DNA of 64,000 nucleotides from Bacteroidota bacterium. GTDB taxonomy: Bacteria > Bacteroidota > Bacteroidia > AKYH767-A > OLB10. A program made the position numbers and the translations under genes. Below, in pieces: positions 1-64,000 of the stretch. Below the pieces are notes generated by a model, which saw nothing but the letters and a program-made list of their open reading frames with translations, was not told where the DNA came from and searched no databases. The stretch covers positions 38,812-102,811 of the forward strand of contig JAHEYP010000007.1 in NCBI GenBank assembly GCA_023251535.1. The letters run 5' to 3'. Position 1 is the first letter of the stretch. Each line of letters opens with the position of its first letter.

Positions 1-385
1 TACTTCGTTGTTCGGAAGTTTTATTTTCCTCATTTACCTTTAGTAGACTCCGGAAATAAAACTTCCTGCCGCCTCGTCTACGAGTTTTTTAAAGCGTTTT
101 TTAGGAAGAGTAAAAATCCTCGGATACTTCGTTGTTCGGAAGTTTTATTTTCCTCATTTACCTTTAGTAGACTCCGGAAATAAAACTTCCTGCCGCCTCG
201 TCTACGAGTTTTTTAAAGCGTTTTTTAGGAAGAGTAAAAATCCTCAAAAACTTCGTTGTTCGGAAGTTTTATTTTCCTCATTTACCTTTAGTAGACTCCG
301 GAAATAAAACTTCCTGCCGCCTCCTCTACGAGTTTTTTAAAGCGTTTTTTAGGAAGAGTAAAAATCCTCGGATACTTCGTTGTTC
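1..385. repeat. 124-bp tandem repeat with internal hairpin, about 3.1 copies
   Basis: The string acttcgttgttc recurs at 2, 126, 250 and 374, an exact 124-bp period. Three units are nearly identical, with small changes at the junctions and one base in the third unit. The fourth copy stops after about 12 bases. Each unit holds an inverted repeat: in unit 1, arm 14-29 pairs with 52-66 with a one-base bulge. A short 73-77/80-84 stem follows. The period is not a multiple of three and I see no reading frame through it. The array continues past the left edge, so copy number is unknown. Confidence 0.95.
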
Positions 386-402
386 TAAGAAATTAATCTA
401 AT

Positions 403-433
403 AAAAAAGGGCTCTTCAATTTGAAGAGCCCGT
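403..433 (-). terminator. Rho-independent terminator after the 454-1134 gene
   Basis: Arms 409-418 and 422-431 form a perfect 10-bp stem with a 3-base loop. Read on the minus strand it is followed by a run of six T (403-408 on the plus strand). It lies just downstream of the minus-strand gene that stops at 454. Confidence 0.85.
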
Positions 434-453
434 TTCTGGTCAATTTGTTTTGG

Positions 454-1134
454 CTACTGTACTATTATTTTCAAGCGACTCACATGCTTTGTAGTGGAGG
501 TGAGTTCTACGGTATAATATCCCGGTGCTAAATCTTGTAATGATAATTGTAGGTCCGCTTCTCCAACATGGCGACTGACGTGCATTAGCTGCCCAGTTAC
601 GCTCCAAATTCTTACGCCTTCAATGAGTTCACTGCTGCTATGAATCATCAATTGGTCTTTCACAGGATTCGGATATGCTTGTAAATGTTCAATGGCTTGA
701 GGCTCTTTAATGCCAACAGTAAGATCGTTGTACCAAACGTTTACAGTGGTGGTAGTATAAGTGATCGACTGCGACGAGTACGGCCACACAACAACTACGT
801 TGTTTCCTTGACGGAAGAAGGTTGAATCTGCAATAAATCCCGATGTATCTACCAACGAAACCGTGTCACTTGGCAGTATAATTATAGGAAAACTGTTAAA
901 ATACAAGTAGGTGGTAGTTCCCCATGCTGCCATAGCAATCTGCAACGGACCCTGATAAGGAGTGTTTCCTGTGTTTTGTACAATTACATGAACAGGAATA
1001 TGATCGCCAGTGCTTACCGTGTCGGGGAAGCTTATAAGCGCAGCGATCTGTAAATTAGGCACTTGTGCTTTAGAAGTCATGGAGCACATGACTAACACCA
1101 GCAGCATTGTTATTTGTTTTAGACGACGTTTCAT
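454..1134 (-). CDS. T9SS type A sorting-domain protein with CARDB-like domain
   Basis: This is a 226-residue secreted protein. Residues 1-24 are a signal peptide ending in SKAQ. Residues about 25-135 look like a CARDB/Ig-like beta domain (LQIAALISF, VIVQNTGNTPYQGP). Residues about 150-226 are a type A T9SS sorting domain with the usual YPNPVKDQL start, a central GQL turn and a GYYTVEL-to-KIIVQ end. Such cargo crosses the outer membrane by T9SS and is anchored or released after CTD cleavage. It is a single gene, with a CAAAnnTA element upstream and its own terminator. The specific role is unknown. Confidence 0.85.
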   Translation of the reverse strand: MKRRLKQITMLLVLVMCSMTSKAQVPNLQIAALISFPDTVSTGDHIPVHVIVQNTGNTPYQGPLQIAMAAWGTTTYLYFNSFPIIILPSDTVSLVDTSGFIADSTFFRQGNNVVVVWPYSSQSITYTTTTVNVWYNDLTVGIKEPQAIEHLQAYPNPVKDQLMIHSSSELIEGVRIWSVTGQLMHVSRHVGEADLQLSLQDLAPGYYTVELTSTTKHVSRLKIIVQ

Positions 1135-1157
1135 AAAGGGGGTGTCTTGTTCAATAT

Positions 1158-1184
1158 CAAAACTAAGGAGAAAATTCTGCGCAA
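1158..1184 (-). promoter_or_regulatory. Candidate Bacteroidetes promoter for the 454-1134 gene
   Basis: On the minus strand TAGTTTTG (1158-1165) matches the -7 consensus TAnnTTTG, with TTG at 1182-1184 as a -33 box 16 bases upstream. The spacing is shorter than the usual 19. Confidence 0.5.
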
Positions 1185-1228
1185 CGAAATGATATTTTTT
1201 GTAATCTTACGTGTTCAAAACATCAAAA

Positions 1229-2710
1229 ATGGATCATTTAGCTAAACTGATCAGGGGACTTTCGAAGGAACAAGTGCGTTATTATAAGCTGTTTGCCGGC
1301 CGTACTAACCACGAACACGATCGAAAAGACCTCAAATTATTCGATGCTTACCGTAAAGCTAAGGAGGAAGAGCCCAATGAGGATGATTTGTCGAACTTGC
1401 TTTATCCTGGTGCAGGGAAAAACCCTTGGTACCGCTTAAAGAATAGGTTGCTTAGTGAGGTGAATAAATCACTGTCGACTTTACATTATGAAGAAGACGA
1501 CTTTATTCATGCGTGCCATATGATGGCTTTATACCGATATTTTTCTAGTAGAAATATGCTTCAAGAAGCACGTTACTATCTGCGTCGTGCCGAGAAAGAT
1601 GCAGAAACTATCGAGCACTTCGAACTCCTCGATATCATTTACGGCGAATACATCAAGCATAGCCACGAAACACTAAATATCAACCCCGAGTTTTATATCG
1701 AGAAACGCCGCAAAAACAAAGGCGAACAAGAGGCAATAAGAGCAATCGACGATTTGTTGGCAGTAGTATCATACCGATTAAAAACAACCCAGAATTTCTC
1801 AACCGATGAAAATCCTGTACTCGATTTATTAAAGAGTACCATCGATGATTTTATCAAAGATCGAGACTTGAAAAATAGTCCCGTTTTACGTTTTCGTATC
1901 TACGCAGCCGTTAGTCAGATATTATTGCAACGCCACGAGTATAAATCACTCGAACAATACCTCTTAAAAACGTATAAAGAGTTTGAACGTGATAAACTCT
2001 TCAATCGAAATAATCACGATACTAAGTTGCAAATGCTCACCTATATTGTCAACTCGCTTTTCAAGAATAAAAAGATGAAGCAAAGTTTGCAATGGGCCGA
2101 TAAATTGAAAGCAGCAATGGAAGAGTTCCACCAGTTGCTGTTCGATAAATACTTCTTCTTTTATTATAATGCACTGGTGATTAATTATTCGGTGATCAAT
2201 CCCGTACAGGCAATCGAAATTCTGGAAGATCTACGCGAAAACAATACCATTAAGTCAAATTCCTTTTACCAGCTCTTTGTCTATCTCAATTTGGCGGTGT
2301 TACGCTTTGATACCCAAGAATATAAGGAGTCAATCCGACATTTTACTCGCATAAGCCTCCTCGATGGCTATAAAAATGCAGATGCTTCGCTGAGGATGAA
2401 AATCAATATCTGCGAGGTCATTACCCGCTACGAGCTCAACCAATACGACGTGCTGGAATATAAGCTGGCCCAGATTCGAAAGGACTATAAACAGCTTCTA
2501 AGCCAAGATGCCCATGGTACCGAAAAGGAACTTTTGGGCATAATCAGGGATCTACAGAACACTACAGGAATCAAAAACGACAAGAAATTGCAAGATAAAA
2601 TCGTTCGATTTATTGACTGGACGCGTAATAATACTGACCGCGATAATGTAATTATCGATTATCCGAATTGGCTCGATAGGATATTGGAAAGGGAGAAAAT
2701 ATCCCGCTAA
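1229..2710 (+). CDS. Uncharacterised helical (TPR-like) cytoplasmic protein
   Basis: About 493 residues, with no signal peptide or membrane segment. I do not recognise the family. The sequence is rich in Lys, Glu, Leu and Tyr and looks like repeated helical pairs, resembling degenerate TPR/SEL1 solenoids (for example LEQYLLKTYKEFERDKLF and YQLFVYLNLAVLRFDTQEY). Charged segments such as EEEPNEDD occur near residue 45. A GTG six codons upstream (1211) would extend the frame, but the ATG at 1229, giving MDHLAKLIRGLSK, is the more likely start. It stands alone between two T9SS genes. A scaffold or partner-binding role is inference. Confidence 0.75.
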   Translation: MDHLAKLIRGLSKEQVRYYKLFAGRTNHEHDRKDLKLFDAYRKAKEEEPNEDDLSNLLYPGAGKNPWYRLKNRLLSEVNKSLSTLHYEEDDFIHACHMMALYRYFSSRNMLQEARYYLRRAEKDAETIEHFELLDIIYGEYIKHSHETLNINPEFYIEKRRKNKGEQEAIRAIDDLLAVVSYRLKTTQNFSTDENPVLDLLKSTIDDFIKDRDLKNSPVLRFRIYAAVSQILLQRHEYKSLEQYLLKTYKEFERDKLFNRNNHDTKLQMLTYIVNSLFKNKKMKQSLQWADKLKAAMEEFHQLLFDKYFFFYYNALVINYSVINPVQAIEILEDLRENNTIKSNSFYQLFVYLNLAVLRFDTQEYKESIRHFTRISLLDGYKNADASLRMKINICEVITRYELNQYDVLEYKLAQIRKDYKQLLSQDAHGTEKELLGIIRDLQNTTGIKNDKKLQDKIVRFIDWTRNNTDRDNVIIDYPNWLDRILEREKISR

Positions 2711-2794
2711 AATCCTAAGAAAACGGCTCAATTTATGTAGTTTGGATGCGTAAGAACTAGTAAAAATGGGGTATGGGAAATAGCAACCTTGGAG

Positions 2795-2802
2795 TACATT
2801 TG
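2795..2802 (+). promoter_or_regulatory. -7 element TACATTTG upstream of the PKD protein gene
   Basis: TACATTTG matches TAnnTTTG and lies 38 bases before the ATG at 2840. No TTTG sits at the expected -33 distance, so only half of the promoter is supported. Confidence 0.45.
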
Positions 2803-2839
2803 TATCGTTAAGTAAGTCCAAGACAAATACAAAAATATT

Positions 2840-4660
2840 ATGAAACCAAAATTTATCTATCAACTATTAGTGCTCTTCATGGCGATCATGTTGTCGGCAT
2901 CTAATCAAGCTTCGGCTTGCACAGCAACGTTCACAGCAACGGCTGACTCTACAGGAGGAGTAACTTTCACGAACACTAGCGCAGGATGGTTTTACAATTC
3001 TACCTGGTCGTTTGGTGATGGAACTAGCTCAACACAAACAAGTCCGTTTCACCAATACAACGGAACTGGTTATTACGCAGTTTGCTTAACAATCTGGGAT
3101 TCTACAGGTTGTCAGTCTACTTATTGTGATTCGGTTTATGTAATGGGATCAGGCTCTTCTACTTGCAACGCAACTGTTTCTTTGCAAACTAGCGGATCAA
3201 CGGTTTCCTTTACGGGATATGGAACAACTTCTAATATTCTATTATACGACTGGTATTTCGGTGATGGAACTTACTCTTCATTAATGAATCCTAGTCATTC
3301 TTATGCTTCTGCAGGGGTTTATAATGGATATTTATTGGCTGGATTTGGTAACAATTGCTGGGATACAGTTTATTTTTCAGTTGTTATTCAAGGATCAGGA
3401 TCAAATTGTACTGCTAATTATTCTTATACTCAAGGTTCAAATGGATCTGTAAGCTTTACTAATCTTTCTTCAACAGGAGTACTTTACAATTACGTTTGGG
3501 ATTTCGGCGACGGAAATACATCTGGAGGATATTTCGCATCTCATAATTACACTGCTAACGGAACTTATTACGCATGTTTGACAGTAATTGACTCATTAAA
3601 CAATTGCTGGGATACTTATTGCCAATACATTACTATCACTAACGTAAACAGTGGTGGTGGCTGTAATGCAGCATTTTCAGCTTATGATTCAATGGGCGTT
3701 TACTATTTCATTCCAAATGTTGCCTCAGGTGCTACTTATGCTTGGGATTTTGGTGATGGCACAACTTCTAATCTTGCTATCCCAACGCACGTTTATGCAA
3801 ATCCTGGTACTTATGGTCCTTGTTTAACTATTGCTTACCAAGGTATGACTTGTACTAACTGCGATACTTTGGTTGTAGGCGGAACACCTAATTGCAACGC
3901 TAATTTTACAGCATCAGTTGATACTTCAGGAAATGTATCTTTCACTAACTTATCTGGTGGATTATTTACAAATTCATACTGGTATTTTGGTGACGGATCT
4001 ACTTCTACTTTAGCTAATCCTAATCACACTTACGCTTCTGCAGGAACATACTTGGTTTGCTTAACAGTATACAACAATACTGGTTGCCAAGCTTCTTATT
4101 GCGATTCAATTACTATCGGTAACGGTGCAGGTCCTTGTACTCCGGTATTCTATGCTTACCCTGATTCTACAATCGGTAATGGTGTTGTTTACTTCGGATT
4201 AATCAATAACTGTACTTCAGGAAACTGGCAATATGTGTGGAACTTCGGTGACAGCACTACTGCAACAGGTTTATATCCAGTACACGTTTACAACGCTAGT
4301 GGTTGGTTCTATGTTTGCGTAACAGCATTCGATAATAACGGTAACGTTCTTACATGGTGCGATAGCGTAAATAGTAACCGTATGGGTTCAGTAGGCTTAT
4401 TCGAAGCAAACAAGAAATCATCGGTAATAGCTTTCCCTAACCCAGCTAACGATCAGTTTACTGTAAAATATAATGCAAATAGTTCTTCTCAGGTTTTAGT
4501 AGAGGTATACAGCACAGAAGGTAAAAACTTCTATAGTTCTAAATTCAATGGAACTCAAGATGTAACTCTGAACACAGCAGAGTGGCCAGCAGGTCTGTAT
4601 CTCGTTCAATTGAGAAATGGAGATCAAGTATCTTCAACAAGGATCTCGGTACAGCACTAA
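2840..4660 (+). CDS. Secreted multi-PKD T9SS type A protein
   Basis: A 606-residue surface protein. Residues 1-26 are a signal peptide. Six PKD domains follow, each marked by a W-x-FGD motif near residues 56, 138, 220, 302, 381 and 467, a spacing of about 82 residues. Each PKD has a conserved Cys pair. The end (from about 525, AFPNPANDQF to RISVQH) is a type A T9SS sorting domain. The body is Ser/Thr/Gly/Asn-rich and lacks catalytic motifs, so it is probably a structural or adhesive cell-surface or extracellular protein. It is followed by a strong terminator, which marks a monocistronic unit. Confidence 0.9.
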   Translation: MKPKFIYQLLVLFMAIMLSASNQASACTATFTATADSTGGVTFTNTSAGWFYNSTWSFGDGTSSTQTSPFHQYNGTGYYAVCLTIWDSTGCQSTYCDSVYVMGSGSSTCNATVSLQTSGSTVSFTGYGTTSNILLYDWYFGDGTYSSLMNPSHSYASAGVYNGYLLAGFGNNCWDTVYFSVVIQGSGSNCTANYSYTQGSNGSVSFTNLSSTGVLYNYVWDFGDGNTSGGYFASHNYTANGTYYACLTVIDSLNNCWDTYCQYITITNVNSGGGCNAAFSAYDSMGVYYFIPNVASGATYAWDFGDGTTSNLAIPTHVYANPGTYGPCLTIAYQGMTCTNCDTLVVGGTPNCNANFTASVDTSGNVSFTNLSGGLFTNSYWYFGDGSTSTLANPNHTYASAGTYLVCLTVYNNTGCQASYCDSITIGNGAGPCTPVFYAYPDSTIGNGVVYFGLINNCTSGNWQYVWNFGDSTTATGLYPVHVYNASGWFYVCVTAFDNNGNVLTWCDSVNSNRMGSVGLFEANKKSSVIAFPNPANDQFTVKYNANSSSQVLVEVYSTEGKNFYSSKFNGTQDVTLNTAEWPAGLYLVQLRNGDQVSSTRISVQH

Positions 4661-4686
4661 AAGGCTACCGTTGATCGATTTTATCG

Positions 4687-4719
4687 AAAGCATCCCGTGA
4701 ATGGCGGGATGCTTTTTTT
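4687..4719 (+). terminator. Strong Rho-independent terminator
   Basis: Arms 4687-4697 and 4705-4715 form an 11-bp stem with a 7-base loop followed by a T run. It closes the PKD gene and lies before the glycosyltransferase gene. Confidence 0.9.
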
Positions 4720-4768
4720 ATTTAGTTCGGTTTGCATCCCTTTTTCCGTTTATTTTGCAGTACCGATT

Positions 4769-5527
4769 ATGATCCGATTATCTGCCGCCATTATTACCTT
4801 TAACGAGGAACTTAATCTCCGTCGTTGCCTTTTAAGTTTACAAAAGGTTGCCGATGAGATTGTGGTCGTTGATTCGCTTTCTACCGATGCTACTACCGCT
4901 ATCGCAGCCGAATTTGGTGCAAAGGTGGTATTGCAGCCTTTCCTCGGTTATATCGAACAAAAAAATTTCGCCCTTAGCCAATGCAGTAATAATTGGGTGC
5001 TTTCGCTTGATGCCGATGAGGCACTTACTGATGAATTAGCGAATTCCATTCTAGCCGTAAAAAACAATACTAACGCCGACGCCTATACGATGTCGAGGTT
5101 AACTAGCTACTGCGGACAATGGATTAAACACGGAGGCTGGTACCCCGATCGTAAAGTGCGTCTCTTTGATCGTACTAAAGCACAATGGGCTGGTATTAAT
5201 CCTCATGATAAAATAGAATTGCAATCGGGAGCTAAATGCGGATTGCTGAAAGGCGATATTCTCCATTATACTTATAACGATTTAAGCGAACATATTCGCC
5301 AAGCGGATAAATTTTCAGCAATCATCGCCGGCGACTTATATCACAGAGGCAAAAAAACTTCTTTACTTAAAATTGTATTTAAACCTTGCATCCGTTTTAT
5401 CCGCGATTATATTTTTAAGTCGGGATGGATGGACGGTTACTACGGATTTGTGATTGCCAAGATTTCGGCACATGCCGTTTTTTTACGCGAAATACGACTG
5501 AAAGAGCATCATGATAAAAAATCCTGA
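4769..5527 (+). CDS. Glycosyltransferase family 2, LPS-core type (WaaE-like)
   Basis: About 252 residues, the usual size of WaaE/KdtX-type GT2 enzymes. The N-terminus shows the GT-A nucleotide-binding start (SAAIITFNEE), then DEIVVVDSLSTD, and the metal-binding SLDADEAL. It would transfer a sugar from a nucleotide donor to lipopolysaccharide or another surface glycan at the inner face of the inner membrane. The frame is open back to a GTG at 4697, but that codon lies inside the terminator hairpin, so the ATG at 4769 is the start. The 3' end overlaps the GT9 gene by 17 bases, indicating translational coupling. Confidence 0.85.
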   Translation: MIRLSAAIITFNEELNLRRCLLSLQKVADEIVVVDSLSTDATTAIAAEFGAKVVLQPFLGYIEQKNFALSQCSNNWVLSLDADEALTDELANSILAVKNNTNADAYTMSRLTSYCGQWIKHGGWYPDRKVRLFDRTKAQWAGINPHDKIELQSGAKCGLLKGDILHYTYNDLSEHIRQADKFSAIIAGDLYHRGKKTSLLKIVFKPCIRFIRDYIFKSGWMDGYYGFVIAKISAHAVFLREIRLKEHHDKKS

Positions 5528-6518
5528 ACATATTATTGTCAGCAGGACAGATGCCATCGGTGATGTAGTGCTTACCTTGCCGGTTGCTTTAGCGTTGCGC
5601 AAGAAATACCCTAATTGCAAAATTACTTGGTTCGGGAAAACCTATACGCATGATGTAATTAAAGCAGCTCCATATATCAACGGATTTATCAATTTCGATG
5701 AATGGATTAAGTTGTCGGAGAGCGATCGCACGGAACAATTGAAGACCTTAAATGCAGATGCTATTGTTCATGTTTTCCCTCAAAAAGAAATTGCAAAGGC
5801 GGCTAAACAAGCAGGAATACAAAATAGAATAGGAACTTCTCATCGTGTTTTTCACTGGCTTACATGTAATCAGTTGATTAATCTCGGCAGAAAGAATAGT
5901 GATTTACACGAAGCGCAACTCAATATTAAATTGCTTTCTCATTTTGGAATTGAGATCCCGTTTGTGGAGGAATTAAAATCTTCTAGTGCATATTTAAAGC
6001 CTCTATCTTCTTTTTCTTTTGATGTGTTAAACACCGAGAAAGTAAAAGTAATCTTACATCCTCGTAGTAGAGGATCGGGACGAGAATGGGGATTGCAAAA
6101 TTTTAGAAAACTTATCGATTTATTGCCAGCTGAAAAATATTCGATTTTTGTAACAGGCACTAATGAAGAGGCAGCTACAATGAAAGAGTTCTTGAATGAA
6201 CTTCCCGCGCATGTCGTAAACATGACAGGTAAATTATCGTTGTCAGAATATATTTCGTTTATTCAACAGTGTAATGGATTAGTCGCTGCCGGAACAGGTC
6301 CTTTGCATGTCGCTGCGGCACTCGGAACAAATGCACTTGGATTATTTCCGCCGATTCGTCCTATACACCCTGGTCGCTGGGAACCTATCGGCCCTAAAGC
6401 GAATTATCTTTGTATTGATAAATCATGTAGTGATTGTAAGAATGACGCATCAAGTTGTAAATGCATCTCTGAAATCACTCCTACCATGGTCTTTGCCTCA
6501 ATTCAACAATGGAAGTAA
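5511..6518 (+). CDS. Glycosyltransferase family 9 (heptosyltransferase-like)
   Basis: A 335-residue GT-B protein of the ADP-heptose:LPS heptosyltransferase family. The N-terminus carries SRTDAIGDVVLTLPVA. The C-terminal half carries the donor-site features HPRSRGSGREWG, FVTGTNEE and VAAGTGPLHVAAALG. Near the end a Cys-rich stretch (CSDCKNDASSCKC) is reminiscent of the C-terminal Cys motif in many GT9 proteins. With the preceding GT2 it probably builds the LPS core; the acceptor cannot be told from sequence. It overlaps the upstream gene by 17 bases and uvrC by 10. Confidence 0.88.
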   Translation: MIKNPEHIIVSRTDAIGDVVLTLPVALALRKKYPNCKITWFGKTYTHDVIKAAPYINGFINFDEWIKLSESDRTEQLKTLNADAIVHVFPQKEIAKAAKQAGIQNRIGTSHRVFHWLTCNQLINLGRKNSDLHEAQLNIKLLSHFGIEIPFVEELKSSSAYLKPLSSFSFDVLNTEKVKVILHPRSRGSGREWGLQNFRKLIDLLPAEKYSIFVTGTNEEAATMKEFLNELPAHVVNMTGKLSLSEYISFIQQCNGLVAAGTGPLHVAAALGTNALGLFPPIRPIHPGRWEPIGPKANYLCIDKSCSDCKNDASSCKCISEITPTMVFASIQQWK

Positions 6519-8338
6519 AATCGCAGCACCTAAAGAATATTCTTGAAGTACTCCCCGATAACCCGGGAGTATATCAATATTTTACTACCGAAGGGCAGCT
6601 GCTTTACATAGGGAAAGCTAAGAGTTTACGTAAACGTGTTTATAGTTATTTCAATAAAGTACATGATACTGCACGTACCAATATTATGGTACGTCAAATT
6701 GCCGATATTAAATACATCGTAGTAGAAACAGAGTATGATGCTTTGTTGTTAGAGAATAATCTCATTAAAAAACATCAACCTAAATACAACGTCAATTTAA
6801 AAGACGACAAAACATATCCGTGGATTGTCATCAAGAATGAACCTTTTCCACGTTTATTTCCTACTCGTAGATTTATAAAAGACGGTTCGCAATATTTTGG
6901 TCCGTATGCTTCAGGAACCATGATGCATACTTTACTTGATTTGATAAATCAACTTTACAAGCTACGTACTTGTTCGCTTAATCTGACCGACGATAATATT
7001 GCTAAGAAAAAATTCAGACTTTGTCTCGAGTATCATATCGGAAATTGCAAAGGGCCTTGTGAAGCATATCAAACACAACAAGATTATAACGCATCGATTG
7101 CAGCAATTAAAGAAATTCTAAAAGGGAATATCAATACGGTTATTGGACATCTCGAAACACAGATGAAAGAACATGCTGCTAAGTATGAATTCGAAATAGC
7201 ACATCAATACAAAGAGAAGATTGAAATTCTAGAACGCTATAAGGGTAAGAGTGTAGTGGTAAATCCGAATATTCATAATGTTGATGTTTTTTCATTCGTT
7301 GAAGAGTCGAATTCAGCATATATCAATTATATGAAAGTGATGAGCGGCTCGATAGTTCAGTCTCAAACGCTGGAATTAAAAAAGAAACTCGACGAATCAC
7401 CTGCCGAACTCCTCGGATTAGCAATAGCGGAAATGCGTGAACGTTACCATAGCGACGCTCGTGAGTTTTTAGTGCCTTTTGAACCAGAAATCGAAATTCC
7501 TTGGGTAACATTTGTTGTACCTAAGATTGGCGATAAAAAACATCTCCTCGATTTAAGTGAAAAGAATGCAAAGTACTTCATGAAAGATCGATTAGATCAA
7601 GCCGATAAATTAAATCCGGAACATCGCATCGAACGATTAATGGAACAGATGCAAAAAGATCTGCGATTACCGGTGAAGCCATATCATATTGAATGTTTCG
7701 ATAACTCAAATTTTCAAGGCGACTATGCAGTATCGGCAATGAGTGTATTTAAAAATGGTCGTCCTTCGAAAAGCGATTATCGTCATTATAATATTAAAAC
7801 CGTTGTAGGCCCCGACGACTTCGCATCAATGGAAGAAGTCATTTATAGGCGCTACAAACGACTTTTAGAAGAAAACCAGCCTCTGCCTCAACTCATCGTA
7901 ATTGATGGCGGTAAAGGGCAGTTGGGTGCTGCGTTAAATAGCTTACAAAAGCTCGATCTCAGAGGAAAGATAAGCATCATCGGAATTGCCAAAAAACTGG
8001 AAGAGATTTATTATCCTGGTGATCCTTTGCCAATGTATCTCGATAAAAAAAGTGAGACTTTAAAAATCATACAGCAATTACGCGATGAAGTGCATCGTTT
8101 CGGAATTACACATCATCGCAATAAGCGCAGCAAGGGTGTAATCAAAACAGAGCTAAGTGAAATCCCGGGAGTAGGTGAAGCAACCTCTCAAACGTTACTT
8201 CGTCATTTTAAATCGGTGAAGCGAGTTCGCGAAGCTTCATTAGCTGAATTAACTGCTCTTTTAGGAGCCGCAAAAGCGAAAGTTGTCTTCGATTATTTTC
8301 AAGCGAAAGGAACTAATAAACTTCCCGAATCGGAATAA
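6509..8338 (+). CDS. uvrC: UvrABC system protein C
   Basis: A 609-residue excinuclease subunit of normal length. It makes the 3' and 5' incisions around bulky DNA lesions together with UvrA and UvrB. Residues about 12-90 are the GIY-YIG nuclease (NPGVYQYF, LLYIGKAKSLRKRVYSYF). A UVR motif lies near 195-235, the RNase H-like nuclease around 385-540 (HIECFDNSNFQGDYAVSAMS, VIDGGKGQL), and helix-hairpin-helix elements near 550-605 (LSEIPGVGEATSQTLL). The 10-base overlap with the GT9 gene suggests co-transcription with unrelated envelope genes. Confidence 0.97.
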   Translation: MEVKSQHLKNILEVLPDNPGVYQYFTTEGQLLYIGKAKSLRKRVYSYFNKVHDTARTNIMVRQIADIKYIVVETEYDALLLENNLIKKHQPKYNVNLKDDKTYPWIVIKNEPFPRLFPTRRFIKDGSQYFGPYASGTMMHTLLDLINQLYKLRTCSLNLTDDNIAKKKFRLCLEYHIGNCKGPCEAYQTQQDYNASIAAIKEILKGNINTVIGHLETQMKEHAAKYEFEIAHQYKEKIEILERYKGKSVVVNPNIHNVDVFSFVEESNSAYINYMKVMSGSIVQSQTLELKKKLDESPAELLGLAIAEMRERYHSDAREFLVPFEPEIEIPWVTFVVPKIGDKKHLLDLSEKNAKYFMKDRLDQADKLNPEHRIERLMEQMQKDLRLPVKPYHIECFDNSNFQGDYAVSAMSVFKNGRPSKSDYRHYNIKTVVGPDDFASMEEVIYRRYKRLLEENQPLPQLIVIDGGKGQLGAALNSLQKLDLRGKISIIGIAKKLEEIYYPGDPLPMYLDKKSETLKIIQQLRDEVHRFGITHHRNKRSKGVIKTELSEIPGVGEATSQTLLRHFKSVKRVREASLAELTALLGAAKAKVVFDYFQAKGTNKLPESE

Positions 8339-8403
8339 TCCCTCTTCATTTTAAAAGTTTGATATACCCATTATAGGGTATGTAAAATGCCCATTTCAGC
8401 GTA

Positions 8404-8434
8404 TTTCACAGAGAGAATTAACGAGGTAGCTTTG
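8404..8434 (+). promoter_or_regulatory. Candidate promoter TTTC-N19-TAGCTTTG
   Basis: TAGCTTTG at 8427-8434 matches the Bacteroidetes -7 box. TTTC at 8404-8407, exactly 19 bases upstream, is one base off the -33 box. It lies 20 bases before the lipoprotein start at 8455. Confidence 0.6.
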
Positions 8435-8454
8435 CCATAATCAATTACCTACCA

Positions 8455-9204
8455 ATGAAAAAAGTTATTTGCTTATTCGGTGCTTTAGTGCTCATGGTTA
8501 GTTCGTGCAAGAAAGATGATGATGCTACACCATCATCAACAAATACGGCGACAGCAGGAAGTACGGTGCCTAAATTATCAGATGCTGACGGCGTTTTTGC
8601 GGCCATCATTACAAACAATTGGGTTAGTGTTCCTTTTATTGGAGCTATCAATACACCTTATGGGACAGCAGTTGGAGTAATTGCCGATGCAACAGGTTCA
8701 TCAACGTATATTGATGCAGGTACAGTTAAATGTGACGATACTTTATTAGTTCGTAACAGCAACAATAATTATTTATTCCAAGCAACCGGCTATAATGCAA
8801 CCGGACTATCGTTCAATACCGGAAATGCAAAATGGGAAATAGGAGGTAATAGTGCTGTTGTTGCTTTTAACTATACTACAACAATCGGATTTCCTGAATT
8901 AGATTCAATTTCGAGTGCTTCAACTATTAGCGTCGGATCTAGTTATACACTAGCAACTTCAAGTGCAGTTACAAATAGCGACTCTGTGATATTTATGATT
9001 GCAGGCCCGAATGGAAGCTTAACGAAAACCAAAGGCCCGGGAACAACATCAACAACATTTACCTCTGCAGAGCTTACTGCGCTGGGTTCGGGAACTGGAA
9101 TTGCTGAAATCGTTCCTTATTCTATAGAATCAAAAGTACTCAATGGGAAAAAATATTATTTCATCAATGAAAATGCCGTTACTAAATCGGTGAAATTACA
9201 ATAG
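8455..9204 (+). CDS. Uncharacterised lipoprotein
   Basis: A 249-residue lipoprotein. The signal ends in a lipobox-like VSSC followed by KKDDD, with Asp and Lys right after the Cys. A Ser/Thr-rich linker leads to a predicted all-beta body of about 215 residues with many Asn/Gly/Thr turns and no catalytic motif I recognise. It may belong to the group of small DUF6252-like Bacteroidetes lipoproteins, but I cannot assign it. It has its own promoter and is monocistronic. Confidence 0.75.
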   Translation: MKKVICLFGALVLMVSSCKKDDDATPSSTNTATAGSTVPKLSDADGVFAAIITNNWVSVPFIGAINTPYGTAVGVIADATGSSTYIDAGTVKCDDTLLVRNSNNNYLFQATGYNATGLSFNTGNAKWEIGGNSAVVAFNYTTTIGFPELDSISSASTISVGSSYTLATSSAVTNSDSVIFMIAGPNGSLTKTKGPGTTSTTFTSAELTALGSGTGIAEIVPYSIESKVLNGKKYYFINENAVTKSVKLQ

Positions 9205-9237
9205 AGAATACCGTTATTTTTTGTGATTCACTTCACA

Positions 9238-9280
9238 CAATCCCACCTCGTCTTGAACTTTTCAGGGCGGGGTTTTTTAT
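9238..9280 (+). terminator. Probable terminator after the lipoprotein gene
   Basis: A C-rich arm near 9241-9247 can pair imperfectly with the G-rich arm at about 9266-9273, followed by a run of six T. The stem has at least one mismatch. Confidence 0.45.
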
Positions 9281-9290
9281 TGAATTAATT

Positions 9291-9695
9291 TTAGTGAATG
9301 CCTAAGCTGTTAAGCTCGTCGATGGAAATTGTAGGAGGCATTTCATTATTTAACAATTTTCGTTTTACCAATGCTCCTGCATTAGAAGCGTCACTCTCCG
9401 AATGAAATCCATGGTTACCTGAAATGGCGGGAATAGTAGGCTGATGTATCATCTTCTTGCCATTTACCATTATATCATAGCCATAACCGTTAGTAGCCAC
9501 ATCATTTTTAAAAACAATCACCTGGATTTGTGCTTGTGTGTCGGGGGATGCAGTAGCAATTGTATCAGTTGGAATAGAAGAACTGTCGGAGGAAACAATC
9601 ACCGAGTCGGCCGAAATGGCAACAACAGTGGATTCATTTTTAGAACCACAGGCACAACAAAAAAGAAGCCCGATGAAGGTTACTAATATTTTCAT
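9291..9695 (-). CDS. DUF4907 family lipoprotein
   Basis: A 134-residue protein with a lipobox signal (FCCAC, residues about 12-16) and a Ser/Asp/Thr-rich linker. The C-terminal domain shows YGYDIMVNGKKMIHQPTIPA, GNHGF and a SESDA...LVKRKL helix, which I recognise as the DUF4907 family, common in Bacteroidetes and of unknown function. It is probably tethered to the periplasmic or outer membrane. It lies downstream of the isomerase gene on the same strand, with a terminator-like hairpin between, so it is probably transcribed separately. Confidence 0.75.
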   Translation of the reverse strand: MKILVTFIGLLFCCACGSKNESTVVAISADSVIVSSDSSSIPTDTIATASPDTQAQIQVIVFKNDVATNGYGYDIMVNGKKMIHQPTIPAISGNHGFHSESDASNAGALVKRKLLNNEMPPTISIDELNSLGIH

Positions 9696-9713
9696 GCAAC
9701 AAGTATAAATAAA

Positions 9714-9740
9714 AAAAGGAATCTATTAAAGATTCCTTTT
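9714..9740 (-). terminator. Terminator downstream of the phosphosugar isomerase gene
   Basis: Arms 9714-9724 and 9730-9740 form an 11-bp stem with a 5-base loop. Read on the minus strand it is followed by T residues (A run at 9711-9717 on the plus strand), so it can end transcripts coming from 10757. Confidence 0.8.
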
Positions 9741-9773
9741 GAATATTATTTGCAAATTTCTAGTCGTTTAGCC

Positions 9774-10757
9774 TTAGATCTTCGAAAGTTCATTTTTCAA
9801 ATAATCGATTACGTTTACTTCGGTAGCATCGATATTTTTAATTTCAGCAATATACCAGCTTACCCAATCTCCTAAGTGAAGAAGGTAAATTGAGCGTTGT
9901 AATTGACTTGTTCCTTTCGAGTGAATTTCAATATAACCTGGAGCATATTTTTTAAATACTTCAGAGCAGATATCCATGCGCTTTTGAGTACGAGCATAAT
10001 CATCTTCACTTCTCAACATCAACACAACTGCATCGGGATGTGATTCTGTCCAGCCTACTAATTCATTGTGGTTCATTTCAGGCAATACATGATGCCAGCA
10101 TAACATCTTGCTGTTTTCGTTGATTTGCTGACGTAAACGAACCGCCACACCTTCATAACGTGCTTCGCAATAGATGATAGGCATTTTACCTACTAAACGT
10201 TCCGCAATGCTATATGCTTCTTTGCGAATAGCCTCTTGTTCTGATTCAAGTAAAGCTATTGTCTTTTGAAGATCTGCACGGAAAGCATTTCCGAGTAATC
10301 CGTAGCCTTCAAAAGCATAGAATAACTGCGTAAATGAATATCCGAAGCAAGAGCGTGGAGGCATTCCACCCGGAATGGTGATAGTATCACAATTATTTTC
10401 TTTAGCCATTGCAGCAATTTTACCTCCTGAAGTGATGCAACAGATTTTTGCACCTTTCTTCAAAGCAGCTTGCATAGCTTGAACTGTTTCTTCTGTATTT
10501 CCCGAATAAGAGCAGATCATAACAAGGGTATGAGCATCTACAAATTCAGGGATAAAATAATCCTTGTTAACGGTTACGGGAACTTTTAACTCTTTATCGG
10601 TAACCTGAGCCATAATGGATCCTCCGATACCTGAACCGCCAAGTCCAGTAATTAAAATATTACGGATAGGTTGTGCGGATGCAGTTAATTTTGCGTTTTC
10701 CCCAATGGAAATAGCCTCTTTCATTTGAGTCATGAAGTTGGCAATCAGATCTTTCAT
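9774..10757 (-). CDS. Bifunctional phosphoglucose/phosphomannose isomerase
   Basis: About 327 residues, the length of archaeal-type PGI/PMI enzymes that interconvert fructose-6-phosphate with glucose-6-phosphate and mannose-6-phosphate. Two SIS domains are present. The first shows ILITGLGGSGIGGSI and ICSYSGNTEET; IPGGMPPRS and the later WHHVLPEMNHNE supply active-site residues. Start choice: the frame is open to an ATG at 10817, but TATATTTG, a -7 promoter box, sits at 10793-10800 inside that extension. Translation therefore more likely starts at the ATG at 10757 (MKDLIANF) or 10763. It feeds hexose phosphates to central metabolism and sugar-nucleotide synthesis. Confidence 0.88.
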   Translation of the reverse strand: MKDLIANFMTQMKEAISIGENAKLTASAQPIRNILITGLGGSGIGGSIMAQVTDKELKVPVTVNKDYFIPEFVDAHTLVMICSYSGNTEETVQAMQAALKKGAKICCITSGGKIAAMAKENNCDTITIPGGMPPRSCFGYSFTQLFYAFEGYGLLGNAFRADLQKTIALLESEQEAIRKEAYSIAERLVGKMPIIYCEARYEGVAVRLRQQINENSKMLCWHHVLPEMNHNELVGWTESHPDAVVLMLRSEDDYARTQKRMDICSEVFKKYAPGYIEIHSKGTSQLQRSIYLLHLGDWVSWYIAEIKNIDATEVNVIDYLKNELSKI

Positions 10758-10792
10758 TAACATGTTAAAATGGTTCTTTAATTTCGGTGAGG

Positions 10793-10800
10793 CAAATATA
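10793..10800 (-). promoter_or_regulatory. -7 element TATATTTG for the isomerase gene
   Basis: On the minus strand this reads TATATTTG, an exact TAnnTTTG match, 30-36 bases upstream of the ATGs at 10757 and 10763. No clear -33 box is seen. It argues against the longer start at 10817. Confidence 0.5.
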
Positions 10801-10852
10801 CGTGTGAAGGCATCCATACGTTACAGTAAAACTATAATTTATACACGAGTTT

Positions 10853-11644
10853 ATGAAGATCATCAGGTTGATAATTCTGTTGCTGACGGTTACGCTTTTA
10901 GGAGGCTGTACCGACGAGAATGGGGCTTTTAATGTTTTTGATGTGCAAGAGGATGCCGACCTAGGCAAGCAATTTAATGAACAAATTCTGGCCGATCCGG
11001 GGCAATATCCTATCCTCGACCGCAAAGAAAACAGAGAATTATACAGCGATATTGATGGTTTAGTGAAGGAAATCTTGTCGTCGAAGGCTATTCAGCACCG
11101 AAATGACTTTAATTGGGAGGTGTTCATTATTGAAAACGACACTACCCTAAATGCTTTCGCCACTCCTGGAGGCTATGTTTATGTATACACCGGACTTATC
11201 AAGTACCTCGATAGTAAGGATCAGTTGGCGGGGGTACTAGGGCATGAAATAGCGCATGCCGATTTAAGGCATAGCACTGAACAATTAACCAAATCGTATG
11301 GGCTAGGGCTAATCATCAAGTTTTTCTTTGGTGATAATGGAACGCTAGCGAATATGGCCGGCAGCTTAGTGGGATTGCAATTTAGTAGAGAAGACGAAAC
11401 CGAAGCCGATATGCAAAGTGTAGTATATCTTTACGACACCCAATACGATCCTCGAGGCGTAGCACGATTCTTTGAAAAGATGGAAGCCCAAGGTGAGACC
11501 TTAGGGCCACTAGTGTTTTTGAGTACACATCCGAATCCCGAGAATCGTGTCGACAAAATCATGCTCAAATGGAAAGAGTTGGGAGCTAAGAAGGGTATTT
11601 CAGATAAAGAAGGATATGCCGAAATAAAAAAACTGCTGCCATAA
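10853..11644 (+). CDS. M48 family metallopeptidase, lipoprotein
   Basis: A 263-residue zinc peptidase of the BepA/LoiP type. A lipoprotein signal ends at LLGGC (residues about 15-19). The zinc motif HEIAH is at residues 131-135 and the third ligand is E184 in the ETEAD motif. These periplasmic enzymes degrade misassembled outer-membrane proteins; the size without a TPR tail is closer to LoiP than BepA. It is divergent from the isomerase gene across a spacing of under 100 bases. Confidence 0.9.
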   Translation: MKIIRLIILLLTVTLLGGCTDENGAFNVFDVQEDADLGKQFNEQILADPGQYPILDRKENRELYSDIDGLVKEILSSKAIQHRNDFNWEVFIIENDTTLNAFATPGGYVYVYTGLIKYLDSKDQLAGVLGHEIAHADLRHSTEQLTKSYGLGLIIKFFFGDNGTLANMAGSLVGLQFSREDETEADMQSVVYLYDTQYDPRGVARFFEKMEAQGETLGPLVFLSTHPNPENRVDKIMLKWKELGAKKGISDKEGYAEIKKLLP

Positions 11645-11734
11645 GCAGCAGGATTCAGGAGATTACCGGAGGCGCGATTGAAAATGGTTCTTAAGAAAAA
11701 GGGTTGGAGTCAAACTTACGCGAAAGGGATCGGC

Positions 11735-12625
11735 TTAAGGGAAACGTAACGAGCGCACTTTTTGCTGGTGTTGGTAAAACACCCCCAGTAATACTTCCTG
11801 CCTGAATTGCAAATGGCTATTGTAATCAGGTTCGAAAAAAACTTTAGTGTCAAAACGCAACTCCATAACTTTTAAGAAGTGAAGTGCTACACGATTTTGT
11901 AGGTCTACATGAACACCTTGCTTGTTAAAACCATTGGCAAAAACTCTCGATTGATTTCGCCAAACAAGTAGGTCTTTGAAATAACTCTCGTTAATCATAA
12001 ATTGAACGCTAAGCCCATATTCACTCTGAATATAGCTGTGCTTAGTAACAAGTAAATTCTTTTCGTCAGGTTGATGATACAATCCGTTTCGAGGTATAGT
12101 AGCGATTTTAATAGTAGCAAGAGATCCTGAAAAAGAAGAGTTCTTCCAAAAGTTTTTATTCCAACCGTAAGAGTATTCAACACGTGCGGGGTTGAAGAAC
12201 CCTTCGATCCAAATGTTTTTCTCCTGACCATCAATTATTGTCTTGTCCCATAGGTTCAGCCACCGAGATGTTACATATAACATATGGGAAGTTTCCCATT
12301 TTTTTTCTGATGTTTTATTCCACTGTAATTGAAGCTTGAAAAAATCACTGCCGATAACCCATATGCTATCGATAAAATGTAAATAGCTGATCTCTGTTCG
12401 AAACACATGTTGAAAGTTAATCTTCGAGTTTGTTTTCCCTCTATAAACGACATCACTTAATCCTTGAAACGAAAGTGTAGAGTAATGATTGTTATTTCCA
12501 CTATTTTCTTGTGCATATGCAGCAGTAAGACTACTCGATAACCATAACTCTGATGAGTCAGGCACAAGTTGTGCATTTACAGCATGCGAAACCAGAATAA
12601 ATATCAATAGCAGTATTGCTTTCAT
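11735..12625 (-). CDS. Secreted beta-rich protein, DUF3078-like
   Basis: A 296-residue protein with a 19-residue signal peptide ending in VNAQ. The rest alternates aromatic and polar residues in strands typical of an outer-membrane barrel (SSLTAAYAQENSGN, KINFQHVFRTEISYLHF, LQFRQEVLLGVFYQ). The layout is close to DUF3078 proteins, but I am not certain of the family. Predicted location is the outer membrane. It is monocistronic, with a long gene-free stretch on its upstream side. Confidence 0.65.
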   Translation of the reverse strand: MKAILLLIFILVSHAVNAQLVPDSSELWLSSSLTAAYAQENSGNNNHYSTLSFQGLSDVVYRGKTNSKINFQHVFRTEISYLHFIDSIWVIGSDFFKLQLQWNKTSEKKWETSHMLYVTSRWLNLWDKTIIDGQEKNIWIEGFFNPARVEYSYGWNKNFWKNSSFSGSLATIKIATIPRNGLYHQPDEKNLLVTKHSYIQSEYGLSVQFMINESYFKDLLVWRNQSRVFANGFNKQGVHVDLQNRVALHFLKVMELRFDTKVFFEPDYNSHLQFRQEVLLGVFYQHQQKVRSLRFP

Positions 12626-13187
12626 TCAACAGTGTTTATAGTACATTACAGGCATAGCAATTCCGGTCTCTGTAAGAGATGTTTTTTTGCACAGCAGATT
12701 TAATCTGCTGTTAAGAGAACAATAACATAACTGTCTTATACGGCCATTTTACAGAATGGCGATAAAGTAGCCTTGGCGCTGTAATTCTACAGCCAAATAA
12801 GAATTTATATCATCAACTTTAGTCAATGTTATAATAGTTGCAGGATGGTTAACGGAAGGGTCCCTCTTCTTCTCGTTTAGTTTTTTCCGTATTACGGCAC
12901 GGATTATTATTTTATACTCTTATAGGTTCGTTACTTATAAAATAACATCGAAAAACGATCAGAACTCTATGCTGCGAATATATATTGTTTAGTAAATGCG
13001 CCCAAATATATTTAATCTTCATTTTCGAACGAAATGTTAATAACCTGTGCAATTATTTACAATGTAAAACAAAACAAGAGGGATTATTCGTTTTTGTTGG
13101 TGAAATTATTTTCACCCATTTAATTAAGCAGATTAATAAAAAAAGGCACTTCGATAGAAGTGCCTTTTGCAATAAAATCATATTATA
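12626..13187. other. Gene-free 560-bp stretch with a series of short palindromes
   Basis: I see no convincing gene here. The stretch holds inverted repeats at 12691-12711 (stem of 9), 12743-12760 (stem of 6), 12778-12793 (stem of 6), 12887-12897 and 13099-13116 (stem of 7), followed by the terminator at 13141-13168. None of the first four has a T run, so they do not look like terminators. They may be intergenic repeat palindromes or parts of a structured RNA. Confidence 0.6.
13141..13168 (-). terminator. Terminator after the delta-60 repeat gene
   Basis: Arms 13141-13152 and 13157-13168 make a perfect 12-bp stem with a 4-base loop. The A run before it (13138-13144) becomes a T tail on the minus strand. 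It lies 20 bases past the stop at 13188. Confidence 0.88.
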
Positions 13188-14738
13188 TTAATCGTATTTA
13201 ACGAATTTTGAAGCAGTTGCCGTTCCTTTTTCTTTAATCAAATACACTCCGGCAGGAAGGGTTTCAATATTGACTTTGTTTATACCTAACGTTGCTGTAA
13301 GCTGTTTCAATAGTTGTCCTTCAGTATTTAATATTTCTACAATAGTTTCTCTCTTGCAGTTTAACGTAATAAAGTTAGATGCAGGATTCGGATAAACCGC
13401 ATTTATAAAACTTGATTCATTAATTGATATTCCTGAAACAACAGTTACTGGCTTTAATAATAGCATTTCAATATCTTCATTAATTGCACTAGAGAGCACT
13501 CCAGTTCCATTGATGAATATTCTTCCATCAGATAATAGTAGCATGTTGTTTGCTTCGTCATCAACATTTCCAGTTGCAACTGGCACTTGCACATAGCCTG
13601 TACCGTTAAATGTTAAATCGACTGTCCCAGTTGAATCTAAACGCGCAGCATAAAAATTTAATCCCGTGCTTGAATTATCAATTGACCCTCCAAAAACGAT
13701 TTTCCCATCAGGTGCAATAGCCATCCCTGTAACGGTTGTTGTTAATCCTGCAACCATGTAAATTTTGCTTCCTATTAGATTAAAACTTGTATCAAACGCT
13801 CCGTTTGGTAATAAGCGTACTATCGCAGCAGAAGAGCCTCCTGAAGTGCCTCCTAAGACAATTCTATTCATGCTGTCAAGTGCTAAACAATATACATCAG
13901 AACTAGAGCCTACCGTTGTAAGTTGACGATAACCGGTACTATTGAAGGTAAGGTCGTATGCTCCTGTACTATCGATACGTGCCACAAACATTTTTCCACC
14001 TGCAGTTCCAGCGAAAACAATTTTTCCGTCGGGTTGAACGGCTATTCCTGTTCCGAATTCTGCAGCTCCAGTCGGATTAAATAATTTTTTCCCATCTGTA
14101 TCAAATGTGGGATCTAATTGTCCTGCAGATGTTACTTTAACAATTACAAAATCGTTATCGAGTGGTGTGCCTCCTGTTCTAGTAGCTCCTGTCAGATATA
14201 TATTTCCTGTGGCATCCATTGTAAATGCATTTGCTTCATCCGGTTGAGTTCCTCCACCTGTCATATCAACAAATAATACTCCTGTACTGTTGAATGTATT
14301 ATCGATGTGTCCGGTTGAATCCAAACGGCACACCATCAAATCTTGGCTACTACCACTTACCGATCTTCCTGTATTTACTGCAACGAATCGACCTAGTTCA
14401 TCTTGCTTTACTACGGGAGTTTGTCCTCCAATAGATCCTTGATTTCCCATGCTCACTTTTGTTACTCCATTAGTGCCGAATGTACTATCAATAACTCCGG
14501 TTAGTTTAAATCTTGCAAAACATAATTCGAATGAACCTGTTCCAGTATTTTTACTTAGCCCGACAATAACAATTTTGCCGTCATCTTGAACAAGAGATCC
14601 AAAACTACGATCTATGTTATTAAAGAAATTATAGGTTTTTTTACCTGTTGAATTGAATGTTGAATCAGGCACATACGATTGCGATTTGCTAATCGTGACA
14701 TTTAATACTAAGAGGAATAAGAGGAAACTTTTTTTCAT
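13188..14738 (-). CDS. Delta-60 repeat beta-propeller protein, T9SS type A
   Basis: A 516-residue secreted protein. Signal peptide residues 1-19. Residues about 22-430 hold seven or more delta-60 (DUF5122/TIGR02608) repeats of about 55-60 residues, recognised by recurring D-x-TFN-x-TG, QPDGKIVFAG and ARIDSTG phrases. They should fold as a beta-propeller-like surface domain. The last 75 residues (VYPNPASNF to KFVKYD) are a T9SS type A sorting domain. The gene starts 14 bases after the M1 peptidase gene and is probably in the same transcript. Function is unknown. Confidence 0.9.
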   Translation of the reverse strand: MKKSFLLFLLVLNVTISKSQSYVPDSTFNSTGKKTYNFFNNIDRSFGSLVQDDGKIVIVGLSKNTGTGSFELCFARFKLTGVIDSTFGTNGVTKVSMGNQGSIGGQTPVVKQDELGRFVAVNTGRSVSGSSQDLMVCRLDSTGHIDNTFNSTGVLFVDMTGGGTQPDEANAFTMDATGNIYLTGATRTGGTPLDNDFVIVKVTSAGQLDPTFDTDGKKLFNPTGAAEFGTGIAVQPDGKIVFAGTAGGKMFVARIDSTGAYDLTFNSTGYRQLTTVGSSSDVYCLALDSMNRIVLGGTSGGSSAAIVRLLPNGAFDTSFNLIGSKIYMVAGLTTTVTGMAIAPDGKIVFGGSIDNSSTGLNFYAARLDSTGTVDLTFNGTGYVQVPVATGNVDDEANNMLLLSDGRIFINGTGVLSSAINEDIEMLLLKPVTVVSGISINESSFINAVYPNPASNFITLNCKRETIVEILNTEGQLLKQLTATLGINKVNIETLPAGVYLIKEKGTATASKFVKYD

Positions 14739-14752
14739 AATGTGTAAGGTTG

Positions 14753-16609
14753 TTATTTTAACATGTCATCAATTGTTTGCATAGTTACGGCATGATACCC
14801 GGAGCGAGCTTTTACATAAATTGCTTTCGCCATTTCTTTTCCTTCTGGAGTAGCAATCATCGCTTCGAATAATGGCCTAACAAATTTTCTTCTTCCTACA
14901 TGACATAAAAATTCATCGAGTGCTTTATATCCTTCTTTGTATTGGCTGTTGATTGTATGCAACAACCAATCACATTTTATCTCAGCGTTTCCTGAGGCTG
15001 TGAAATGGAATGCCGCATCTAAATCTTTCATTTGCTTCTCCTCCATTTTCTCCGGCAATTGTCGAAGGAAGTATAACCATTGATGTGTATTCCATCCTTC
15101 TACTACTAAATCTTTTGCAGGTGTTCCTTTTTTAAATTGCTCTGCTGCAGTGCCTGCCATATCGAGTGCTTTAGATGTAATCACCGGACAATTTGCAGGT
15201 AATCCCGGACCAAACACCCAAGCATCAATATTGATTTTTGATTTTAATGCAGCATCGTCATGTATCAATTCTTTATTTAAGTAATCGAGGAATACATCTG
15301 TAGTAATACTCTGAAATGCATGCTCTGCGAAATACTTCTTAAGAAACGCATCCCACTTCTCACGACCTACAGCCATCTCAATAGTAGTAAGGAAAAACCT
15401 TCCTTTTTCATAAGCGATATCACTCATGCCATCATCTGGATCACGGTCTTTTAAGTTTAAATAAAGATGTGAATCCGGATTTTTATCTCCCAATTCTTTA
15501 ATTGTATTTTCAAGTTCTCCTTTGCTTAAAACGGTTAGCATATCGGCATAATCTTTACCGTATAACTTCTCCATGATGCGCGTTTCAAAGTATACCGTAA
15601 ATCCTTCATTCAACCAGAAGTCATCCCATGTTGCATTCGTTACTAAATTCCCACTCCAGCTATGCGCTAACTCATGCGCAATAAGTGATACTAATGAACG
15701 ATCTCCCGCGAGGATGGTAGGTGTGGCAAAGGTGATACGCGGATTTTCCATTCCTCCGAAAGGAAAACTTGGAGGCAACACTAAAACGTCGTAACGGCCC
15801 CATGCATATGGGCCATATAATTCTTCTGCTGCTGCAATCATTTTTGGAAGGTCAATAAATTCATTAGCAGCTTTATCTAATGTTACTGGCTCTGCAAATA
15901 CACCACTACGATTGTCGTAGGCATGGAATTTGAAGTTTCCTACTGCCAATGCCATCAAGTAAGAAGGAATTGCTTGAGGCATGTTGAAATTGTATTTCCC
16001 ATCGGCATGTAAAACAGTATCGTTTTCTGCACTCATTACGGCCATTAAATCTGGGGGACAAGTAATCGTTGCGCTATAGGTAAAACGTACTCCCGGACTA
16101 TCTTGTAACGGAATCCATGTTCGAGCTAAAATCGCTTGACTTTGCGTGAATAAGAAAGGCGTTTTTCCACCAGCCGTTTGTTCAGGACTTAACCATTGAA
16201 CTGCCGCAGCATCAGGAGATGTTGAATATTTAACTCTCACTTTTTTAGTGGTTGGTTTTATCGCAATCGCTAAATCACTTCCTAAAAATTCAACAGGCTT
16301 TCCTAGTTCGAATGATGTTGGCATATTATCATCGAGCCAAACTGAATCGATGGTTAAGTCGCGTGTGTCGAGGTGGAGGGTATTTACTTTTCCTAAATTA
16401 TCAATTGATAATTCAGCATATCCCGATAGTTGCTTCGAGGCAAAATCAACGTTTAAGTCGAGTTTAAGATGTTTCACTACCGCTTCTTCCGGCTTGGCGA
16501 AAGAGTGATGATCGATGTTATGCATAGTCTTTTCTACGTTTTTCTGTTTTGGATGACAGGCGGAAAACACACTAATCACAAGTGCCGCCGATAATATGGA
16601 TTTGAACAT
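14753..16609 (-). CDS. M1 family metallopeptidase (leukotriene A4 hydrolase-like aminopeptidase), lipoprotein
   Basis: A 618-residue zinc aminopeptidase of LTA4-hydrolase length. The N-terminal signal ends at a lipobox (VFSAC, residues about 14-18). The substrate-anchoring GGMEN motif is at 285-289, the zinc motif HELAH at 312-316 and the third ligand E335 in NEGFT. A C-terminal helical domain (about 470-618) matches the LTA4H arrangement. As a periplasmic or surface lipoprotein it would trim amino acids from peptides. It leads a two-gene unit with the delta-60 repeat protein. Confidence 0.92.
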   Translation of the reverse strand: MFKSILSAALVISVFSACHPKQKNVEKTMHNIDHHSFAKPEEAVVKHLKLDLNVDFASKQLSGYAELSIDNLGKVNTLHLDTRDLTIDSVWLDDNMPTSFELGKPVEFLGSDLAIAIKPTTKKVRVKYSTSPDAAAVQWLSPEQTAGGKTPFLFTQSQAILARTWIPLQDSPGVRFTYSATITCPPDLMAVMSAENDTVLHADGKYNFNMPQAIPSYLMALAVGNFKFHAYDNRSGVFAEPVTLDKAANEFIDLPKMIAAAEELYGPYAWGRYDVLVLPPSFPFGGMENPRITFATPTILAGDRSLVSLIAHELAHSWSGNLVTNATWDDFWLNEGFTVYFETRIMEKLYGKDYADMLTVLSKGELENTIKELGDKNPDSHLYLNLKDRDPDDGMSDIAYEKGRFFLTTIEMAVGREKWDAFLKKYFAEHAFQSITTDVFLDYLNKELIHDDAALKSKINIDAWVFGPGLPANCPVITSKALDMAGTAAEQFKKGTPAKDLVVEGWNTHQWLYFLRQLPEKMEEKQMKDLDAAFHFTASGNAEIKCDWLLHTINSQYKEGYKALDEFLCHVGRRKFVRPLFEAMIATPEGKEMAKAIYVKARSGYHAVTMQTIDDMLK

Positions 16610-16708
16610 TGTAGTGTTTACAGGTTGCGTGTAAAACTAAATAGAATACCGTTTCAAACCTTTAAGTTCGTAGCTGTAAAGAAGGATTTTCCTCCACAGC
16701 CCTTGTTA

Positions 16709-17437
16709 ATGAAAAAACAATTTGTTGATCGCACTAAAAAGTTCCTGAAAAGGAGCTCAATTGTTGCCGGTGTTATCTTCTTTCTGATTTTAGGTTTTGC
16801 CTTTACAACGGGTCCTTTTTACTTGTATAATTGGCTAGGTCAATCAGTTAGCGAATATCATTTTACCCCCAAACATATTATAATTATGGGTGGATCAGGG
16901 TACCCTAGCGAGTCGGCAATGATGCGTAGCTTTTATGCTGCAAAGCTTGCTAAAGAATTTCCGGGTAGCGATGTTTACGTCACTCAACCGGCAGCTGATT
17001 ATGTAGAAGTGCTTAAAACCGATGCTTACGGCATCATGACCGACTTAATGGAACGTGATATCGACAGCAGTAGGATTTATCTCGAAACAAGAGGAAAAAA
17101 CACAAGAGAAGAAGCACTAAATGTGATTGTAATGCGTCCTGAAATTGTGAATGAGCCGTGTGTAATTGTTACGAGCCCGGAGCATATGCGTCGGTCAATC
17201 CTTACTTTTCGAAAGGCCGGATTTAAACTCTTAGGCGGACAATCTACATTTAATGCGTCAGGTCCTCAACAACTCGAATACCACGACAAAAACTTGGGCG
17301 GAAGGAACATCCCTTTGCCAGAAGTTGGCGAGAGTATCCAGCTCCGCTACCAGTTCTGGAACCATTTGAGATACCAAGTTATCTGTTACAGAGAGCTTTT
17401 TGCCTTGTTCTGGTACAAAGTTAGGGGCTGGGCTTAG
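16709..17437 (+). CDS. YdcF/SanA-type DUF218 membrane protein
   Basis: About 242 residues. A basic N-terminus and one membrane segment (about 17-42) are followed by a periplasmic DUF218 domain with HIIIMGGSGYPSESAMMRS, SSRIYLETRGKNTREEALN and CVIVTSPEHMRRS. This fold is seen in SanA and ElyC, proteins connected with envelope integrity or polyprenol carriers. The frame is open back to a TTG at 16625, but the ATG at 16709 gives a normal N-terminus and is preferred. It is divergent from the M1 peptidase gene. Confidence 0.82.
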   Translation: MKKQFVDRTKKFLKRSSIVAGVIFFLILGFAFTTGPFYLYNWLGQSVSEYHFTPKHIIIMGGSGYPSESAMMRSFYAAKLAKEFPGSDVYVTQPAADYVEVLKTDAYGIMTDLMERDIDSSRIYLETRGKNTREEALNVIVMRPEIVNEPCVIVTSPEHMRRSILTFRKAGFKLLGGQSTFNASGPQQLEYHDKNLGGRNIPLPEVGESIQLRYQFWNHLRYQVICYRELFALFWYKVRGWA

Positions 17438-17445
17438 AATTGAAT

Positions 17446-17453
17446 TACATTTG
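17446..17453 (+). promoter_or_regulatory. -7 element TACATTTG
   Basis: An exact TAnnTTTG match 33 bases before the cytochrome-like lipoprotein ATG at 17486, with no clear -33 box. Confidence 0.4.
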
Positions 17454-17485
17454 TCTTATCTTAGTATACCGTTACAATCATCATA

Positions 17486-17866
17486 ATGACCAAATTCTTC
17501 AAATATTTAATTTTTCCGGTGATGCTGCTCGTGGTAATATCAGGGTGCGTAAAAGATAAATACGAACCTGCTGTTACCAATAATCAATGTGATACTACTT
17601 ACTATGCTCGTGAAATTAAACCGATAATAGTAGCTAATTGTGCTATCAGCGGTTGCCACGACGGACATCAATCTACTCCCAACTTCAACAGTTTCATAGA
17701 GTTAAAGGCTGTTATTGAAGAAGATGATAACGGAGAGTCCGAATTGATGCACCGATTAGAACTCCCTTTAAGCGACCCTTTACATATGCCGGTCGATGGA
17801 AGGCTGACGCATGATGAGCAGGATAAAATCGAAGAATGGATCGATAACGGATATATTGGTTGCTAA
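17486..17866 (+). CDS. Small cytochrome-c-like lipoprotein (CX4CH)
   Basis: A 126-residue lipoprotein with lipobox VISGC. The motif CAISGCH (residues about 52-58) is a CX4CH heme-attachment variant found in Planctomycete/Bacteroidetes cytochrome-like domains. DPLHMPVDGRLTHDEQDKIEEWI near the end provides a downstream Met and the typical C-terminal helix. Heme binding is inferred, not shown. It lies 19 bases upstream of a DUF5777 barrel gene, and the two are probably co-transcribed, suggesting an electron-transfer lipoprotein working with an outer-membrane partner. Confidence 0.78.
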   Translation: MTKFFKYLIFPVMLLVVISGCVKDKYEPAVTNNQCDTTYYAREIKPIIVANCAISGCHDGHQSTPNFNSFIELKAVIEEDDNGESELMHRLELPLSDPLHMPVDGRLTHDEQDKIEEWIDNGYIGC

Positions 17867-17885
17867 ATAGTTTTTTCAGACTTTT

Positions 17886-18875
17886 ATGCTCCAATTTTAT
17901 CTCTTGAAAAATAGCAGCCGATATTTCATTCACCTATTTCTTGTTTGCCTCCTTTCGGGATGGTCAACTACTGCATTTGCTCAAGATGATCTTTTAAAAA
18001 TGTTGCAGCAGGGAGATAGCTCTACGTATAAACGTCCCGTAGGTGCTGCCTTTAAAACCATTAAAATTATTAATCTCCAAACTGCCGAATTACTCGGAAA
18101 ACAATTGATGGATGTTCGCATCACACATCGATTCGGAGCTATCGGGACTTCTTCTAACGGAAAAAGCTCTTACCATAATATCTGGGGATTTGATGAGTCG
18201 AGTGATATTCGAATCGGTTTCGATTTCGGTATTTCCGATAATTTAAATGTTGGCTTTGCTCGCTCTAAAAATCATGAAAATTGGGAGCTCTCGGGCAAGT
18301 ATCGCTTCCTTCGTCAACGTCGTAATAACAGCATTCCTTTTACTGCTGCATTATTTGCCAACGTGACGTTTTCTTCAAAAGAGGATCCCCGATTAATCTA
18401 TGATAATCCTCCTCCGTCAGAAGAGTTCTCTCGTCGATTTGCGTATTCTTCTCAACTAATTCTGCAACGTAAATTTTCTAAACGTCTTTCAATGGAATTA
18501 GTGCCGGGAATGGTATACCATAATTTTGTAGAAGGCTTTGAAGACAATTTGGCTTTATCATGCGGGGTAGGAGGTAAGTTCAGAATAACCAATAGTATGT
18601 CATTTATCGGCGATTATGTTTTTAACTTTGGAGATGTAAGAGGAATTGGAAATAAATACGGGTTTTATAATCCATTAGGATTGGGGGTTGAGTTTGAAAC
18701 CGGAGGACATGTTTTTTCGCTCATGTTTACCAATGCTTCGGTAATCACCGAAACAGAATATATCACCGATACAGTTGATACTTGGTCGAAAGGTGGCATG
18801 CGCTTCAGCTTTACTATATCTCGCGCTTTCCATCTTAAAAAAGACAAGGATAAGCCTAAGGAATCCCAAGAATAG
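17886..18875 (+). CDS. DUF5777 family outer-membrane beta-barrel protein
   Basis: A 329-residue protein with a signal peptide ending in TTAFAQ (residues about 27-32). The mature part matches DUF5777: AFKTIKIINLQTAELL, DVRITHRFGAIG, ESSDIRIGFDFGISDNLNVG, then alternating strands to a C-terminal FTISRAF. It is predicted as an outer-membrane barrel of unknown function. Its neighbour is a heme-motif lipoprotein, which hints at a redox or metal-related role, but that is inference. Confidence 0.82.
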   Translation: MLQFYLLKNSSRYFIHLFLVCLLSGWSTTAFAQDDLLKMLQQGDSSTYKRPVGAAFKTIKIINLQTAELLGKQLMDVRITHRFGAIGTSSNGKSSYHNIWGFDESSDIRIGFDFGISDNLNVGFARSKNHENWELSGKYRFLRQRRNNSIPFTAALFANVTFSSKEDPRLIYDNPPPSEEFSRRFAYSSQLILQRKFSKRLSMELVPGMVYHNFVEGFEDNLALSCGVGGKFRITNSMSFIGDYVFNFGDVRGIGNKYGFYNPLGLGVEFETGGHVFSLMFTNASVITETEYITDTVDTWSKGGMRFSFTISRAFHLKKDKDKPKESQE

Positions 18876-18901
18876 GTTCGGAGAATTAGAACAGCACTTA
18901 T

Positions 18902-18932
18902 TTTAATAGATAGTAACTTATTGGTAGGTTTG
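18902..18932 (+). promoter_or_regulatory. Candidate promoter with -7 box TAGGTTTG
   Basis: TAGGTTTG at 18925-18932 matches TAnnTTTG. A T-rich element at about 18901-18904 lies near the -33 position. It lies 20 bases upstream of the DUF4271 gene and would head the housekeeping block. Confidence 0.5.
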
Positions 18933-18951
18933 CAGCTACGATAATTCCTGA

Positions 18952-19830
18952 ATGTCACAACAACTACCTGCTACTACTCTGACTGCATCAACAACGGATA
19001 CGTTGTTGCATGCCGATTCATTGTTGAGAGCCACTAGTCGGCCGTTTCGCTTTCAGGATAATGATAGTACCGTTGAAGATCAGCAGGATACAACGTACGC
19101 AGAGAATTTGCCATTAAACGGTCCAGGGATCTTTCAAGGACATGCCTTGAAACCTCAGCACCCCAATGCTCGTCCGTTAAATGATTTTGTGAGCGATTGG
19201 TTTACCATTTCATTAATAGCACTCATCGGTTTTTTTACTTGGTTTAGGTATTTCTACTACCGAATCTTCAAACAATTACTATCCGCATACTTCAATATTA
19301 CCGCCACGAACCAAATTGTTCGCGACGAAAGCGTGCTCTTACAGCGAGCGTCTTTGGTACTTTCTACCATCGCTTATTTGTTAGCCGGACTATACTTATA
19401 TCAACTTAGTGTTCACTACAACTGGCAAATCACTTGGCTGCAAAAAGGACTCATTCGATTTGTGCTTTTAGCTGTGGCCGTAGCCTTGGCTTATTCATCT
19501 AAGATGGTGATACTAAGAATCTTCAGCTCGGTGTTTAACCAAGAACGACCTGTTGCACTTTATATCTTTAACATCTTTTTGATGGTGATGATGGTAGGAT
19601 TAATACTCCTTCCAGTTAATATTATTTTAGCATATTCGCCAGCCGCCGTAAGAGAAGTTACTATTCAAATTTCTGTCTTCATAATTGCCGCAATGTTTCT
19701 ATACCGACTCATTCGCGCCATAGGAATTTGGATAGGAATACCGGGGTTCTCATTTTTCTATTTGTTTTTGTACCTTTGCGCTTTCGAAATCGCCCCTCTC
19801 CTGATTATCTGGAAGCTTAGTACGCTCTAG
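18952..19830 (+). CDS. DUF4271 family membrane protein
   Basis: A 292-residue protein. A polar N-terminal region of about 80 residues is followed by six or more hydrophobic segments (near 83-102, 135-155, 165-185, 200-225, 235-255 and 265-288). DUF4271 proteins are almost always encoded next to hemD in Bacteroidetes, as here, which supports the assignment. Function is unknown; an inner-membrane location is predicted. Confidence 0.85.
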   Translation: MSQQLPATTLTASTTDTLLHADSLLRATSRPFRFQDNDSTVEDQQDTTYAENLPLNGPGIFQGHALKPQHPNARPLNDFVSDWFTISLIALIGFFTWFRYFYYRIFKQLLSAYFNITATNQIVRDESVLLQRASLVLSTIAYLLAGLYLYQLSVHYNWQITWLQKGLIRFVLLAVAVALAYSSKMVILRIFSSVFNQERPVALYIFNIFLMVMMVGLILLPVNIILAYSPAAVREVTIQISVFIIAAMFLYRLIRAIGIWIGIPGFSFFYLFLYLCAFEIAPLLIIWKLSTL

Positions 19831-19891
19831 AGGAAGCTATTCGGAAAAACCGGTAACACCTTATCGTGTTCAATTAATCCTGCGGCAGCCC

Positions 19892-20632
19892 TTGAAAGTT
19901 AAATCTATACTCGTAACTCAACCGAAACCGGAAACTGAAAAGTCGCCCTATTATGATTTGGCTAAGAAGTATTCTCTAAAGATTGACTTCAGACCATTTA
20001 TTCATGTAGAGGGTATTCAGGCAAAGGATTTTCGTAAAGATCGTATTAATATCACCGAGCATACAGCTATCATCTTGACTAGCCGTCATGCCGTTGATCA
20101 TTTTTTCCGTCTCTGTCAAGAGATGCGTATCACTAATATGGAAGAGCTGAAATATTTCTGTATTTCAGAGGCAACAGCGTTTTATCTTCAGAAGTATATC
20201 ACTTTCCGTAAGCGTAAAATTTTCTACGGAAAACAGAATATCAACGATTTATTGGAAGTACTTAAGAAACACAAGAAGGATAAATTCTTGGTTCCTTGTT
20301 CCGATATCGCTAAGCAAGAAATTACCGATACTTTAGGTGCTCATGGTTTTGAGTACACTAAAGCAACTATGTACAAAACAGTTTGCAGCGACTTGAGCGA
20401 TCTTGCCGATGTGAAATATGATATGTTAGTGTTCTTTAGTCCTGCCGGAATCGCTTCTCTATACAAGAACTTCCCTGACTTTCAGCAGAATACAACGTTA
20501 ATCGCCGCCTTCGGACAAACTACTTCTCAAGCGGTTCTCGAAGCAGGTTTACGCCTCGATATCCAAGCTCCAATTCCTGAAGCACCGTCAATGACGATGA
20601 GTATTGAGAATTACCTTAAAAAGAATAAATAA
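19892..20632 (+). CDS. hemD: Uroporphyrinogen-III synthase
   Basis: A 246-residue protein of the Bacteroidetes HemD type, which cyclises hydroxymethylbilane to uroporphyrinogen III in heme/siroheme synthesis. Supporting features are SILVTQPKPETEKSPYYDL, TAIILTSRHAVDHFF, LVFFSPAGIASLYKNFPDF and AAFGQTTSQAVLEAG, arranged as two Rossmann-like lobes. The start is a TTG codon giving (M)KVKSILV, which fits the conserved beginning of the family. A TACCTTTG -7 box lies at 19771-19778 inside the end of the DUF4271 gene, so hemD may also have its own promoter. Confidence 0.88.
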   Translation: MKVKSILVTQPKPETEKSPYYDLAKKYSLKIDFRPFIHVEGIQAKDFRKDRINITEHTAIILTSRHAVDHFFRLCQEMRITNMEELKYFCISEATAFYLQKYITFRKRKIFYGKQNINDLLEVLKKHKKDKFLVPCSDIAKQEITDTLGAHGFEYTKATMYKTVCSDLSDLADVKYDMLVFFSPAGIASLYKNFPDFQQNTTLIAAFGQTTSQAVLEAGLRLDIQAPIPEAPSMTMSIENYLKKNK

Positions 20633-20654
20633 TTTCAACCAAAAATATCGTCAG

Positions 20655-20687
20655 AAGCCCGCGTTCATCGTGGGCTTTTGTATTTTT
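20655..20687 (+). terminator. Terminator after hemD
   Basis: Arms 20655-20663 and 20669-20677 form a 9-bp stem with one G-U pair and a 5-base loop, followed by a T-rich tail. It separates hemD from rnpA. Confidence 0.8.
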
Positions 20688-20700
20688 CGGAATTCATAAT

Positions 20701-21147
20701 ATGGTTACGCCTACTAAACCTCGAAAAGATTTTACCTTACCTGCCTCCGCTCGTATTAAGAGCAAGAAGGTGATGGATCGCCTTTTTGAAAAGGGTACCG
20801 GGCTATGGCAGTCGCCTTTTCGCATGGTTTTCACCACTATACCGTATAATGAAGAGCAGCCCGTGAGGGTGGGAGTGTCGGCTCCTAAACGCAAAATGAA
20901 GAAGGCGGTCGACCGTAATCGCATGAAACGCCTTATGCGCGAAGCTTTCCGACTCAACAAACAGCCTATCCTCGACTATTGCCGCCAATATCAAGTAGGC
21001 TTAGCCATATTGTTCATTTCTCAGTGCAATACCCTTGTATCTTTTCGTAAAACGGAAGATAAAATAATAATACTTTTACGACGTTTAACTACCGAAAATG
21101 CGCCGACTGCTAAGCTCCCTGATGATCGGAATGATCAGGTTCTATAA
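20701..21147 (+). CDS. rnpA: Ribonuclease P protein component
   Basis: A 148-residue RNase P protein that helps the catalytic RNA mature tRNA 5' ends. Hallmarks are [20 protein letters not shown] at the start, [18 protein letters not shown] and the RNR signature [13 protein letters not shown]. It is followed by yidD with a 50-base overlap in another frame. rpmH, the usual upstream neighbour in many bacteria, is absent here, as in other Bacteroidetes. Confidence 0.95.
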
Positions 21148-21319
21148 AGGAGCCATCTCTCCGCACCTCGGAAAAGCATGCCGATATACTCCCACATGCT
21201 CGGAGTATGGAGTACAGGCCATCAGCAAATACGGCCCATTGAAAGGTGGTTGGCTCACATTAAAAAGGATTTTATCCTGTCACCCTTGGGGCGGACATGG
21301 CTACGATCCAGTACCTTAA
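21098..21319 (+). CDS. yidD: Membrane protein insertion efficiency factor YidD
   Basis: A 73-residue protein with the family core: [38 protein letters not shown] and [17 protein letters not shown]. It helps YidC insert inner-membrane proteins. The start at 21098 lies within the last 50 bases of rnpA, an overlap typical of translational coupling between these two genes. Confidence 0.95.
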
Positions 21320-21340
21320 AATAATTGACAAGCTTTATCT

Positions 21341-23029
21341 ATGCTATCACGCTTAAAAAACAGTTTTCGTCGTTTAAAATTATGGATGATCGTACTCCTA
21401 ACGGGTACCGTTTTTCTGTCCTTTAAGGCGGTTGATGATAATTACTTTGAGATTAGTCGTAATCTCGATATCTATACTACCGTACTTCGCGAATTGTCGG
21501 TGTACTATGTAGATCCGATTAATACCGAAGCAATGGTGCGCGAGAGTATCGACGATATGCTCGAAAGCCTCGATCCTTATACTACGTTTATTCCTGAGTC
21601 GGAAGCCGATGATTATCGCTTTATGACTACAGGTCAATATGGTGGTATTGGTGCTTTGATTGGACAACGCGATAATGATGTTATCATTACTGATCCCTAT
21701 GAAGGATTCCCTGCGCAGAAATCAGGATTGATGGCTGGTGATGTGATCGTTTCTATCGACGGAAAAACAACAAAAGGTTTGCGTTATGATGAGGTGAGCA
21801 AAATGTTAAAAGGCTCGCCTAAAACGAATATCAGCATTGTTGTTGCTCGTCCTACTTTGGCAGGGAGCGAAACAATTACGAAAACATTATCGCGAGAAGA
21901 AATTCAAATTAAAAATGTTCCTTACTACGGCGTGATTGAAAATAACGTGGGATATATTCGTTTGTCGAGTTTTACTGATGATGCCGGACAAGAAGTGAAA
22001 GATGCAGTGAAAGAATTAACTGAGAAGAAAAAAGTATCGGGACTAATTCTCGACCTAAGAGGAAATCCGGGAGGATTACTTAACGAAGCTATCAATATCG
22101 TAAATGTGTTTGTTGATAAAGGCCAAGAAGTAGTTAGTACTCGTGGTAAAGTAAAAGATTGGGATAAGATTTATAAAACATTAAATAATCCCGTTGATAC
22201 TAAAACTCCATTGGTGGTTTTAGTAAATAGCGGTTCTGCATCTGCTTCAGAAATTGTTAGTGGATCATTACAAGATTTCGATCGCGCAGCTATCGTTGGT
22301 CAACGTACTTTCGGAAAAGGATTGGTGCAAACAACTCGTCCGTTGGCTTACAATGCACAGTTAAAAGTTACTACTGCTAAGTATTATATTCCTAGCGGAA
22401 GATGTATTCAAGCGCTCGATTATACTCACCGAAATCCTGATGGTAGCGTAGGTAAAGTTCCTGATTCGTTAATGTCGGAATTCAAAACTAAAAACGGAAG
22501 AAAAGTATATGATGGAGGAGGAATTAATCCTGATTATACTACTTCTATCGTAACCTATAGCAGCATTGCTCAAACATTGGCATTGAAGTATATGTATTTC
22601 GATTATGCTACACTTTATCGATTGAAAAATCCGACCATCAAACCGGCAAAGGATTTTGTGTTATCAGATGCTGAATACAACGACTTTATTTCTTGGTTGA
22701 ATTCGAAAGAATACGATTACGTAACCGATAGCGAACGTCAGTTAGATATTTTGAAAGAAAAGGCAGAGAAAGAAAATTACTATGCTTCAATTAAAGAGGA
22801 TTACGAGGCAGTAAAAAATAAATTGAAGAGCGATAAAAATGCCGACTTACAATTGCATAAACAAGAAATCAAATGGCTTCTTGAGAACGAAATTGTATCG
22901 CGTTATTATTTCCAAGATGGTAGAACGGAAAACAGTTTCCTTTCTGATCCTGAAATAAAAACAGCTGTTCGTGCATTAAAAGATCCTGCTGTTTATACTT
23001 CAATCATGAATCGCTCGTTTAAGGAGTAA
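21341..23029 (+). CDS. S41 family C-terminal processing peptidase with PDZ domain
   Basis: A 562-residue CtpA/Prc-like serine peptidase. One N-terminal membrane segment (about 14-29) places it in the periplasm. Residues about 90-180 form a PDZ domain (GQYGGIGALIGQ, GDVIVSIDGK). The catalytic domain shows LDLRGNPGGLL, the nucleophile S301 within GSASASEI and the general base K326 in FGKGLVQ, a spacing of 25 as in Tsp. The C-terminal 150 residues are charged and helical, probably coiled coil. It follows yidD by 21 bases, in the conserved Bacteroidetes order. Confidence 0.93.
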   Translation: MLSRLKNSFRRLKLWMIVLLTGTVFLSFKAVDDNYFEISRNLDIYTTVLRELSVYYVDPINTEAMVRESIDDMLESLDPYTTFIPESEADDYRFMTTGQYGGIGALIGQRDNDVIITDPYEGFPAQKSGLMAGDVIVSIDGKTTKGLRYDEVSKMLKGSPKTNISIVVARPTLAGSETITKTLSREEIQIKNVPYYGVIENNVGYIRLSSFTDDAGQEVKDAVKELTEKKKVSGLILDLRGNPGGLLNEAINIVNVFVDKGQEVVSTRGKVKDWDKIYKTLNNPVDTKTPLVVLVNSGSASASEIVSGSLQDFDRAAIVGQRTFGKGLVQTTRPLAYNAQLKVTTAKYYIPSGRCIQALDYTHRNPDGSVGKVPDSLMSEFKTKNGRKVYDGGGINPDYTTSIVTYSSIAQTLALKYMYFDYATLYRLKNPTIKPAKDFVLSDAEYNDFISWLNSKEYDYVTDSERQLDILKEKAEKENYYASIKEDYEAVKNKLKSDKNADLQLHKQEIKWLLENEIVSRYYFQDGRTENSFLSDPEIKTAVRALKDPAVYTSIMNRSFKE

Positions 23030-23051
23030 TCACCAACGATAGCGCTAACGT

Positions 23052-24647
23052 TTGAAATCAGCCATTACTATTTCATCCTTCGGAAAGTCGGCTTTCTTTG
23101 TCGGCATAATGCTGATCGCGGCATCTATGCCATTGTCGAAATTCGGGATGAGTATGGGCCAGTTTTTTATGGCTGGAGGTTGGTTGCTGAGCGGCGATTG
23201 GGAAGCAAAGAAAAAGCAATTCAGCGAGCATAAAGCAATTTTTTGGGTCCTCGCCGGACTCTTCCTTATTCATATTCTTGGTTTGTGGAATACCTCCGAC
23301 TTCAAATATGCTTGGAGCGATATTCGTATCAAAGCACCTTTGTTATTAATGCCATTGTTTTTCCTAACCATGCCAGCACTAACGGTTACGCAGTACCGAA
23401 ATGTGTTGAAAGTTGTAATGGCAGCAGTTTTAGTATCTACTTTGATAAGCTTCGGAATTTATCTCGGGTTTAGTAAGCGAGTAATTCATGATATCAGAGA
23501 TATTTCTCCGTTTATTTCACACATTCGTTTGGCATTGTTGGTTTGTACTTCGATGTCCATTGCCATTTATTTTATTTTAAAAACATCAAGTGTCGCATTT
23601 AAAATAGCCTTGCTTGCAGCACTTATTTGGTTCTTCTATTTTTTAGTTTTGATTGAATCAATAACAGGATTATTAATCATTGCCGGAGCAATTTTTATTC
23701 TGTTAGTTTATCAACTCTTTAGTAAAAAATCAAATGCATTTTTAAAAGGAGCCTTTGTTGTTTTAATTGCAGCGGGATGCTGGATGTCGTCGCAGTTATT
23801 CGACTTTTTGTTTGTTAAGTCCATTGAGCCAATCAACTTCGATAAAGTTCATATTGGAATTATCACCGCAATGGGAAATAATTACAATCAGTACAAGGAA
23901 AAGCAAGATATCGAGAATGGTAATCCGGTTTGGATCAACGTATGCGAATATGAACTCGACAGAGCTTGGCGTGCTCGCACCGGAACTTCTGCTTACGATA
24001 AAAATGCTAATGGCTATCAACATTTGTATCCTTTGGTTCGTTTCTTGGCATCGAAGGGAGAAAACAAAGATGCGGCAGCCGTCATGAAGTTATCCAACGA
24101 CGAAATAAAAGCGATTCAGTCAGGCATCGCGAATGTAAACCGCATGCATCACCAAGGCGGAGTAAAGCAGCGTCTCGATGATTTAGCATGGGAATACCGC
24201 AGCTATTACTATAACGGAAATGCAACGGGCCAGTCGTTTACTCAACGCTTAGAATTTTGGAAAACTGCGGCTTATATTTTCAGCAAACAGCCATTTACCG
24301 GTGTTGGCACCGGCGATGTGAATGAAGCGTTCAAATCAGCCTACAACGAATTACACTCCAAATTGGACGAAAAGTGGAGGCTTCGTTCGCATAATCAATA
24401 CCTCAGTTTTGCCGTAGCTTTTGGCGTTTTTGGCATGTTTTACCTCATTTTTGCCCTTTTTTATCCGTTTTTAGCACAAAAATTGTGGGGAAACTACTTG
24501 TATTCGGCTTTCCTGTTTATAGCTGTATTTTCGATGCTGTCAGAAGATACGCTCGAGACACAAGCCGGAGTCACTTTCTTTGCCTTTTTGAACTGTTTTC
24601 TACTCAGAAACGCAGCATCAGAATCGGTCGAGGAAGTTAAGTCCTGA
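23052..24647 (+). CDS. O-antigen ligase/polymerase-like membrane protein
   Basis: A 531-residue integral membrane protein with 10 or more hydrophobic segments and one large periplasmic loop (about 270-395). This is the layout of Wzy/WaaL proteins. The loop and following segment contain FTQRLEFWKTAAYIFSKQPF and GVGTGD, then RSHNQYLSFAVAFG, which match the conserved RxxxW and H-x-Q regions of O-antigen ligases. It would ligate or polymerise undecaprenol-linked glycans. The start is a TTG 22 bases after the S41 gene; an ATG at 23106 is the alternative. It lies 20 kb from the main polysaccharide locus. Confidence 0.82.
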   Translation: MKSAITISSFGKSAFFVGIMLIAASMPLSKFGMSMGQFFMAGGWLLSGDWEAKKKQFSEHKAIFWVLAGLFLIHILGLWNTSDFKYAWSDIRIKAPLLLMPLFFLTMPALTVTQYRNVLKVVMAAVLVSTLISFGIYLGFSKRVIHDIRDISPFISHIRLALLVCTSMSIAIYFILKTSSVAFKIALLAALIWFFYFLVLIESITGLLIIAGAIFILLVYQLFSKKSNAFLKGAFVVLIAAGCWMSSQLFDFLFVKSIEPINFDKVHIGIITAMGNNYNQYKEKQDIENGNPVWINVCEYELDRAWRARTGTSAYDKNANGYQHLYPLVRFLASKGENKDAAAVMKLSNDEIKAIQSGIANVNRMHHQGGVKQRLDDLAWEYRSYYYNGNATGQSFTQRLEFWKTAAYIFSKQPFTGVGTGDVNEAFKSAYNELHSKLDEKWRLRSHNQYLSFAVAFGVFGMFYLIFALFYPFLAQKLWGNYLYSAFLFIAVFSMLSEDTLETQAGVTFFAFLNCFLLRNAASESVEEVKS

Positions 24648-24755
24648 GAATACCCTGTTTTACCCCGTTTTCAACGAAATTCACCACCTTCGCACCCTGT
24701 AAAGCCTACAGTTTACCGTATCTTGTCCCGGTCAGGAAATTAATGTTCCTGTAAA

Positions 24756-25244
24756 ATGATAGAAGCTGCCGATAATCAAATTCTGAAAGCCCAACACTTG
24801 CTCGTTGAGGGAAGGGTAGAGGAATGTCTGCAGGAGTTGTCGCTCGTACTGGCTCGTCAGCCTGAAAACGGTCGCGCACAAGCTCTGCTCGGACATCTCC
24901 GGCTTCGCTATTTCCGCAATTTTAATACCGCAGAAGAATCGTTTAAGATCGCTATGCGCCAAGCGGCAAACTATCCCGATTTGTATTACGACTACGCCGA
25001 TTTACTCATCATGCTCGAACGTTATACCGAAACGGTAGCCGTGTTGAATAAGGGAATGGAAGTGCCAGGAATCGAAAAAGATAAGCTCTATAGTTTATTC
25101 GGTCGCTTAAATGAACGTCAAGAGAAATGGGATGATGCAATCGATTATTACACGAAAGCATTGTTATATACTTTCTCTGACGAAGTGTTTGCTGCTTGCA
25201 ACGCCGACATCAACCGATGTAATTTGAAGAAGCGAAGAGTGTAA
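24756..25244 (+). CDS. Small TPR protein
   Basis: A 162-residue cytoplasmic protein made of about four tetratricopeptide repeats (AQHLLVEGRVEECLQELSLV, GHLRLRYFRNFNTAEESFKI, LLIMLERYTETVAVLNKGM, KWDDAIDYYTKALLYTF). TPRs bind partner proteins; no partner is indicated. The gene ends one base before the convergent meaB stop, leaving no space for a terminator. Confidence 0.8.
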   Translation: MIEAADNQILKAQHLLVEGRVEECLQELSLVLARQPENGRAQALLGHLRLRYFRNFNTAEESFKIAMRQAANYPDLYYDYADLLIMLERYTETVAVLNKGMEVPGIEKDKLYSLFGRLNERQEKWDDAIDYYTKALLYTFSDEVFAACNADINRCNLKKRRV

Positions 25245-25245
25245 T

Positions 25246-26169
25246 TTATTTACGCTGAAAATCTTTCACAAAAGCATATAAGTTGAAATCATTCGCCGTC
25301 ATTTTTTCCTTTAGTTGCGCAGCAATCGTATCAACAGAAATACCTTTCATTTTATCGTGTTGAATTAAACGATACGCATGCTCTGCCATAAGGTGAACAT
25401 TTAATTGTGGAGGATGAACTTCGTAATGTCGTATAACCGCATCCGTTAGTTCTTGTACGCCTTCATTGCGAGAAGCTACAGTCTTGATAACTGGAATACT
25501 CCATTGCTGATTATACGGACGTTCATGCAGTGTTTTATGAATGCCTGCAACAAAACGATCGGCCCCTTCACGATCCGATTTATTCACTACAAAAACATCG
25601 GCAATCTCCATAATTCCCGATTTCAAGGCTTGTATTTCATCTCCTGCTTCGGGAACTAAAACCACGACTGTTGTATTCGCCATCGAAACAATTTCAACTT
25701 CCGATTGCCCTACACCTACCGTTTCTATTAGAATATGATCGAACGATGCAGCTCTTAATACATCAATTACCTCTAAGGTCTTAGCAGATAGTCCTCCTAA
25801 CGCACCTCTAGTGGCTAATGAACGAATAAAAACATTCGGATTATTAAAGTGATCGTGCATGCGCAAGCGATCGCCTAGCAATGATCCATGCGTAAAAGGA
25901 GAAGTAGGATCAACAGCGACTACCGCTACCTGGTTGAAGTTGCCAGCAGCATTTTTTCGAGATGTTAATTCTTTGATAAGTGTGCTAATCAGGGTGCTCT
26001 TTCCTGCTCCCGGAGGACCAGTAATTCCCGTTACTGGAACGCTGCGATTTACAGGTAGCTCACTTAAAAGCAATTCGTACCCCGCCGATTGGTTCTCCAC
26101 CAAAGTAATTGCGCGGGCGATGGCCCGGCGATCTCCTTGAAGAAATGGTTCTAATAGGGGGTGCGACAT
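25246..26169 (-). CDS. meaB: Methylmalonyl-CoA mutase-associated GTPase MeaB (ArgK family)
   Basis: A 307-residue G3E GTPase that protects and reloads adenosylcobalamin-dependent methylmalonyl-CoA mutase. Walker A GPPGAGKST is at 51-59. VVAVDPTSPFTHGSLLGDR follows, with ETVGVGQSEVEI as Walker B/switch region and VVNKSDREGAD as the NKxD base-specificity motif. The C-terminal arm (about 270-307) is the MeaB dimerisation/mutase-contact region. The mutase genes are not in this window. It is divergent from a cobalamin riboswitch and TonB receptor, making a B12-related locus. Confidence 0.95.
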   Translation of the reverse strand: MSHPLLEPFLQGDRRAIARAITLVENQSAGYELLLSELPVNRSVPVTGITGPPGAGKSTLISTLIKELTSRKNAAGNFNQVAVVAVDPTSPFTHGSLLGDRLRMHDHFNNPNVFIRSLATRGALGGLSAKTLEVIDVLRAASFDHILIETVGVGQSEVEIVSMANTTVVVLVPEAGDEIQALKSGIMEIADVFVVNKSDREGADRFVAGIHKTLHERPYNQQWSIPVIKTVASRNEGVQELTDAVIRHYEVHPPQLNVHLMAEHAYRLIQHDKMKGISVDTIAAQLKEKMTANDFNLYAFVKDFQRK

Positions 26170-26239
26170 ACAGCCGCTAAATTACACGCTAATCGTTAAA
26201 CAGAAAGCAATTTCCGATGGTTTGTTGTATTTTCGTTGC

Positions 26240-26410
26240 ATTAACGGTTTTCCGCTAAGGAAATGAAAAGGGAATCCGGTGTAATTCCGGAGCAGTTCCC
26301 GCTGCTGTAAGTACTTTGCTGTTACTAGGTAACAATAAATTTATCGTAATCCACTGCGCAAGCGGGAAGGGCGATAAACAAAAAGTATAAGTCAGAAGAC
26401 CTGCCGTTAA
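26240..26410 (+). ncRNA. Cobalamin (B12) riboswitch
   Basis: The region carries the conserved elements in order: GGGAATCCGGTG (about 26270-26281), CCGGAGCAGTTCCCGCTGCT, CCACTGCGCAAGCGGGAAGG (about 26351-26370) and the B12 box AAGTCAGAAGACCTGCC ending at 26405. It lies about 100 bases upstream of the TonB receptor ATG at 26509. A GC-rich helix candidate at about 26449-26463 between the aptamer and the start may be the expression platform. High cobalamin should switch the receptor off. Confidence 0.93.
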
Positions 26411-26508
26411 ATAACATCAGGCGCTTTCGGTGAAAAGGCGTGAGAAACGAAGGCTACGGCCTTTTATCTTTCATTGGCTTTTGCCGAGTGCCTGTTATTG
26501 AACTACCA

Positions 26509-28398
26509 ATGAAAAAACGATTACTGCTTTTATCGCTTTTAGTATCGCCTCTTGTAAGGGCGCAGGAATTAGACAGCTTACATTGGCTGAAGCAAGTGAA
26601 TGTACAAGGTAGCCGAATCGCTTATCCCGATAAAACAATTCAACATCAAGTACTCGATACAACAGAGGCAACGAAAATATTGTCGCCCGATGTTGCTGCG
26701 CAGCTTACTCGCGAATCAGGAGTTTTTATAAAGTCATATGGACAAGGCGGTGTTGCTACTGTTACCTCTTCGGGAATGGGTGCCGCTCATACTGCACTAA
26801 TGTGGAATGGCATAAAACTCAATAGTTCGATGTTGGGATTATACGATTTTTCATTGTTGCCTTCTTTTCTTCTCGATAAGGTGACCTTGCAATATGGAGG
26901 ATCAGGAACATTACAAGGCAGCGGATCGGTAGGAGGTGCAGTGATGCTGGAATCGGAAACAGAAAAAAGCGAAAGCTTTACTGCGACTATCATGTCGGGA
27001 TTAAGTTCGTACGGCGGACAACAACTGGGAATCCAAACCGGACTTACTAACGGTAACGTATCTACGAACAGTAGAGTGTATCTGCGAAAAGCAAAAAATG
27101 ATTTCACTTATAAAAATCAATACGGTGAAACAGTAACACAAAAGAATGCCGATAGTGAACAAGAAGGCTTTACGCAAGAATTAAAATTCGGGCAAGAGCA
27201 TAATAATATTTCAATGCATATTTGGTATTTGACAAGTGATTACAAAATACCGCCACATATGTTGCAAGCGAATTCATACCAGCAACAAAAAGACGAGGCG
27301 CAACGCTATGCACTCACCTGGAATTTTAAGAGAGAGAAATCGGTATTTACAATGAATGCAGGCTTTGTGCAAGACAAGATCAGGTTTATCGATTCAACTG
27401 CATTGTTAGATGAGCGAAGCAGAGCAAGATCATACCAAGCAGATGGGATGTATAGCCTTTATCCCCTAAAATATTGGCAACTTGATTTTAGAGTGACAGC
27501 AGAAAAATCGGTAGCCATAACCGACGCCTATCCGAAAGAAGAAACCATAGACCAACTCACGGGAATGGTACGAGTTGACTATCGAAAAGATAAATTGAAT
27601 TGGAATATAGCTATTCGAAATGGAGTAGCTAACGGTGATGCATTACCGCTATTACCTTCGGTAGGAGTAAATGTAAAAATCACCAATGCATTGCATGTAA
27701 GAGCAGAAGGTTCTATGGTGTATCGATTGCCAACACTTAACGACCGCTATTGGCAGCCGGGTGGTAATCGCGATTTACTACCTGAGAAAGGAAGAGAAAT
27801 GAGTGGAGGATTAATAATCGAAAAACAAGTGAAGCAAATCGCAGTAGCTGCCGAAGCGGGTGTATTTGACATTCTTCTCGATGATGCCATTGTATGGTTC
27901 CCACAAACAGGAGGTGTGTACGGAGCGGAAAACATTCAGCAAATACATTCTGATGGAATAAGTGGCAGCGTAGGAATAAAAGCAGGAGAAAAAAAATGGA
28001 AAGGAGAACTTCAATTTAGGCCGCAATGGAATAGAAGTATTATTACAAAAACAGATGCAGCAAATGCAAGTTCACTCAACAAGCAGCAAATATATACGCC
28101 ACAAATTATTTACAAAGGCAAAGCCACTGTTGCATACAAAAAGCTACGCCTAAATTATTATTTAAACTATTCGGGATATCGTTACACGGTATCCGACAAT
28201 ACGAAATGGTTAGAGCCTTTTTTAATAAGCGATGTAACGATCAGCTACGAGCGAAATTTCGGAAAAATAAATCTGCTATTCACAGCCGCCGCCAATAATA
28301 TAAGCAACAGCAACTACCAAGTAATCGCCAATCGCGCCATGCCCGGCAGAAATTATCAAGTGGGGATGATGGTGAGGTTTTTGGAGAGAAAGGAATAG
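26509..28398 (+). CDS. TonB-dependent receptor, probable cobalamin transporter (BtuB-like)
   Basis: About 629 residues, with a signal peptide (KKRLLLLSLLVSPLVRAQ). The plug domain spans about 30-155 (DVAAQLTRESGVFIKSYGQGG, GGSGTLQGSGSVGGAVML), followed by a 22-strand barrel ending in YQVGMMVRFLERKE. Length and the cobalamin riboswitch upstream support uptake of B12 or related corrinoids across the outer membrane. An upstream in-frame GTG at 26440 lies in the leader just after the aptamer, so the ATG at 26509, directly before the signal sequence, is taken. No BtuF/C/D genes follow. Confidence 0.9.
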   Translation: MKKRLLLLSLLVSPLVRAQELDSLHWLKQVNVQGSRIAYPDKTIQHQVLDTTEATKILSPDVAAQLTRESGVFIKSYGQGGVATVTSSGMGAAHTALMWNGIKLNSSMLGLYDFSLLPSFLLDKVTLQYGGSGTLQGSGSVGGAVMLESETEKSESFTATIMSGLSSYGGQQLGIQTGLTNGNVSTNSRVYLRKAKNDFTYKNQYGETVTQKNADSEQEGFTQELKFGQEHNNISMHIWYLTSDYKIPPHMLQANSYQQQKDEAQRYALTWNFKREKSVFTMNAGFVQDKIRFIDSTALLDERSRARSYQADGMYSLYPLKYWQLDFRVTAEKSVAITDAYPKEETIDQLTGMVRVDYRKDKLNWNIAIRNGVANGDALPLLPSVGVNVKITNALHVRAEGSMVYRLPTLNDRYWQPGGNRDLLPEKGREMSGGLIIEKQVKQIAVAAEAGVFDILLDDAIVWFPQTGGVYGAENIQQIHSDGISGSVGIKAGEKKWKGELQFRPQWNRSIITKTDAANASSLNKQQIYTPQIIYKGKATVAYKKLRLNYYLNYSGYRYTVSDNTKWLEPFLISDVTISYERNFGKINLLFTAAANNISNSNYQVIANRAMPGRNYQVGMMVRFLERKE

Positions 28399-28974
28399 TT
28401 AATGTGCTAATCTGTTAATTTGCTAGTTTGCTAATGCCCCACCCCCAAGTTCAGGGAATATTAAAATATTTCGGTGCATATGAAATCTCCAATTTTTTTG
28501 TTCAAAAATCTTATGGGAAAAGAATTGCGAAGCAATCGCTGCGGATAAAAAAAGATGCAAGGCTCAAGATATAAGATGCAAGGAGCTTCCGGTTTAAGTA
28601 GAGAATTTTAAATTTTACCGAGAAAAAATCCTTTTTAAATCCTTTCAAATCCTTTCATCCGCTTGTCCCGAGGGGGTGTTCAACTTAGATCTTAGCACGA
28701 ATAAAAGTTCTAATCATAATGGACCTTTCGAATCATAAAAATCTGCGGCCCATCGAGGATTTCGTTTAAATTGAAGAACCCAATGGGAGCCAAAATTCCG
28801 TAGCAATCCTTTAGATTAAATTCAGGCGAAGTAAATTTCAAATTGATGCAATTCCTAATATTCACAACGATAAATATATTTTCCGTATATTTGAAAATGC
28901 CATAGGTGTAAGCTTGCATTAAATGTTACACTTTGGTTGGAATTGTTATTAGATAGATTTAAAAGTTAAGTGAT
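28399..28974. other. Gene-free 575-bp stretch with dispersed repeat copies
   Basis: No convincing gene. Two copies of a dispersed element lie here, at about 28511-28552 and 28761-28809. Both carry an ATGGGA-type start followed by a short palindromic or near-palindromic core of the form attgcg-a/t-agcaat. The same element recurs at 31.2-31.7 kb. A repeated phrase, AATCCTTT with variants, fills 28625-28660 and recurs near 31590-31630. A minus-strand frame of 69 codons (28710-28919) crosses a repeat copy and is not accepted as a gene. Confidence 0.7.
28761..28809. repeat. Dispersed intergenic repeat, left flank copy
   Basis: The sequence tcgtttaaattgaagaaccc, continuing into aatgggagccaaaatt and gtagcaatcc, is closely matched at 31385-31432 and partly at 31281-31313 and 31507-31533. 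The core forms a small attgc/gcaat hairpin in the best copies. Confidence 0.8.
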
Positions 28975-29646
28975 TTGAACGCCGTTCAACCAATCGCAAA
29001 TTATCAAGCAAAGGCCGCTTTATTAGATAGCATGATCGAAAATGTAAAAATGCTTAATGATAATTTATTGCAACAATCCAGCATTTTAACTCAAGCCAAT
29101 TATAACCAAGCTGAAATAGCCAACGGTGGAGTTTTTACAACAGAAATACCGCAAGTAAATAGTCAGTTTATTAATGAAGTATCATTGCAATACGAACAGC
29201 AAGGTATTACTGCTATTGAAAGTTATTATCCATCTTTAATGGTTTTGGCCAACCAATGTCCTTATCAAGGAGGCAGCGCAGTATATAGAGCGCGATACTT
29301 TGTTAGTTTGATGAATGACAGTGTTGAATATAACGATGACTTAAATTGTTTAATGGCTGGAATCTGGAGAGTGAGTAACACATCTACTAAAAAGGACTTA
29401 AAAATGAATGTTAATCCAAATCCAACCATAGAAAATTTTAAACTTTCATTTAATAGTCCAATAAGTGACGAATGCATTATTACGATAATTAGTAATACCG
29501 GACAAATTGTTTGGGAATCCAAACTGATTATTGACGGTACAGAAGTGGCATTAAATACTGCATCTCTAGTTAGTGGTATTTATCAAATTAAACTTATAGG
29601 AAAAAAAATAGGACTATTTAATGAAAGGATAACTGTGATAAAATGA
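28975..29646 (+). pseudogene. 5'-truncated T9SS type A protein
   Basis: An open frame of 223 codons that begins without a signal peptide, at a TTG, although its C-terminal end (about 150-223, NVNPNPTIENFKLSF to ERITVIK) is a T9SS type A sorting domain that needs Sec export first. The middle contains the phrase CPYQGGSAVYRAR, which I know as the segment before the sorting domain of long Bacteroidetes surface proteins. The upstream sequence is repeat-rich and in-frame continuation is lost. I read it as the remnant of a larger gene. The stop overlaps the next ATG by 4 bases. Confidence 0.65.
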
Positions 29647-31127
29647 GAAAGTGGTTATACGTAATATTAATATTAATACCATTTACTGCATTCTCACAAG
29701 GTGAGAATGCAGTATGGTTATTAGGTGATCAGTTTTATCAGTTTGATAAGGGGCGAATGACTTTTGATTCGACTTCTTATAGTTATCAAAAGGAATTTCG
29801 TAAAATGGCTTTTTTGGGCACGGAAGCCACCATCAGCGATCGCAACGGAAACTTCTTAATGAGCAGCAATGGAGTATGGATTGCGAATGCTACCACTGAT
29901 ACGATGTTGAATGGAGGAGGCTTAAATCCTGGTCCGGAGGTGAATGGAGATCCAAATGGGTTACTATTACCCTTCGCAAATATGTTTTTACCTTACCCGG
30001 GTGACACTAGTAAATATGTTTTATTTCACCATGTATCATTATTTGATGGTGTGTCGTATCCTGTTTATGAAATGTTAATGTCAGTAATTGATATTACACT
30101 AGACAATGGTAAAGGTGCGGTTATCTCGAAGAATGACACCGTTTTTAAAGACACTTTGAATTGGGGCATTGGTGCATGCCGTCATGCCAATGGAAGAGAT
30201 TGGTGGATAGTTATGCATGAAAATGCAACTGACGCAATTTATACAGTTTTATTTACTGCACAGGGGATTCATTCTATTCAGAAGCAAAGTTTAGGAGTTC
30301 CTATATCATGGTATAATGTTAGTAGTTATGTCTTTTCACCGAATGGTGATCATTTTGCATTTACAAACTCTGACTCCGCAGTTGTTAATGGTTATATTTA
30401 CTTATTTGATTTTGATCGATGTAATGGTCAGTTTTCAAATACTAGAATAATTCCAACATCTCAGAATGGTTTTTTATGGGGAGTTAATTTCTCTCCCTCC
30501 GGTCAATTCCTATATGCTAATACAAGTACATATTTATTTCAGATTGATGTGAATACGTTGCAAGTAGATACAGTAGCAACTTACGATGGATATTGTTACC
30601 AATATAATCCTAATGTTTCTTTGTGTACTACTTTTTTTAATGAGTACTTAGCGGCGAATGGTAAAATTTATATTACTAGTGGCGGTAGCGTGCAACATAT
30701 ACATGAAATGAATTATCCAGATAGTGCGGGTACAGCCTGTGATTTACAGCAGCATTCAATCTTTTTAGATATGTTTAATTTTAGAGCCGTGCCAAATCAT
30801 CCTAACTATCATTTAGGTCCCGTAATAGGTAGTGTATGCGATAGCTTGTCGGTTGGGCAAGAGGAGTACTATTCACAAATACAAAACTTTCAAATTAGTC
30901 CAAACCCTTTAAAAGAGGGCCCACTCCAAATCATGTACCTCTTACCCCAAAACCAATCGGGTATATTCGAAGTGTACGATTTAAACGGCAAAATCATCTA
31001 CCAACAAAAACTCCCACCTTGGAGCAGTATGCAAAGCATATCCCTTCCAAATCTCCGCGCTGGATTGTATTCTTGTGTGATTAGGTCGGGTGGGAGTGTG
31101 GTGAGTAGGAAGTTGCTTAAGATTTGA
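29643..31127 (+). CDS. T9SS type A protein with beta-propeller-like body
   Basis: A 494-residue secreted protein. Signal peptide residues 1-19 (ends TAFSQ). The body repeats phrases such as YVFSPNGDHFAFTNSD and VNFSPSGQFLYANTS, typical of WD40-like propeller blades. The end (about 420-494, QISPNPLKEGPLQ to VVSRKLLKI) is a T9SS type A sorting domain. No catalytic motif is seen. It overlaps the truncated gene upstream by 4 bases (ATGA), so it may still rely on translational coupling. Repeat-rich DNA flanks the two genes on both sides. Confidence 0.85.
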   Translation: MRKWLYVILILIPFTAFSQGENAVWLLGDQFYQFDKGRMTFDSTSYSYQKEFRKMAFLGTEATISDRNGNFLMSSNGVWIANATTDTMLNGGGLNPGPEVNGDPNGLLLPFANMFLPYPGDTSKYVLFHHVSLFDGVSYPVYEMLMSVIDITLDNGKGAVISKNDTVFKDTLNWGIGACRHANGRDWWIVMHENATDAIYTVLFTAQGIHSIQKQSLGVPISWYNVSSYVFSPNGDHFAFTNSDSAVVNGYIYLFDFDRCNGQFSNTRIIPTSQNGFLWGVNFSPSGQFLYANTSTYLFQIDVNTLQVDTVATYDGYCYQYNPNVSLCTTFFNEYLAANGKIYITSGGSVQHIHEMNYPDSAGTACDLQQHSIFLDMFNFRAVPNHPNYHLGPVIGSVCDSLSVGQEEYYSQIQNFQISPNPLKEGPLQIMYLLPQNQSGIFEVYDLNGKIIYQQKLPPWSSMQSISLPNLRAGLYSCVIRSGGSVVSRKLLKI

Positions 31128-31775
31128 AAATGTGACGATTTGAAAATTTGAAAATGGGAGCAAAGCTCGAGAATCTGATTCGGTACAAAAAACATTTATT
31201 TAAACGCCACGACGCCACGTTTTAGCGGCGCTTGTCCCGATGGGGAGCGCAGTGCGGGTCTCCCAATTATTAAAAGAAACCAATGGGAGGAAAAATTGCG
31301 TAGCAATCGCTGGATCCGCAATAAACACTCGTAGCTTAACACCCGACAAACCCTTACTTAGCTAACGCCGCGTTTAAACTGTATCTCGTTTAAATTGAAT
31401 AACCCAATGGGTGCTAAAATTGCGTAGCAATCGTTGCGCCGTAAAAAGCATCCGTAGCTTAACACCCGACAAGCCCTTACTTAGCTAACGCCGCGTTTAA
31501 ACTATATCTCGTTTAAATTGAAGAACCAATGGGGGATAAATCCTCGTCGTAGACGATAATCAAACTCGGCGATAGGCGATCCAAACCGCGAGAACTTTAT
31601 CCTTTTAAATCCTTTTCAAATCCTTTTAGCTCTGACATGCTTGCATCGTCAGAGCGAATCTGTGTTCTAATTAAATCTCTAAAGTTGAAAAGAACTGAAT
31701 GGGAGCCAAAATCCAAAATCCAAAATCCAAAATTCAAAATCCAAAATCCAAGATTCAAGATTCAAGATCCAAAAT
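31128..31775. other. Gene-free 650-bp stretch, repeat-rich
   Basis: No gene is supported. From left to right it holds a gatttgaaaat repeat at 31124-31155, a GC-rich stretch at 31200-31260, an imperfect tandem repeat of about 123 bp at 31281-31540, repeated atcctttt phrases near 31600-31630, and a heptamer array at 31706-31782. Confidence 0.75.
31281..31540. repeat. Imperfect 123-bp tandem repeat
   Basis: The landmark caatggg recurs at 31281, 31405 and 31527, and gtagcttaacacccgac at 31331 and 31454, giving a period of 122-124. Copies share attgcgtagcaatcg, cttacttagctaacgccgcg and ctcgtttaaattgaa. Two full copies and the start of a third are present. Single copies of the first part occur at 28.5 and 28.8 kb. 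Confidence 0.88.
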
Positions 31776-31782
31776 TCAAAAT
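31706..31782. repeat. Heptamer microsatellite, 11 units of YCAARAT
   Basis: Eleven consecutive 7-base units fit Y-C-A-A-R-A-T without interruption. The last seven bases fall inside the gpsA gene, which ends at 31776, so the array includes the stop codon and most of the last sense codon of gpsA. Confidence 0.93.
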
Positions 31783-32774
31783 TCCAACCTATCCGCCAAC
31801 AACTTCATTTCTACTCTTGCGCTAATTTTTTCATACAAGATATTATAAACTGCATCACAAATTGGAATAGAAGCTTTTAGTTGTTTGTTGATTTCGTGAA
31901 TACATGCGGCAGCATAATATCCTTCGGCAATCATATTCATTTCGAGTTGTGCACTTTTCACCGAATAACCTTTTCCTACCATCGATCCGAAAGTCCGGTT
32001 TCTACTAAATTGAGAGTAAGCAGTCACTAATAAGTCGCCAAGATATGCTGAATCGTTAATGTCGCGATCGATAGGATGCGCTGCCATTGTAAATCGTTTC
32101 ATCTCGCGAATCGCACTCGAGATTAATACAGCTTGAAAATTATCTCCATATCCTAACCCGTGACAAATTCCGCTCGCAATAGCCATAATATTTTTTAATA
32201 CAGCAGAATATTCGGTTCCGAAAATGTCATCAGAAGTAATCGTGTTAATGTATCGGCATTTTATCATCGACGCCATTGTGGTAGCAGTATCAGCTGTAGG
32301 ACAAGCAATCGTTAAATACGATAATTTTTCCATCGCTACTTCTTCTGCATGACAAGGGCCAGTGATTACACCAATATTCTCGAAAGGAACTTCAAAATGT
32401 GAATTCATGTAATCACCCACAATTTGAAATTTCTCGGGAACGATACCTTTGATGGCAGAGAATACTTTTTTGTTTTTGAAGTCATCAACATTCAACTTCG
32501 ACAATGCAGCCGATAAAAACGCAGCAGGTACAGCTAAGATGATAAATTCGGTACTCTCCATCACCTCTTTTAAATTCGACGAAGGCTTAACAATATCGAG
32601 GTTTAATTCCACATCACTTAAATAAGAAGGGTTGTGTTTATAACGACGAATAAAGTCAACCGTTTCATCATTCCTGATCCACCAATGTACATTCTCGACA
32701 TTATTCGAAAGCATTTTCACGATGGCTGTGGCCCAACTTCCTCCTCCTATAACTGCTACTGATGATGTGTTCAT
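31776..32774 (-). CDS. gpsA: NAD(P)H-dependent glycerol-3-phosphate dehydrogenase
   Basis: A 332-residue enzyme that reduces dihydroxyacetone phosphate to sn-glycerol-3-phosphate for phospholipid synthesis. The dinucleotide-binding motif GGGSWATA is at 10-17. ITGPCHAEEVA and FGTEYSAVLKNIMAIASGI carry the catalytic Lys region, and SRNRTFG is the substrate-binding motif. Length is normal. The last codons (LEF-stop) merge into the downstream heptamer array, so the C-terminus may vary between relatives. Confidence 0.95.
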   Translation of the reverse strand: MNTSSVAVIGGGSWATAIVKMLSNNVENVHWWIRNDETVDFIRRYKHNPSYLSDVELNLDIVKPSSNLKEVMESTEFIILAVPAAFLSAALSKLNVDDFKNKKVFSAIKGIVPEKFQIVGDYMNSHFEVPFENIGVITGPCHAEEVAMEKLSYLTIACPTADTATTMASMIKCRYINTITSDDIFGTEYSAVLKNIMAIASGICHGLGYGDNFQAVLISSAIREMKRFTMAAHPIDRDINDSAYLGDLLVTAYSQFSRNRTFGSMVGKGYSVKSAQLEMNMIAEGYYAAACIHEINKQLKASIPICDAVYNILYEKISARVEMKLLADRLEF

Positions 32775-32829
32775 ATACTGCGAAGATCAAGAAAAAATAA
32801 ATCCCTTTTTTAGGTTCGGTTTAATAGTC

Positions 32830-33339
32830 TTACAGATAACGCTCTTTCAGGATATTAAAATGATGCGTTTGATGTCCTGCAATCACAAATCCTATTGCTA
32901 ATGCATTGATTTTTTTCCCGCTTGCAGTACCTTCAAACAATAACATCTCTGTGGTAAACGAATTATAAAGCAATATGGTGGACTTTCGAACGGCTTCGAG
33001 CTCATTTATCATATCTGCTAAAGAACGAGCGTTTGCGCCGCTTACAGCAGCCATAGCATCTTCATCGAACGAATGTAGATGAGTGGAGTCCATTCGAGCA
33101 AAACGCAAAGCACGATACGTCATAATGCGTTCGGTATCGATAATATGTTGTATTAACTCCTTTACCGTCCATTTTCCTTCCGCATAAGCATAGTTTTCTT
33201 TTTCACCTACTGAAGGTTGACGCAGCAAATTGATTTCTTCGAGTGAGTGAAGTAGTACTTTTCCTAAGTTGTTTTCTTTTACAATATTTATGTAACGATC
33301 GAAGTATTCGGGAAGGGTTGTTAAGTCTGATTTATTCAT
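32830..33339 (-). CDS. DinB-like four-helix metal-binding protein
   Basis: A 169-residue cytoplasmic protein of the DinB/YfiT superfamily. Diagnostic pieces are WTVKELIQHIIDTERI (first metal His) and the C-terminal VIAGHQTHHFNILKERY with the other His ligands. Members are divalent-metal four-helix bundles, some acting as thiol-dependent transferases; the substrate here is unknown. It lies 55 bases upstream of gpsA on the same strand and may be co-transcribed with it. Confidence 0.88.
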   Translation of the reverse strand: MNKSDLTTLPEYFDRYINIVKENNLGKVLLHSLEEINLLRQPSVGEKENYAYAEGKWTVKELIQHIIDTERIMTYRALRFARMDSTHLHSFDEDAMAAVSGANARSLADMINELEAVRKSTILLYNSFTTEMLLFEGTASGKKINALAIGFVIAGHQTHHFNILKERYL

Positions 33340-33420
33340 TTTTTCCTGTATTTAAAAGCCATTACAAAACTAGGCATCAAACCTACACATTTCGAAAGTT
33401 TTCAAATATTTTAATTGAAA

Positions 33421-33452
33421 TTTGATTAGATGAAAAAAGTAAACTAACTTTA
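33421..33452 (+). promoter_or_regulatory. Candidate promoter TTTG-N20-TAACTTTA
   Basis: TTTG at 33421-33424 and TAACTTTA at 33445-33452 (one base off TAnnTTTG) are 20 bases apart. They lie 28 bases before the SRPBCC gene. Confidence 0.6.
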
Positions 33453-33479
33453 TGGTATTGTATTAATCTCTATACCGTT

Positions 33480-34013
33480 ATGAAACTCATAAAGAAATTA
33501 GGGATAGCAGTTCTTATTTTCCTTATTGTTATCTCTATTGCCGGAATGTTTTTTCCTTCAAAGGTTGAAATAGAAAGAAGCATAATTATTAATGCCCCGG
33601 CATCAATTGTATTTGAAAAAGTAAATGTATTAAAGAATTGGGAAGATTGGTCTCCCTGGAAAAAGATGGATCCTGAAATGAAGAATGTCTACAATGATAT
33701 TCCTTCAGGTAAAGGTGCTAGCTTTTCATGGAAGGGACCTAAGTCAGGCGAAGGTTCTTTGATAATTGCGGAGTCGTTTCCCGATAGTTTAATTGTTACT
33801 GATCTCGAATTTAAAGGCGAAGGACACTCTGATTCTGATTTTAAGTTTAGTGCTTTGTCAGAAAACAGTACTAAAGTATCATGGTCGTTTCAGAGTGAAG
33901 TTGGGAACAATCCTTTCATTCGAATTTTCTGGAGTATCGGAACTCGCATGATGAAACAATCGTTCGACGATGGATTAAAAAGTATAAAAGACATTTCAGA
34001 AAAAAATAAATAG
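33480..34013 (+). CDS. SRPBCC family (polyketide cyclase-like) protein
   Basis: A 177-residue protein. One N-terminal membrane segment (about 8-24) is followed by a START-like SRPBCC fold: VEIERSIIINAPASIVFEKV, NWEDWSPWKKMDPEM and a C-terminal long helix (SIGTRMMKQSFDDGLKSIKD). The fold binds hydrophobic ligands; the ligand is unknown. It is followed after 3 bases by a GyrI-like protein, so the two form a transcription unit. Confidence 0.85.
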   Translation: MKLIKKLGIAVLIFLIVISIAGMFFPSKVEIERSIIINAPASIVFEKVNVLKNWEDWSPWKKMDPEMKNVYNDIPSGKGASFSWKGPKSGEGSLIIAESFPDSLIVTDLEFKGEGHSDSDFKFSALSENSTKVSWSFQSEVGNNPFIRIFWSIGTRMMKQSFDDGLKSIKDISEKNK

Positions 34014-34016
34014 CAC

Positions 34017-34556
34017 ATGTTTAAAAAGATCATTCTCTTCTTTGCATTTATTGCTGCATGTTGTAATGTGAATGCACAAACAGGAGCTAAAGAAGTTAAG
34101 CCTTCGGTAGAACAAACAACCGTGAAACAGTTTCAATATTTGGCGGTGCATGATTCAGGTGATATTCAAAATATAGGGACTAAACTTGGCTTCTGCTACG
34201 GACAAATTATGGAGGTGATGGGCAAAGAAAACTTAAAACAATCGGGGCCAGTTTTCGCTATTTACTATAGTGAATCGTCGACTAATTTCGATTTTGATGC
34301 AGCAATTCCGGTAACTGGAAAAATGTCCGACATGAATAATGTGCAATCGAAAGTGATGAGTGAAACAAAAGCAGTGGTGGTGCATTATTATGGTCCTTAC
34401 GAAGGAACTCCTGCAGGACATGAAATGGCTTCGAAATATATCATGGAAAATAATTTAACCATGACAGGATTAGTATGGGAAGAGTATGTTACCGATCCGG
34501 GTGTAGAAAAAGATCCAGGAAAGTGGTTAACCAATATTTACTATTCAATAAAATAA
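34017..34556 (+). CDS. Secreted GyrI-like effector-binding domain protein
   Basis: A 179-residue protein with a signal peptide (ends NVNAQ, near residue 21), followed by a GyrI-like/AraC effector-binding domain: FQYLAVHDSGD, GPVFAIYYSES, FDFDAAIPV and AVVVHYYGPYEGTPAGHEMASKYI. Export of this normally cytoplasmic small-molecule binding fold points to periplasmic ligand capture. It is paired with the SRPBCC gene directly upstream. Confidence 0.83.
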   Translation: MFKKIILFFAFIAACCNVNAQTGAKEVKPSVEQTTVKQFQYLAVHDSGDIQNIGTKLGFCYGQIMEVMGKENLKQSGPVFAIYYSESSTNFDFDAAIPVTGKMSDMNNVQSKVMSETKAVVVHYYGPYEGTPAGHEMASKYIMENNLTMTGLVWEEYVTDPGVEKDPGKWLTNIYYSIK

Positions 34557-34615
34557 CCAAGTGCCGTTTTTAGAGAATCAAACAGATCGATAACGGTGCA
34601 TATATTCATTAAATA

Positions 34616-34647
34616 AAAAAAGGCCGACGTTTTACATCGGCCTTTTT
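34616..34647. terminator. Bidirectional terminator between the GyrI-like gene and tatA
   Basis: A perfect ggccga/tcggcc core, extended by A and T runs on both sides (34614-34627 with 34637-34647), serves the plus-strand gene ending at 34556 and the minus-strand gene ending at 34667. Confidence 0.88.
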
Positions 34648-34666
34648 ATTTTATTAGAAAGATAAA

Positions 34667-34864
34667 TTACTCTTTACCTTCGATTTTCTTTGAATCGCTG
34701 TCTTCTCCTTTAGAAGCATCTTTGAATTCTTTAATGCCTTTTCCTAAGCCCTTCGCTAACTCCGGAATTCTCTTTCCACCGAAGAATAATAGTAAGGCAA
34801 CAATAATAAGAATGGTTTCTTGTCCACCAAGTCCCATTAATCCAAGTATAATTGTAAGTGTCAT
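34667..34864 (-). CDS. tatA: Twin-arginine translocase subunit TatA
   Basis: A 65-residue protein with the standard TatA layout: a short N-terminus, one membrane helix (LGGQETILIIVALLLFFGG), a hinge and an amphipathic helix (KRIPELAKGLGKGIKEFKDA), then a charged tail. It forms the pore of the Tat system that exports folded proteins. tatC is not in the window. It has its own promoter. Confidence 0.93.
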   Translation of the reverse strand: MTLTIILGLMGLGGQETILIIVALLLFFGGKRIPELAKGLGKGIKEFKDASKGEDSDSKKIEGKE

Positions 34865-34883
34865 GACGAGTTGTTTGTCAGTG

Positions 34884-34915
34884 CAAAAATACGAAGTTTA
34901 TAAGCCCATTAACAA
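34884..34915 (-). promoter_or_regulatory. tatA promoter, TTG-N21-TATTTTTG
   Basis: On the minus strand TATTTTTG (34884-34891) is an exact -7 match and TTG (34913-34915) lies 21 bases upstream, within the accepted range. It lies 20 bases before the tatA ATG. Confidence 0.65.
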
Positions 34916-35029
34916 TCTTTTGGGCCTGATTTAGGTTTAATATGACAATTCATGACATAAATCAATGTTTTTCAGTTGTTTAGAATCATGAAGAATTGGT
35001 TACGACACTGTTCAAAACCCTGTAACTTC

Positions 35030-37381
35030 TTATTCCTCCTTATTTCGGATACAGTTTTTACCACCGTTATAGGTACAGAAGTACCCACATTCGTTAAGGA
35101 TTTCATTATAGTATCGCGTGTTTTTGAAGTCCTTTTTGAGCAGTTTGTAGTTATCATATTCGGCAAAATCGGCGTTTTCTTTCCCTTTAGGAATTCCCGT
35201 TTCGATATAAAAGGCATGCTCGCACTTAGCCGCCATCCAATAACATTTAGCTTTAAACTCTTTGTTATTGCTGAACGATGCCGCCATTTCATAGTATTTA
35301 CGTGCTTCGCGACAATCGAGATAACTTCGAATAGAATCTTCGTCAGAGTAAGGCCCTTCTTCGTATTCGCGATTCGAAAATTGGGCATCTGTATCAAAGT
35401 AGAATGACGTGCTTGATACTGATCTGCAATTGCCATAATAGGTCATGTTATACAATCCGTTGGCATACAAGAAATAATTTGAAGCTTTTTCGTTTGGAAT
35501 CTTGCTGCTATCAGCACTATGTTTTATCGCACTCATCTTTTGAGCGAACTGTAATTTATTCAAAGGATTTTTTTGAGGCATAGCATGATCGCAATCGTGG
35601 CAATCGGAAATGCGCATGTTAAACGGATTAGCATCCAACATTCTTTGCCCAGAGGAAGCATCTTTACTAAAAGAAGCTATCGCACCATCAAAATCGTAAT
35701 TGTAAATTTTAAGTGTTGCTTCTAACTCATAAAAATCGCGAAGAGAATATTTGTATAATGTAATCAAATAATTCTCGAGTGGACGATGTGTATGTTGCTC
35801 AAGGTAAGAAATCATACTTGCAGTCTTATCTTCGTCAGAGTAAAACTCATCATTCACTGAATATGCGATTTCTGCATGTACATAATCTTGTTTTTGTTCG
35901 TAATAATTGGCGAGCTTACTAACAATATAACGATGCACATTATCATAGCGCAAAGGATAATTGTCATCCGGCTTTTTAAAGCTAACTAAATAACTCAACA
36001 ATACCTCTTCTTGAGCAGGAGTGATATCTCCTTTCATGATATCATCGAGATATAATAACCCTTCCGTAATTTTATTTTGCCCTTTAATGAGAGGATCAGA
36101 AATGCTTTCAATATTTAATTGTTTAAGTGTCTCATGCGCTTGCACTGTATTGCCTGTGAGGTAATAAAGGTAAGCTAACGAAGTTTTCCAGACCAATGGT
36201 TTATAAACGCCCGGTGTCTTTACAGCTGTTTCAAGGAAGTGAATTAAGCTATCAGTTTGCTCTTTTTGTATTGAATACCATGAGTACGACGAATAACTTT
36301 TAGCGTAAGCAGAAGTGTCTCTCTCCTCTGATGGTGAATAGATATAGTCGTATCCGTAATCTTCTTTATTGTCTACCGCATTTATCTCTACAATATTCAC
36401 CGCACGCATTAACAAAAGCATGTTTTTCTCAGACGCAGGATTAAGCGCAAAAATATTCGTCATGCCTACTAACGGAGAAGCATATATCCCATATAATTGC
36501 CAAAGAACTTCCTTCTCGCTATTGTTCTTGGTTAACAATAGTGTCTGTTTCCAATCTTGTTCTTCTTGCGGATGAAAGCTGGTATATGCATCAAAGCGAC
36601 AGTAACCACTTTCATGAAATAGTTTAGAGAAGATATAATTTGACTCACTATACTTTTGTTGCTTATAGAGTGATCCGGCTTTATAACTTAAACATCGCTC
36701 GTAAATAGTTCCAGTAGAATTTTTTTCATTGAAAAAAGATGTAAAGGCATTAATGGCTTCTTGATACTTAGCCCCAAAATATAAACTTCGAATCCATTGA
36801 AATGCATAACGTTCTTTTAAAAAAGTGTTCTTTTCCTTCTTGCAATTCATCTGAAAAACAGTTGCCATACTATCAATATAATGCTGATCGGCTTTTTTCT
36901 CTTGCCAACTATAATAGTACGTGTTAGCATACACTTCTGCTAATTTAGCATTCTTTAAATAAACTAAAGCATCGTTATATTGCTTATCACGTTTATGAGT
37001 AAGCAATTCTTCTGGTACTGTTTTGTCAATTTTGGATGAAGAGATAATCGAAGTAATCTGTTGAATATTCGAAGTGTATAAAAGCCAATTAATGCTTGAA
37101 TTACTTACTGTTTTCTTAAAGTAATTTTCCCATTCCAGTGCATTCTTTTCATTGTAATTTTCATTCGGCGTATAGTAGTTGTTACTATAATAGGAATGAT
37201 AAGTAATGAATAATGGAGATAAGATAGTTTCTCCGCTAATCTCGGGTGCGAATAATGATTGCTCAGTAAAGTCTTCTGGATCTCCACCCGAACAACCTTC
37301 TGTTTTCTTGCTGCTCCACAAGAAGAACAAACATAAACTACTTAAAACAACTAAAGATATTTTGAAAGTCAGCTTTTTCAT
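35030..37381 (-). CDS. Large exported protein of unknown function, Tyr-rich with TPR-like helices
   Basis: A 783-residue protein. The hydrophobic N-terminus (about 5-24) followed by a Cys in KKTEGCSGGDPED may be a signal peptide or anchor; no perfect lipobox is seen. The body is rich in Tyr, Ser, Asn and Lys with repeated YY pairs. It contains helical stretches resembling TPRs (AYLYYLTGNTVQAHETLKQL, KYYEMAASFSNNKEFKAKCY). A Cys-rich segment, RISDCHDCDH, is near residue 598, and CGYFCTYNGGKNC is at the end. I do not recognise the family. It starts inside the last 44 bases of the upstream gene, so the two products are probably made together. Confidence 0.75.
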   Translation of the reverse strand: MKKLTFKISLVVLSSLCLFFLWSSKKTEGCSGGDPEDFTEQSLFAPEISGETILSPLFITYHSYYSNNYYTPNENYNEKNALEWENYFKKTVSNSSINWLLYTSNIQQITSIISSSKIDKTVPEELLTHKRDKQYNDALVYLKNAKLAEVYANTYYYSWQEKKADQHYIDSMATVFQMNCKKEKNTFLKERYAFQWIRSLYFGAKYQEAINAFTSFFNEKNSTGTIYERCLSYKAGSLYKQQKYSESNYIFSKLFHESGYCRFDAYTSFHPQEEQDWKQTLLLTKNNSEKEVLWQLYGIYASPLVGMTNIFALNPASEKNMLLLMRAVNIVEINAVDNKEDYGYDYIYSPSEERDTSAYAKSYSSYSWYSIQKEQTDSLIHFLETAVKTPGVYKPLVWKTSLAYLYYLTGNTVQAHETLKQLNIESISDPLIKGQNKITEGLLYLDDIMKGDITPAQEEVLLSYLVSFKKPDDNYPLRYDNVHRYIVSKLANYYEQKQDYVHAEIAYSVNDEFYSDEDKTASMISYLEQHTHRPLENYLITLYKYSLRDFYELEATLKIYNYDFDGAIASFSKDASSGQRMLDANPFNMRISDCHDCDHAMPQKNPLNKLQFAQKMSAIKHSADSSKIPNEKASNYFLYANGLYNMTYYGNCRSVSSTSFYFDTDAQFSNREYEEGPYSDEDSIRSYLDCREARKYYEMAASFSNNKEFKAKCYWMAAKCEHAFYIETGIPKGKENADFAEYDNYKLLKKDFKNTRYYNEILNECGYFCTYNGGKNCIRNKEE

Positions 37382-38357
37382 AACGTTGCGTTATTGAATG
37401 GTCGAGATGGTATAAAACAATATTAAAGGTATCACTATTTAGTTTATCAGCAACTTGTTTGGCCGCTTTTAAACTTAATTCGGGTGAAATGTCTTCTACT
37501 TTGATTTCATCGCCGGGAAGGATAAAAGTGCCGTGCAGCAAATATTCTTTTCTGCAAATAAATCGATCATCGCCTTTTTCAGCAAAAGAGGGATTTCCCT
37601 TAAAATTTGCAGCGGTAATTTCATTGAGCAAGGTAATTCCTTTGCCGTTACGAGAGAGAATAGACCAGCTGAAAACCGGCAAAGCTATATCGAAAGGCAA
37701 AGGATAACTTTTTGCATATTCAATATAGTTAGCAGCATTTTGATTGTCGTATATGGAATTGGTAGTACTTAGAGGCGATAATACTCCCATATTGTAAAAC
37801 ATCAACATTCCACGGTCAACAGGTGGCACTCCGGTGGTTCTTTTGTATTTAACTTGATGTAATCGGATAGTTGCACTCCAAACTACATTATCCTTATAGT
37901 CGCTCTTTAAATGCGATAACAGGTCGAAATATTTTGTTCGGGACGATTCTGTCCAGTCGCAATCGATTTGCACTTGCCTTGGCTTTTTAGATAAAGTAGT
38001 GTTTATACTATGGAGCAGTGTGCTCATTTTGATTGAAAGCGAATCGATACCTTTACTATCGAGATTTTTAATGACTTTATTTTCGATATAAACTACCGGA
38101 ATCACTTCAATATTGCTTGCTAACTTCGAAGTTGTCGAAAGTTTTGCAACAGGAAAAGCACTTTGTTGATTTTCGATCCAACGCACATCGAAATATCGAA
38201 CATACAAAGTATGAACGTCTAAATCATTTAATAAAACACTATCGGAAGGCGCAATATTTAAATCGCTTTTCCAATAATAAAAACAATGGTTTGTATTCCT
38301 GTTGTTAGAGCAACCGGTAATGAGAAAAGCCAGGAGGATTAGCAGTGTTCGCGACAT
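37338..38357 (-). CDS. Lipoprotein of unknown function, possible DUF3142-like TIM barrel
   Basis: A 339-residue lipoprotein with lipobox ITGCS (residues about 13-17). The mature part has strand-helix alternation with TLYVRYFDVRW, VQIDCDWTESSRTKYFDLL, VWSATIRLHQ and FDIALPVFSWSIL. This resembles DUF3142/glycoside-hydrolase-like barrels (an aspartate-rich strand, then a buried aromatic strand), but the match is from memory and uncertain. Its stop lies 44 bases inside the 783-residue protein gene, and its start is 10 bases after the EnvC-like gene. Confidence 0.72.
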   Translation of the reverse strand: MSRTLLILLAFLITGCSNNRNTNHCFYYWKSDLNIAPSDSVLLNDLDVHTLYVRYFDVRWIENQQSAFPVAKLSTTSKLASNIEVIPVVYIENKVIKNLDSKGIDSLSIKMSTLLHSINTTLSKKPRQVQIDCDWTESSRTKYFDLLSHLKSDYKDNVVWSATIRLHQVKYKRTTGVPPVDRGMLMFYNMGVLSPLSTTNSIYDNQNAANYIEYAKSYPLPFDIALPVFSWSILSRNGKGITLLNEITAANFKGNPSFAEKGDDRFICRKEYLLHGTFILPGDEIKVEDISPELSLKAAKQVADKLNSDTFNIVLYHLDHSITQRYEKADFQNIFSCFK

Positions 38358-38367
38358 GCTTTTATTT

Positions 38368-39603
38368 TCATCGACGAGATATCCAGCCTTGAGGATCTAG
38401 TTTGGTACTGTTCTTCCAAATTTCGAGATGCACTTCTCCGCGACTCGTTTCTTCAGATGATTCAGCAACTGTTCCGATACGTTGTTTCGTAGTTACTTTA
38501 TCGCCTGTTTTAACAGTAACGTTATCTAGGTTGCTATAAACGGTTAAGTAATCACCATGACGAATAATCACCGCCTTACCAGCACCCGGAATTCCGATAA
38601 CGCCACTAACTGTTCCATTAAATAATGCTCGTGCTCCAGAGCCTTTCGATGTTTGAATATCCAGTCCGTTGTTATTGATAACAACTCCTTTCAATTCCTT
38701 ATGCGGATGTTGCCCAAAAGTAGAGGTAATGGTGCCTTGCTCTACAGGCCAAGGTAATAGACCTTTGTTACCAGAGAAGCTGCTCGATAATTTCTGCGCC
38801 TCAGGAGTTAATGTAAAGACGTTTTTATTGGTAACGTTTTTATTTCCTGATGCAACTGCTTTCTTCTTCGCAGCTTCAATCTCTTTCTTAATTAAGTTCT
38901 CGATAGCACGATCGAGTTTTAATTTAGCAGCCTGCTTCTCTTGTAATTGTTTCTTCAGTTTCTTCTCGCGATCGCTAAGATTCTTTAAAATTTGATCTTG
39001 CTGTAGCTGTTCTTTCTCGAGTGTCGACTTTTGTGTTTGTTCGGTATTACGAAGAGCAGTCTTTTCGTTCTTCTTCGCTACTAACTCAATTTTCTTTCCC
39101 GTTAACTTAATTTGGGTGCTATCAATCTGCGCAGCTTGCTCTCTACGGTATTCGCCGTACTGCTTTAAATATTTAATTCGTCGATAGCCTTGGTTAAAAT
39201 CATTCGCAGCAAAAATGAACATCATTCGCTGATAAACATTTTGATTGTGATATGCATAACGAATCATAGCAGCATACTCATCTTTCAATCGTACCATCTG
39301 TTGTTCTAATGAAACGATTTCTTTCGATGTATTTTCAATCTCACCACCGATAGAAGAAATTTCAGTGTTGATAGTAGAGATTAACGATTGACGTAATTGA
39401 ATTTTCTTACGCAATGCATTCAACTGCTCTGCCGTGGCCGATTTGTTTTTTGAAACTAACTCTAATTGTCGATTGGTAAATTCAATCTCCTTCTGAAGCT
39501 TTGCTTTCTTCGACTCAAGATCTTTCTTCGACTGACCATTTACAGAAAGCGTGATCAGACAAAGAAAAAATAAATAACAAACCCGCTTAGCGAATGCGTT
39601 CAT
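38368..39603 (-). CDS. EnvC-like murein hydrolase activator (coiled coil plus degenerate LytM)
   Basis: About 411 residues. Signal peptide (MNAFAKRVCYLFFLC to VNGQ). Residues about 15-265 are long coiled coils. The last 125 form an LytM/M23 fold (LPWPVEQGTITSTFGQHPH, GLDIQTSKGSGARALFNGTV). The catalytic His of the usual HxGxD motif is Asn (NNGLD), and the final H-x-H is replaced by HLEIW. The domain therefore probably does not bind zinc and acts, like EnvC, by activating amidases at division sites. The ATG at 39603 is preferred to one 13 codons upstream because it starts the signal peptide. Confidence 0.88.
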   Translation of the reverse strand: MNAFAKRVCYLFFLCLITLSVNGQSKKDLESKKAKLQKEIEFTNRQLELVSKNKSATAEQLNALRKKIQLRQSLISTINTEISSIGGEIENTSKEIVSLEQQMVRLKDEYAAMIRYAYHNQNVYQRMMFIFAANDFNQGYRRIKYLKQYGEYRREQAAQIDSTQIKLTGKKIELVAKKNEKTALRNTEQTQKSTLEKEQLQQDQILKNLSDREKKLKKQLQEKQAAKLKLDRAIENLIKKEIEAAKKKAVASGNKNVTNKNVFTLTPEAQKLSSSFSGNKGLLPWPVEQGTITSTFGQHPHKELKGVVINNNGLDIQTSKGSGARALFNGTVSGVIGIPGAGKAVIIRHGDYLTVYSNLDNVTVKTGDKVTTKQRIGTVAESSEETSRGEVHLEIWKNSTKLDPQGWISRR

Positions 39604-40435
39604 AATTGGAAGGGACGTTGAATGGAAATTCCTGTGGTTCACTAACAGTTACTTTTCCGTACTCTATATGTATTTCGAAACTTTTATCGGCAATAATTTT
39701 AGTAGTCGATTTAAAAGGGAATAAACCTCCTGTTGTTTCGCGGAAGTCATCATAATCGGTTGTAAGCATCTTATTGATCTTTTGATCCTCTACTTGTAGC
39801 TTATCGATGCGAAAGCTATTCTCATCAACATATACATCCTGAATAACAGGTTTATTCGGGTCTTTCTCTTCTAATGCTCGACGTAAATTCTTTTTGTTGA
39901 GCGAACTTAAGATATAGTATTTGTCTTCGAGATAAACAGAGTTAAATCGATTTTCATTTTTCTTATAAGCAAAGAAGTTTCCGAAAAGAATTGCTTGAAC
40001 AATTTCGAAGTTTACTTTCATTTGAAGTAACTTATTCACTGTTTCAAAGCTGGTAGCTTGATATTTAGCATGGATACGATCTAAGAACTTAACAGAGTCG
40101 GCTGTTACCATCACACGTGCAACTTCAATTCCTAGGAGAGGAGAAATAGAAACCCAGATTACACTGTCTTTCTTACTGCGCATACTAATATTGAACGACG
40201 TCTCGCTACCATCTTGAATAGTAGTTACACTTGCTTTCGCAGTCACCCATTCTGGTTTAAAAGAAGCAGAGTCGAGTTTGCCCAGTAATTCTTGCACCGA
40301 TTTATCCTGCATCGGACGAATCTCGGTCGTTGAATTAGGAGGCATGATAGCTTTCCTGCTACGGCACGAAGGCAATAACAATGTTGCCGAAATGCATATA
40401 ACGGCTACGAATATCCGATGAAACGAATTATTCAT
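39587..40435 (-). CDS. DUF4292 lipoprotein (LolA/LolB-like fold)
   Basis: About 282 residues with lipobox LLPSC (residues about 20-24). The mature region matches DUF4292: WVTAKASVTTIQDG, SFNISMRSKKDSVIWVSISP, LGIEVARVMVTADSVKFLDR and a C-terminal half-barrel (GGLFPFKSTTKI). The fold resembles LolA/LolB, suggesting lipid or lipoprotein handling in the periplasm, though function is not shown. The start at 40435 overlaps the upstream TPR gene by 8 bases, and the end overlaps the EnvC-like gene by 17. The run of overlaps marks an operon. Confidence 0.87.
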   Translation of the reverse strand: MNNSFHRIFVAVICISATLLLPSCRSRKAIMPPNSTTEIRPMQDKSVQELLGKLDSASFKPEWVTAKASVTTIQDGSETSFNISMRSKKDSVIWVSISPLLGIEVARVMVTADSVKFLDRIHAKYQATSFETVNKLLQMKVNFEIVQAILFGNFFAYKKNENRFNSVYLEDKYYILSSLNKKNLRRALEEKDPNKPVIQDVYVDENSFRIDKLQVEDQKINKMLTTDYDDFRETTGGLFPFKSTTKIIADKSFEIHIEYGKVTVSEPQEFPFNVPSNYERIR

Positions 40436-42173
40436 AGAATTTCTTGTCGCTAATTTTCTTGTCAATTTGTTCTGAGTGATCACCTGTAGCCTTAGCTTCT
40501 TTCCACTTACTTACTGCCGAGTCGATGTTCCCTAGTTTAAACAATACGTCGCCGTAATGTTCAAGTATTGTACCATTCGTACTTCCTCCATGCTCGAGTG
40601 CTTTCTCGATCCACACTTTTGCATCTACATACTTTCCTTGCACAAACAATACCCAAGCATAAGTATCTTCATTAGAAGGATTATTCGGAATGAGCTCATT
40701 CGATTTCTTCGACATCTCTGCAGCCTTCTCGAGATCAACTTTTCTTAACGATAAATAATAAGCCCAGTTATTAAGGATATTCGCGTTAGAAGGATCAAGT
40801 TTTAATCCTTTGTCGTAGTATTTATCAGAATCTTCGTAACGTTTTAGTTTATTGTAAACATCTCCTAAGTTCGAATAAAATTCGATCAGCTGCGCATCGT
40901 TATCAACTACCATTTTACTGCCGCTTAATAAAGTCTTGGCAGCTTCTTCGTATTTTTTATTCTGAATTTTCGCAATACCATTAAAAAGATACAGCACACT
41001 TTGATCGGCAAATAAACCTAAAGCCTCTTCCGATTCTTTTTCCATCGAAACATAATCCTGCAAATCAGATTCAACCAACATTAATTGTTGCCAAGCTTGC
41101 AAGTTTTGTTTATCGATAACTAATGATAAGCGATATTGATCTCTCGCTTTTGCATAATCGCGATTGATAGAGAGGAAGTCGCCATATACCGCTTGCGCAG
41201 CAGCTTCTTGAGGATGCGTTTCACTCATGCGTTTACTCAATTCCATCGCCTGACCCATCATCTCTGAATCATTCTGCACTAAAGGAAAATAAGAAGTTAA
41301 GATTCTAATTTTTACATCGGGAGAAAGCATCTTCGAGCTAAAAGCTTTTTTCAATTGCTCAAATGATTCTGCTTTTTGTCCGTTCGCACGATATTGCTCT
41401 GCCAACGCCAAAGAGATTGTAGGATTTTCCGGATCGATTGCCTGCATTCTGGTAATCGTCTTCATCGTTTCCTCTTTCATGTTGTTAGCCGAATACAGAT
41501 CAACCAACATCGTATAATACTCGATATTTTGAGGGTCGGTAGCAATTAGCTTTTCAATTTCATTTGCTGCAGCCTTTATATTTCCGAGTTTCAAATACAA
41601 GCGTTGCTTCTGAGAAGTTAGGTCGCGGCTAATGCCCATCTTCTCTTCAATTTGATCGTACAATTTTATTGCCTCCGGTAGTTTATTCTGCATGAGGAAC
41701 GTTTCCGCTTCCTGAAACTGATAATCGAGACGATCGGGATGTTCTTTGGCCAGCTTATGAAAAATCACTCCTGCTTCTGCAGCCTTTCCGTTATTCTCGT
41801 ATGAATCGGCGAGTAGTAATTGGTACCATTCATTATCAGGACTAAGATCAGCAGCCTGCTTAGAGAAAAACAATGCATCGGCATAACGCTTACCATCGCT
41901 ATAGATAGAAGCGAGCTCATACATGGCCGCATGATTTTTAGGATCGGTACGAAGTACCAAAGCAAATTGCTCGGCGGCTTTCTCGGGATTGCCAACGAGT
42001 TTCTCTTTCATCGCATCGAAGTACATATAAGTAGCTTTAATGCGATTCTCTTCCTCTTGTTTAGAGGTAGGCTTATTGCCCGAAGCAGATGCGGTCTTTT
42101 TCGTAGAGCCGCAACCGTTAATAATAATTAGGCCTGCAAAAAGAGGAAGAAGGAGAACTCGTTTTAAAATCAT
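40428..42173 (-). CDS. Tetratricopeptide repeat lipoprotein
   Basis: A 581-residue lipoprotein (lipobox INGC, residues about 18-21) made almost entirely of TPRs, about 14 units (for example AAEQFALVLRTDPKNHAAMYELA, SDKYYDKGLKLDPSNANILNNWA, NEDTYAWVLFVQGKYVDAKVW). It is probably a periplasmic scaffold attached to the outer membrane. Its place between a nucleotidyltransferase and DUF4292 is a conserved Bacteroidetes order. Its start overlaps the upstream stop by 4 bases. Confidence 0.9.
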   Translation of the reverse strand: MILKRVLLLPLFAGLIIINGCGSTKKTASASGNKPTSKQEEENRIKATYMYFDAMKEKLVGNPEKAAEQFALVLRTDPKNHAAMYELASIYSDGKRYADALFFSKQAADLSPDNEWYQLLLADSYENNGKAAEAGVIFHKLAKEHPDRLDYQFQEAETFLMQNKLPEAIKLYDQIEEKMGISRDLTSQKQRLYLKLGNIKAAANEIEKLIATDPQNIEYYTMLVDLYSANNMKEETMKTITRMQAIDPENPTISLALAEQYRANGQKAESFEQLKKAFSSKMLSPDVKIRILTSYFPLVQNDSEMMGQAMELSKRMSETHPQEAAAQAVYGDFLSINRDYAKARDQYRLSLVIDKQNLQAWQQLMLVESDLQDYVSMEKESEEALGLFADQSVLYLFNGIAKIQNKKYEEAAKTLLSGSKMVVDNDAQLIEFYSNLGDVYNKLKRYEDSDKYYDKGLKLDPSNANILNNWAYYLSLRKVDLEKAAEMSKKSNELIPNNPSNEDTYAWVLFVQGKYVDAKVWIEKALEHGGSTNGTILEHYGDVLFKLGNIDSAVSKWKEAKATGDHSEQIDKKISDKKFYE

Positions 42174-43171
42174 GATTCTGTTGAATAATCGCCCATGCTT
42201 AAATCGCGGAGCTGTTGTTTGTAATGAACGTGATTTCCTATCAAAGAATTGTCGATACCTGCATCACGAAGAGTACAATGTTCACGTACAATACTGTTTT
42301 TAATTACGCTATTCACAATTTTAGTGTTATTTCCTGCAGAAACGTGAGGACCTACCACTGAATTTTCAATAACTACCTTATCGCCGATAAAACAAGGAGG
42401 GATAATCACCGAGTTTATTACTTGTGCCGACGCAGAAATATGGTTATTTGGGTATTTTATCTCTAAAACGCGACGGTTAGTGTAAACGGTAGCATCTTTA
42501 TTGCCACAATCGAGCCACTCGTCAACTTTACCAGCTTTCAAACGAAGTCCTTTGGTTTTCATGTTTTCCAAAGCATTCGTTAGTTGGTATTCGCCCTTAT
42601 CGCGGATATCATTATCGATTAGATATTGCAATTCTTTTTTCAAGTTCTCACCATCTTTCAAATAGTAAATCCCGATGATGGCTAAGTCGCTCACGAACTC
42701 TTGCGGCTTTTCAACGAAGTCGGTAATCGTACCGTCTTTTTCTGTCTTTACCACACCAAATTGGCGAGGGTCTTCAATTTGCTTCACCCAGATAACGCCA
42801 TCACAATCGGCATCCATTCTGAAATCGGCACTGAATAAAGTATCGGCGAAAGCCACTACTACTGGCCCTTTTAAAGCCGACTCGGCACAAAGGATAGCGT
42901 GAGCAGTTCCTAGAGGAGTATCTTGATAATGGATAGTTCCTTTAGCTCCTAAATTTTCGGCAATGGCAATAAGATTTTTTTCTGCTTCCTCACCAAAATG
43001 TCCGACTACGAAAGCAATCTCCTCAACTTTCTGATTACACATGCGGATAATATCTTCCACTAAATGTTGTACAATCGGTTTTCCTGCAACCGGCACAACC
43101 GGCTTAGGAGTCGTAAGCGTATGTGGCCTCATGCGTTTGCCCATACCAGCCATTGGAACAATAATTCTCAT
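42170..43171 (-). CDS. Sugar-1-phosphate nucleotidyltransferase with left-handed beta-helix
   Basis: A 333-residue enzyme. The N-terminal Rossmann-like domain carries VPMAGMGKRMRPHTLTTPKP (the GxGxRxxPxTxxxPKP signature), then VAFADTLF and WVKQIEDPRQFGVV. The C-terminal part (about 240-320) consists of hexapeptide repeats (VINSVIIPPCFIGDKVVIEN and following). It activates a sugar phosphate with an NTP; the closest types are RmlA/GlmU-like enzymes, and the substrate cannot be fixed. It sits in the dut operon with envelope genes. Confidence 0.9.
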   Translation of the reverse strand: MRIIVPMAGMGKRMRPHTLTTPKPVVPVAGKPIVQHLVEDIIRMCNQKVEEIAFVVGHFGEEAEKNLIAIAENLGAKGTIHYQDTPLGTAHAILCAESALKGPVVVAFADTLFSADFRMDADCDGVIWVKQIEDPRQFGVVKTEKDGTITDFVEKPQEFVSDLAIIGIYYLKDGENLKKELQYLIDNDIRDKGEYQLTNALENMKTKGLRLKAGKVDEWLDCGNKDATVYTNRRVLEIKYPNNHISASAQVINSVIIPPCFIGDKVVIENSVVGPHVSAGNNTKIVNSVIKNSIVREHCTLRDAGIDNSLIGNHVHYKQQLRDLSMGDYSTES

Positions 43172-43200
43172 AATCGGGGTTTAATAAGTAAGCATTAAAA

Positions 43201-43632
43201 TTATTTGCCTGTAGAGCCGAAGCCTCCGGCACCACGTTGTGTTTCTTCGAGGGTGTCAACAGCATCCCATTCAACACGAGAATGTGCAGCAACAACCATT
43301 TGAGCAATGCGTTCTCCGTCTTTAATCTCGAAAGGTTCGTTGCTCAAGTTCACCAGCACCACTTTAATTTCACCTCTGTAGTCGGCGTCAATAGTTCCGG
43401 GACTATTCAATACCGATAAGCCATGCTTCCACGCTAAGCCGCTACGAGGGCGAACTTGAGCTTCGAAACCAATTGGTAGTTCGATGAATAATCCGGTGGG
43501 TACCATTGCTCGCTCTAGAGGAGAAAGGGTAATCGATTCCTCTAAATTCGCTCTGAGATCCATTCCTGCAGATGCCGTAGTTTCGTACGCCGGCAATGCA
43601 TGCTTCGACTTGTTGATGATTTTTACTTTCAT
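43201..43632 (-). CDS. dut: dUTP diphosphatase
   Basis: A 143-residue trimeric dUTPase, hydrolysing dUTP to dUMP to keep uracil out of DNA. All five motifs are present: [40 protein letters not shown] and [10 protein letters not shown]. The frame is open upstream to 43737, but the ATG at 43632 gives the normal start ([16 protein letters not shown]). It is the first gene of the minus-strand operon reaching to 35030. Confidence 0.96.
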
Positions 43633-43928
43633 GTGCTGATTCACAGAGGCGAAAATACTCGAATAAATGGTATTTTTTGAGGGAGGCGGTTCGTCTTTTA
43701 AGCTGCCTTGTGTTGATAAAAGCAAAGGGTGCAACAATACATTAATCCAATTAACAGTATTAAATTTGGTAGGAGGTTAGGGGATTGTTAAAAAGTAAAT
43801 TTACTACAGATGTAAGGATTGATGCCATTCTGCTACTAAACAATAAACGAAAGCAGTTGTTAATATTACATGTCCTGATCAAGCATCGTTAAAGAAAAGA
43901 CAACCGCCTTATGAACAACATATAAACG

Positions 43929-44492
43929 ATGAAAAACGCGATAAAAAACAACGGCAAAACAGTAATTTCACTTTTTGCTATAATACTACTGCTTTACGGG
44001 TGCTCGCAAAGCGGACAAGCTGATAATAAACCATTTACCCCAACCATGAAAGATTCATTACACCCCACAAATCCATATTATTCTAGAACAGATACATCCG
44101 TTCTTCATGTTTCGGACGACGAATGGAAAAAGGTTTTACCTGAAGATGTCTATTATATTGCCCGAAATAAAGGCACGGAAAGAGCTTTTACAGGCAAATA
44201 TTGGGATTTCGAAGGCCTAGGTACTTATTACTGTGCCGCTTGCGGAAATCCGCTGTTTCGTTCTGATTCCAAATTCGGAAGCTCATGTGGTTGGCCTAGT
44301 TTTTATGAGTCGTTAAAGCCCAATAGTGTTGTGTATGAGGACGATAACTCATATGGAATGCAAAGAACAGAGGTGATGTGCGGGCGCTGTCGCGGACATT
44401 TAGGACATATCTTCGATGATGGTCCGGCACCTACCTTTAAGCGTTTCTGCATGAATTCCATTGTGTTAGAGTTTGAACCCGACAAAAAATAA
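43929..44492 (+). CDS. msrB: Peptide-methionine (R)-S-oxide reductase MsrB, lipoprotein
   Basis: A 187-residue protein. A lipobox (LLYGC, C25) anchors it in the envelope. The MsrB domain (about 60-183) shows zinc pairs CAAC (102-105) and CGRC (151-154), CGWPSF at 120-125, RGHLGHIFDDGP and the catalytic C174 in RFCMNS. It repairs oxidised methionine in periplasmic proteins. It is monocistronic with a clear terminator. Confidence 0.95.
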   Translation: MKNAIKNNGKTVISLFAIILLLYGCSQSGQADNKPFTPTMKDSLHPTNPYYSRTDTSVLHVSDDEWKKVLPEDVYYIARNKGTERAFTGKYWDFEGLGTYYCAACGNPLFRSDSKFGSSCGWPSFYESLKPNSVVYEDDNSYGMQRTEVMCGRCRGHLGHIFDDGPAPTFKRFCMNSIVLEFEPDKK

Positions 44493-44528
44493 GTCCGGAA
44501 ACTGGTCCCAAACCGCAACTAAACAGAT

Positions 44529-44560
44529 AAGCCTTCGTTCTAAAAAACGGAGGCTTTTTT
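44529..44560 (+). terminator. Terminator after msrB
   Basis: Arms 44529-44537 and 44548-44556 form a 9-bp stem with one G-U pair and an A-rich loop, followed by a T run. It insulates the polysaccharide operon from msrB. Confidence 0.85.
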
Positions 44561-44621
44561 ATGAAAATCCCTTTTTGGAACGCTTCTGAACTTGCAATAA
44601 ATGATGTAATATTTTGGCCAT

Positions 44622-44652
44622 TTTGTAACCTTTTTCGGCCTGATTAGGTTTA
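44622..44652 (+). promoter_or_regulatory. Promoter of the exopolysaccharide operon, TTTG-N19-TAGGTTTA
   Basis: TTTG at 44622-44625 and TAGGTTTA at 44645-44652 are separated by exactly 19 bases, the Bacteroidetes primary-sigma spacing, with one mismatch in the -7 box. It lies 50 bases before the first gene of the locus and just after the msrB terminator. Confidence 0.72.
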
Positions 44653-44702
44653 ATTACGATAAGAGAGAGTGTCCTCTAGATTGAGTTAATGACCTAAAAA
44701 CC

Positions 44703-45461
44703 ATGAAAACCAGAACCGATTTTTTTCTAAAAAGCGTCATTGCTGTACTAATCTTATTGATTATGCTACTGCTAATGAGCTCATGCAGCAAAAATGTACT
44801 ATACACCCACAACAGTGGCAGTGGTAGTAATGCAGCAGCTGCCGTAAAAGTGGATGAAGGAAAGGAGAGCAAGATTTTACAACCCGACGATAAAATTACC
44901 ATCAGTGTATGGGAGCACGACGAACTAAGTATCGGTTCGGTGCATACCGTATATAGTGTAGCTGAAGAATCAGGTAAATGGGTAATGTTAGATGCTGAAG
45001 GAAATGTAACACTACCACAAATTGGTGTTATTAAACTCGGTGGATTAACAATTGCAGAAGCATCGCAACAAATCAAAAAAGAATATTCGAAAAATATCCA
45101 GAACCCGATTGTTACTATTAAAGTATTGAACAATCAAGTAACCGTTTTAGGAGAAGTTCAACGTCCTGGTATTTATGTTTTCAGCTCAGACAATATTCGA
45201 TTAACAGATGTATTAGGAAAGTCATCGGGATTAACCGACTACGCTAAAACAAAGCAAATTAAAATTATTAGAGGAAAAGAATCAATTAAAATTGATTTAA
45301 CAAATATAGCGTTCAACGAAACGCGTGTCCTACCCGGAGATGTAATTTATATCCCGCCAACAGGAGGTAAAAAATTCGATAGAATAGCTTCTAAGCTAAT
45401 ACCGATTGCCAGCTTACTAACTGCACTAGCTCTAGTGTATAATGTTTCACAAAATAATTGA
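44703..45461 (+). CDS. Polysaccharide export lipoprotein (Wza family)
   Basis: A 252-residue outer-membrane polysaccharide export protein. Lipobox MSSC (about 25-28). The Poly_export domain starts near residue 58 (LQPDDKITISVWEHDELS, VTLPQIGVIKLGGLTIAEAS). A SLBB domain follows (VTVLGEVQRPGIYVF, RGKESIKIDL, VLPGDVIYIPP). A C-terminal hydrophobic helix (about 225-248) would form the Wza-like outer-membrane helical barrel. It is first in the operon and overlaps the next frame by a few bases. Confidence 0.93.
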   Translation: MKTRTDFFLKSVIAVLILLIMLLLMSSCSKNVLYTHNSGSGSNAAAAVKVDEGKESKILQPDDKITISVWEHDELSIGSVHTVYSVAEESGKWVMLDAEGNVTLPQIGVIKLGGLTIAEASQQIKKEYSKNIQNPIVTIKVLNNQVTVLGEVQRPGIYVFSSDNIRLTDVLGKSSGLTDYAKTKQIKIIRGKESIKIDLTNIAFNETRVLPGDVIYIPPTGGKKFDRIASKLIPIASLLTALALVYNVSQNN

Positions 45462-45463
45462 TT

Positions 45464-47767
45464 ATGCGCACCCCCGGAAGTATAGCTCATTTACTTTATC
45501 CACTTAAGAAACGATGGTACATAGTAGTCATATGTATCGCAATTTCATGTGTGATTGCCACTCGCTATTTGTATATGGCGACACCTGAATACCAGGCAGT
45601 GGCAACATTAAAAATTGAAGACTCTCAGCAAGGAATGGCGAACAGTAATTTGTATCGCGACTTTGATGTCTTTAAAGGAAATGCAAAAGTTCAAACAGAA
45701 GTGGAAGTGTTAAAGTCACGTTCGTTGTTTGAAAAAGCATTAGATCGTTTAGATTTTTATGTAGAGTATTATCAAGTAAGCGAACTTAAAACAGAAGAAA
45801 AATATCACGAAGCACCTTTTAGAGTTGACTTCTCAATAACAGATAGTTCATTCGTAAAGCAACAATATAAATTTCATTATCTCGGGGGAGAGAAATTTTC
45901 TGTTGTTTATGATTTTCATGGAACATCAATTGAGAAAGAAGGAGAATTCGGGAAACAGATTTGCGATAGAGGAGTTTGTATCACAGTAAATAAAGAGCCA
46001 AACATCATCAAATATAAAACAACCGCGTCGCTTGATAAAAACTGGGAGTTTGTTGTTTACTCAAAAAATGCATTAGCAGCGAAATTGCAAAACAAAGATT
46101 ATCTTGTTAAAGCACTCGACAAAGATGTAAATATCATTAAAGTATATTATACGCATCCGGTTGCTGAAAAAGCATCGAAGTTAGTTAACGCTGTAGCGGA
46201 AGCATACATCAACCAAAGCATTGTTGATAAACAAGATTTAGCAGGTAACACTGTCGACTTCATCAACAACCAATTGGCGACGGTAGGTGCTGAACTCGAT
46301 AATGCACGTGATGCGATAAAATCATACAGAATAAAAAATGAAATTGTAAATATTTCACAAGAAACAGAAGCAACGTATAAAACACTAGGGCAGCTAGAAA
46401 TCCAGAAAGTGGATATCAACATGCAACTGGCAACATTAGAAAAGCTTAGTGATTATTTACGTCATAACCGAGAGATTAAATTTACAGGTCCTGATTTAGG
46501 ATCAATTCAAGATGGGTTGTTTACCGACGCCGTTACTCGATTAAATACAAAAATCAGAGAACGCGACGAAACCATAAAGAAATACACCGAAGAAAGCGAT
46601 AAAGTAAAAAATATTGATGTTGATATCACACAACAAAAAGCGTTCTTAATTGAAAGCGTAAACAATACTCGACGTAAATTATTAGCGCGTCAAGATGAGT
46701 TATTATTAGCGATTGATGATGAAAAAGCAACATTCAACGGCTTACCTGAAAAGGAAAGTACACTTCAAGAATTAAATCGAAATTATTTCTTATACGAGAA
46801 AATTTACAACTTCTTAATTGAAAAGAGAACAGAAGCCTTAATTACTCGTCAAGTAGATGTTTCATTCAATCGTGTATTGGAATCAGCTGTTGTACCTGAA
46901 GCACAAGTAGCACCTCGTAGAGAAGTTGTACTAGGAATTGCAGCATTCATCGGATTGATCATGGGAGTAATTTTAGCCTATGCTCGTCATTATGCTAAAC
47001 CAAGAGTCAACACTCCAGAAGATATTACTTACAATTCAACGATACCGGTAATCGGACATATCGAAAAAATGTCGAAAGGACAACCGGCATACAAAAACTT
47101 TACAGCACTCACTACCCGAATACTGATGAACCAACCGCAGAATAAGTCGATGGTAGTAACGGTGACGAGTACGCTAAAAGGAGAAGGTAAATCATTTGTT
47201 GCTGCGCAATTAGCGAGAACACTGGCAGCGCAAGACAAAAAGGTAATCCTTGTTGACTTAAACACTTATGCACCTCGAATGGCCGAATGGTTTGACGTTC
47301 GCGGCATTGAAGGAATGAAAGATGTTTACATGCAACAATCATCATTACAGAACGTTATTCAAATCACGAATATTCCTCATCTAGATGTAATAACTGCCGG
47401 CAATGGAGAACAACCAATAGGGCATTTAATTGCTACATCACGAACAAAAGATATTATTGACGAATTGCGTTTACATTATGATGCAGTAATTGTTGATACA
47501 CCTGAAGTAGGAGAATATATCGACGCCATTCCGTTTATGAAATGGAGCGACTTAAATCTCTACGTTGTAAAAGCAGACTCTGATCGTGATCAATTAATTG
47601 CGAATGCAGAAATGGTGAAAGAAGAATACCGTTTAGAAGAAGTGCATTTCGTAATTAATGCGATGAAAGAAAAAAGAAACCATACTGGATTCTTGAGTCC
47701 GAAGAAAAGTAAATCAATCAAATCAAAACAGAACGCGCCACAGCTCCAGAATTTATTCATGTGGTAA
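45464..47767 (+). CDS. Wzc-like polysaccharide chain-length ATPase lacking a tyrosine tail
   Basis: About 767 residues. Wzz-type N-terminal membrane helix (about 19-38) and periplasmic domain with long coiled coils (about 250-440), a second membrane helix (about 485-505), then a cytoplasmic ATPase. Walker A (STLKGEGKS) is at about 569-577, Walker A' reads ILVDLNTYAP instead of the usual D-x-D, and Walker B is AVIVDTPEVG. The C-terminus (SKQNAPQLQNLFMW) has no Tyr cluster, so autophosphorylation of the classical BY-kinase type is unlikely. It controls length and export of the glycan with the Wza protein. The ATG at 45464 is preferred over a TTG at 45458. Confidence 0.9.
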   Translation: MRTPGSIAHLLYPLKKRWYIVVICIAISCVIATRYLYMATPEYQAVATLKIEDSQQGMANSNLYRDFDVFKGNAKVQTEVEVLKSRSLFEKALDRLDFYVEYYQVSELKTEEKYHEAPFRVDFSITDSSFVKQQYKFHYLGGEKFSVVYDFHGTSIEKEGEFGKQICDRGVCITVNKEPNIIKYKTTASLDKNWEFVVYSKNALAAKLQNKDYLVKALDKDVNIIKVYYTHPVAEKASKLVNAVAEAYINQSIVDKQDLAGNTVDFINNQLATVGAELDNARDAIKSYRIKNEIVNISQETEATYKTLGQLEIQKVDINMQLATLEKLSDYLRHNREIKFTGPDLGSIQDGLFTDAVTRLNTKIRERDETIKKYTEESDKVKNIDVDITQQKAFLIESVNNTRRKLLARQDELLLAIDDEKATFNGLPEKESTLQELNRNYFLYEKIYNFLIEKRTEALITRQVDVSFNRVLESAVVPEAQVAPRREVVLGIAAFIGLIMGVILAYARHYAKPRVNTPEDITYNSTIPVIGHIEKMSKGQPAYKNFTALTTRILMNQPQNKSMVVTVTSTLKGEGKSFVAAQLARTLAAQDKKVILVDLNTYAPRMAEWFDVRGIEGMKDVYMQQSSLQNVIQITNIPHLDVITAGNGEQPIGHLIATSRTKDIIDELRLHYDAVIVDTPEVGEYIDAIPFMKWSDLNLYVVKADSDRDQLIANAEMVKEEYRLEEVHFVINAMKEKRNHTGFLSPKKSKSIKSKQNAPQLQNLFMW

Positions 47768-47773
47768 AAGTAT

Positions 47774-49036
47774 ATGCAACTGAGTTTATCATTCCCTAAG
47801 AACATTTTCCGTAATACCACACTGTTGGTTTATGGTGATCAGGCTGTTGTTAGTGGGTTTAGCTTTTTATCGAGTGTAGTACTTGCGAGATTCCTCGGAG
47901 TGGATGGCTTTGGTATCTATAGCGTGGCCTGGTTAGGCGTACTAATTGCGAGTAGCATAAATCAACCATTGATTATTGCTCCTATGCAAACGCTTAGTGG
48001 TAAAAAGTCGCCGGAAGAACAAAACATTTATTTACAAGCCCTCGTCTTCAAGCAATTATTATTTGCTGCTGCTATGGGATTTCTATCTTTCCTTTCTGTA
48101 CTCTTTATGGAGTATATTCTAAAGGATTGGAAAGTAGATTCGATTATATTGGCATTCCCATTAGCAGTATTTACCTTTTTACTGCAAGACTTCTTCCGAA
48201 GGTATTTCTTTGTAATCGGGAAACCACATAAAGCCATCCTTATCGACTTTGTTGCATATGGTGGTGTATTAATGAGCGCATTTACAATTCACTTTGTGCA
48301 AGAAATAGATGCGCAATTTGTACTCTTATTAACTGCAGTATTCTTCCTCTATGCCAGCCTCATCGGTATTTGGTCGATTCCTGAATTGAAGTACAATTGG
48401 CAAAGTATAAAAGAAGTAATACTAGAACATTGGGATTTCAGCAAATGGCTTACGGCTACTGCTTTATTACAATGGTTCTCGGGAAATCTCTTCATTATTG
48501 CAGCAGGAGCGATATTAGGCCCTGTAGCAGTAGGAGCAACCCGTATGGCACAAAATATTGTAGGAGTAACACACGTATTATTCTTAGCAATGGAAAACAT
48601 CATTCCAACACGTGCTGCGAACCATCAACGTATTGCGGGAAATCATGGAATGTTTAAATACTTATGGAAGTTTACCCTACAAATGGGGTTAATTACATTT
48701 ACGTTACTTGCATTGATAGCCATCTTCTCTGGAAATATTATTGAATTGTGTTATGGCAAAGCATTTATGGAATATCGTCACATTTTAATAGGCTTCTGTG
48801 CATTATATGTGATTGTATTTTTAGGCTATCCGCTTCGTTACGCTATCCGCACAATGGAGAAAACGCACTTGATCTTTGTGAGCTTTGTAGCGAGCGCTAT
48901 CTTTAGCATAATAAGTGCATATCCAATTATCAAAACCTTCGGGCTGAATGGAGTTGTTGCCGGATTAATGATCACCCAGCTGATCACATTGTTTATTTAC
49001 TTGTTTAATATTCGCAAGGAAATCAAGCACTTATAA
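47774..49036 (+). CDS. Oligosaccharide flippase (Wzx/MATE-like)
   Basis: A 420-residue integral membrane protein with about 12 hydrophobic segments, as in the MOP superfamily. It begins with TTLLVYGDQAVVSGFSFLSS, a typical first helix, and ends with LNGVVAGLMITQLITLFIYL. It flips undecaprenol-linked repeat units across the inner membrane. It is 6 bases downstream of the Wzc-like gene. Confidence 0.88.
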   Translation: MQLSLSFPKNIFRNTTLLVYGDQAVVSGFSFLSSVVLARFLGVDGFGIYSVAWLGVLIASSINQPLIIAPMQTLSGKKSPEEQNIYLQALVFKQLLFAAAMGFLSFLSVLFMEYILKDWKVDSIILAFPLAVFTFLLQDFFRRYFFVIGKPHKAILIDFVAYGGVLMSAFTIHFVQEIDAQFVLLLTAVFFLYASLIGIWSIPELKYNWQSIKEVILEHWDFSKWLTATALLQWFSGNLFIIAAGAILGPVAVGATRMAQNIVGVTHVLFLAMENIIPTRAANHQRIAGNHGMFKYLWKFTLQMGLITFTLLALIAIFSGNIIELCYGKAFMEYRHILIGFCALYVIVFLGYPLRYAIRTMEKTHLIFVSFVASAIFSIISAYPIIKTFGLNGVVAGLMITQLITLFIYLFNIRKEIKHL

Positions 49037-49051
49037 TTACACCTATGTACT

Positions 49052-49082
49052 AACGGGCTATAACTTTTTGAGCCTGTTTTTC
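49052..49082 (+). terminator. Hairpin with T tail between flippase and glycosyltransferase genes
   Basis: Arms 49052-49059 and 49071-49078 form an 8-bp stem with one G-U pair, followed by T residues. Because the next gene starts 14 bases later in the same direction, it may act as a partial terminator that lowers downstream expression. Confidence 0.6.
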
Positions 49083-49095
49083 GTATAAAGGAGTA

Positions 49096-50220
49096 ATGAA
49101 ACCTAAAATCATACACCTAGTACTCGGTAAGGCTAACCCTAACCGTATGAATGGCGTTAATAAAGTAGCGCATAATCATGCGGTGCATATGCATAAATTG
49201 GGATATGATGTAGAAATCTGGGGTATTACAAAAACTCCGGATGGTGAAGTGATAGAAAGAGAATTACCCACACGTTTATTTCGTCAACAACCTTTTTACC
49301 GCGATTTAGATCCGAAATTGTTGTACGCATTATCGAAGACTCCAAAGAATACTATATTTCATATTCACGGCGCTTTTATTCCCGACTTCTACAAAATGTC
49401 GAGAATGTTAGTCGATATGAAAAGAAAGTATGTTTATACCCCTCATGGTGCGTTCAATAAAATTGCGCTCGAGAAAAATAAATGGGTAAAGAAAATTTAC
49501 ATACAACGATATGAAAAGACAATGCTTAAAGATGCATATAAAGTGCATTTTTTAGGCCAGAGTGAATTTGATCATATTGACAAGATAATTAAACTCTCCA
49601 ATAAAGTTATTATTCCTAACGGACAAAGTTTCGAAGAACTAGAATTCGACTATCATAAAATGAATAGAAAGAATATTCCTGTTTTCGGATTTTGCGGACG
49701 CCTTGATTTATACTATAAAGGATTAGATTTATTAGTAGATGGATTTGCCGCTTATGTGAAGAAAGGCGGACAAGGAGAAATGTGGATGATTGGCGACGGT
49801 GAAGATAGAACCACATTAGAAGAACAAGTAAAAACACACGGTATACAAGACAGAATAAACTTCATGGGTGCGCGATACGGAAAAGATAAATTGAACCGGA
49901 TAGCAAACATGGATGTATTTTGTCACCCAAGTAGATCAGAAGGATCGCCAACTGCTGTTCTTGAAGCAGCTGCTTTAGGAAGACCACTTATGGTAAGCAC
50001 TGCTACGAACGTAGGACAGATTGTGGAGGCAAACGGGTGTGGAATTCATCTACACCAAACTACTGCTAAAACGATTGAAAAAGCATGTTTCGATTTTCAA
50101 AAACTTTTTGAAAGTCATCAATCAGAAAGCATGGGATCGTGTGCAAGAAAATTGGTAGAGAAAGAATTCAACTGGTTTAGTATTTCGAACCGATTAATTC
50201 AGATTTACGAAGGAAAATAA
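49096..50220 (+). CDS. Glycosyltransferase family 4
   Basis: A 374-residue GT-B enzyme. The N-terminal acceptor domain contains NGVNKVAHNHAVHMHKLGY and YTPHGAFNKIALEKNKWVKK. The C-terminal donor domain contains FGFCGRLDLYYKGLDLLVDG and the E-x7-E region HPSRSEGSPTAVLEAAALG. It adds one sugar to the growing repeat unit; donor and acceptor are unknown. Confidence 0.9.
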   Translation: MKPKIIHLVLGKANPNRMNGVNKVAHNHAVHMHKLGYDVEIWGITKTPDGEVIERELPTRLFRQQPFYRDLDPKLLYALSKTPKNTIFHIHGAFIPDFYKMSRMLVDMKRKYVYTPHGAFNKIALEKNKWVKKIYIQRYEKTMLKDAYKVHFLGQSEFDHIDKIIKLSNKVIIPNGQSFEELEFDYHKMNRKNIPVFGFCGRLDLYYKGLDLLVDGFAAYVKKGGQGEMWMIGDGEDRTTLEEQVKTHGIQDRINFMGARYGKDKLNRIANMDVFCHPSRSEGSPTAVLEAAALGRPLMVSTATNVGQIVEANGCGIHLHQTTAKTIEKACFDFQKLFESHQSESMGSCARKLVEKEFNWFSISNRLIQIYEGK

Positions 50221-50226
50221 TTCGAT

Positions 50227-51531
50227 ATGTTGAAGAAACAACCAATACCGTTTAATTTAAAGCATGTGCACCAATTTATGGTGTTGATGTTGGTATTGAG
50301 AATAGTGAGTTACTTCATGCTAAGTGAAGAATTATTTATTACCCAAGCAATCAAAGCCGGTCTTCGAACATTATTAACGGCAATCGTTTTATTACATGCT
50401 CTAGCTCAAGTAGTGAAAAAAGAGAAAGTATCAATAGCTGTAACACACGGTATGCCCTTATTGCTTTATTGTACCTATATTTTATTTGGAGCAGCATCAT
50501 TATTATGGACTAGCTCGTTTTCGCAATCATTAATGCAATGGTTAATGGATTTGGAGACGCTAGTATTTACGTTCTTCTACATGAGGATGTTTTTGCACTA
50601 TAAGCTCAACGACACGACGAATGAATTAAAGATCGGAAAATTACTTTCTGGAGCGGTATTTATAATAGCCATCGGCTTCTTTAGTGGAATGATGATTGAT
50701 CCTGATCATTATTACCGTTTAACGCACGGAGGAGAAGTCTCGAGGTTAGGTGGATTTATTATTAATCCAAATGAATTAGGAATGCTTTTAGTAGTAGGCA
50801 TTGCTGGATTTTATACTGAACTCCGAAAAGACGAAAAAATTCGAATATCGATACTTCTGAAGATAGCGTTCTTGACCTATTTGCTAATGCTTACTGGATC
50901 TCGATCATCGTTCATCGGATTTTTATTGGTATCAGGAATTTATGCATTAACGCAGCCATCTAAATTATTCAAGAGTATTTTATTTATTGCAATGCTATTT
51001 GTTGTTCCAATAGTCGGAATGCAACTCTTCGTAACACAAAGTAATGCTGAAGAAATTGGAAGTTTAACCGGACGTTTACCATTCTGGAAAGACTTATTCA
51101 CTTATAATTTCCCGAAAGAACCATGGTTTGGATATGGGTACATGCGCATTGATTATACCGATAAGTTTGAGTCGATTAATGCATATGCAGGAGCGATGAC
51201 ACATAACACTTTTTTACAAGTGCTATTAGGCTTAGGCTTAGTTGGGTTGCTTATTGTTGTTCTTCAATTAGCATCCTTCATTTATGCTATTATTTCTTCG
51301 AAAATTAGCGCTCACCGACTTGCCGGATTTTTAATTCTTATTCCATTGATTATTAACTCACTTACGGAGTTTGGAATCTTTGGCGAGACCAATTACGGTA
51401 TATTATTTTATTTAATTCTTAATTTTTCTTTCACTTTAGAACCGAATGCTTGCAACTATCGTATAACTCGGAGCACTAACCATTATGAATCGGAATCCGA
51501 TATACTTAACAGATCTGTTGCTGCTGCGTGA
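50227..51531 (+). CDS. O-antigen ligase/Wzy-type polymerase
   Basis: A 434-residue membrane protein with 10-12 segments. The periplasmic loop and flanks carry GRLPFWKDLFTYNFPKEPWF, GYGYMRIDY and AMTHNTFLQVLLGLGLVG, which match the conserved R-W and H-N regions of the Wzy_C/O-antigen ligase family. Inside this locus it is the likely polymerase. The last 47 bases overlap the start of the kinase-like gene. Confidence 0.87.
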   Translation: MLKKQPIPFNLKHVHQFMVLMLVLRIVSYFMLSEELFITQAIKAGLRTLLTAIVLLHALAQVVKKEKVSIAVTHGMPLLLYCTYILFGAASLLWTSSFSQSLMQWLMDLETLVFTFFYMRMFLHYKLNDTTNELKIGKLLSGAVFIIAIGFFSGMMIDPDHYYRLTHGGEVSRLGGFIINPNELGMLLVVGIAGFYTELRKDEKIRISILLKIAFLTYLLMLTGSRSSFIGFLLVSGIYALTQPSKLFKSILFIAMLFVVPIVGMQLFVTQSNAEEIGSLTGRLPFWKDLFTYNFPKEPWFGYGYMRIDYTDKFESINAYAGAMTHNTFLQVLLGLGLVGLLIVVLQLASFIYAIISSKISAHRLAGFLILIPLIINSLTEFGIFGETNYGILFYLILNFSFTLEPNACNYRITRSTNHYESESDILNRSVAAA

Positions 51532-52846
51532 TTTATTTGCCAAGCAGAATACGCTACTTATAATTGATCCTTTACATCGCTTGATTGGCGAGAGTACAGA
51601 GGATGTTGTAGTGCTGGAAAGAAAGCCGGAATCAGGATTTGACAATGCCTTTGTAGCAGAATTAAATGACATTCATCAACTATCGTTTTATTTGAATAAT
51701 AATAATGCAATTTCGTTTTCTGAAATGGCGTATATTAATAATCCGGATGGTACCATACGTTGGTTTTTCCCTCTTACAAAAGGGGTTCCCGGACATCTGT
51801 CATTATACAACTCGGTAAGCCTTAAAGCAAAGATTTATAAATGGGTTTCAACGGTGGCTGGAAGGTTGGGTCAGACCCGCTTATTGGCTTCGGGAATTCT
51901 TCGAATGCAACAAAATCTACTCGATCAAGTAAAAACGGTTAATGATATTACTCCGGAAGAAGATATTTCTTTCTTTACTGGAACCAGAGGAGCTACAAGA
52001 AAGGTAGTGATGGAAATTCATAACAAGGAAACAACAGTTGCCTTTGTAAAAATTCCAGTAACCCCTGTTTCGGAGGAGTTAGTTAAAACAGAGACCGAGA
52101 TGTTGAAAGAGCTAAATAAATACGATTTTACGACCCTTAGTTTACCTAAGGTGTCGAAGAAAATTGATGGCCATGCGCGCTTAAGTAATGTTAAGCCGGG
52201 AATTACAATACCTGCCGATAGAATCACTGCAATCCATGTAAAAGCCTTAGCCGAACTGTATGCTTTGAGCCACGAGCGAAAAGCTATTTCCGATTCAACA
52301 GCATGGGGAACTATTTCAGCAAATATGGAATGGTTAAAACGTGATTTATTATTTACCAATGGTCTTGATAGTAAGTCGACCGGTAATCTAATTAAATTAT
52401 TAAGAAAACTATACACTACATTCTCTGCAGGTGAATCAATTTCACTTTCAGTATCACATGGTGATTTTACACCATGGAATATGTATTGCGATGAGCAGCG
52501 TTTATATGTTTACGATTGGGAAATGTCGAGAAACGGGATACCTATGTTTTTCGATTTATTTCATTTTACCTATCAGAGTACTATCCTTCAGCAAAGAAAA
52601 GATTATTCAACAGTAAAAAGTTCCATCAACCTATGGAAACAACAACCATTGGTGCAGCAAATGCTCCAAAAGTACAAGATAAACCTTGCCTTACACGAAA
52701 AGCTTTACCTTCTGTTCACCGTAAGTTATTATTTGAGGCAATACCTAAACGAGAAGGAATTACTTCAGCAAAGTCATTGGATGATCAAAGCCTGGACAGA
52801 AGCGATTACAGATCAATTGGAAACAGTGAGCAATACCAGCCACTAA
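51485..52846 (+). CDS. APH-fold phosphotransferase in polysaccharide locus
   Basis: A 453-residue protein. The C-terminal two thirds have the aminoglycoside phosphotransferase/choline kinase fold. The catalytic loop is HGDFTPWN (H325, D327, N332) and the metal-binding aspartate is D344 in YDWEMSR. Residues 1-130 are a separate alpha/beta region (DLLLLRDLFAKQNTLLIIDP, WFFPLTKG) with no family I know. It probably phosphorylates a sugar, lipid carrier or small molecule for the glycan; a resistance role is unlikely in this setting. The gene overlaps the polymerase by 47 bases, and its TAA shares a base with the next ATG. Confidence 0.8.
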   Translation: MNRNPIYLTDLLLLRDLFAKQNTLLIIDPLHRLIGESTEDVVVLERKPESGFDNAFVAELNDIHQLSFYLNNNNAISFSEMAYINNPDGTIRWFFPLTKGVPGHLSLYNSVSLKAKIYKWVSTVAGRLGQTRLLASGILRMQQNLLDQVKTVNDITPEEDISFFTGTRGATRKVVMEIHNKETTVAFVKIPVTPVSEELVKTETEMLKELNKYDFTTLSLPKVSKKIDGHARLSNVKPGITIPADRITAIHVKALAELYALSHERKAISDSTAWGTISANMEWLKRDLLFTNGLDSKSTGNLIKLLRKLYTTFSAGESISLSVSHGDFTPWNMYCDEQRLYVYDWEMSRNGIPMFFDLFHFTYQSTILQQRKDYSTVKSSINLWKQQPLVQQMLQKYKINLALHEKLYLLFTVSYYLRQYLNEKELLQQSHWMIKAWTEAITDQLETVSNTSH

Positions 52847-54150
52847 TGAATTCTCAGCGTAAAATATTTATCAATTACTTTTTTCATGCTATAGCAGATT
52901 TGCGCTATGCGTATTTGAAGTTTACGCATGCTTCAACAAACGATATTCCTGAAACTTCAGACATTGATTTGTTAATCGATAAACATGAATTAAATTCTTA
53001 CTTAGACTGTATTCGCAAGGGAGATAATATCGAAAAAGTTAATCTTGACAAGAAGTCCTTCGTGACCTATGTAAGTGTTTATTTTACCGATGGTAGTTAC
53101 TTAGAACTTGATTTAATTAATCGCTTCGATAGGAAGGGCGTAATTTACTTAGATTCTGAATCCATTTTAAATAAGGCCGTAAAGAAAGATCATCTTAAGT
53201 TAGCTTCTGAATCGCATAATTTTGAGTATATCTTGTTGTTTCACCTAGTAAACAACTCGGATGTTGCAGATCGATATAGAAAATATTATTCATCATTGAG
53301 TGTTTCTGATAGATCAGAAATATTTGCTTATATCTGTAATAAATACGATTTGTCGATTAACACTTTAGACGAATTATACGAGAAGAAGCAACGAGGCCCT
53401 AAAAAAGTTCTACGTTATGTTTTTGCCCAGCCTATCAATAAAGGCGTTTCTAAGGGCATTCATAAAATAAGATATATTGTTGATGCTATTCGCGATGCAA
53501 TTAACAGCAAAGGAATAACTGTAACTTTTAGTGGTGTTGATGGAGCAGGGAAGTCTACTATTCTTGAAAACGTTAGAGTGACTCTTCAAAAGAAATACCG
53601 TCAAAAAACGGTAGTGTTACGCCACCGACCATCATTGTTGCCTATTTTGAGTTCCATTAAGCATGGTAAAAAGAATGCCGAGAAGCTTACTTCTCAAAAT
53701 TTACCTCGCCAAGGAAACAATAAAAGCACTATAAGCTCATTAATTCGCTTCCTCTACTACTATGTCGATTATATCATAGGTCAGTACTATGTTTATTTCA
53801 GATACACACTAAGAGGGTATACGGTACTATATGATCGTTATTATTTCGATTTTATAATTGATTCGAAACGATCTAACATTTCATTGCCTAAGCCGATCTT
53901 AAAATGGTGCTATTACTTTGTATTTAAGCCAAAAGTAAACGTGTTTTTGTACGCTCCACCGGAGATTATCTTAAGCCGTAAGCAGGAAATGTCGTCAAAC
54001 GATATTCAGCAGCTTACAGGTGAATACCGAGAATTATTCGAAGAATTGGGGAAATCGAACAAAAAACAGCGTTATATCTCCATAAATAACACCAATTTGG
54101 AGGAAACTTTATCAGTTGTAATGAAACAGTATGTGAAGGCCTCCGTATAA
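52846..54150 (+). CDS. Nucleotidyltransferase/thymidylate-kinase-like fusion protein
   Basis: A 434-residue two-domain protein. Residues about 1-190 look like a nucleotidyltransferase-fold domain with TSDIDLLID (D39, D41) and YLELDLINRF as the third acidic strand. Residues about 225-434 are a P-loop kinase of thymidylate-kinase type: GVDGAGKST at 230-238, YTVLYDRYYFDFIID (the DR-Y/F motif) and NVFLYAPPEIILSRKQE. An upstream open frame from 52516 lies inside the kinase gene and is not used; the ATG at 52846 overlaps the preceding TAA by one base. Together with the APH-like gene this suggests a glycan- or lipid-linked phosphorylation module; the substrate is unknown. Confidence 0.8.
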   Translation: MNSQRKIFINYFFHAIADLRYAYLKFTHASTNDIPETSDIDLLIDKHELNSYLDCIRKGDNIEKVNLDKKSFVTYVSVYFTDGSYLELDLINRFDRKGVIYLDSESILNKAVKKDHLKLASESHNFEYILLFHLVNNSDVADRYRKYYSSLSVSDRSEIFAYICNKYDLSINTLDELYEKKQRGPKKVLRYVFAQPINKGVSKGIHKIRYIVDAIRDAINSKGITVTFSGVDGAGKSTILENVRVTLQKKYRQKTVVLRHRPSLLPILSSIKHGKKNAEKLTSQNLPRQGNNKSTISSLIRFLYYYVDYIIGQYYVYFRYTLRGYTVLYDRYYFDFIIDSKRSNISLPKPILKWCYYFVFKPKVNVFLYAPPEIILSRKQEMSSNDIQQLTGEYRELFEELGKSNKKQRYISINNTNLEETLSVVMKQYVKASV

Positions 54151-54180
54151 GGGATAAAAACCCCTTAAACTTAAGCCTTC

Positions 54181-54936
54181 ATGGACCGTAAACAAATCAC
54201 CCCTCCAAACATTCATGTTGTTAGTTCGGAATATCAAATTCCGGTAATTGATAAACTTTTAGGCAGAACCACATTAAAGTGGCAATGCGACGATGGTCAC
54301 AGTGAAAAACTTACGGCCAGCCTTCGTTTTACCGACTACGAAGGAAATCCACCTTCTTTCTATAGCTTAACGAAATTACCTTTCGTTGCGAAAACTTATT
54401 TTCAGGCGAAGCGTTCGCCTATCATGTCGAACCCAGTTCCTTTTTTAGTAATGGATGCTATCCGTTACCTCGATGGAATGGTTAAGCCAGGAATGAAAGT
54501 AATGGAACTAGGAGGAGGTAATAGCTCACTTTGGTTTTTAGGCAAAGGCGCAAAAGTAACTACTTACGAACATGATGTTCAATGGGCTCAAATGGTATTC
54601 GAAAATGTTGAGAAAAACCCTAAAAAATACAACGAAGAAAATTTTGATTTAAGAGTGATGCAGGGAACTGCCACATTAAACGATATGATGACTCAGGAAG
54701 ATGGATCATTCGATATCATCTTGATCGATTCAATGAACGAATTTACTCGCCGTAACGATTGTATTCGCGTTGCAATGAAGAAAATTAAACCGGGTGGCTG
54801 GTTAGTACTTGACAATAGCGATAATCCAGTTAACTGGAAAGGAGCTGAACTACTAGAAGGAAAAGAAATGATTCGCTTCTCTGGATTTGGCCCTATGGCA
54901 TTCTTTGTTTGTCAAACTACTTTCTGGAAAATGTAA
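54181..54936 (+). CDS. SAM-dependent methyltransferase
   Basis: A 251-residue class I methyltransferase. Motif I is KVMELGGGNSSLWFLGKGA (about residue 100-118), followed by TTYEHDVQWAQMV (acidic end of strand 2), GSFDIILIDSMNEF (motif IV) and IKPGGWLVLDNSDNP. It probably methylates a sugar or repeat-unit component of the polysaccharide. Its stop is 1 base before the acyltransferase start. Confidence 0.85.
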   Translation: MDRKQITPPNIHVVSSEYQIPVIDKLLGRTTLKWQCDDGHSEKLTASLRFTDYEGNPPSFYSLTKLPFVAKTYFQAKRSPIMSNPVPFLVMDAIRYLDGMVKPGMKVMELGGGNSSLWFLGKGAKVTTYEHDVQWAQMVFENVEKNPKKYNEENFDLRVMQGTATLNDMMTQEDGSFDIILIDSMNEFTRRNDCIRVAMKKIKPGGWLVLDNSDNPVNWKGAELLEGKEMIRFSGFGPMAFFVCQTTFWKM

Positions 54937-54937
54937 T

Positions 54938-55666
54938 ATGCTTAAAGCAGTAATTATATTTCTCGGTAAAAAGAAAAACCCGGCGTTTACGTTGGATGAG
55001 CATGCCTCTACAGGTATGCTCTTTACTTTTTTTGTTGATAAAGCAATTTCTGTTTTGAGAGGTGCCCGTTCAATATTTGCTGGCAAAAGTCCGAATATGC
55101 TTATGCTGGGTAAACGCGTTACCGTTAGTAATTGGAAAACATTTTACTATGGGAAGGGTGTGCAAATCGGAAAAGATGTTAGCATCAATGCTTACGGAGA
55201 GGAAGGGCTAACAATCGGTGATTATTCATGGATTGGACCAATGTCGTTTCTTAAAGTATCATTTTCTTTTAATCAACCAGGAAAATTTATTCGTATCGGC
55301 AGTCATGTCGGTATTGGTGAATATGCTCACTTAGGTGGTGCAGGAGGCTTGGAAATTGGAGATGATTGCATTATTGGCCCATATTTAAGTTGTCACCCCG
55401 AGAATCATCAATTCGTTGATCAACAAGAATTAATTCGATTACAAGGCGTAACTCGTTCCGGTATTAAAATTGGCAAAAACTGCTGGATTGGAGCGAAGGT
55501 TACTATTCTCGACGGAGTTACAATAGGAGAAAATTGCGTGATAGCTGCAGGTGCAGTTGTTACCAAAGACATGCCCGCCAATGCAGTTATTGGAGGTGTT
55601 CCTGCTAAAGTTATTAAAATGCGTGACCACAAAGACATAAAAATGTCGGCTGTTCATGTCGCATAA
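54938..55666 (+). CDS. Hexapeptide-repeat acyltransferase
   Basis: A 242-residue left-handed beta-helix transferase. Hexapeptide repeats run from about 75 to 225 (VQIGKDVSINAYGEEGLTIG, RIGSHVGIGEYAHLGGAGG, IKIGKNCWIGAKVTILDGV). The catalytic region is about residue 145 (SCHPENHQF), and GAVVTKDMPANAVIGGVPAK is typical of the O-acetyltransferase C-terminus. It probably O-acetylates the glycan. The in-frame ATG at 54887 lies within the upstream methyltransferase gene, so 54938 is chosen. Confidence 0.88.
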   Translation: MLKAVIIFLGKKKNPAFTLDEHASTGMLFTFFVDKAISVLRGARSIFAGKSPNMLMLGKRVTVSNWKTFYYGKGVQIGKDVSINAYGEEGLTIGDYSWIGPMSFLKVSFSFNQPGKFIRIGSHVGIGEYAHLGGAGGLEIGDDCIIGPYLSCHPENHQFVDQQELIRLQGVTRSGIKIGKNCWIGAKVTILDGVTIGENCVIAAGAVVTKDMPANAVIGGVPAKVIKMRDHKDIKMSAVHVA

Positions 55667-55677
55667 AATTTAAGAAG

Positions 55678-56940
55678 ATGACTGAATCGAATATTAAATT
55701 TAAGACTGTTTTAGTTAGTGCATACGCGGTTAATCCATATCACGGATCGGAAGATGGGATGGGATGGAATTTTATTAATCAAATTGCACGTTTCAATAAA
55801 GTAATTGCCGTTACGAGAGAAAATACTCGCCCTCATATTGAGAAATATATGCAGGAAAATCCATCGGTGCATTACGCAAATATCAACTTTGTATACTACG
55901 ATCTACCTTATTGGATGAGATTCTGGAAGAAAGGTGGTCGCGGTGCTTTATTGTACTATTACATGTGGCAATATTTTCTTCCTGCCTTTGTGAAACGACA
56001 AAAGTTGGAATTTGATATTGTGCATAATTTAAATTTCCACAACGACTGGACGCCATCACGCTTATGGGTGTTAAGAAAGCCTTTTGTTTGGGGACCTATT
56101 GGACACCATTCTAAAATTCCTAAAGATTATATTTTGCACGTCTACGGATATCGTCAATACTTCACCGAACAGTTGAAGTGGATGACAAAAAAATATTTTT
56201 GGCAAGTTGATCCGTTATTACGTCAAACTGTTAATCATGCCGATACTGTTTTAGCAATGAATTCTTCTGTTGCTAAAGTGCTTCATATTCCTGAAGCAAA
56301 AGTTGTTCGTATGCCTTCGGTAAGTACTGAAGCTCCGGGAGAAAAATTACCTCATATCAGCAACGGAAAATTTACAATTCTTTCTGCAGGACGATTTGTA
56401 CCATTGAAAGGATTCGATATTACTATAAAATCATTTGCTCGATTTAGAGCCCAATTGCCAGTTGTACAACAAGATAAAGTGGAATTGGTTTTAGTTGGAG
56501 ACGGTCCTTATAAAGAACAGTTGGTAAAACTTACTGAAGAATTGTATATTGAAAGGCAAGTTCGATTTATCAAATGGTTAGATCGTGAAGATTATAAACA
56601 ACTTTATGCTAACTCACACGTCTTTCTTTTCCCTTCTCACGAAGGAGCAGGAATGGTAGTTGCTGAAGCGCTTTCTTATGGATTACCTGTTGTTTGTTTT
56701 AATAATGATGGTCCTGGAGAATTCGTTGATGATACATGCGGGATAACGGTTCCGTATAGCCGCTACGATACTAGCATCTCTAAATTCGCAGAAGCATTAA
56801 ATACAATTTATACTGATCCCGCTTATTTCAATAAGTTATCGGAAGGTGCCCTCGAAGCATTCAAAAACCGATTTGATTGGAACTTGAAAGGAGAACATCT
56901 TCGTAATGTTTACAATGAAGTAGCTTCAAGAGCTGTTTAA
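55678..56940 (+). CDS. Glycosyltransferase family 4
   Basis: A 420-residue GT-B enzyme. The acceptor domain begins TVLVSAYAVNPYHGSEDGMG and includes GPIGHHSKIPK. The donor domain includes FTILSAGRFVPLKGFDITIK, LVLVGDGPYKEQL and FPSHEGAGMVVAEALSYGLP (E-x7-E region). It ends one base before the next GT4 start. Sugar specificity is unknown. Confidence 0.91.
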   Translation: MTESNIKFKTVLVSAYAVNPYHGSEDGMGWNFINQIARFNKVIAVTRENTRPHIEKYMQENPSVHYANINFVYYDLPYWMRFWKKGGRGALLYYYMWQYFLPAFVKRQKLEFDIVHNLNFHNDWTPSRLWVLRKPFVWGPIGHHSKIPKDYILHVYGYRQYFTEQLKWMTKKYFWQVDPLLRQTVNHADTVLAMNSSVAKVLHIPEAKVVRMPSVSTEAPGEKLPHISNGKFTILSAGRFVPLKGFDITIKSFARFRAQLPVVQQDKVELVLVGDGPYKEQLVKLTEELYIERQVRFIKWLDREDYKQLYANSHVFLFPSHEGAGMVVAEALSYGLPVVCFNNDGPGEFVDDTCGITVPYSRYDTSISKFAEALNTIYTDPAYFNKLSEGALEAFKNRFDWNLKGEHLRNVYNEVASRAV

Positions 56941-56941
56941 A

Positions 56942-58027
56942 ATGAAACCGAAAATAGTAGCAGTACATTTATTAAACGACTTCAGTGGGAGTCCCATGGT
57001 TTTGTCGCAGGCCTTAAAAGGGTTGCAGAAATCAGGACACGAAGTGGTGATTCATACTGCTGGTGGACGAGAAGGATTTCTTTCTGATATCGATTGCAAG
57101 AAAGAATATTTCAAATACAAATTTTTCGGGAATCCGCTGCTAAGATTAGCAGCGTTCCTTTGCAGTCAATTAGTAGTATTTACTCAGTTACTGAAGTACA
57201 GGAAAGAAAATGTAGTTATCTATGTGAATACACTATTACCATTCGGTGCTGCTTTAGCAGGTAAATGGATGGGCAAAAAGGTGGTTTATCATATTCATGA
57301 AAGTTACATAAAACCGGTAGCCTTAAAAAACTTCTTAAAGGGAGTAGCAGCATATACCGCTGATACTGCAGTTTATGTATCTAACTACTTATGCGAAGCA
57401 GAGAAGATAAAGAACATTAAATATAAGGTGGTTTATAATGCCTTGCCAGATGAATTTGTTTCTAAGGCCGATGCATTTAACTACCACATTCCCAATGCAG
57501 GCTCATTTACTGTATTAATGGTTTGTTCGCTTAAAGAATATAAAGGAATAAATGAATTTGCTGCATTGGCAAAACGCCATCCGAAACTAAGATTCGAAAT
57601 GGTATTGAATGCTGCTAAGGAAGATATTTCTAATTATTTTTCAGAAGGAAAAACACCTTCAAACCTGACATTATTTCCTACGCAAAAAGATCTTGATCCT
57701 TTTTATCGTCGAGCTTCATTATTGTTAAACCTCACGAACCCGCAGTTATGCGTTGAAACATTTGGAATGACCATCTTAGAAGCAATGTGTTATGGAATTC
57801 CCGTAATTGCTCCCCCTGTAGGTGGCCCGGCTGAAATTGTTGATTCAGGAAAAAATGGATTTACCATCGATGTGCGAGAAGAATCAAATTTGGATATAGC
57901 CATCGAAACGCTGTATGCAGATGGTAATATGTTAAGCTCATTCTCCTCGAAAGCAAAGGAAACTTCTTCTCGTTTTAGCACGAGTGATTTGCAAGGAGAA
58001 ATCGTAAAAATCATCTCCTTGATGTAA
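56942..58027 (+). CDS. Glycosyltransferase family 4
   Basis: A 361-residue GT-B enzyme. The N-terminal HLLNDFSGSPMVLSQALKGL is the glycine-rich acceptor loop. The C-terminal domain carries VLMVCSLKEYKGINEF, NLTNPQLCVETFGMTILEAM and PVIAPPVGGPAEIVDSGKNG. It is the last gene before a 287-base gap and a weak hairpin with T tail. Confidence 0.9.
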   Translation: MKPKIVAVHLLNDFSGSPMVLSQALKGLQKSGHEVVIHTAGGREGFLSDIDCKKEYFKYKFFGNPLLRLAAFLCSQLVVFTQLLKYRKENVVIYVNTLLPFGAALAGKWMGKKVVYHIHESYIKPVALKNFLKGVAAYTADTAVYVSNYLCEAEKIKNIKYKVVYNALPDEFVSKADAFNYHIPNAGSFTVLMVCSLKEYKGINEFAALAKRHPKLRFEMVLNAAKEDISNYFSEGKTPSNLTLFPTQKDLDPFYRRASLLLNLTNPQLCVETFGMTILEAMCYGIPVIAPPVGGPAEIVDSGKNGFTIDVREESNLDIAIETLYADGNMLSSFSSKAKETSSRFSTSDLQGEIVKIISLM

Positions 58028-58033
58028 TATGGA

Positions 58034-58054
58034 TGTAAGGTTTTTACCTTTTTT
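58034..58054 (+). terminator. Weak terminator-like hairpin
   Basis: A 5-bp stem (58037-58041 with 58046-58050) followed by four T, 10 bases after the GT4 stop. Confidence 0.4.
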
Positions 58055-58314
58055 CATCTGTTTTCAATTATTACCCTAAAACGTGACAAAAATCCCAATT
58101 TCTTACACATAGTTTTGTAAGATTTTCTGAAAGTTTTGTAATAGGTTACACTCATTTCCCCTCGTAAAGAGCAAAATCGAGTAAAAAGATAAGTGCATTT
58201 TTCGCATTTATTTAAAGAATCTTACAAGCGTTTAAACATTCCCTATTTATTGTAGCGTTTTCAACAGGATTGACGTATCATGTTCATAACCTAAAGACCA
58301 AAATAAGTTCTGTT
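58055..58314 (+). promoter_or_regulatory. Leader region upstream of the DUF1972 glycosyltransferase
   Basis: A 260-base AT-rich gap in an otherwise tightly packed locus. It holds a direct repeat of agttttgtaa (58111-58120 and 58152-58160) and an inverted repeat cttaca/tgtaag (58102-58107 with 58116-58121). No strict TTTG-N19-TAnnTTTG promoter was found. It may hold a second promoter of the locus. Confidence 0.4.
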
Positions 58315-59511
58315 ATGCAAAAGAAGCGTGTCGCTATTATTGGAACAACCGGACTACCGGCAAAGTACGGTGGATTTGAAACCTTAGCACATCATTTAGT
58401 TGATCGTTTAAATCAACGATTCGATCTTACAGTATTTTGTAGCTCTAAATATTTTTCAAAAAAAGGAGTTCGTCGTACGCACTACAACGGCGCTAAGCTC
58501 GAATATCTTCCTTTCAATGCCAACGGATATCAAAGTATTATTTACGATGTAATCTCCATTGTAAAAGCAATGAGAAACAATGATGTTCTTTTGTTGCTTG
58601 GAGTCTCCGGAGCAATATGTTTGCCATTCATTAAAATGTTCTCTAAAATTCCTGTTATCGTTAATATCGACGGACAAGAATGGAAACGTCAAAAATGGAA
58701 TTGGATTGCAAAGAAATTTTTAGGCTTCAGCGAACGCCTGGCAGTGAAATATGCCGATCGCGTTGTGGCGGACAATAAAGTAATTTATGATTATGTAGTT
58801 GATTGCTACGGACAAAATGATGCTTCACTGATCGAGTATGGTTCAGACCATGTTAAGAAAGTTAAATTGAATGACGATGTTATTGCAAAATATCCTTTCC
58901 TAACTGGTAAGTATGCATTCAATGTTTGTCGCATAGAACCTGAAAATAATGTTCATGTATTTCTTGATGCATATGCTCATCGCCCAAATGAAAATTTAGT
59001 AATTGTAGGGCTTTGGAGTCACAATGAATATGGTCGTCAATTGAAAGAACACTTCAGTGAATTTTCAAACTTGCATTTATTAGACCCAATCTATGAGCAA
59101 GAGGATTTAGATATCATTCGCTCAAATGCATCTTTGTATCTACACGGGCACAGTGCGGGTGGAACTAATCCTTCATTGGTCGAAGCGATGGCACTTGGAT
59201 TACCTGTTGTAGCTTTTGATGTTGCTTATAATCGTGAAACAACAGAAAACGTTGCTCGTTTTTTCGATTCAACTTTAACACTTCATTTACAACTCGACCG
59301 ATTAACGGATGAGGAATGTAATTCAATGCGTGTAAAACTCGAAGACATTGCTTCAAAACGTTATACCTGGAGTAGAATAGCAGATTTATACGCTCAATTG
59401 TTTGGCGAAGATCAAAATTCACTAGTTGTAAATCTAACTTCTGAAGCTGCAATGCGTAAAGAAGAAGTAATTAAAATTAAAACTCAAGAAAGAGAAGAGG
59501 CGGCTGCATGA
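58315..59511 (+). CDS. DUF1972 glycosyltransferase (GT4-like, rhamnosyltransferase type)
   Basis: A 398-residue GT-B enzyme. The DUF1972 N-terminus is clear: RVAIIGTTGLPAKYGGFETL, then VNIDGQEWKRQKWNW and ADRVVADNKVIYDY. The donor domain has HGHSAGGTNPSLVEAMALG. Family members add rhamnose or galactose in O-antigen/EPS assembly. The frame opens at a TTG at 58270, but the ATG at 58315 immediately before the conserved start is used. Its stop overlaps the next ATG by 4 bases, linking a glycan gene to a T9SS protein. Confidence 0.88.
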   Translation: MQKKRVAIIGTTGLPAKYGGFETLAHHLVDRLNQRFDLTVFCSSKYFSKKGVRRTHYNGAKLEYLPFNANGYQSIIYDVISIVKAMRNNDVLLLLGVSGAICLPFIKMFSKIPVIVNIDGQEWKRQKWNWIAKKFLGFSERLAVKYADRVVADNKVIYDYVVDCYGQNDASLIEYGSDHVKKVKLNDDVIAKYPFLTGKYAFNVCRIEPENNVHVFLDAYAHRPNENLVIVGLWSHNEYGRQLKEHFSEFSNLHLLDPIYEQEDLDIIRSNASLYLHGHSAGGTNPSLVEAMALGLPVVAFDVAYNRETTENVARFFDSTLTLHLQLDRLTDEECNSMRVKLEDIASKRYTWSRIADLYAQLFGEDQNSLVVNLTSEAAMRKEEVIKIKTQEREEAAA

Positions 59512-62447
59512 AAAAGGTAGCATTGATGATTGTTGCGTTGCTTGTTTGTACTTCAGTATGGAGTCAAACAGTAACTACTATTGCCGGAAGCGCTTTGCTA
59601 TCAGGGAATGGCAATGGCATCGGTACATCTGCTCGTTTCAATGAGCCTCATGGTATTACTTCCGATAAAAACGGAAATATATTTGTTGCCGATCGATTAA
59701 ATAACTGTATCAGAAAAATTACTCCCGGCGGTGTTGTTTCAACAATTGCAGGAACAGGAGTAGCAGGTAGCAATGACGGTGCAGGGTCAGTAGCAACTTT
59801 TAACGAGCCATGGGCTGTTGCAACGGATACATTAGGCAATCTATATGTTGCAGATACTAAGAGTTATAAAATCAGAAAAATTGATGCTTCCAATAATGTA
59901 TCAACCATAGCAGGAACTGGTGTTTTCGGAACAACTAATGGACCTGTGAATGTTGCGAAATTTGGATTTTCATCAGGCATTGCAGTAACACGCGATGGCA
60001 GTATCATTTACGTTGTTGATCATAATACGCATGTTATTCGAAAAATTGAAGCGGGAATAGTTAGCAATCTTGCGGGTACAGTTTACATCGCAGGTAGTAA
60101 TAATGGTCCCGGAGCTACTGCAACATTTAATCATCCATATGGTGTTGAACTCGATCCTTCAGGAAATTTAATTATTGCCGACGAATGGAACAATACTGTT
60201 CGTAAGGTTACTCCATCAGGAACTACAACAACATTTGCGGGTACAGGGATTATCGGAGGTGTAGATGGTACTAGTATGGCGGCATCTTTTAATTATCCAT
60301 GGGATATGGCCGTTGATTCCCTCGGCAATATTTTTATTATGGATGGTTATAATTTTACTGTTAGAAAAATAAATGCCATAACAGGAATTGTTTCTACTTA
60401 TGTAGGAAATGTAGGTGTAAGCGGAGCATCTGATGGAAGTGGTGTAAATGCGACTTTCAATAATGCTGCCGGCATTACTTACAATCGAGCCGATAAATGT
60501 TTGTATATCGCCGATACAAAAAATCATACGATCAGAAAAGTATCCAACGCTTCTTCTATCGTAATTAATTTAACAACAACTTCATCTTCAGTTTGTGCTG
60601 GAGATAGTTTACATTTTAATGCTACTCCTTCGGGACTAACTTCATACACGATTCTTGAAAACGGAAATGTACTTGGCACATTCGCAAATAATTCTGCAAT
60701 TGCTATTCCTGCTTTGTCGCCAGGAAGTCATACGTTAACATGTACAGCATATGATAATACAGGAGCAATTGCTTCATCTAATACAGTTACTGTTACGGTT
60801 GCCGCTTCTTTTAGTCCGGCTATCAGTTCATCAAACGGGAATATTATTTGCTCAGGAGATTCTGTGTTATTATCTACTCAAGCAGGTAATTCCTATTTAT
60901 GGTCGAATGGTGCCGTTACTCAGAATGTTTATGTGTCTACCGCAGGAAATTATTCTGTTACAGTTACCAATTCAAATGGATGTAAAGGTTATTCTTCAGC
61001 ATTTAATTTAACTGTTCAATCAGCTCCTAATGCAACAATCACATCTGCAAATGGTAATACTATTTGTCCGAATGATTCTTTAGTACTTTCAGCTTCCGCT
61101 GCGTCTTCATATTTGTGGTCAAATGGTGCAGTAACACAAAGTGTAAATGTCCCAGCAGGAAATTATACTGTTACGGTCTCAAGTGCGAACGGTTGTACTG
61201 CGAAATCTTCAGTATTTACAATTACAAACTATACCGTTACTCAACCTTCTGTATCTCCCAATGGAACCATCAGTATTGTTCAAGGAGATTCAGTACAATT
61301 AACGGCAACTGGTGGATCTTCTTATACTTGGTCGAATGGTCAATCAGGAGCTTCAATTTATGTTTCAACAGCTGGAAATTACTTCGTTACGGCTACTAGC
61401 ACTAACGGATGTGATGTGAATTCCATTCCAGTAATTGTAACATTAGTAAACGGAAATACTATGATTTCTGTAACAGGATCAACTTCGTTTTGCGATGGCA
61501 ATTCTGTTACCCTAACTTCTGTTTTTTCTTCAGGAAATCAATGGTACTACAATAATTTACCATTACCGGGTGAAACTAATCAAGCATTAACAGCAAGTGA
61601 TGCCGGATATTATAAAGTAGCAGTTTGGCAAGGAAGCAATTGGATCTATTCTGATTCTATATTAGTCACTGTTTATCCTGCGGCGCAATACCCTTCAGTA
61701 TCTGATACGAATGTTTGTCGTAATGCATCAGTTTCTATTGTCGCAATTGGTTCTGATATCTATAAATGGTATACCGACCAAACAGGTAATACACTCGCAT
61801 CTTCCAATAATGTTTTAACGATTTCACAAGTTGCAAATCCACAAACATATTATGTTGAAGCTACTAATATTTATGGTTGTTCAACGGTAGATCGTTTAGA
61901 TGTAAATATCGGATTATTGCCAAGCCCTCAATTAGCATTTCAGCCTAGCACTCAAGCTTCACAAGGAATGTTTACCACAACTTTCATCAATACTTCAGTT
62001 GATGCTGATATGTATTCTTGGACTTTTGGTGATACTTCAAATAATACCTCTACCGATGCTAACCCTGTGCATATTTATGCCGCTTCAGGAAATTACTTGA
62101 TTACGCTCTATGCAGAAAACTCTTTAACAGGTTGTGTTGATACGATTTCGCGTGTCATAAATGTTATCGGGAATAATAATTTATTTATTCCAACAACTTT
62201 CACTCCAAATGGAGATGGTAAAAATGATTTATTCCGTGTTCGTGGAGATCATTTCACATTGGAAGAAATGTTGATCTATGATCAATGGGGTAAATTGCTC
62301 TATCGCACCGATAATTCGCGTCCGAATTGGGACGGAAGAGTTGGTGGTGATGTAGTCCAAAATGGAACATATGTTTATCGAATACAAATTGTAAACGATA
62401 ACAATATTTCTTCAGTATTAACAGGTTCAATCACAGTTATCAAATGA
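59508..62447 (+). CDS. T9SS type B surface protein with NHL, Ig-like and PKD domains
   Basis: A 979-residue secreted protein. Signal peptide 1-19. Residues about 24-345 hold five or six NHL repeats (FNEPHGITSDKNGNIFVADR and variants) forming a propeller with a TIAGTG linker. Residues about 350-790 are Ig-like/SprB-type repeats (NGCKGYSSAF, SSYLWSNGAVTQS). One PKD domain lies near 820-885 (YSWTFGDTSNN). The end (about 890-979, FIPTTFTPNGDGKNDLF to VLTGSITVIK) is the gliding-motility-associated type B sorting domain. Such cargo needs a matching PorP/SprF protein, which is the next gene, overlapping by 4 bases. Confidence 0.93.
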   Translation: MKKVALMIVALLVCTSVWSQTVTTIAGSALLSGNGNGIGTSARFNEPHGITSDKNGNIFVADRLNNCIRKITPGGVVSTIAGTGVAGSNDGAGSVATFNEPWAVATDTLGNLYVADTKSYKIRKIDASNNVSTIAGTGVFGTTNGPVNVAKFGFSSGIAVTRDGSIIYVVDHNTHVIRKIEAGIVSNLAGTVYIAGSNNGPGATATFNHPYGVELDPSGNLIIADEWNNTVRKVTPSGTTTTFAGTGIIGGVDGTSMAASFNYPWDMAVDSLGNIFIMDGYNFTVRKINAITGIVSTYVGNVGVSGASDGSGVNATFNNAAGITYNRADKCLYIADTKNHTIRKVSNASSIVINLTTTSSSVCAGDSLHFNATPSGLTSYTILENGNVLGTFANNSAIAIPALSPGSHTLTCTAYDNTGAIASSNTVTVTVAASFSPAISSSNGNIICSGDSVLLSTQAGNSYLWSNGAVTQNVYVSTAGNYSVTVTNSNGCKGYSSAFNLTVQSAPNATITSANGNTICPNDSLVLSASAASSYLWSNGAVTQSVNVPAGNYTVTVSSANGCTAKSSVFTITNYTVTQPSVSPNGTISIVQGDSVQLTATGGSSYTWSNGQSGASIYVSTAGNYFVTATSTNGCDVNSIPVIVTLVNGNTMISVTGSTSFCDGNSVTLTSVFSSGNQWYYNNLPLPGETNQALTASDAGYYKVAVWQGSNWIYSDSILVTVYPAAQYPSVSDTNVCRNASVSIVAIGSDIYKWYTDQTGNTLASSNNVLTISQVANPQTYYVEATNIYGCSTVDRLDVNIGLLPSPQLAFQPSTQASQGMFTTTFINTSVDADMYSWTFGDTSNNTSTDANPVHIYAASGNYLITLYAENSLTGCVDTISRVINVIGNNNLFIPTTFTPNGDGKNDLFRVRGDHFTLEEMLIYDQWGKLLYRTDNSRPNWDGRVGGDVVQNGTYVYRIQIVNDNNISSVLTGSITVIK

Positions 62448-64000
62448 GAGGCCTGTTACTATATATCGCAATTTTATTGTGTTTGTCAGGATCGCTGTTT
62501 GCACAAGATCCTCATTTTACACAGATCAATCGAATTCCTTCTTTCTATAATCCGGCAGCAGCTGGAAATGGAGTTGAGCATATTCGTTTAACGATGCTTT
62601 ATCGTAACCAATGGGCAAGTGTAACTACTCCTTTTGTTACGCAAGGATTCTTCTTCGATAAACAAGTAGGTAAAGTGGGTCTAGGCGCTAATCTTGTAAA
62701 TAATTCTGCAGGAGAGGCCGGTATTCGTCAGCTTTTACTAAATGGTATTCTTAACTATAGATTTGATTTTGATAAAAATCATTTTACTGCAGGAATGCAA
62801 GTGGGATTAATTCAGAAAAGTTTTGATCCTTCAAAAATGACTTTCGATGACCAGTATCTTCCTGATCAAGGTTATGATCCTTCAAACGCAACAGCTGAGA
62901 CTTTCTCTTATACAAAAGTTACACGTCCCGACTTAGGATTAGGTATGTTCTGGACACATGGAACACCTGGAAAAGATAAAGTCTTGCCTTACGCAGGATT
63001 TTCAGCGCAGCATATTTTGCAACCAAAAGAGACTTTTATTCTAGATCAAAATAGTGTTCCTATTAAACTGAATGCTCAAGCCGGATTAGGAATTCACATA
63101 AATGATGATTTGCAAATTACACCATCAATCTTGTATGTAAAGCAACAGAATTCATCTGAGCTAGTTGCTGGTGCTGTGGTTCGATTACCATTGCAAGAAC
63201 GTAATATGGTTGAGGGTGGAATTTATTATCGTAAAGGCGATGCCATGGCTTTGTATGGCGGATACCAATGGAATAATTTCTTATTGGGTGCATCATACGA
63301 CGTAAATATCAGCGGACTCACAAAAGGCCCGGGAGCGTTTGAACTAACGTTAACGTATATACCAAAAGCAAAAATTAAAAAGCAACCGGAGAAAAACCCA
63401 TCTAAACCTGTGGCTGTAAAGAAACCTGCACCGACTAAAAAGCTGGCAACCGTTTCTAACCCTACTGAAGTGAAGAAAGTGGAAGCGAAAGCGCCTTCTA
63501 AAGTAAGTTCTTCTGAAAATTCGAAGCCTATTGTCAAAACGGAAGCTCCAGCTAAACCGAAGTCAAATGCATCTACAGTAAAAATTACTGCTACTGCTCA
63601 GCCTAAGAAACCGATGCCAGCTGTTGATACTGCTAAAACGATTACTCCTACGGAATCTCCTAAGGTTGTACAACTTCAAACAAAGGGTACTGCGCCAATT
63701 GTAACATCAGCACCTAAGGTGGATTCTATAGCAACTCCTCTAGCAACGCCTAGAAACGCAACACCGATTAAGGAAATTAAATTAAAGCCGGTCGTAATCA
63801 ACAAGAATTCGATTAAGAAACCAACTTCTGAAATTGTAGAACCAACACAATTATCACCAGTGGGTACAACGCCACTTCCAGTAGGAGACTTTGACGAAAT
63901 TGAAATGCTTAATACTAAACCGATCGCTATTGATAAATCATCAATGAAAAAGCCTACGGTTAAAATTAATCCGAATATAAATTCTGATAAAGTTTCTCCT
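62444..64000 (+). CDS. PorP/SprF family T9SS protein with long Lys/Pro-rich tail, partial at right edge
   Basis: The frame is open for 519 codons to the window end. Signal peptide ends at SLFAQ (about 21). Residues about 22-306 match the PorP/SprF barrel: DPHFTQINRIPSFYNPAAAG, YRNQWASVTTPFVTQGFFFD, YAGFSAQHILQPKE and GAFELTLTYIPK. Residues 307-519 and beyond are low-complexity, rich in Lys, Pro, Thr and Ala. The motif KPVVINKNSIKKPT at 448-461 returns as KPIAIDKSSMKKPT at 492-505, a 44-residue spacing. Family members pair with type B cargo and help it through the T9SS; the usual protein ends near the barrel. Confidence 0.9.
   Translation, partial: MRGLLLYIAILLCLSGSLFAQDPHFTQINRIPSFYNPAAAGNGVEHIRLTMLYRNQWASVTTPFVTQGFFFDKQVGKVGLGANLVNNSAGEAGIRQLLLNGILNYRFDFDKNHFTAGMQVGLIQKSFDPSKMTFDDQYLPDQGYDPSNATAETFSYTKVTRPDLGLGMFWTHGTPGKDKVLPYAGFSAQHILQPKETFILDQNSVPIKLNAQAGLGIHINDDLQITPSILYVKQQNSSELVAGAVVRLPLQERNMVEGGIYYRKGDAMALYGGYQWNNFLLGASYDVNISGLTKGPGAFELTLTYIPKAKIKKQPEKNPSKPVAVKKPAPTKKLATVSNPTEVKKVEAKAPSKVSSSENSKPIVKTEAPAKPKSNASTVKITATAQPKKPMPAVDTAKTITPTESPKVVQLQTKGTAPIVTSAPKVDSIATPLATPRNATPIKEIKLKPVVINKNSIKKPTSEIVEPTQLSPVGTTPLPVGDFDEIEMLNTKPIAIDKSSMKKPTVKINPNINSDKVSP

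Follow-up and report, generated by a model that had tools for sequence, protein, structure and literature searches.

Two coupled genes for phosphoryl-transfer proteins, lying in the midst of a polysaccharide locus within the 64,000-nucleotide stretch of bacterial DNA analysed here (the 'window'), raise the question of what such a pair might contribute to the synthesis of an exopolysaccharide. A preliminary description had termed the pair a 'double kinase module'; its view of two functionally coupled phosphoryl-transfer proteins within a Wzx/Wzy polysaccharide locus, with all active sites kept, has held up, but the proteins do not appear to be two kinases placed side by side. Judged from comparison with their relatives, both genes instead are one functional unit, the putative split halves of a three-domain APH-NTase-TMK enzyme (APH-fold kinase, nucleotidyltransferase and thymidylate-kinase-fold domains).

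The gene pair and its surroundings

The coordinates previously given for the pair, and its TAATG coupling, proved correct, and the residues that had been named (HGD 325-327, N332 and D344 of the first protein; D39, D41 and the P-loop at 230-238 of the second) are all present (Table 1). The second gene begins with an ATG at 52846 that lies inside the first gene's stop codon (c-TAATG-a); the first gene's own start overlaps the 3' end of the wzy-like reading frame by 47 bases. The locus corresponds to a Wzx/Wzy-dependent system, with Wzx, Wzy, Wzc/OPX, glycosyltransferases and an initiating transferase (PF00953) found approximately 1.2 kb beyond the end of the window. Genes for Wzc, Wzx, Wzy, the acetyltransferase, the glycosyltransferases and OPX occur in the same order in 24-31 of 41 loci, and the unit holds a fixed place, between Wzy and the acetyltransferase, in this conserved Bacteroidota locus. 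The genes scanned in the window locus included none recognisable as a CDP-polyol or choline gene, and no gene for sugar-nucleotide synthesis was found among those scanned from OPX to the DUF1972 glycosyltransferase.

Table 1. Features of the gene pair and of the neighbouring locus (window coordinates)
Feature	Position	Strand	Basis or remark
OPX outer-membrane export protein (PF02563)	44703..45461	+	Pfam, synteny
Wzc-like chain-length protein (PF02706, PF13807)	45458..47767	+	Pfam, synteny
Wzx-like flippase	47774..49036	+	
GT4 glycosyltransferase	49096..50220	+	
Wzy-like polymerase (PF04932)	50227..51531	+	
APH-fold kinase gene	51485..52846	+	453 aa; PF01636 above cut-off, model matches
N-terminal extension of APH protein, about residues 1-155	51485..51949	+	Alignment
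ATP-binding lysine K189 (APH)	52049..52051	+	31/31 proteins
Catalytic loop HGDFTPWN, residues 325-332 (D327, N332) (APH)	52457..52480	+	
Metal-binding D344 in DWE (APH)	52514..52522	+	
TAATG stop/start overlap coupling both genes	52844..52848	+	
NTase-TMK gene	52846..54150	+	434 aa
Pol-beta-fold nucleotidyltransferase domain, residues 1-215	52846..53490	+	Model, conserved acids
NTase acids D39, D41, D89	52960, 52966, 53110	+	Each 31/31
Thymidylate-kinase-fold P-loop kinase domain, residues 219-434	53500..54147	+	Pfam, profile match
P-loop GVDGAGKST, residues 230-238	53533..53559	+	
DRY motif, residues 330-332	53833..53841	+	D and R in 31/31
Methyltransferase	54181..54936	+	Here only in close relatives (4 loci: window and 3 others)
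Hexapeptide acetyltransferase	54887..55666	+	TTG start from ORF list; later start likely
Two GT4 glycosyltransferases	55678..58027	+	
DUF1972/Cps2T-like glycosyltransferase	58270..59511	+	

Three domains and their active sites

The first protein belongs to the APH kinase family (Pfam PF01636, 24.7 bits against a curated cut-off of 23.2), and shares with members such as LicA choline kinase and methylthioribose kinase a common fold, the HGDxxxxN and DxE motifs and the ATP lysine. D327, N332 and D344 are each retained by 30 or more of the 31 relatives. Its structural model matches methylthioribose kinase, aminoglycoside phosphotransferases, glucosamine kinase and LicA (E from 9e-7); the corresponding profile, when compared with PDB sequences, gave weak or partial matches. 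The protein differs from the remainder of its family in its fusion or linkage to NTase-TMK, and in an N-terminal addition of about 155 residues, which carries a conserved NPDG-x-RW-x-x-P motif (residues 86-95) followed by a conserved helix region.

The N-terminal domain of the second protein has no Pfam match above cut-off, and its profile retrieved nothing from PDB sequences at E up to 10. Its high-confidence model (pLDDT 96) matches solved Pol-beta-fold nucleotidyltransferases with probabilities of up to 1.00, among them FKRP, LnuA, viral poly(A) polymerases and the Helicobacter pylori structure 4ok0; these matches are weak, with a best E of 1.5e-4 and TM about 0.4, and reflect the fold in general. 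The modelled fold and three invariant acids, in which D89 joins the previously named D39 and D41, place the domain in the Pol-beta nucleotidyltransferase fold. Assignment to narrower families failed: none of the 31 members matched LicD/FKRP (PF04991) at E up to 1, leaving FKRP as a neighbour at the level of fold only, and 4 of 31 matched NTP_transf_5 (PF14907), with a best E of 0.0021. Likeness to the latter is confined to a motif (30 columns around DxD, with a profile-comparison probability of 18%), and the domain further differs from the Pol-beta enzymes named above in having kinases as partners.

The C-terminal domain is a member of the thymidylate kinase superfamily (PF02223, 38.7 bits against a cut-off of 27), with which it shares a P-loop, the DRY motif and an overall profile (hhalign probability 98.6 against canonical Tmk); K236 and D330-R331 are invariant (31/31 proteins), and comparison of its profile with PDB sequences gave weak or partial matches. 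It falls far short of the dTMP kinase equivalog (TIGR00041, 28.2 against 83.25 bits), as do fused relatives (27-28 bits). It differs from thymidylate kinase in its position C-terminal to an NTase domain, in having RHRP for REPG, and in its thymine-binding F-x-A-x-R site, where Phe is kept and Ala-x-Arg is replaced by aromatic residues; the thymine-contacting arginine of canonical Tmk (Tyr, Phe or Leu in this family) thus appears to have been lost. Loss of catalytic geometry had been put forward as grounds for abandoning the proposal; the structural models are good and indicate the opposite, and the conservation of catalytic residues across 31 diverged relatives shows that their presence is not due to chance.

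Fusion, co-occurrence and distribution

Most relatives carry APH, NTase and TMK in one protein of 780-925 residues, these fused relatives belonging to other families. Across 83 loci that were checked, the APH part is fused in 49, immediately upstream in 16 and nearby in 5. In a sample of 395 genomes, it is present in all 25 that possess NTase-TMK (two of them partial), as compared with 8 of the 370 that do not (Fisher p = 6e-33); fused genes contribute much to that value, yet every unfused genome also has APH. The co-occurrence is near-perfect, the reverse of the absence that the preliminary description had considered fatal to its claim. Where a local APH gene is missing, nine of ten genomes hold exactly one elsewhere, and some such cases correspond to loci broken between APH and NTase-TMK. 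A search for a hidden NTase-TMK near APH in the APH-only genomes found none.

One genome collection contains 252 relatives. The distant versions, found beyond the phylum in Leisingera and Agrobacterium, reside in plasmid-borne polysaccharide loci, where the pair adjoins a complete, ordinary dTDP-rhamnose set. In some relatives that have lost the remaining locus, degenerate NTase-only proteins are found directly next to Wzc. A phage origin (no match among 50,697 phage records) and a role as a defence system (PADLOC matches only the P-loop of the TMK domain, and nothing in the APH protein) were rejected.

Proposed function and alternatives

We tentatively favour, at a level of confidence just below even, a dedicated step in the Wzx/Wzy exopolysaccharide pathway that would leave the repeat unit with a phosphate-linked substituent. 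The product is probably a decoration, joined through phosphate or phosphodiester, that is carried by the repeat unit or by its donor. What has been shown in support, at the level of sequence, comprises fusion, co-occurrence, a fixed position and three intact active sites. Its place of action would be cytoplasmic, and its target either the lipid-linked repeat unit or a precursor reserved for that unit. Phosphate may be placed by the APH domain on an acceptor, either a sugar or a sugar-like compound, at a hydroxyl group; the TMK-fold domain may extend or recycle the phosphate-bearing intermediate (phosphate groups being the phosphorylation targets of that superfamily), and the NTase domain could next form a phosphodiester bond, such that the repeat unit bears a phosphate-linked substituent; the order of steps and the attached group are guesses.

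Two systems offer precedents. In pseudomycoidin synthesis, a kinase phosphorylates a serine and an NTase-like partner then places one or two hexoses on that phosphate (PMC8498205, PMC9266682), so that kinase and partner act in turn on one hydroxyl (PMC9266682); PsmK, however, is HPr-kinase-like and acts on a lasso peptide, no TMK-fold domain is involved, and the comparison with PsmN is one of role. Enzymes of the LicD/FKRP type, which have an NTase fold, transfer polyol phosphate onto glycans (PMC11666461, PMC11646218).

A less likely alternative is that the unit synthesizes a donor: APH would phosphorylate a sugar or polyol in free form, the NTase would add a nucleotide to it and TMK would supply or recycle that nucleotide, and the activated product would serve the neighbouring glycosyltransferases as a building block. 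The three activities combined could activate a compound, the APH models resemble small-molecule kinases (methylthioribose kinase, glucosamine kinase, LicA), and the scanned locus has no sugar-nucleotide synthesis gene of its own; known sugar nucleotidyltransferases, however, have a different fold (PF00483) from that of the Pol-beta NTase, and the dTDP-rhamnose set beside the pair in Leisingera and Agrobacterium is complete, which indicates that the pair is not its substitute. A bolder scheme, which would amount to a new way of modifying glycans, seems unlikely: a single polypeptide would phosphorylate, then pyrophosphorylate and finally nucleotidylate a repeat-unit sugar, to produce an exopolysaccharide with pyrophosphate- or nucleotide-type linkages.

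It is quite improbable that the unit terminates the chain or controls its length, with the kinase capping the non-reducing end of the growing glycan with phosphate, followed by action of the adjacent methyltransferase, in the manner of WbdD, which is both kinase and methyltransferase and governs the length of O9a chains (PMC3482155). Both systems place a kinase in polysaccharide assembly, and the window and three close relatives each have a methyltransferase gene directly downstream; but nearly all other loci are without one, WbdD serves an ABC-transporter pathway and has neither an NTase nor a TMK domain, leaving both domains here unexplained, and this Wzx/Wzy locus possesses its own Wzc-like chain-length protein. 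Little credence attaches to a regulatory device that would control exopolysaccharide output by modifying an export-machine protein or making a signal nucleotide: it could account for the retention of degenerate NTase-only proteins beside Wzc, but not readily for three full active sites, a place fixed among biosynthesis genes and an APH protein closer to small-molecule than to protein kinases. A displaced housekeeping thymidylate kinase, supplying dTDP, is rejected as a very improbable identity for the TMK part, even though NTase-TMK is the sole PF02223 match of the source genome, because genomes of the same genus that are without the module likewise have no strong Tmk match and two genomes (G733 and G747) each have both canonical Tmk and the fusion, to which are added the score far below the dTMP kinase cut-off and the aromatic replacement of A-x-R.

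Novelty and implications

Each of the folds is already known; no description of the three-domain architecture was found in the open-access literature, where searches for a thymidylate-kinase-like or APH-NTase-TMK protein of a polysaccharide locus returned nothing relevant. The putative three-domain phosphate-transfer enzyme emerges as widespread, and as a stable component of an exopolysaccharide locus conserved in Bacteroidota; its fused form offers a single testable protein. If a phosphate-linked decoration is indeed its product, these slimes would differ from expectation in charge and in other properties. In the records examined, from Hymenobacter, Leisingera and Agrobacterium, the unit is annotated only as 'hypothetical protein', and predictions of the corresponding glycans thus miss at least one chemical step.

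Arrangement of the two genes and their locus

The gene for the APH-fold kinase and its neighbor, which joins an N-terminal Pol-beta-type nucleotidyltransferase (NTase) to a C-terminal thymidylate-kinase-fold P-loop kinase (TMK), are coupled through the sequence TAATG, in which the ATG of the second gene overlaps the TAA of the first. They belong to a tightly spaced series on one strand, in the order OPX, Wzc-like, Wzx-like, GT4, Wzy-like, APH, NTase-TMK, methyltransferase, acetyltransferase, two GT4 genes and a DUF1972/Cps2T-like glycosyltransferase. From this gene content, including the Wzx-like and Wzy-like genes and a WecA-like initiator, the locus is therefore a Wzx/Wzy-type exopolysaccharide locus. 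The NHL/PKD and PorP/SprF genes also lie inside it, after the last glycosyltransferase gene and ahead of the initiating transferase beyond the window end. A trace of the APH N-terminal extension was discerned, by eye, even in distant APH partners.

Coordinates of the features (window positions unless otherwise indicated)
Feature	Position	Remarks
OPX gene	44703-45461	same strand as APH and NTase-TMK genes
APH-fold kinase gene	51485-52846	453 aa; ORF and Pfam
N-terminal extension of APH protein	51485-51949	conserved NPDG-x-RW motif and conserved helix region
NTase-TMK gene	52846-54150	434 aa
Low-identity patch against L057	52860-53880	exactly the NTase domain and front of the TMK domain
NHL/PKD protein and PorP/SprF gene	59508-64000	large protein with CHU_C type IX secretion signal
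WecA-like initiating transferase	C3:103962-104420	PF00953; about 1.2 kb beyond window end
NTase-only protein of L009	1465-2232 (L009)	

Fusion, with a probable fission and a probable allele replacement

A search with the NTase-TMK protein (61 relatives) identified homologues with open frames of 851-902 aa, and reading of those sequences established that APH, NTase and TMK reside on one polypeptide, a fused form that recurred when the search was widened to the class and phylum. All three domains are members of known superfamilies; their combined architecture is covered by no NCBIfam model, and no description of it was found in the open-access literature. Because seven split forms nest among fused ones in a 31-member tree, where one or two changes suffice, the split arrangement in the window looks like a later fission, a direction that we infer, given an unfixed root and the existence of more distant split forms.

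The closest relative, L057, shares about 91% DNA identity across 20 kb of the locus. Where the NTase-TMK gene begins, identity falls from 97% to about 72%, and it climbs back over the front half of the TMK domain. Synonymous changes have reached saturation in the NTase part, where dN is 0.167 as compared with 0.005-0.022 in neighboring genes, and the TMK part displays a dS of 1.04 with a dN of just 0.006. Approximately 1 kb thus looks to have been replaced by a diverged, recombined allele, with the TMK part apparently very strongly constrained and the NTase part able to vary freely; more speculatively, the patch hints that the NTase may set specificity.

Co-occurrence of the partners

A survey of co-occurrence, suggested in the preliminary description, bore out the pairing: among 395 genomes of the class, NTase-TMK was found in 25 (20 core, 3 distant and 2 partial), all of which carry the APH family, as compared with 8 of the 370 others. 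Five of those 370 harbor an NTase relic alone, and APH is missing from all five. Both gene fusion and common descent inflate the corresponding Fisher value (6e-33); the unfused cases say more. In a set of 83 loci, of which 80 came from the genome collection and 3 from plasmids, APH is fused in 49, adjacent in 16, nearby in 5 and absent from the locus in 13; whole-genome searches for 10 of those 13 located a single full-length APH homologue elsewhere in nine. In four of seven inspected cases the locus is broken, with Wzy-APH apart from NTase-TMK-acetyltransferase-GT4-GT4 (in two, the APH half is an entire Wzc-Wzx-GT4-Wzy-APH), and in the other three the APH gene is separate from polysaccharide genes. 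The partners are kept in the same genome whether fused, adjacent, nearby or unlinked.

The pairing extends to the most divergent Bacteroidota forms (L087, L088, L091 and L092), in whose loci an APH-like gene is retained, and to polysaccharide loci on alphaproteobacterial plasmids of Leisingera and Agrobacterium (L195 and L196). There the NTase-TMK protein is annotated as 'hypothetical protein' and its partner as 'phosphotransferase', the latter matching the APH profile with E values of 8e-32 and 2.6e-25; rfbABCD adjoins the pair in both, and the Agrobacterium locus also carries a DUF1972 glycosyltransferase.

Active sites and predicted folds

The residues named in the preliminary description (HGDxxxxN and D344 of APH, the P-loop at 230-238, and D39 and D41 of the NTase) were all found in place, with D89 as the third NTase acid. 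Across 31 core members, NTase K25, D39, D41 and D89, TMK G230, D232, K236, R259, R261, D330, R331, R378, K379 and E381, and APH K189 are invariant, and APH E203, H325, D327, N332, D344 and E346 are present in at least 30.

Structural prediction, likewise proposed at that stage, yielded an APH-domain model (mean pLDDT 88) resembling methylthioribose kinase, aminoglycoside phosphotransferases and LicA, and an NTase model (pLDDT 96) resembling Pol-beta-fold enzymes, including 4ok0, viral poly(A) polymerases, LnuA and FKRP. A structural survey has placed viral poly(A) polymerases, FKRP, specialized nucleotidyltransferases and an antibiotic-modifying enzyme in a single clade (PMC11646218). Sequence tests placed the NTase in neither LicD nor NTP_transf_5.

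An hhalign comparison aligns the TMK domain with canonical Tmk (probability 98.6), but REPG is replaced by RHRP, and of the F-x-A-x-R residues, which contact thymine in Tmk structures, only Phe is kept (Ala becoming Tyr or Trp, and Arg becoming Tyr, Phe or Leu). The domain therefore likely uses ATP, and its acceptor is probably other than dTMP. A strong canonical Tmk (PF02223) match was present in some genomes of the family (G008, G010) and in none of the window's own or same-genus genomes.

Proposed function

Comparative analysis demonstrated three predicted phosphate-transfer sites that are intact and evolve as a unit, occupying a constant position within a polysaccharide locus. In the proposed pathway the APH kinase would generate an X-phosphate, the TMK-fold kinase would work on a phosphate-bearing acceptor, and the NTase would form a phosphodiester. 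Phosphate-linked decoration is the leading idea, tentatively held at close to even chances, because two precedents, of the PsmK/PsmN and LicD/FKRP types, have been published: hexose addition to a kinase-made phosphate requires the NTase-like PsmN, whose identity as a glycosyltransferase was left open by the review (PMC9266682), and LicD/FKRP-type NTase-fold enzymes add polyol phosphates to glycans (PMC11666461). The main rival, in which APH-NTase-TMK would synthesize a donor, is rated as less likely.

Solitary relatives

Within the same family, an NTase-only protein lies directly behind Wzc in L009/L095, L013, L014, L016/L094, L017 and L096; APH and TMK are gone, as is the rest of the locus where the neighborhood was read, and the proteins that were read have DxD acids that are missing or changed. 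It is possibly a relic, or a structural partner of Wzc. At three further loci (L202, L203 and L204), with no NTase-TMK found nearby, a lone APH family member lies beside a large conserved protein and a PorP/SprF homologue, perhaps as another relic of the locus.
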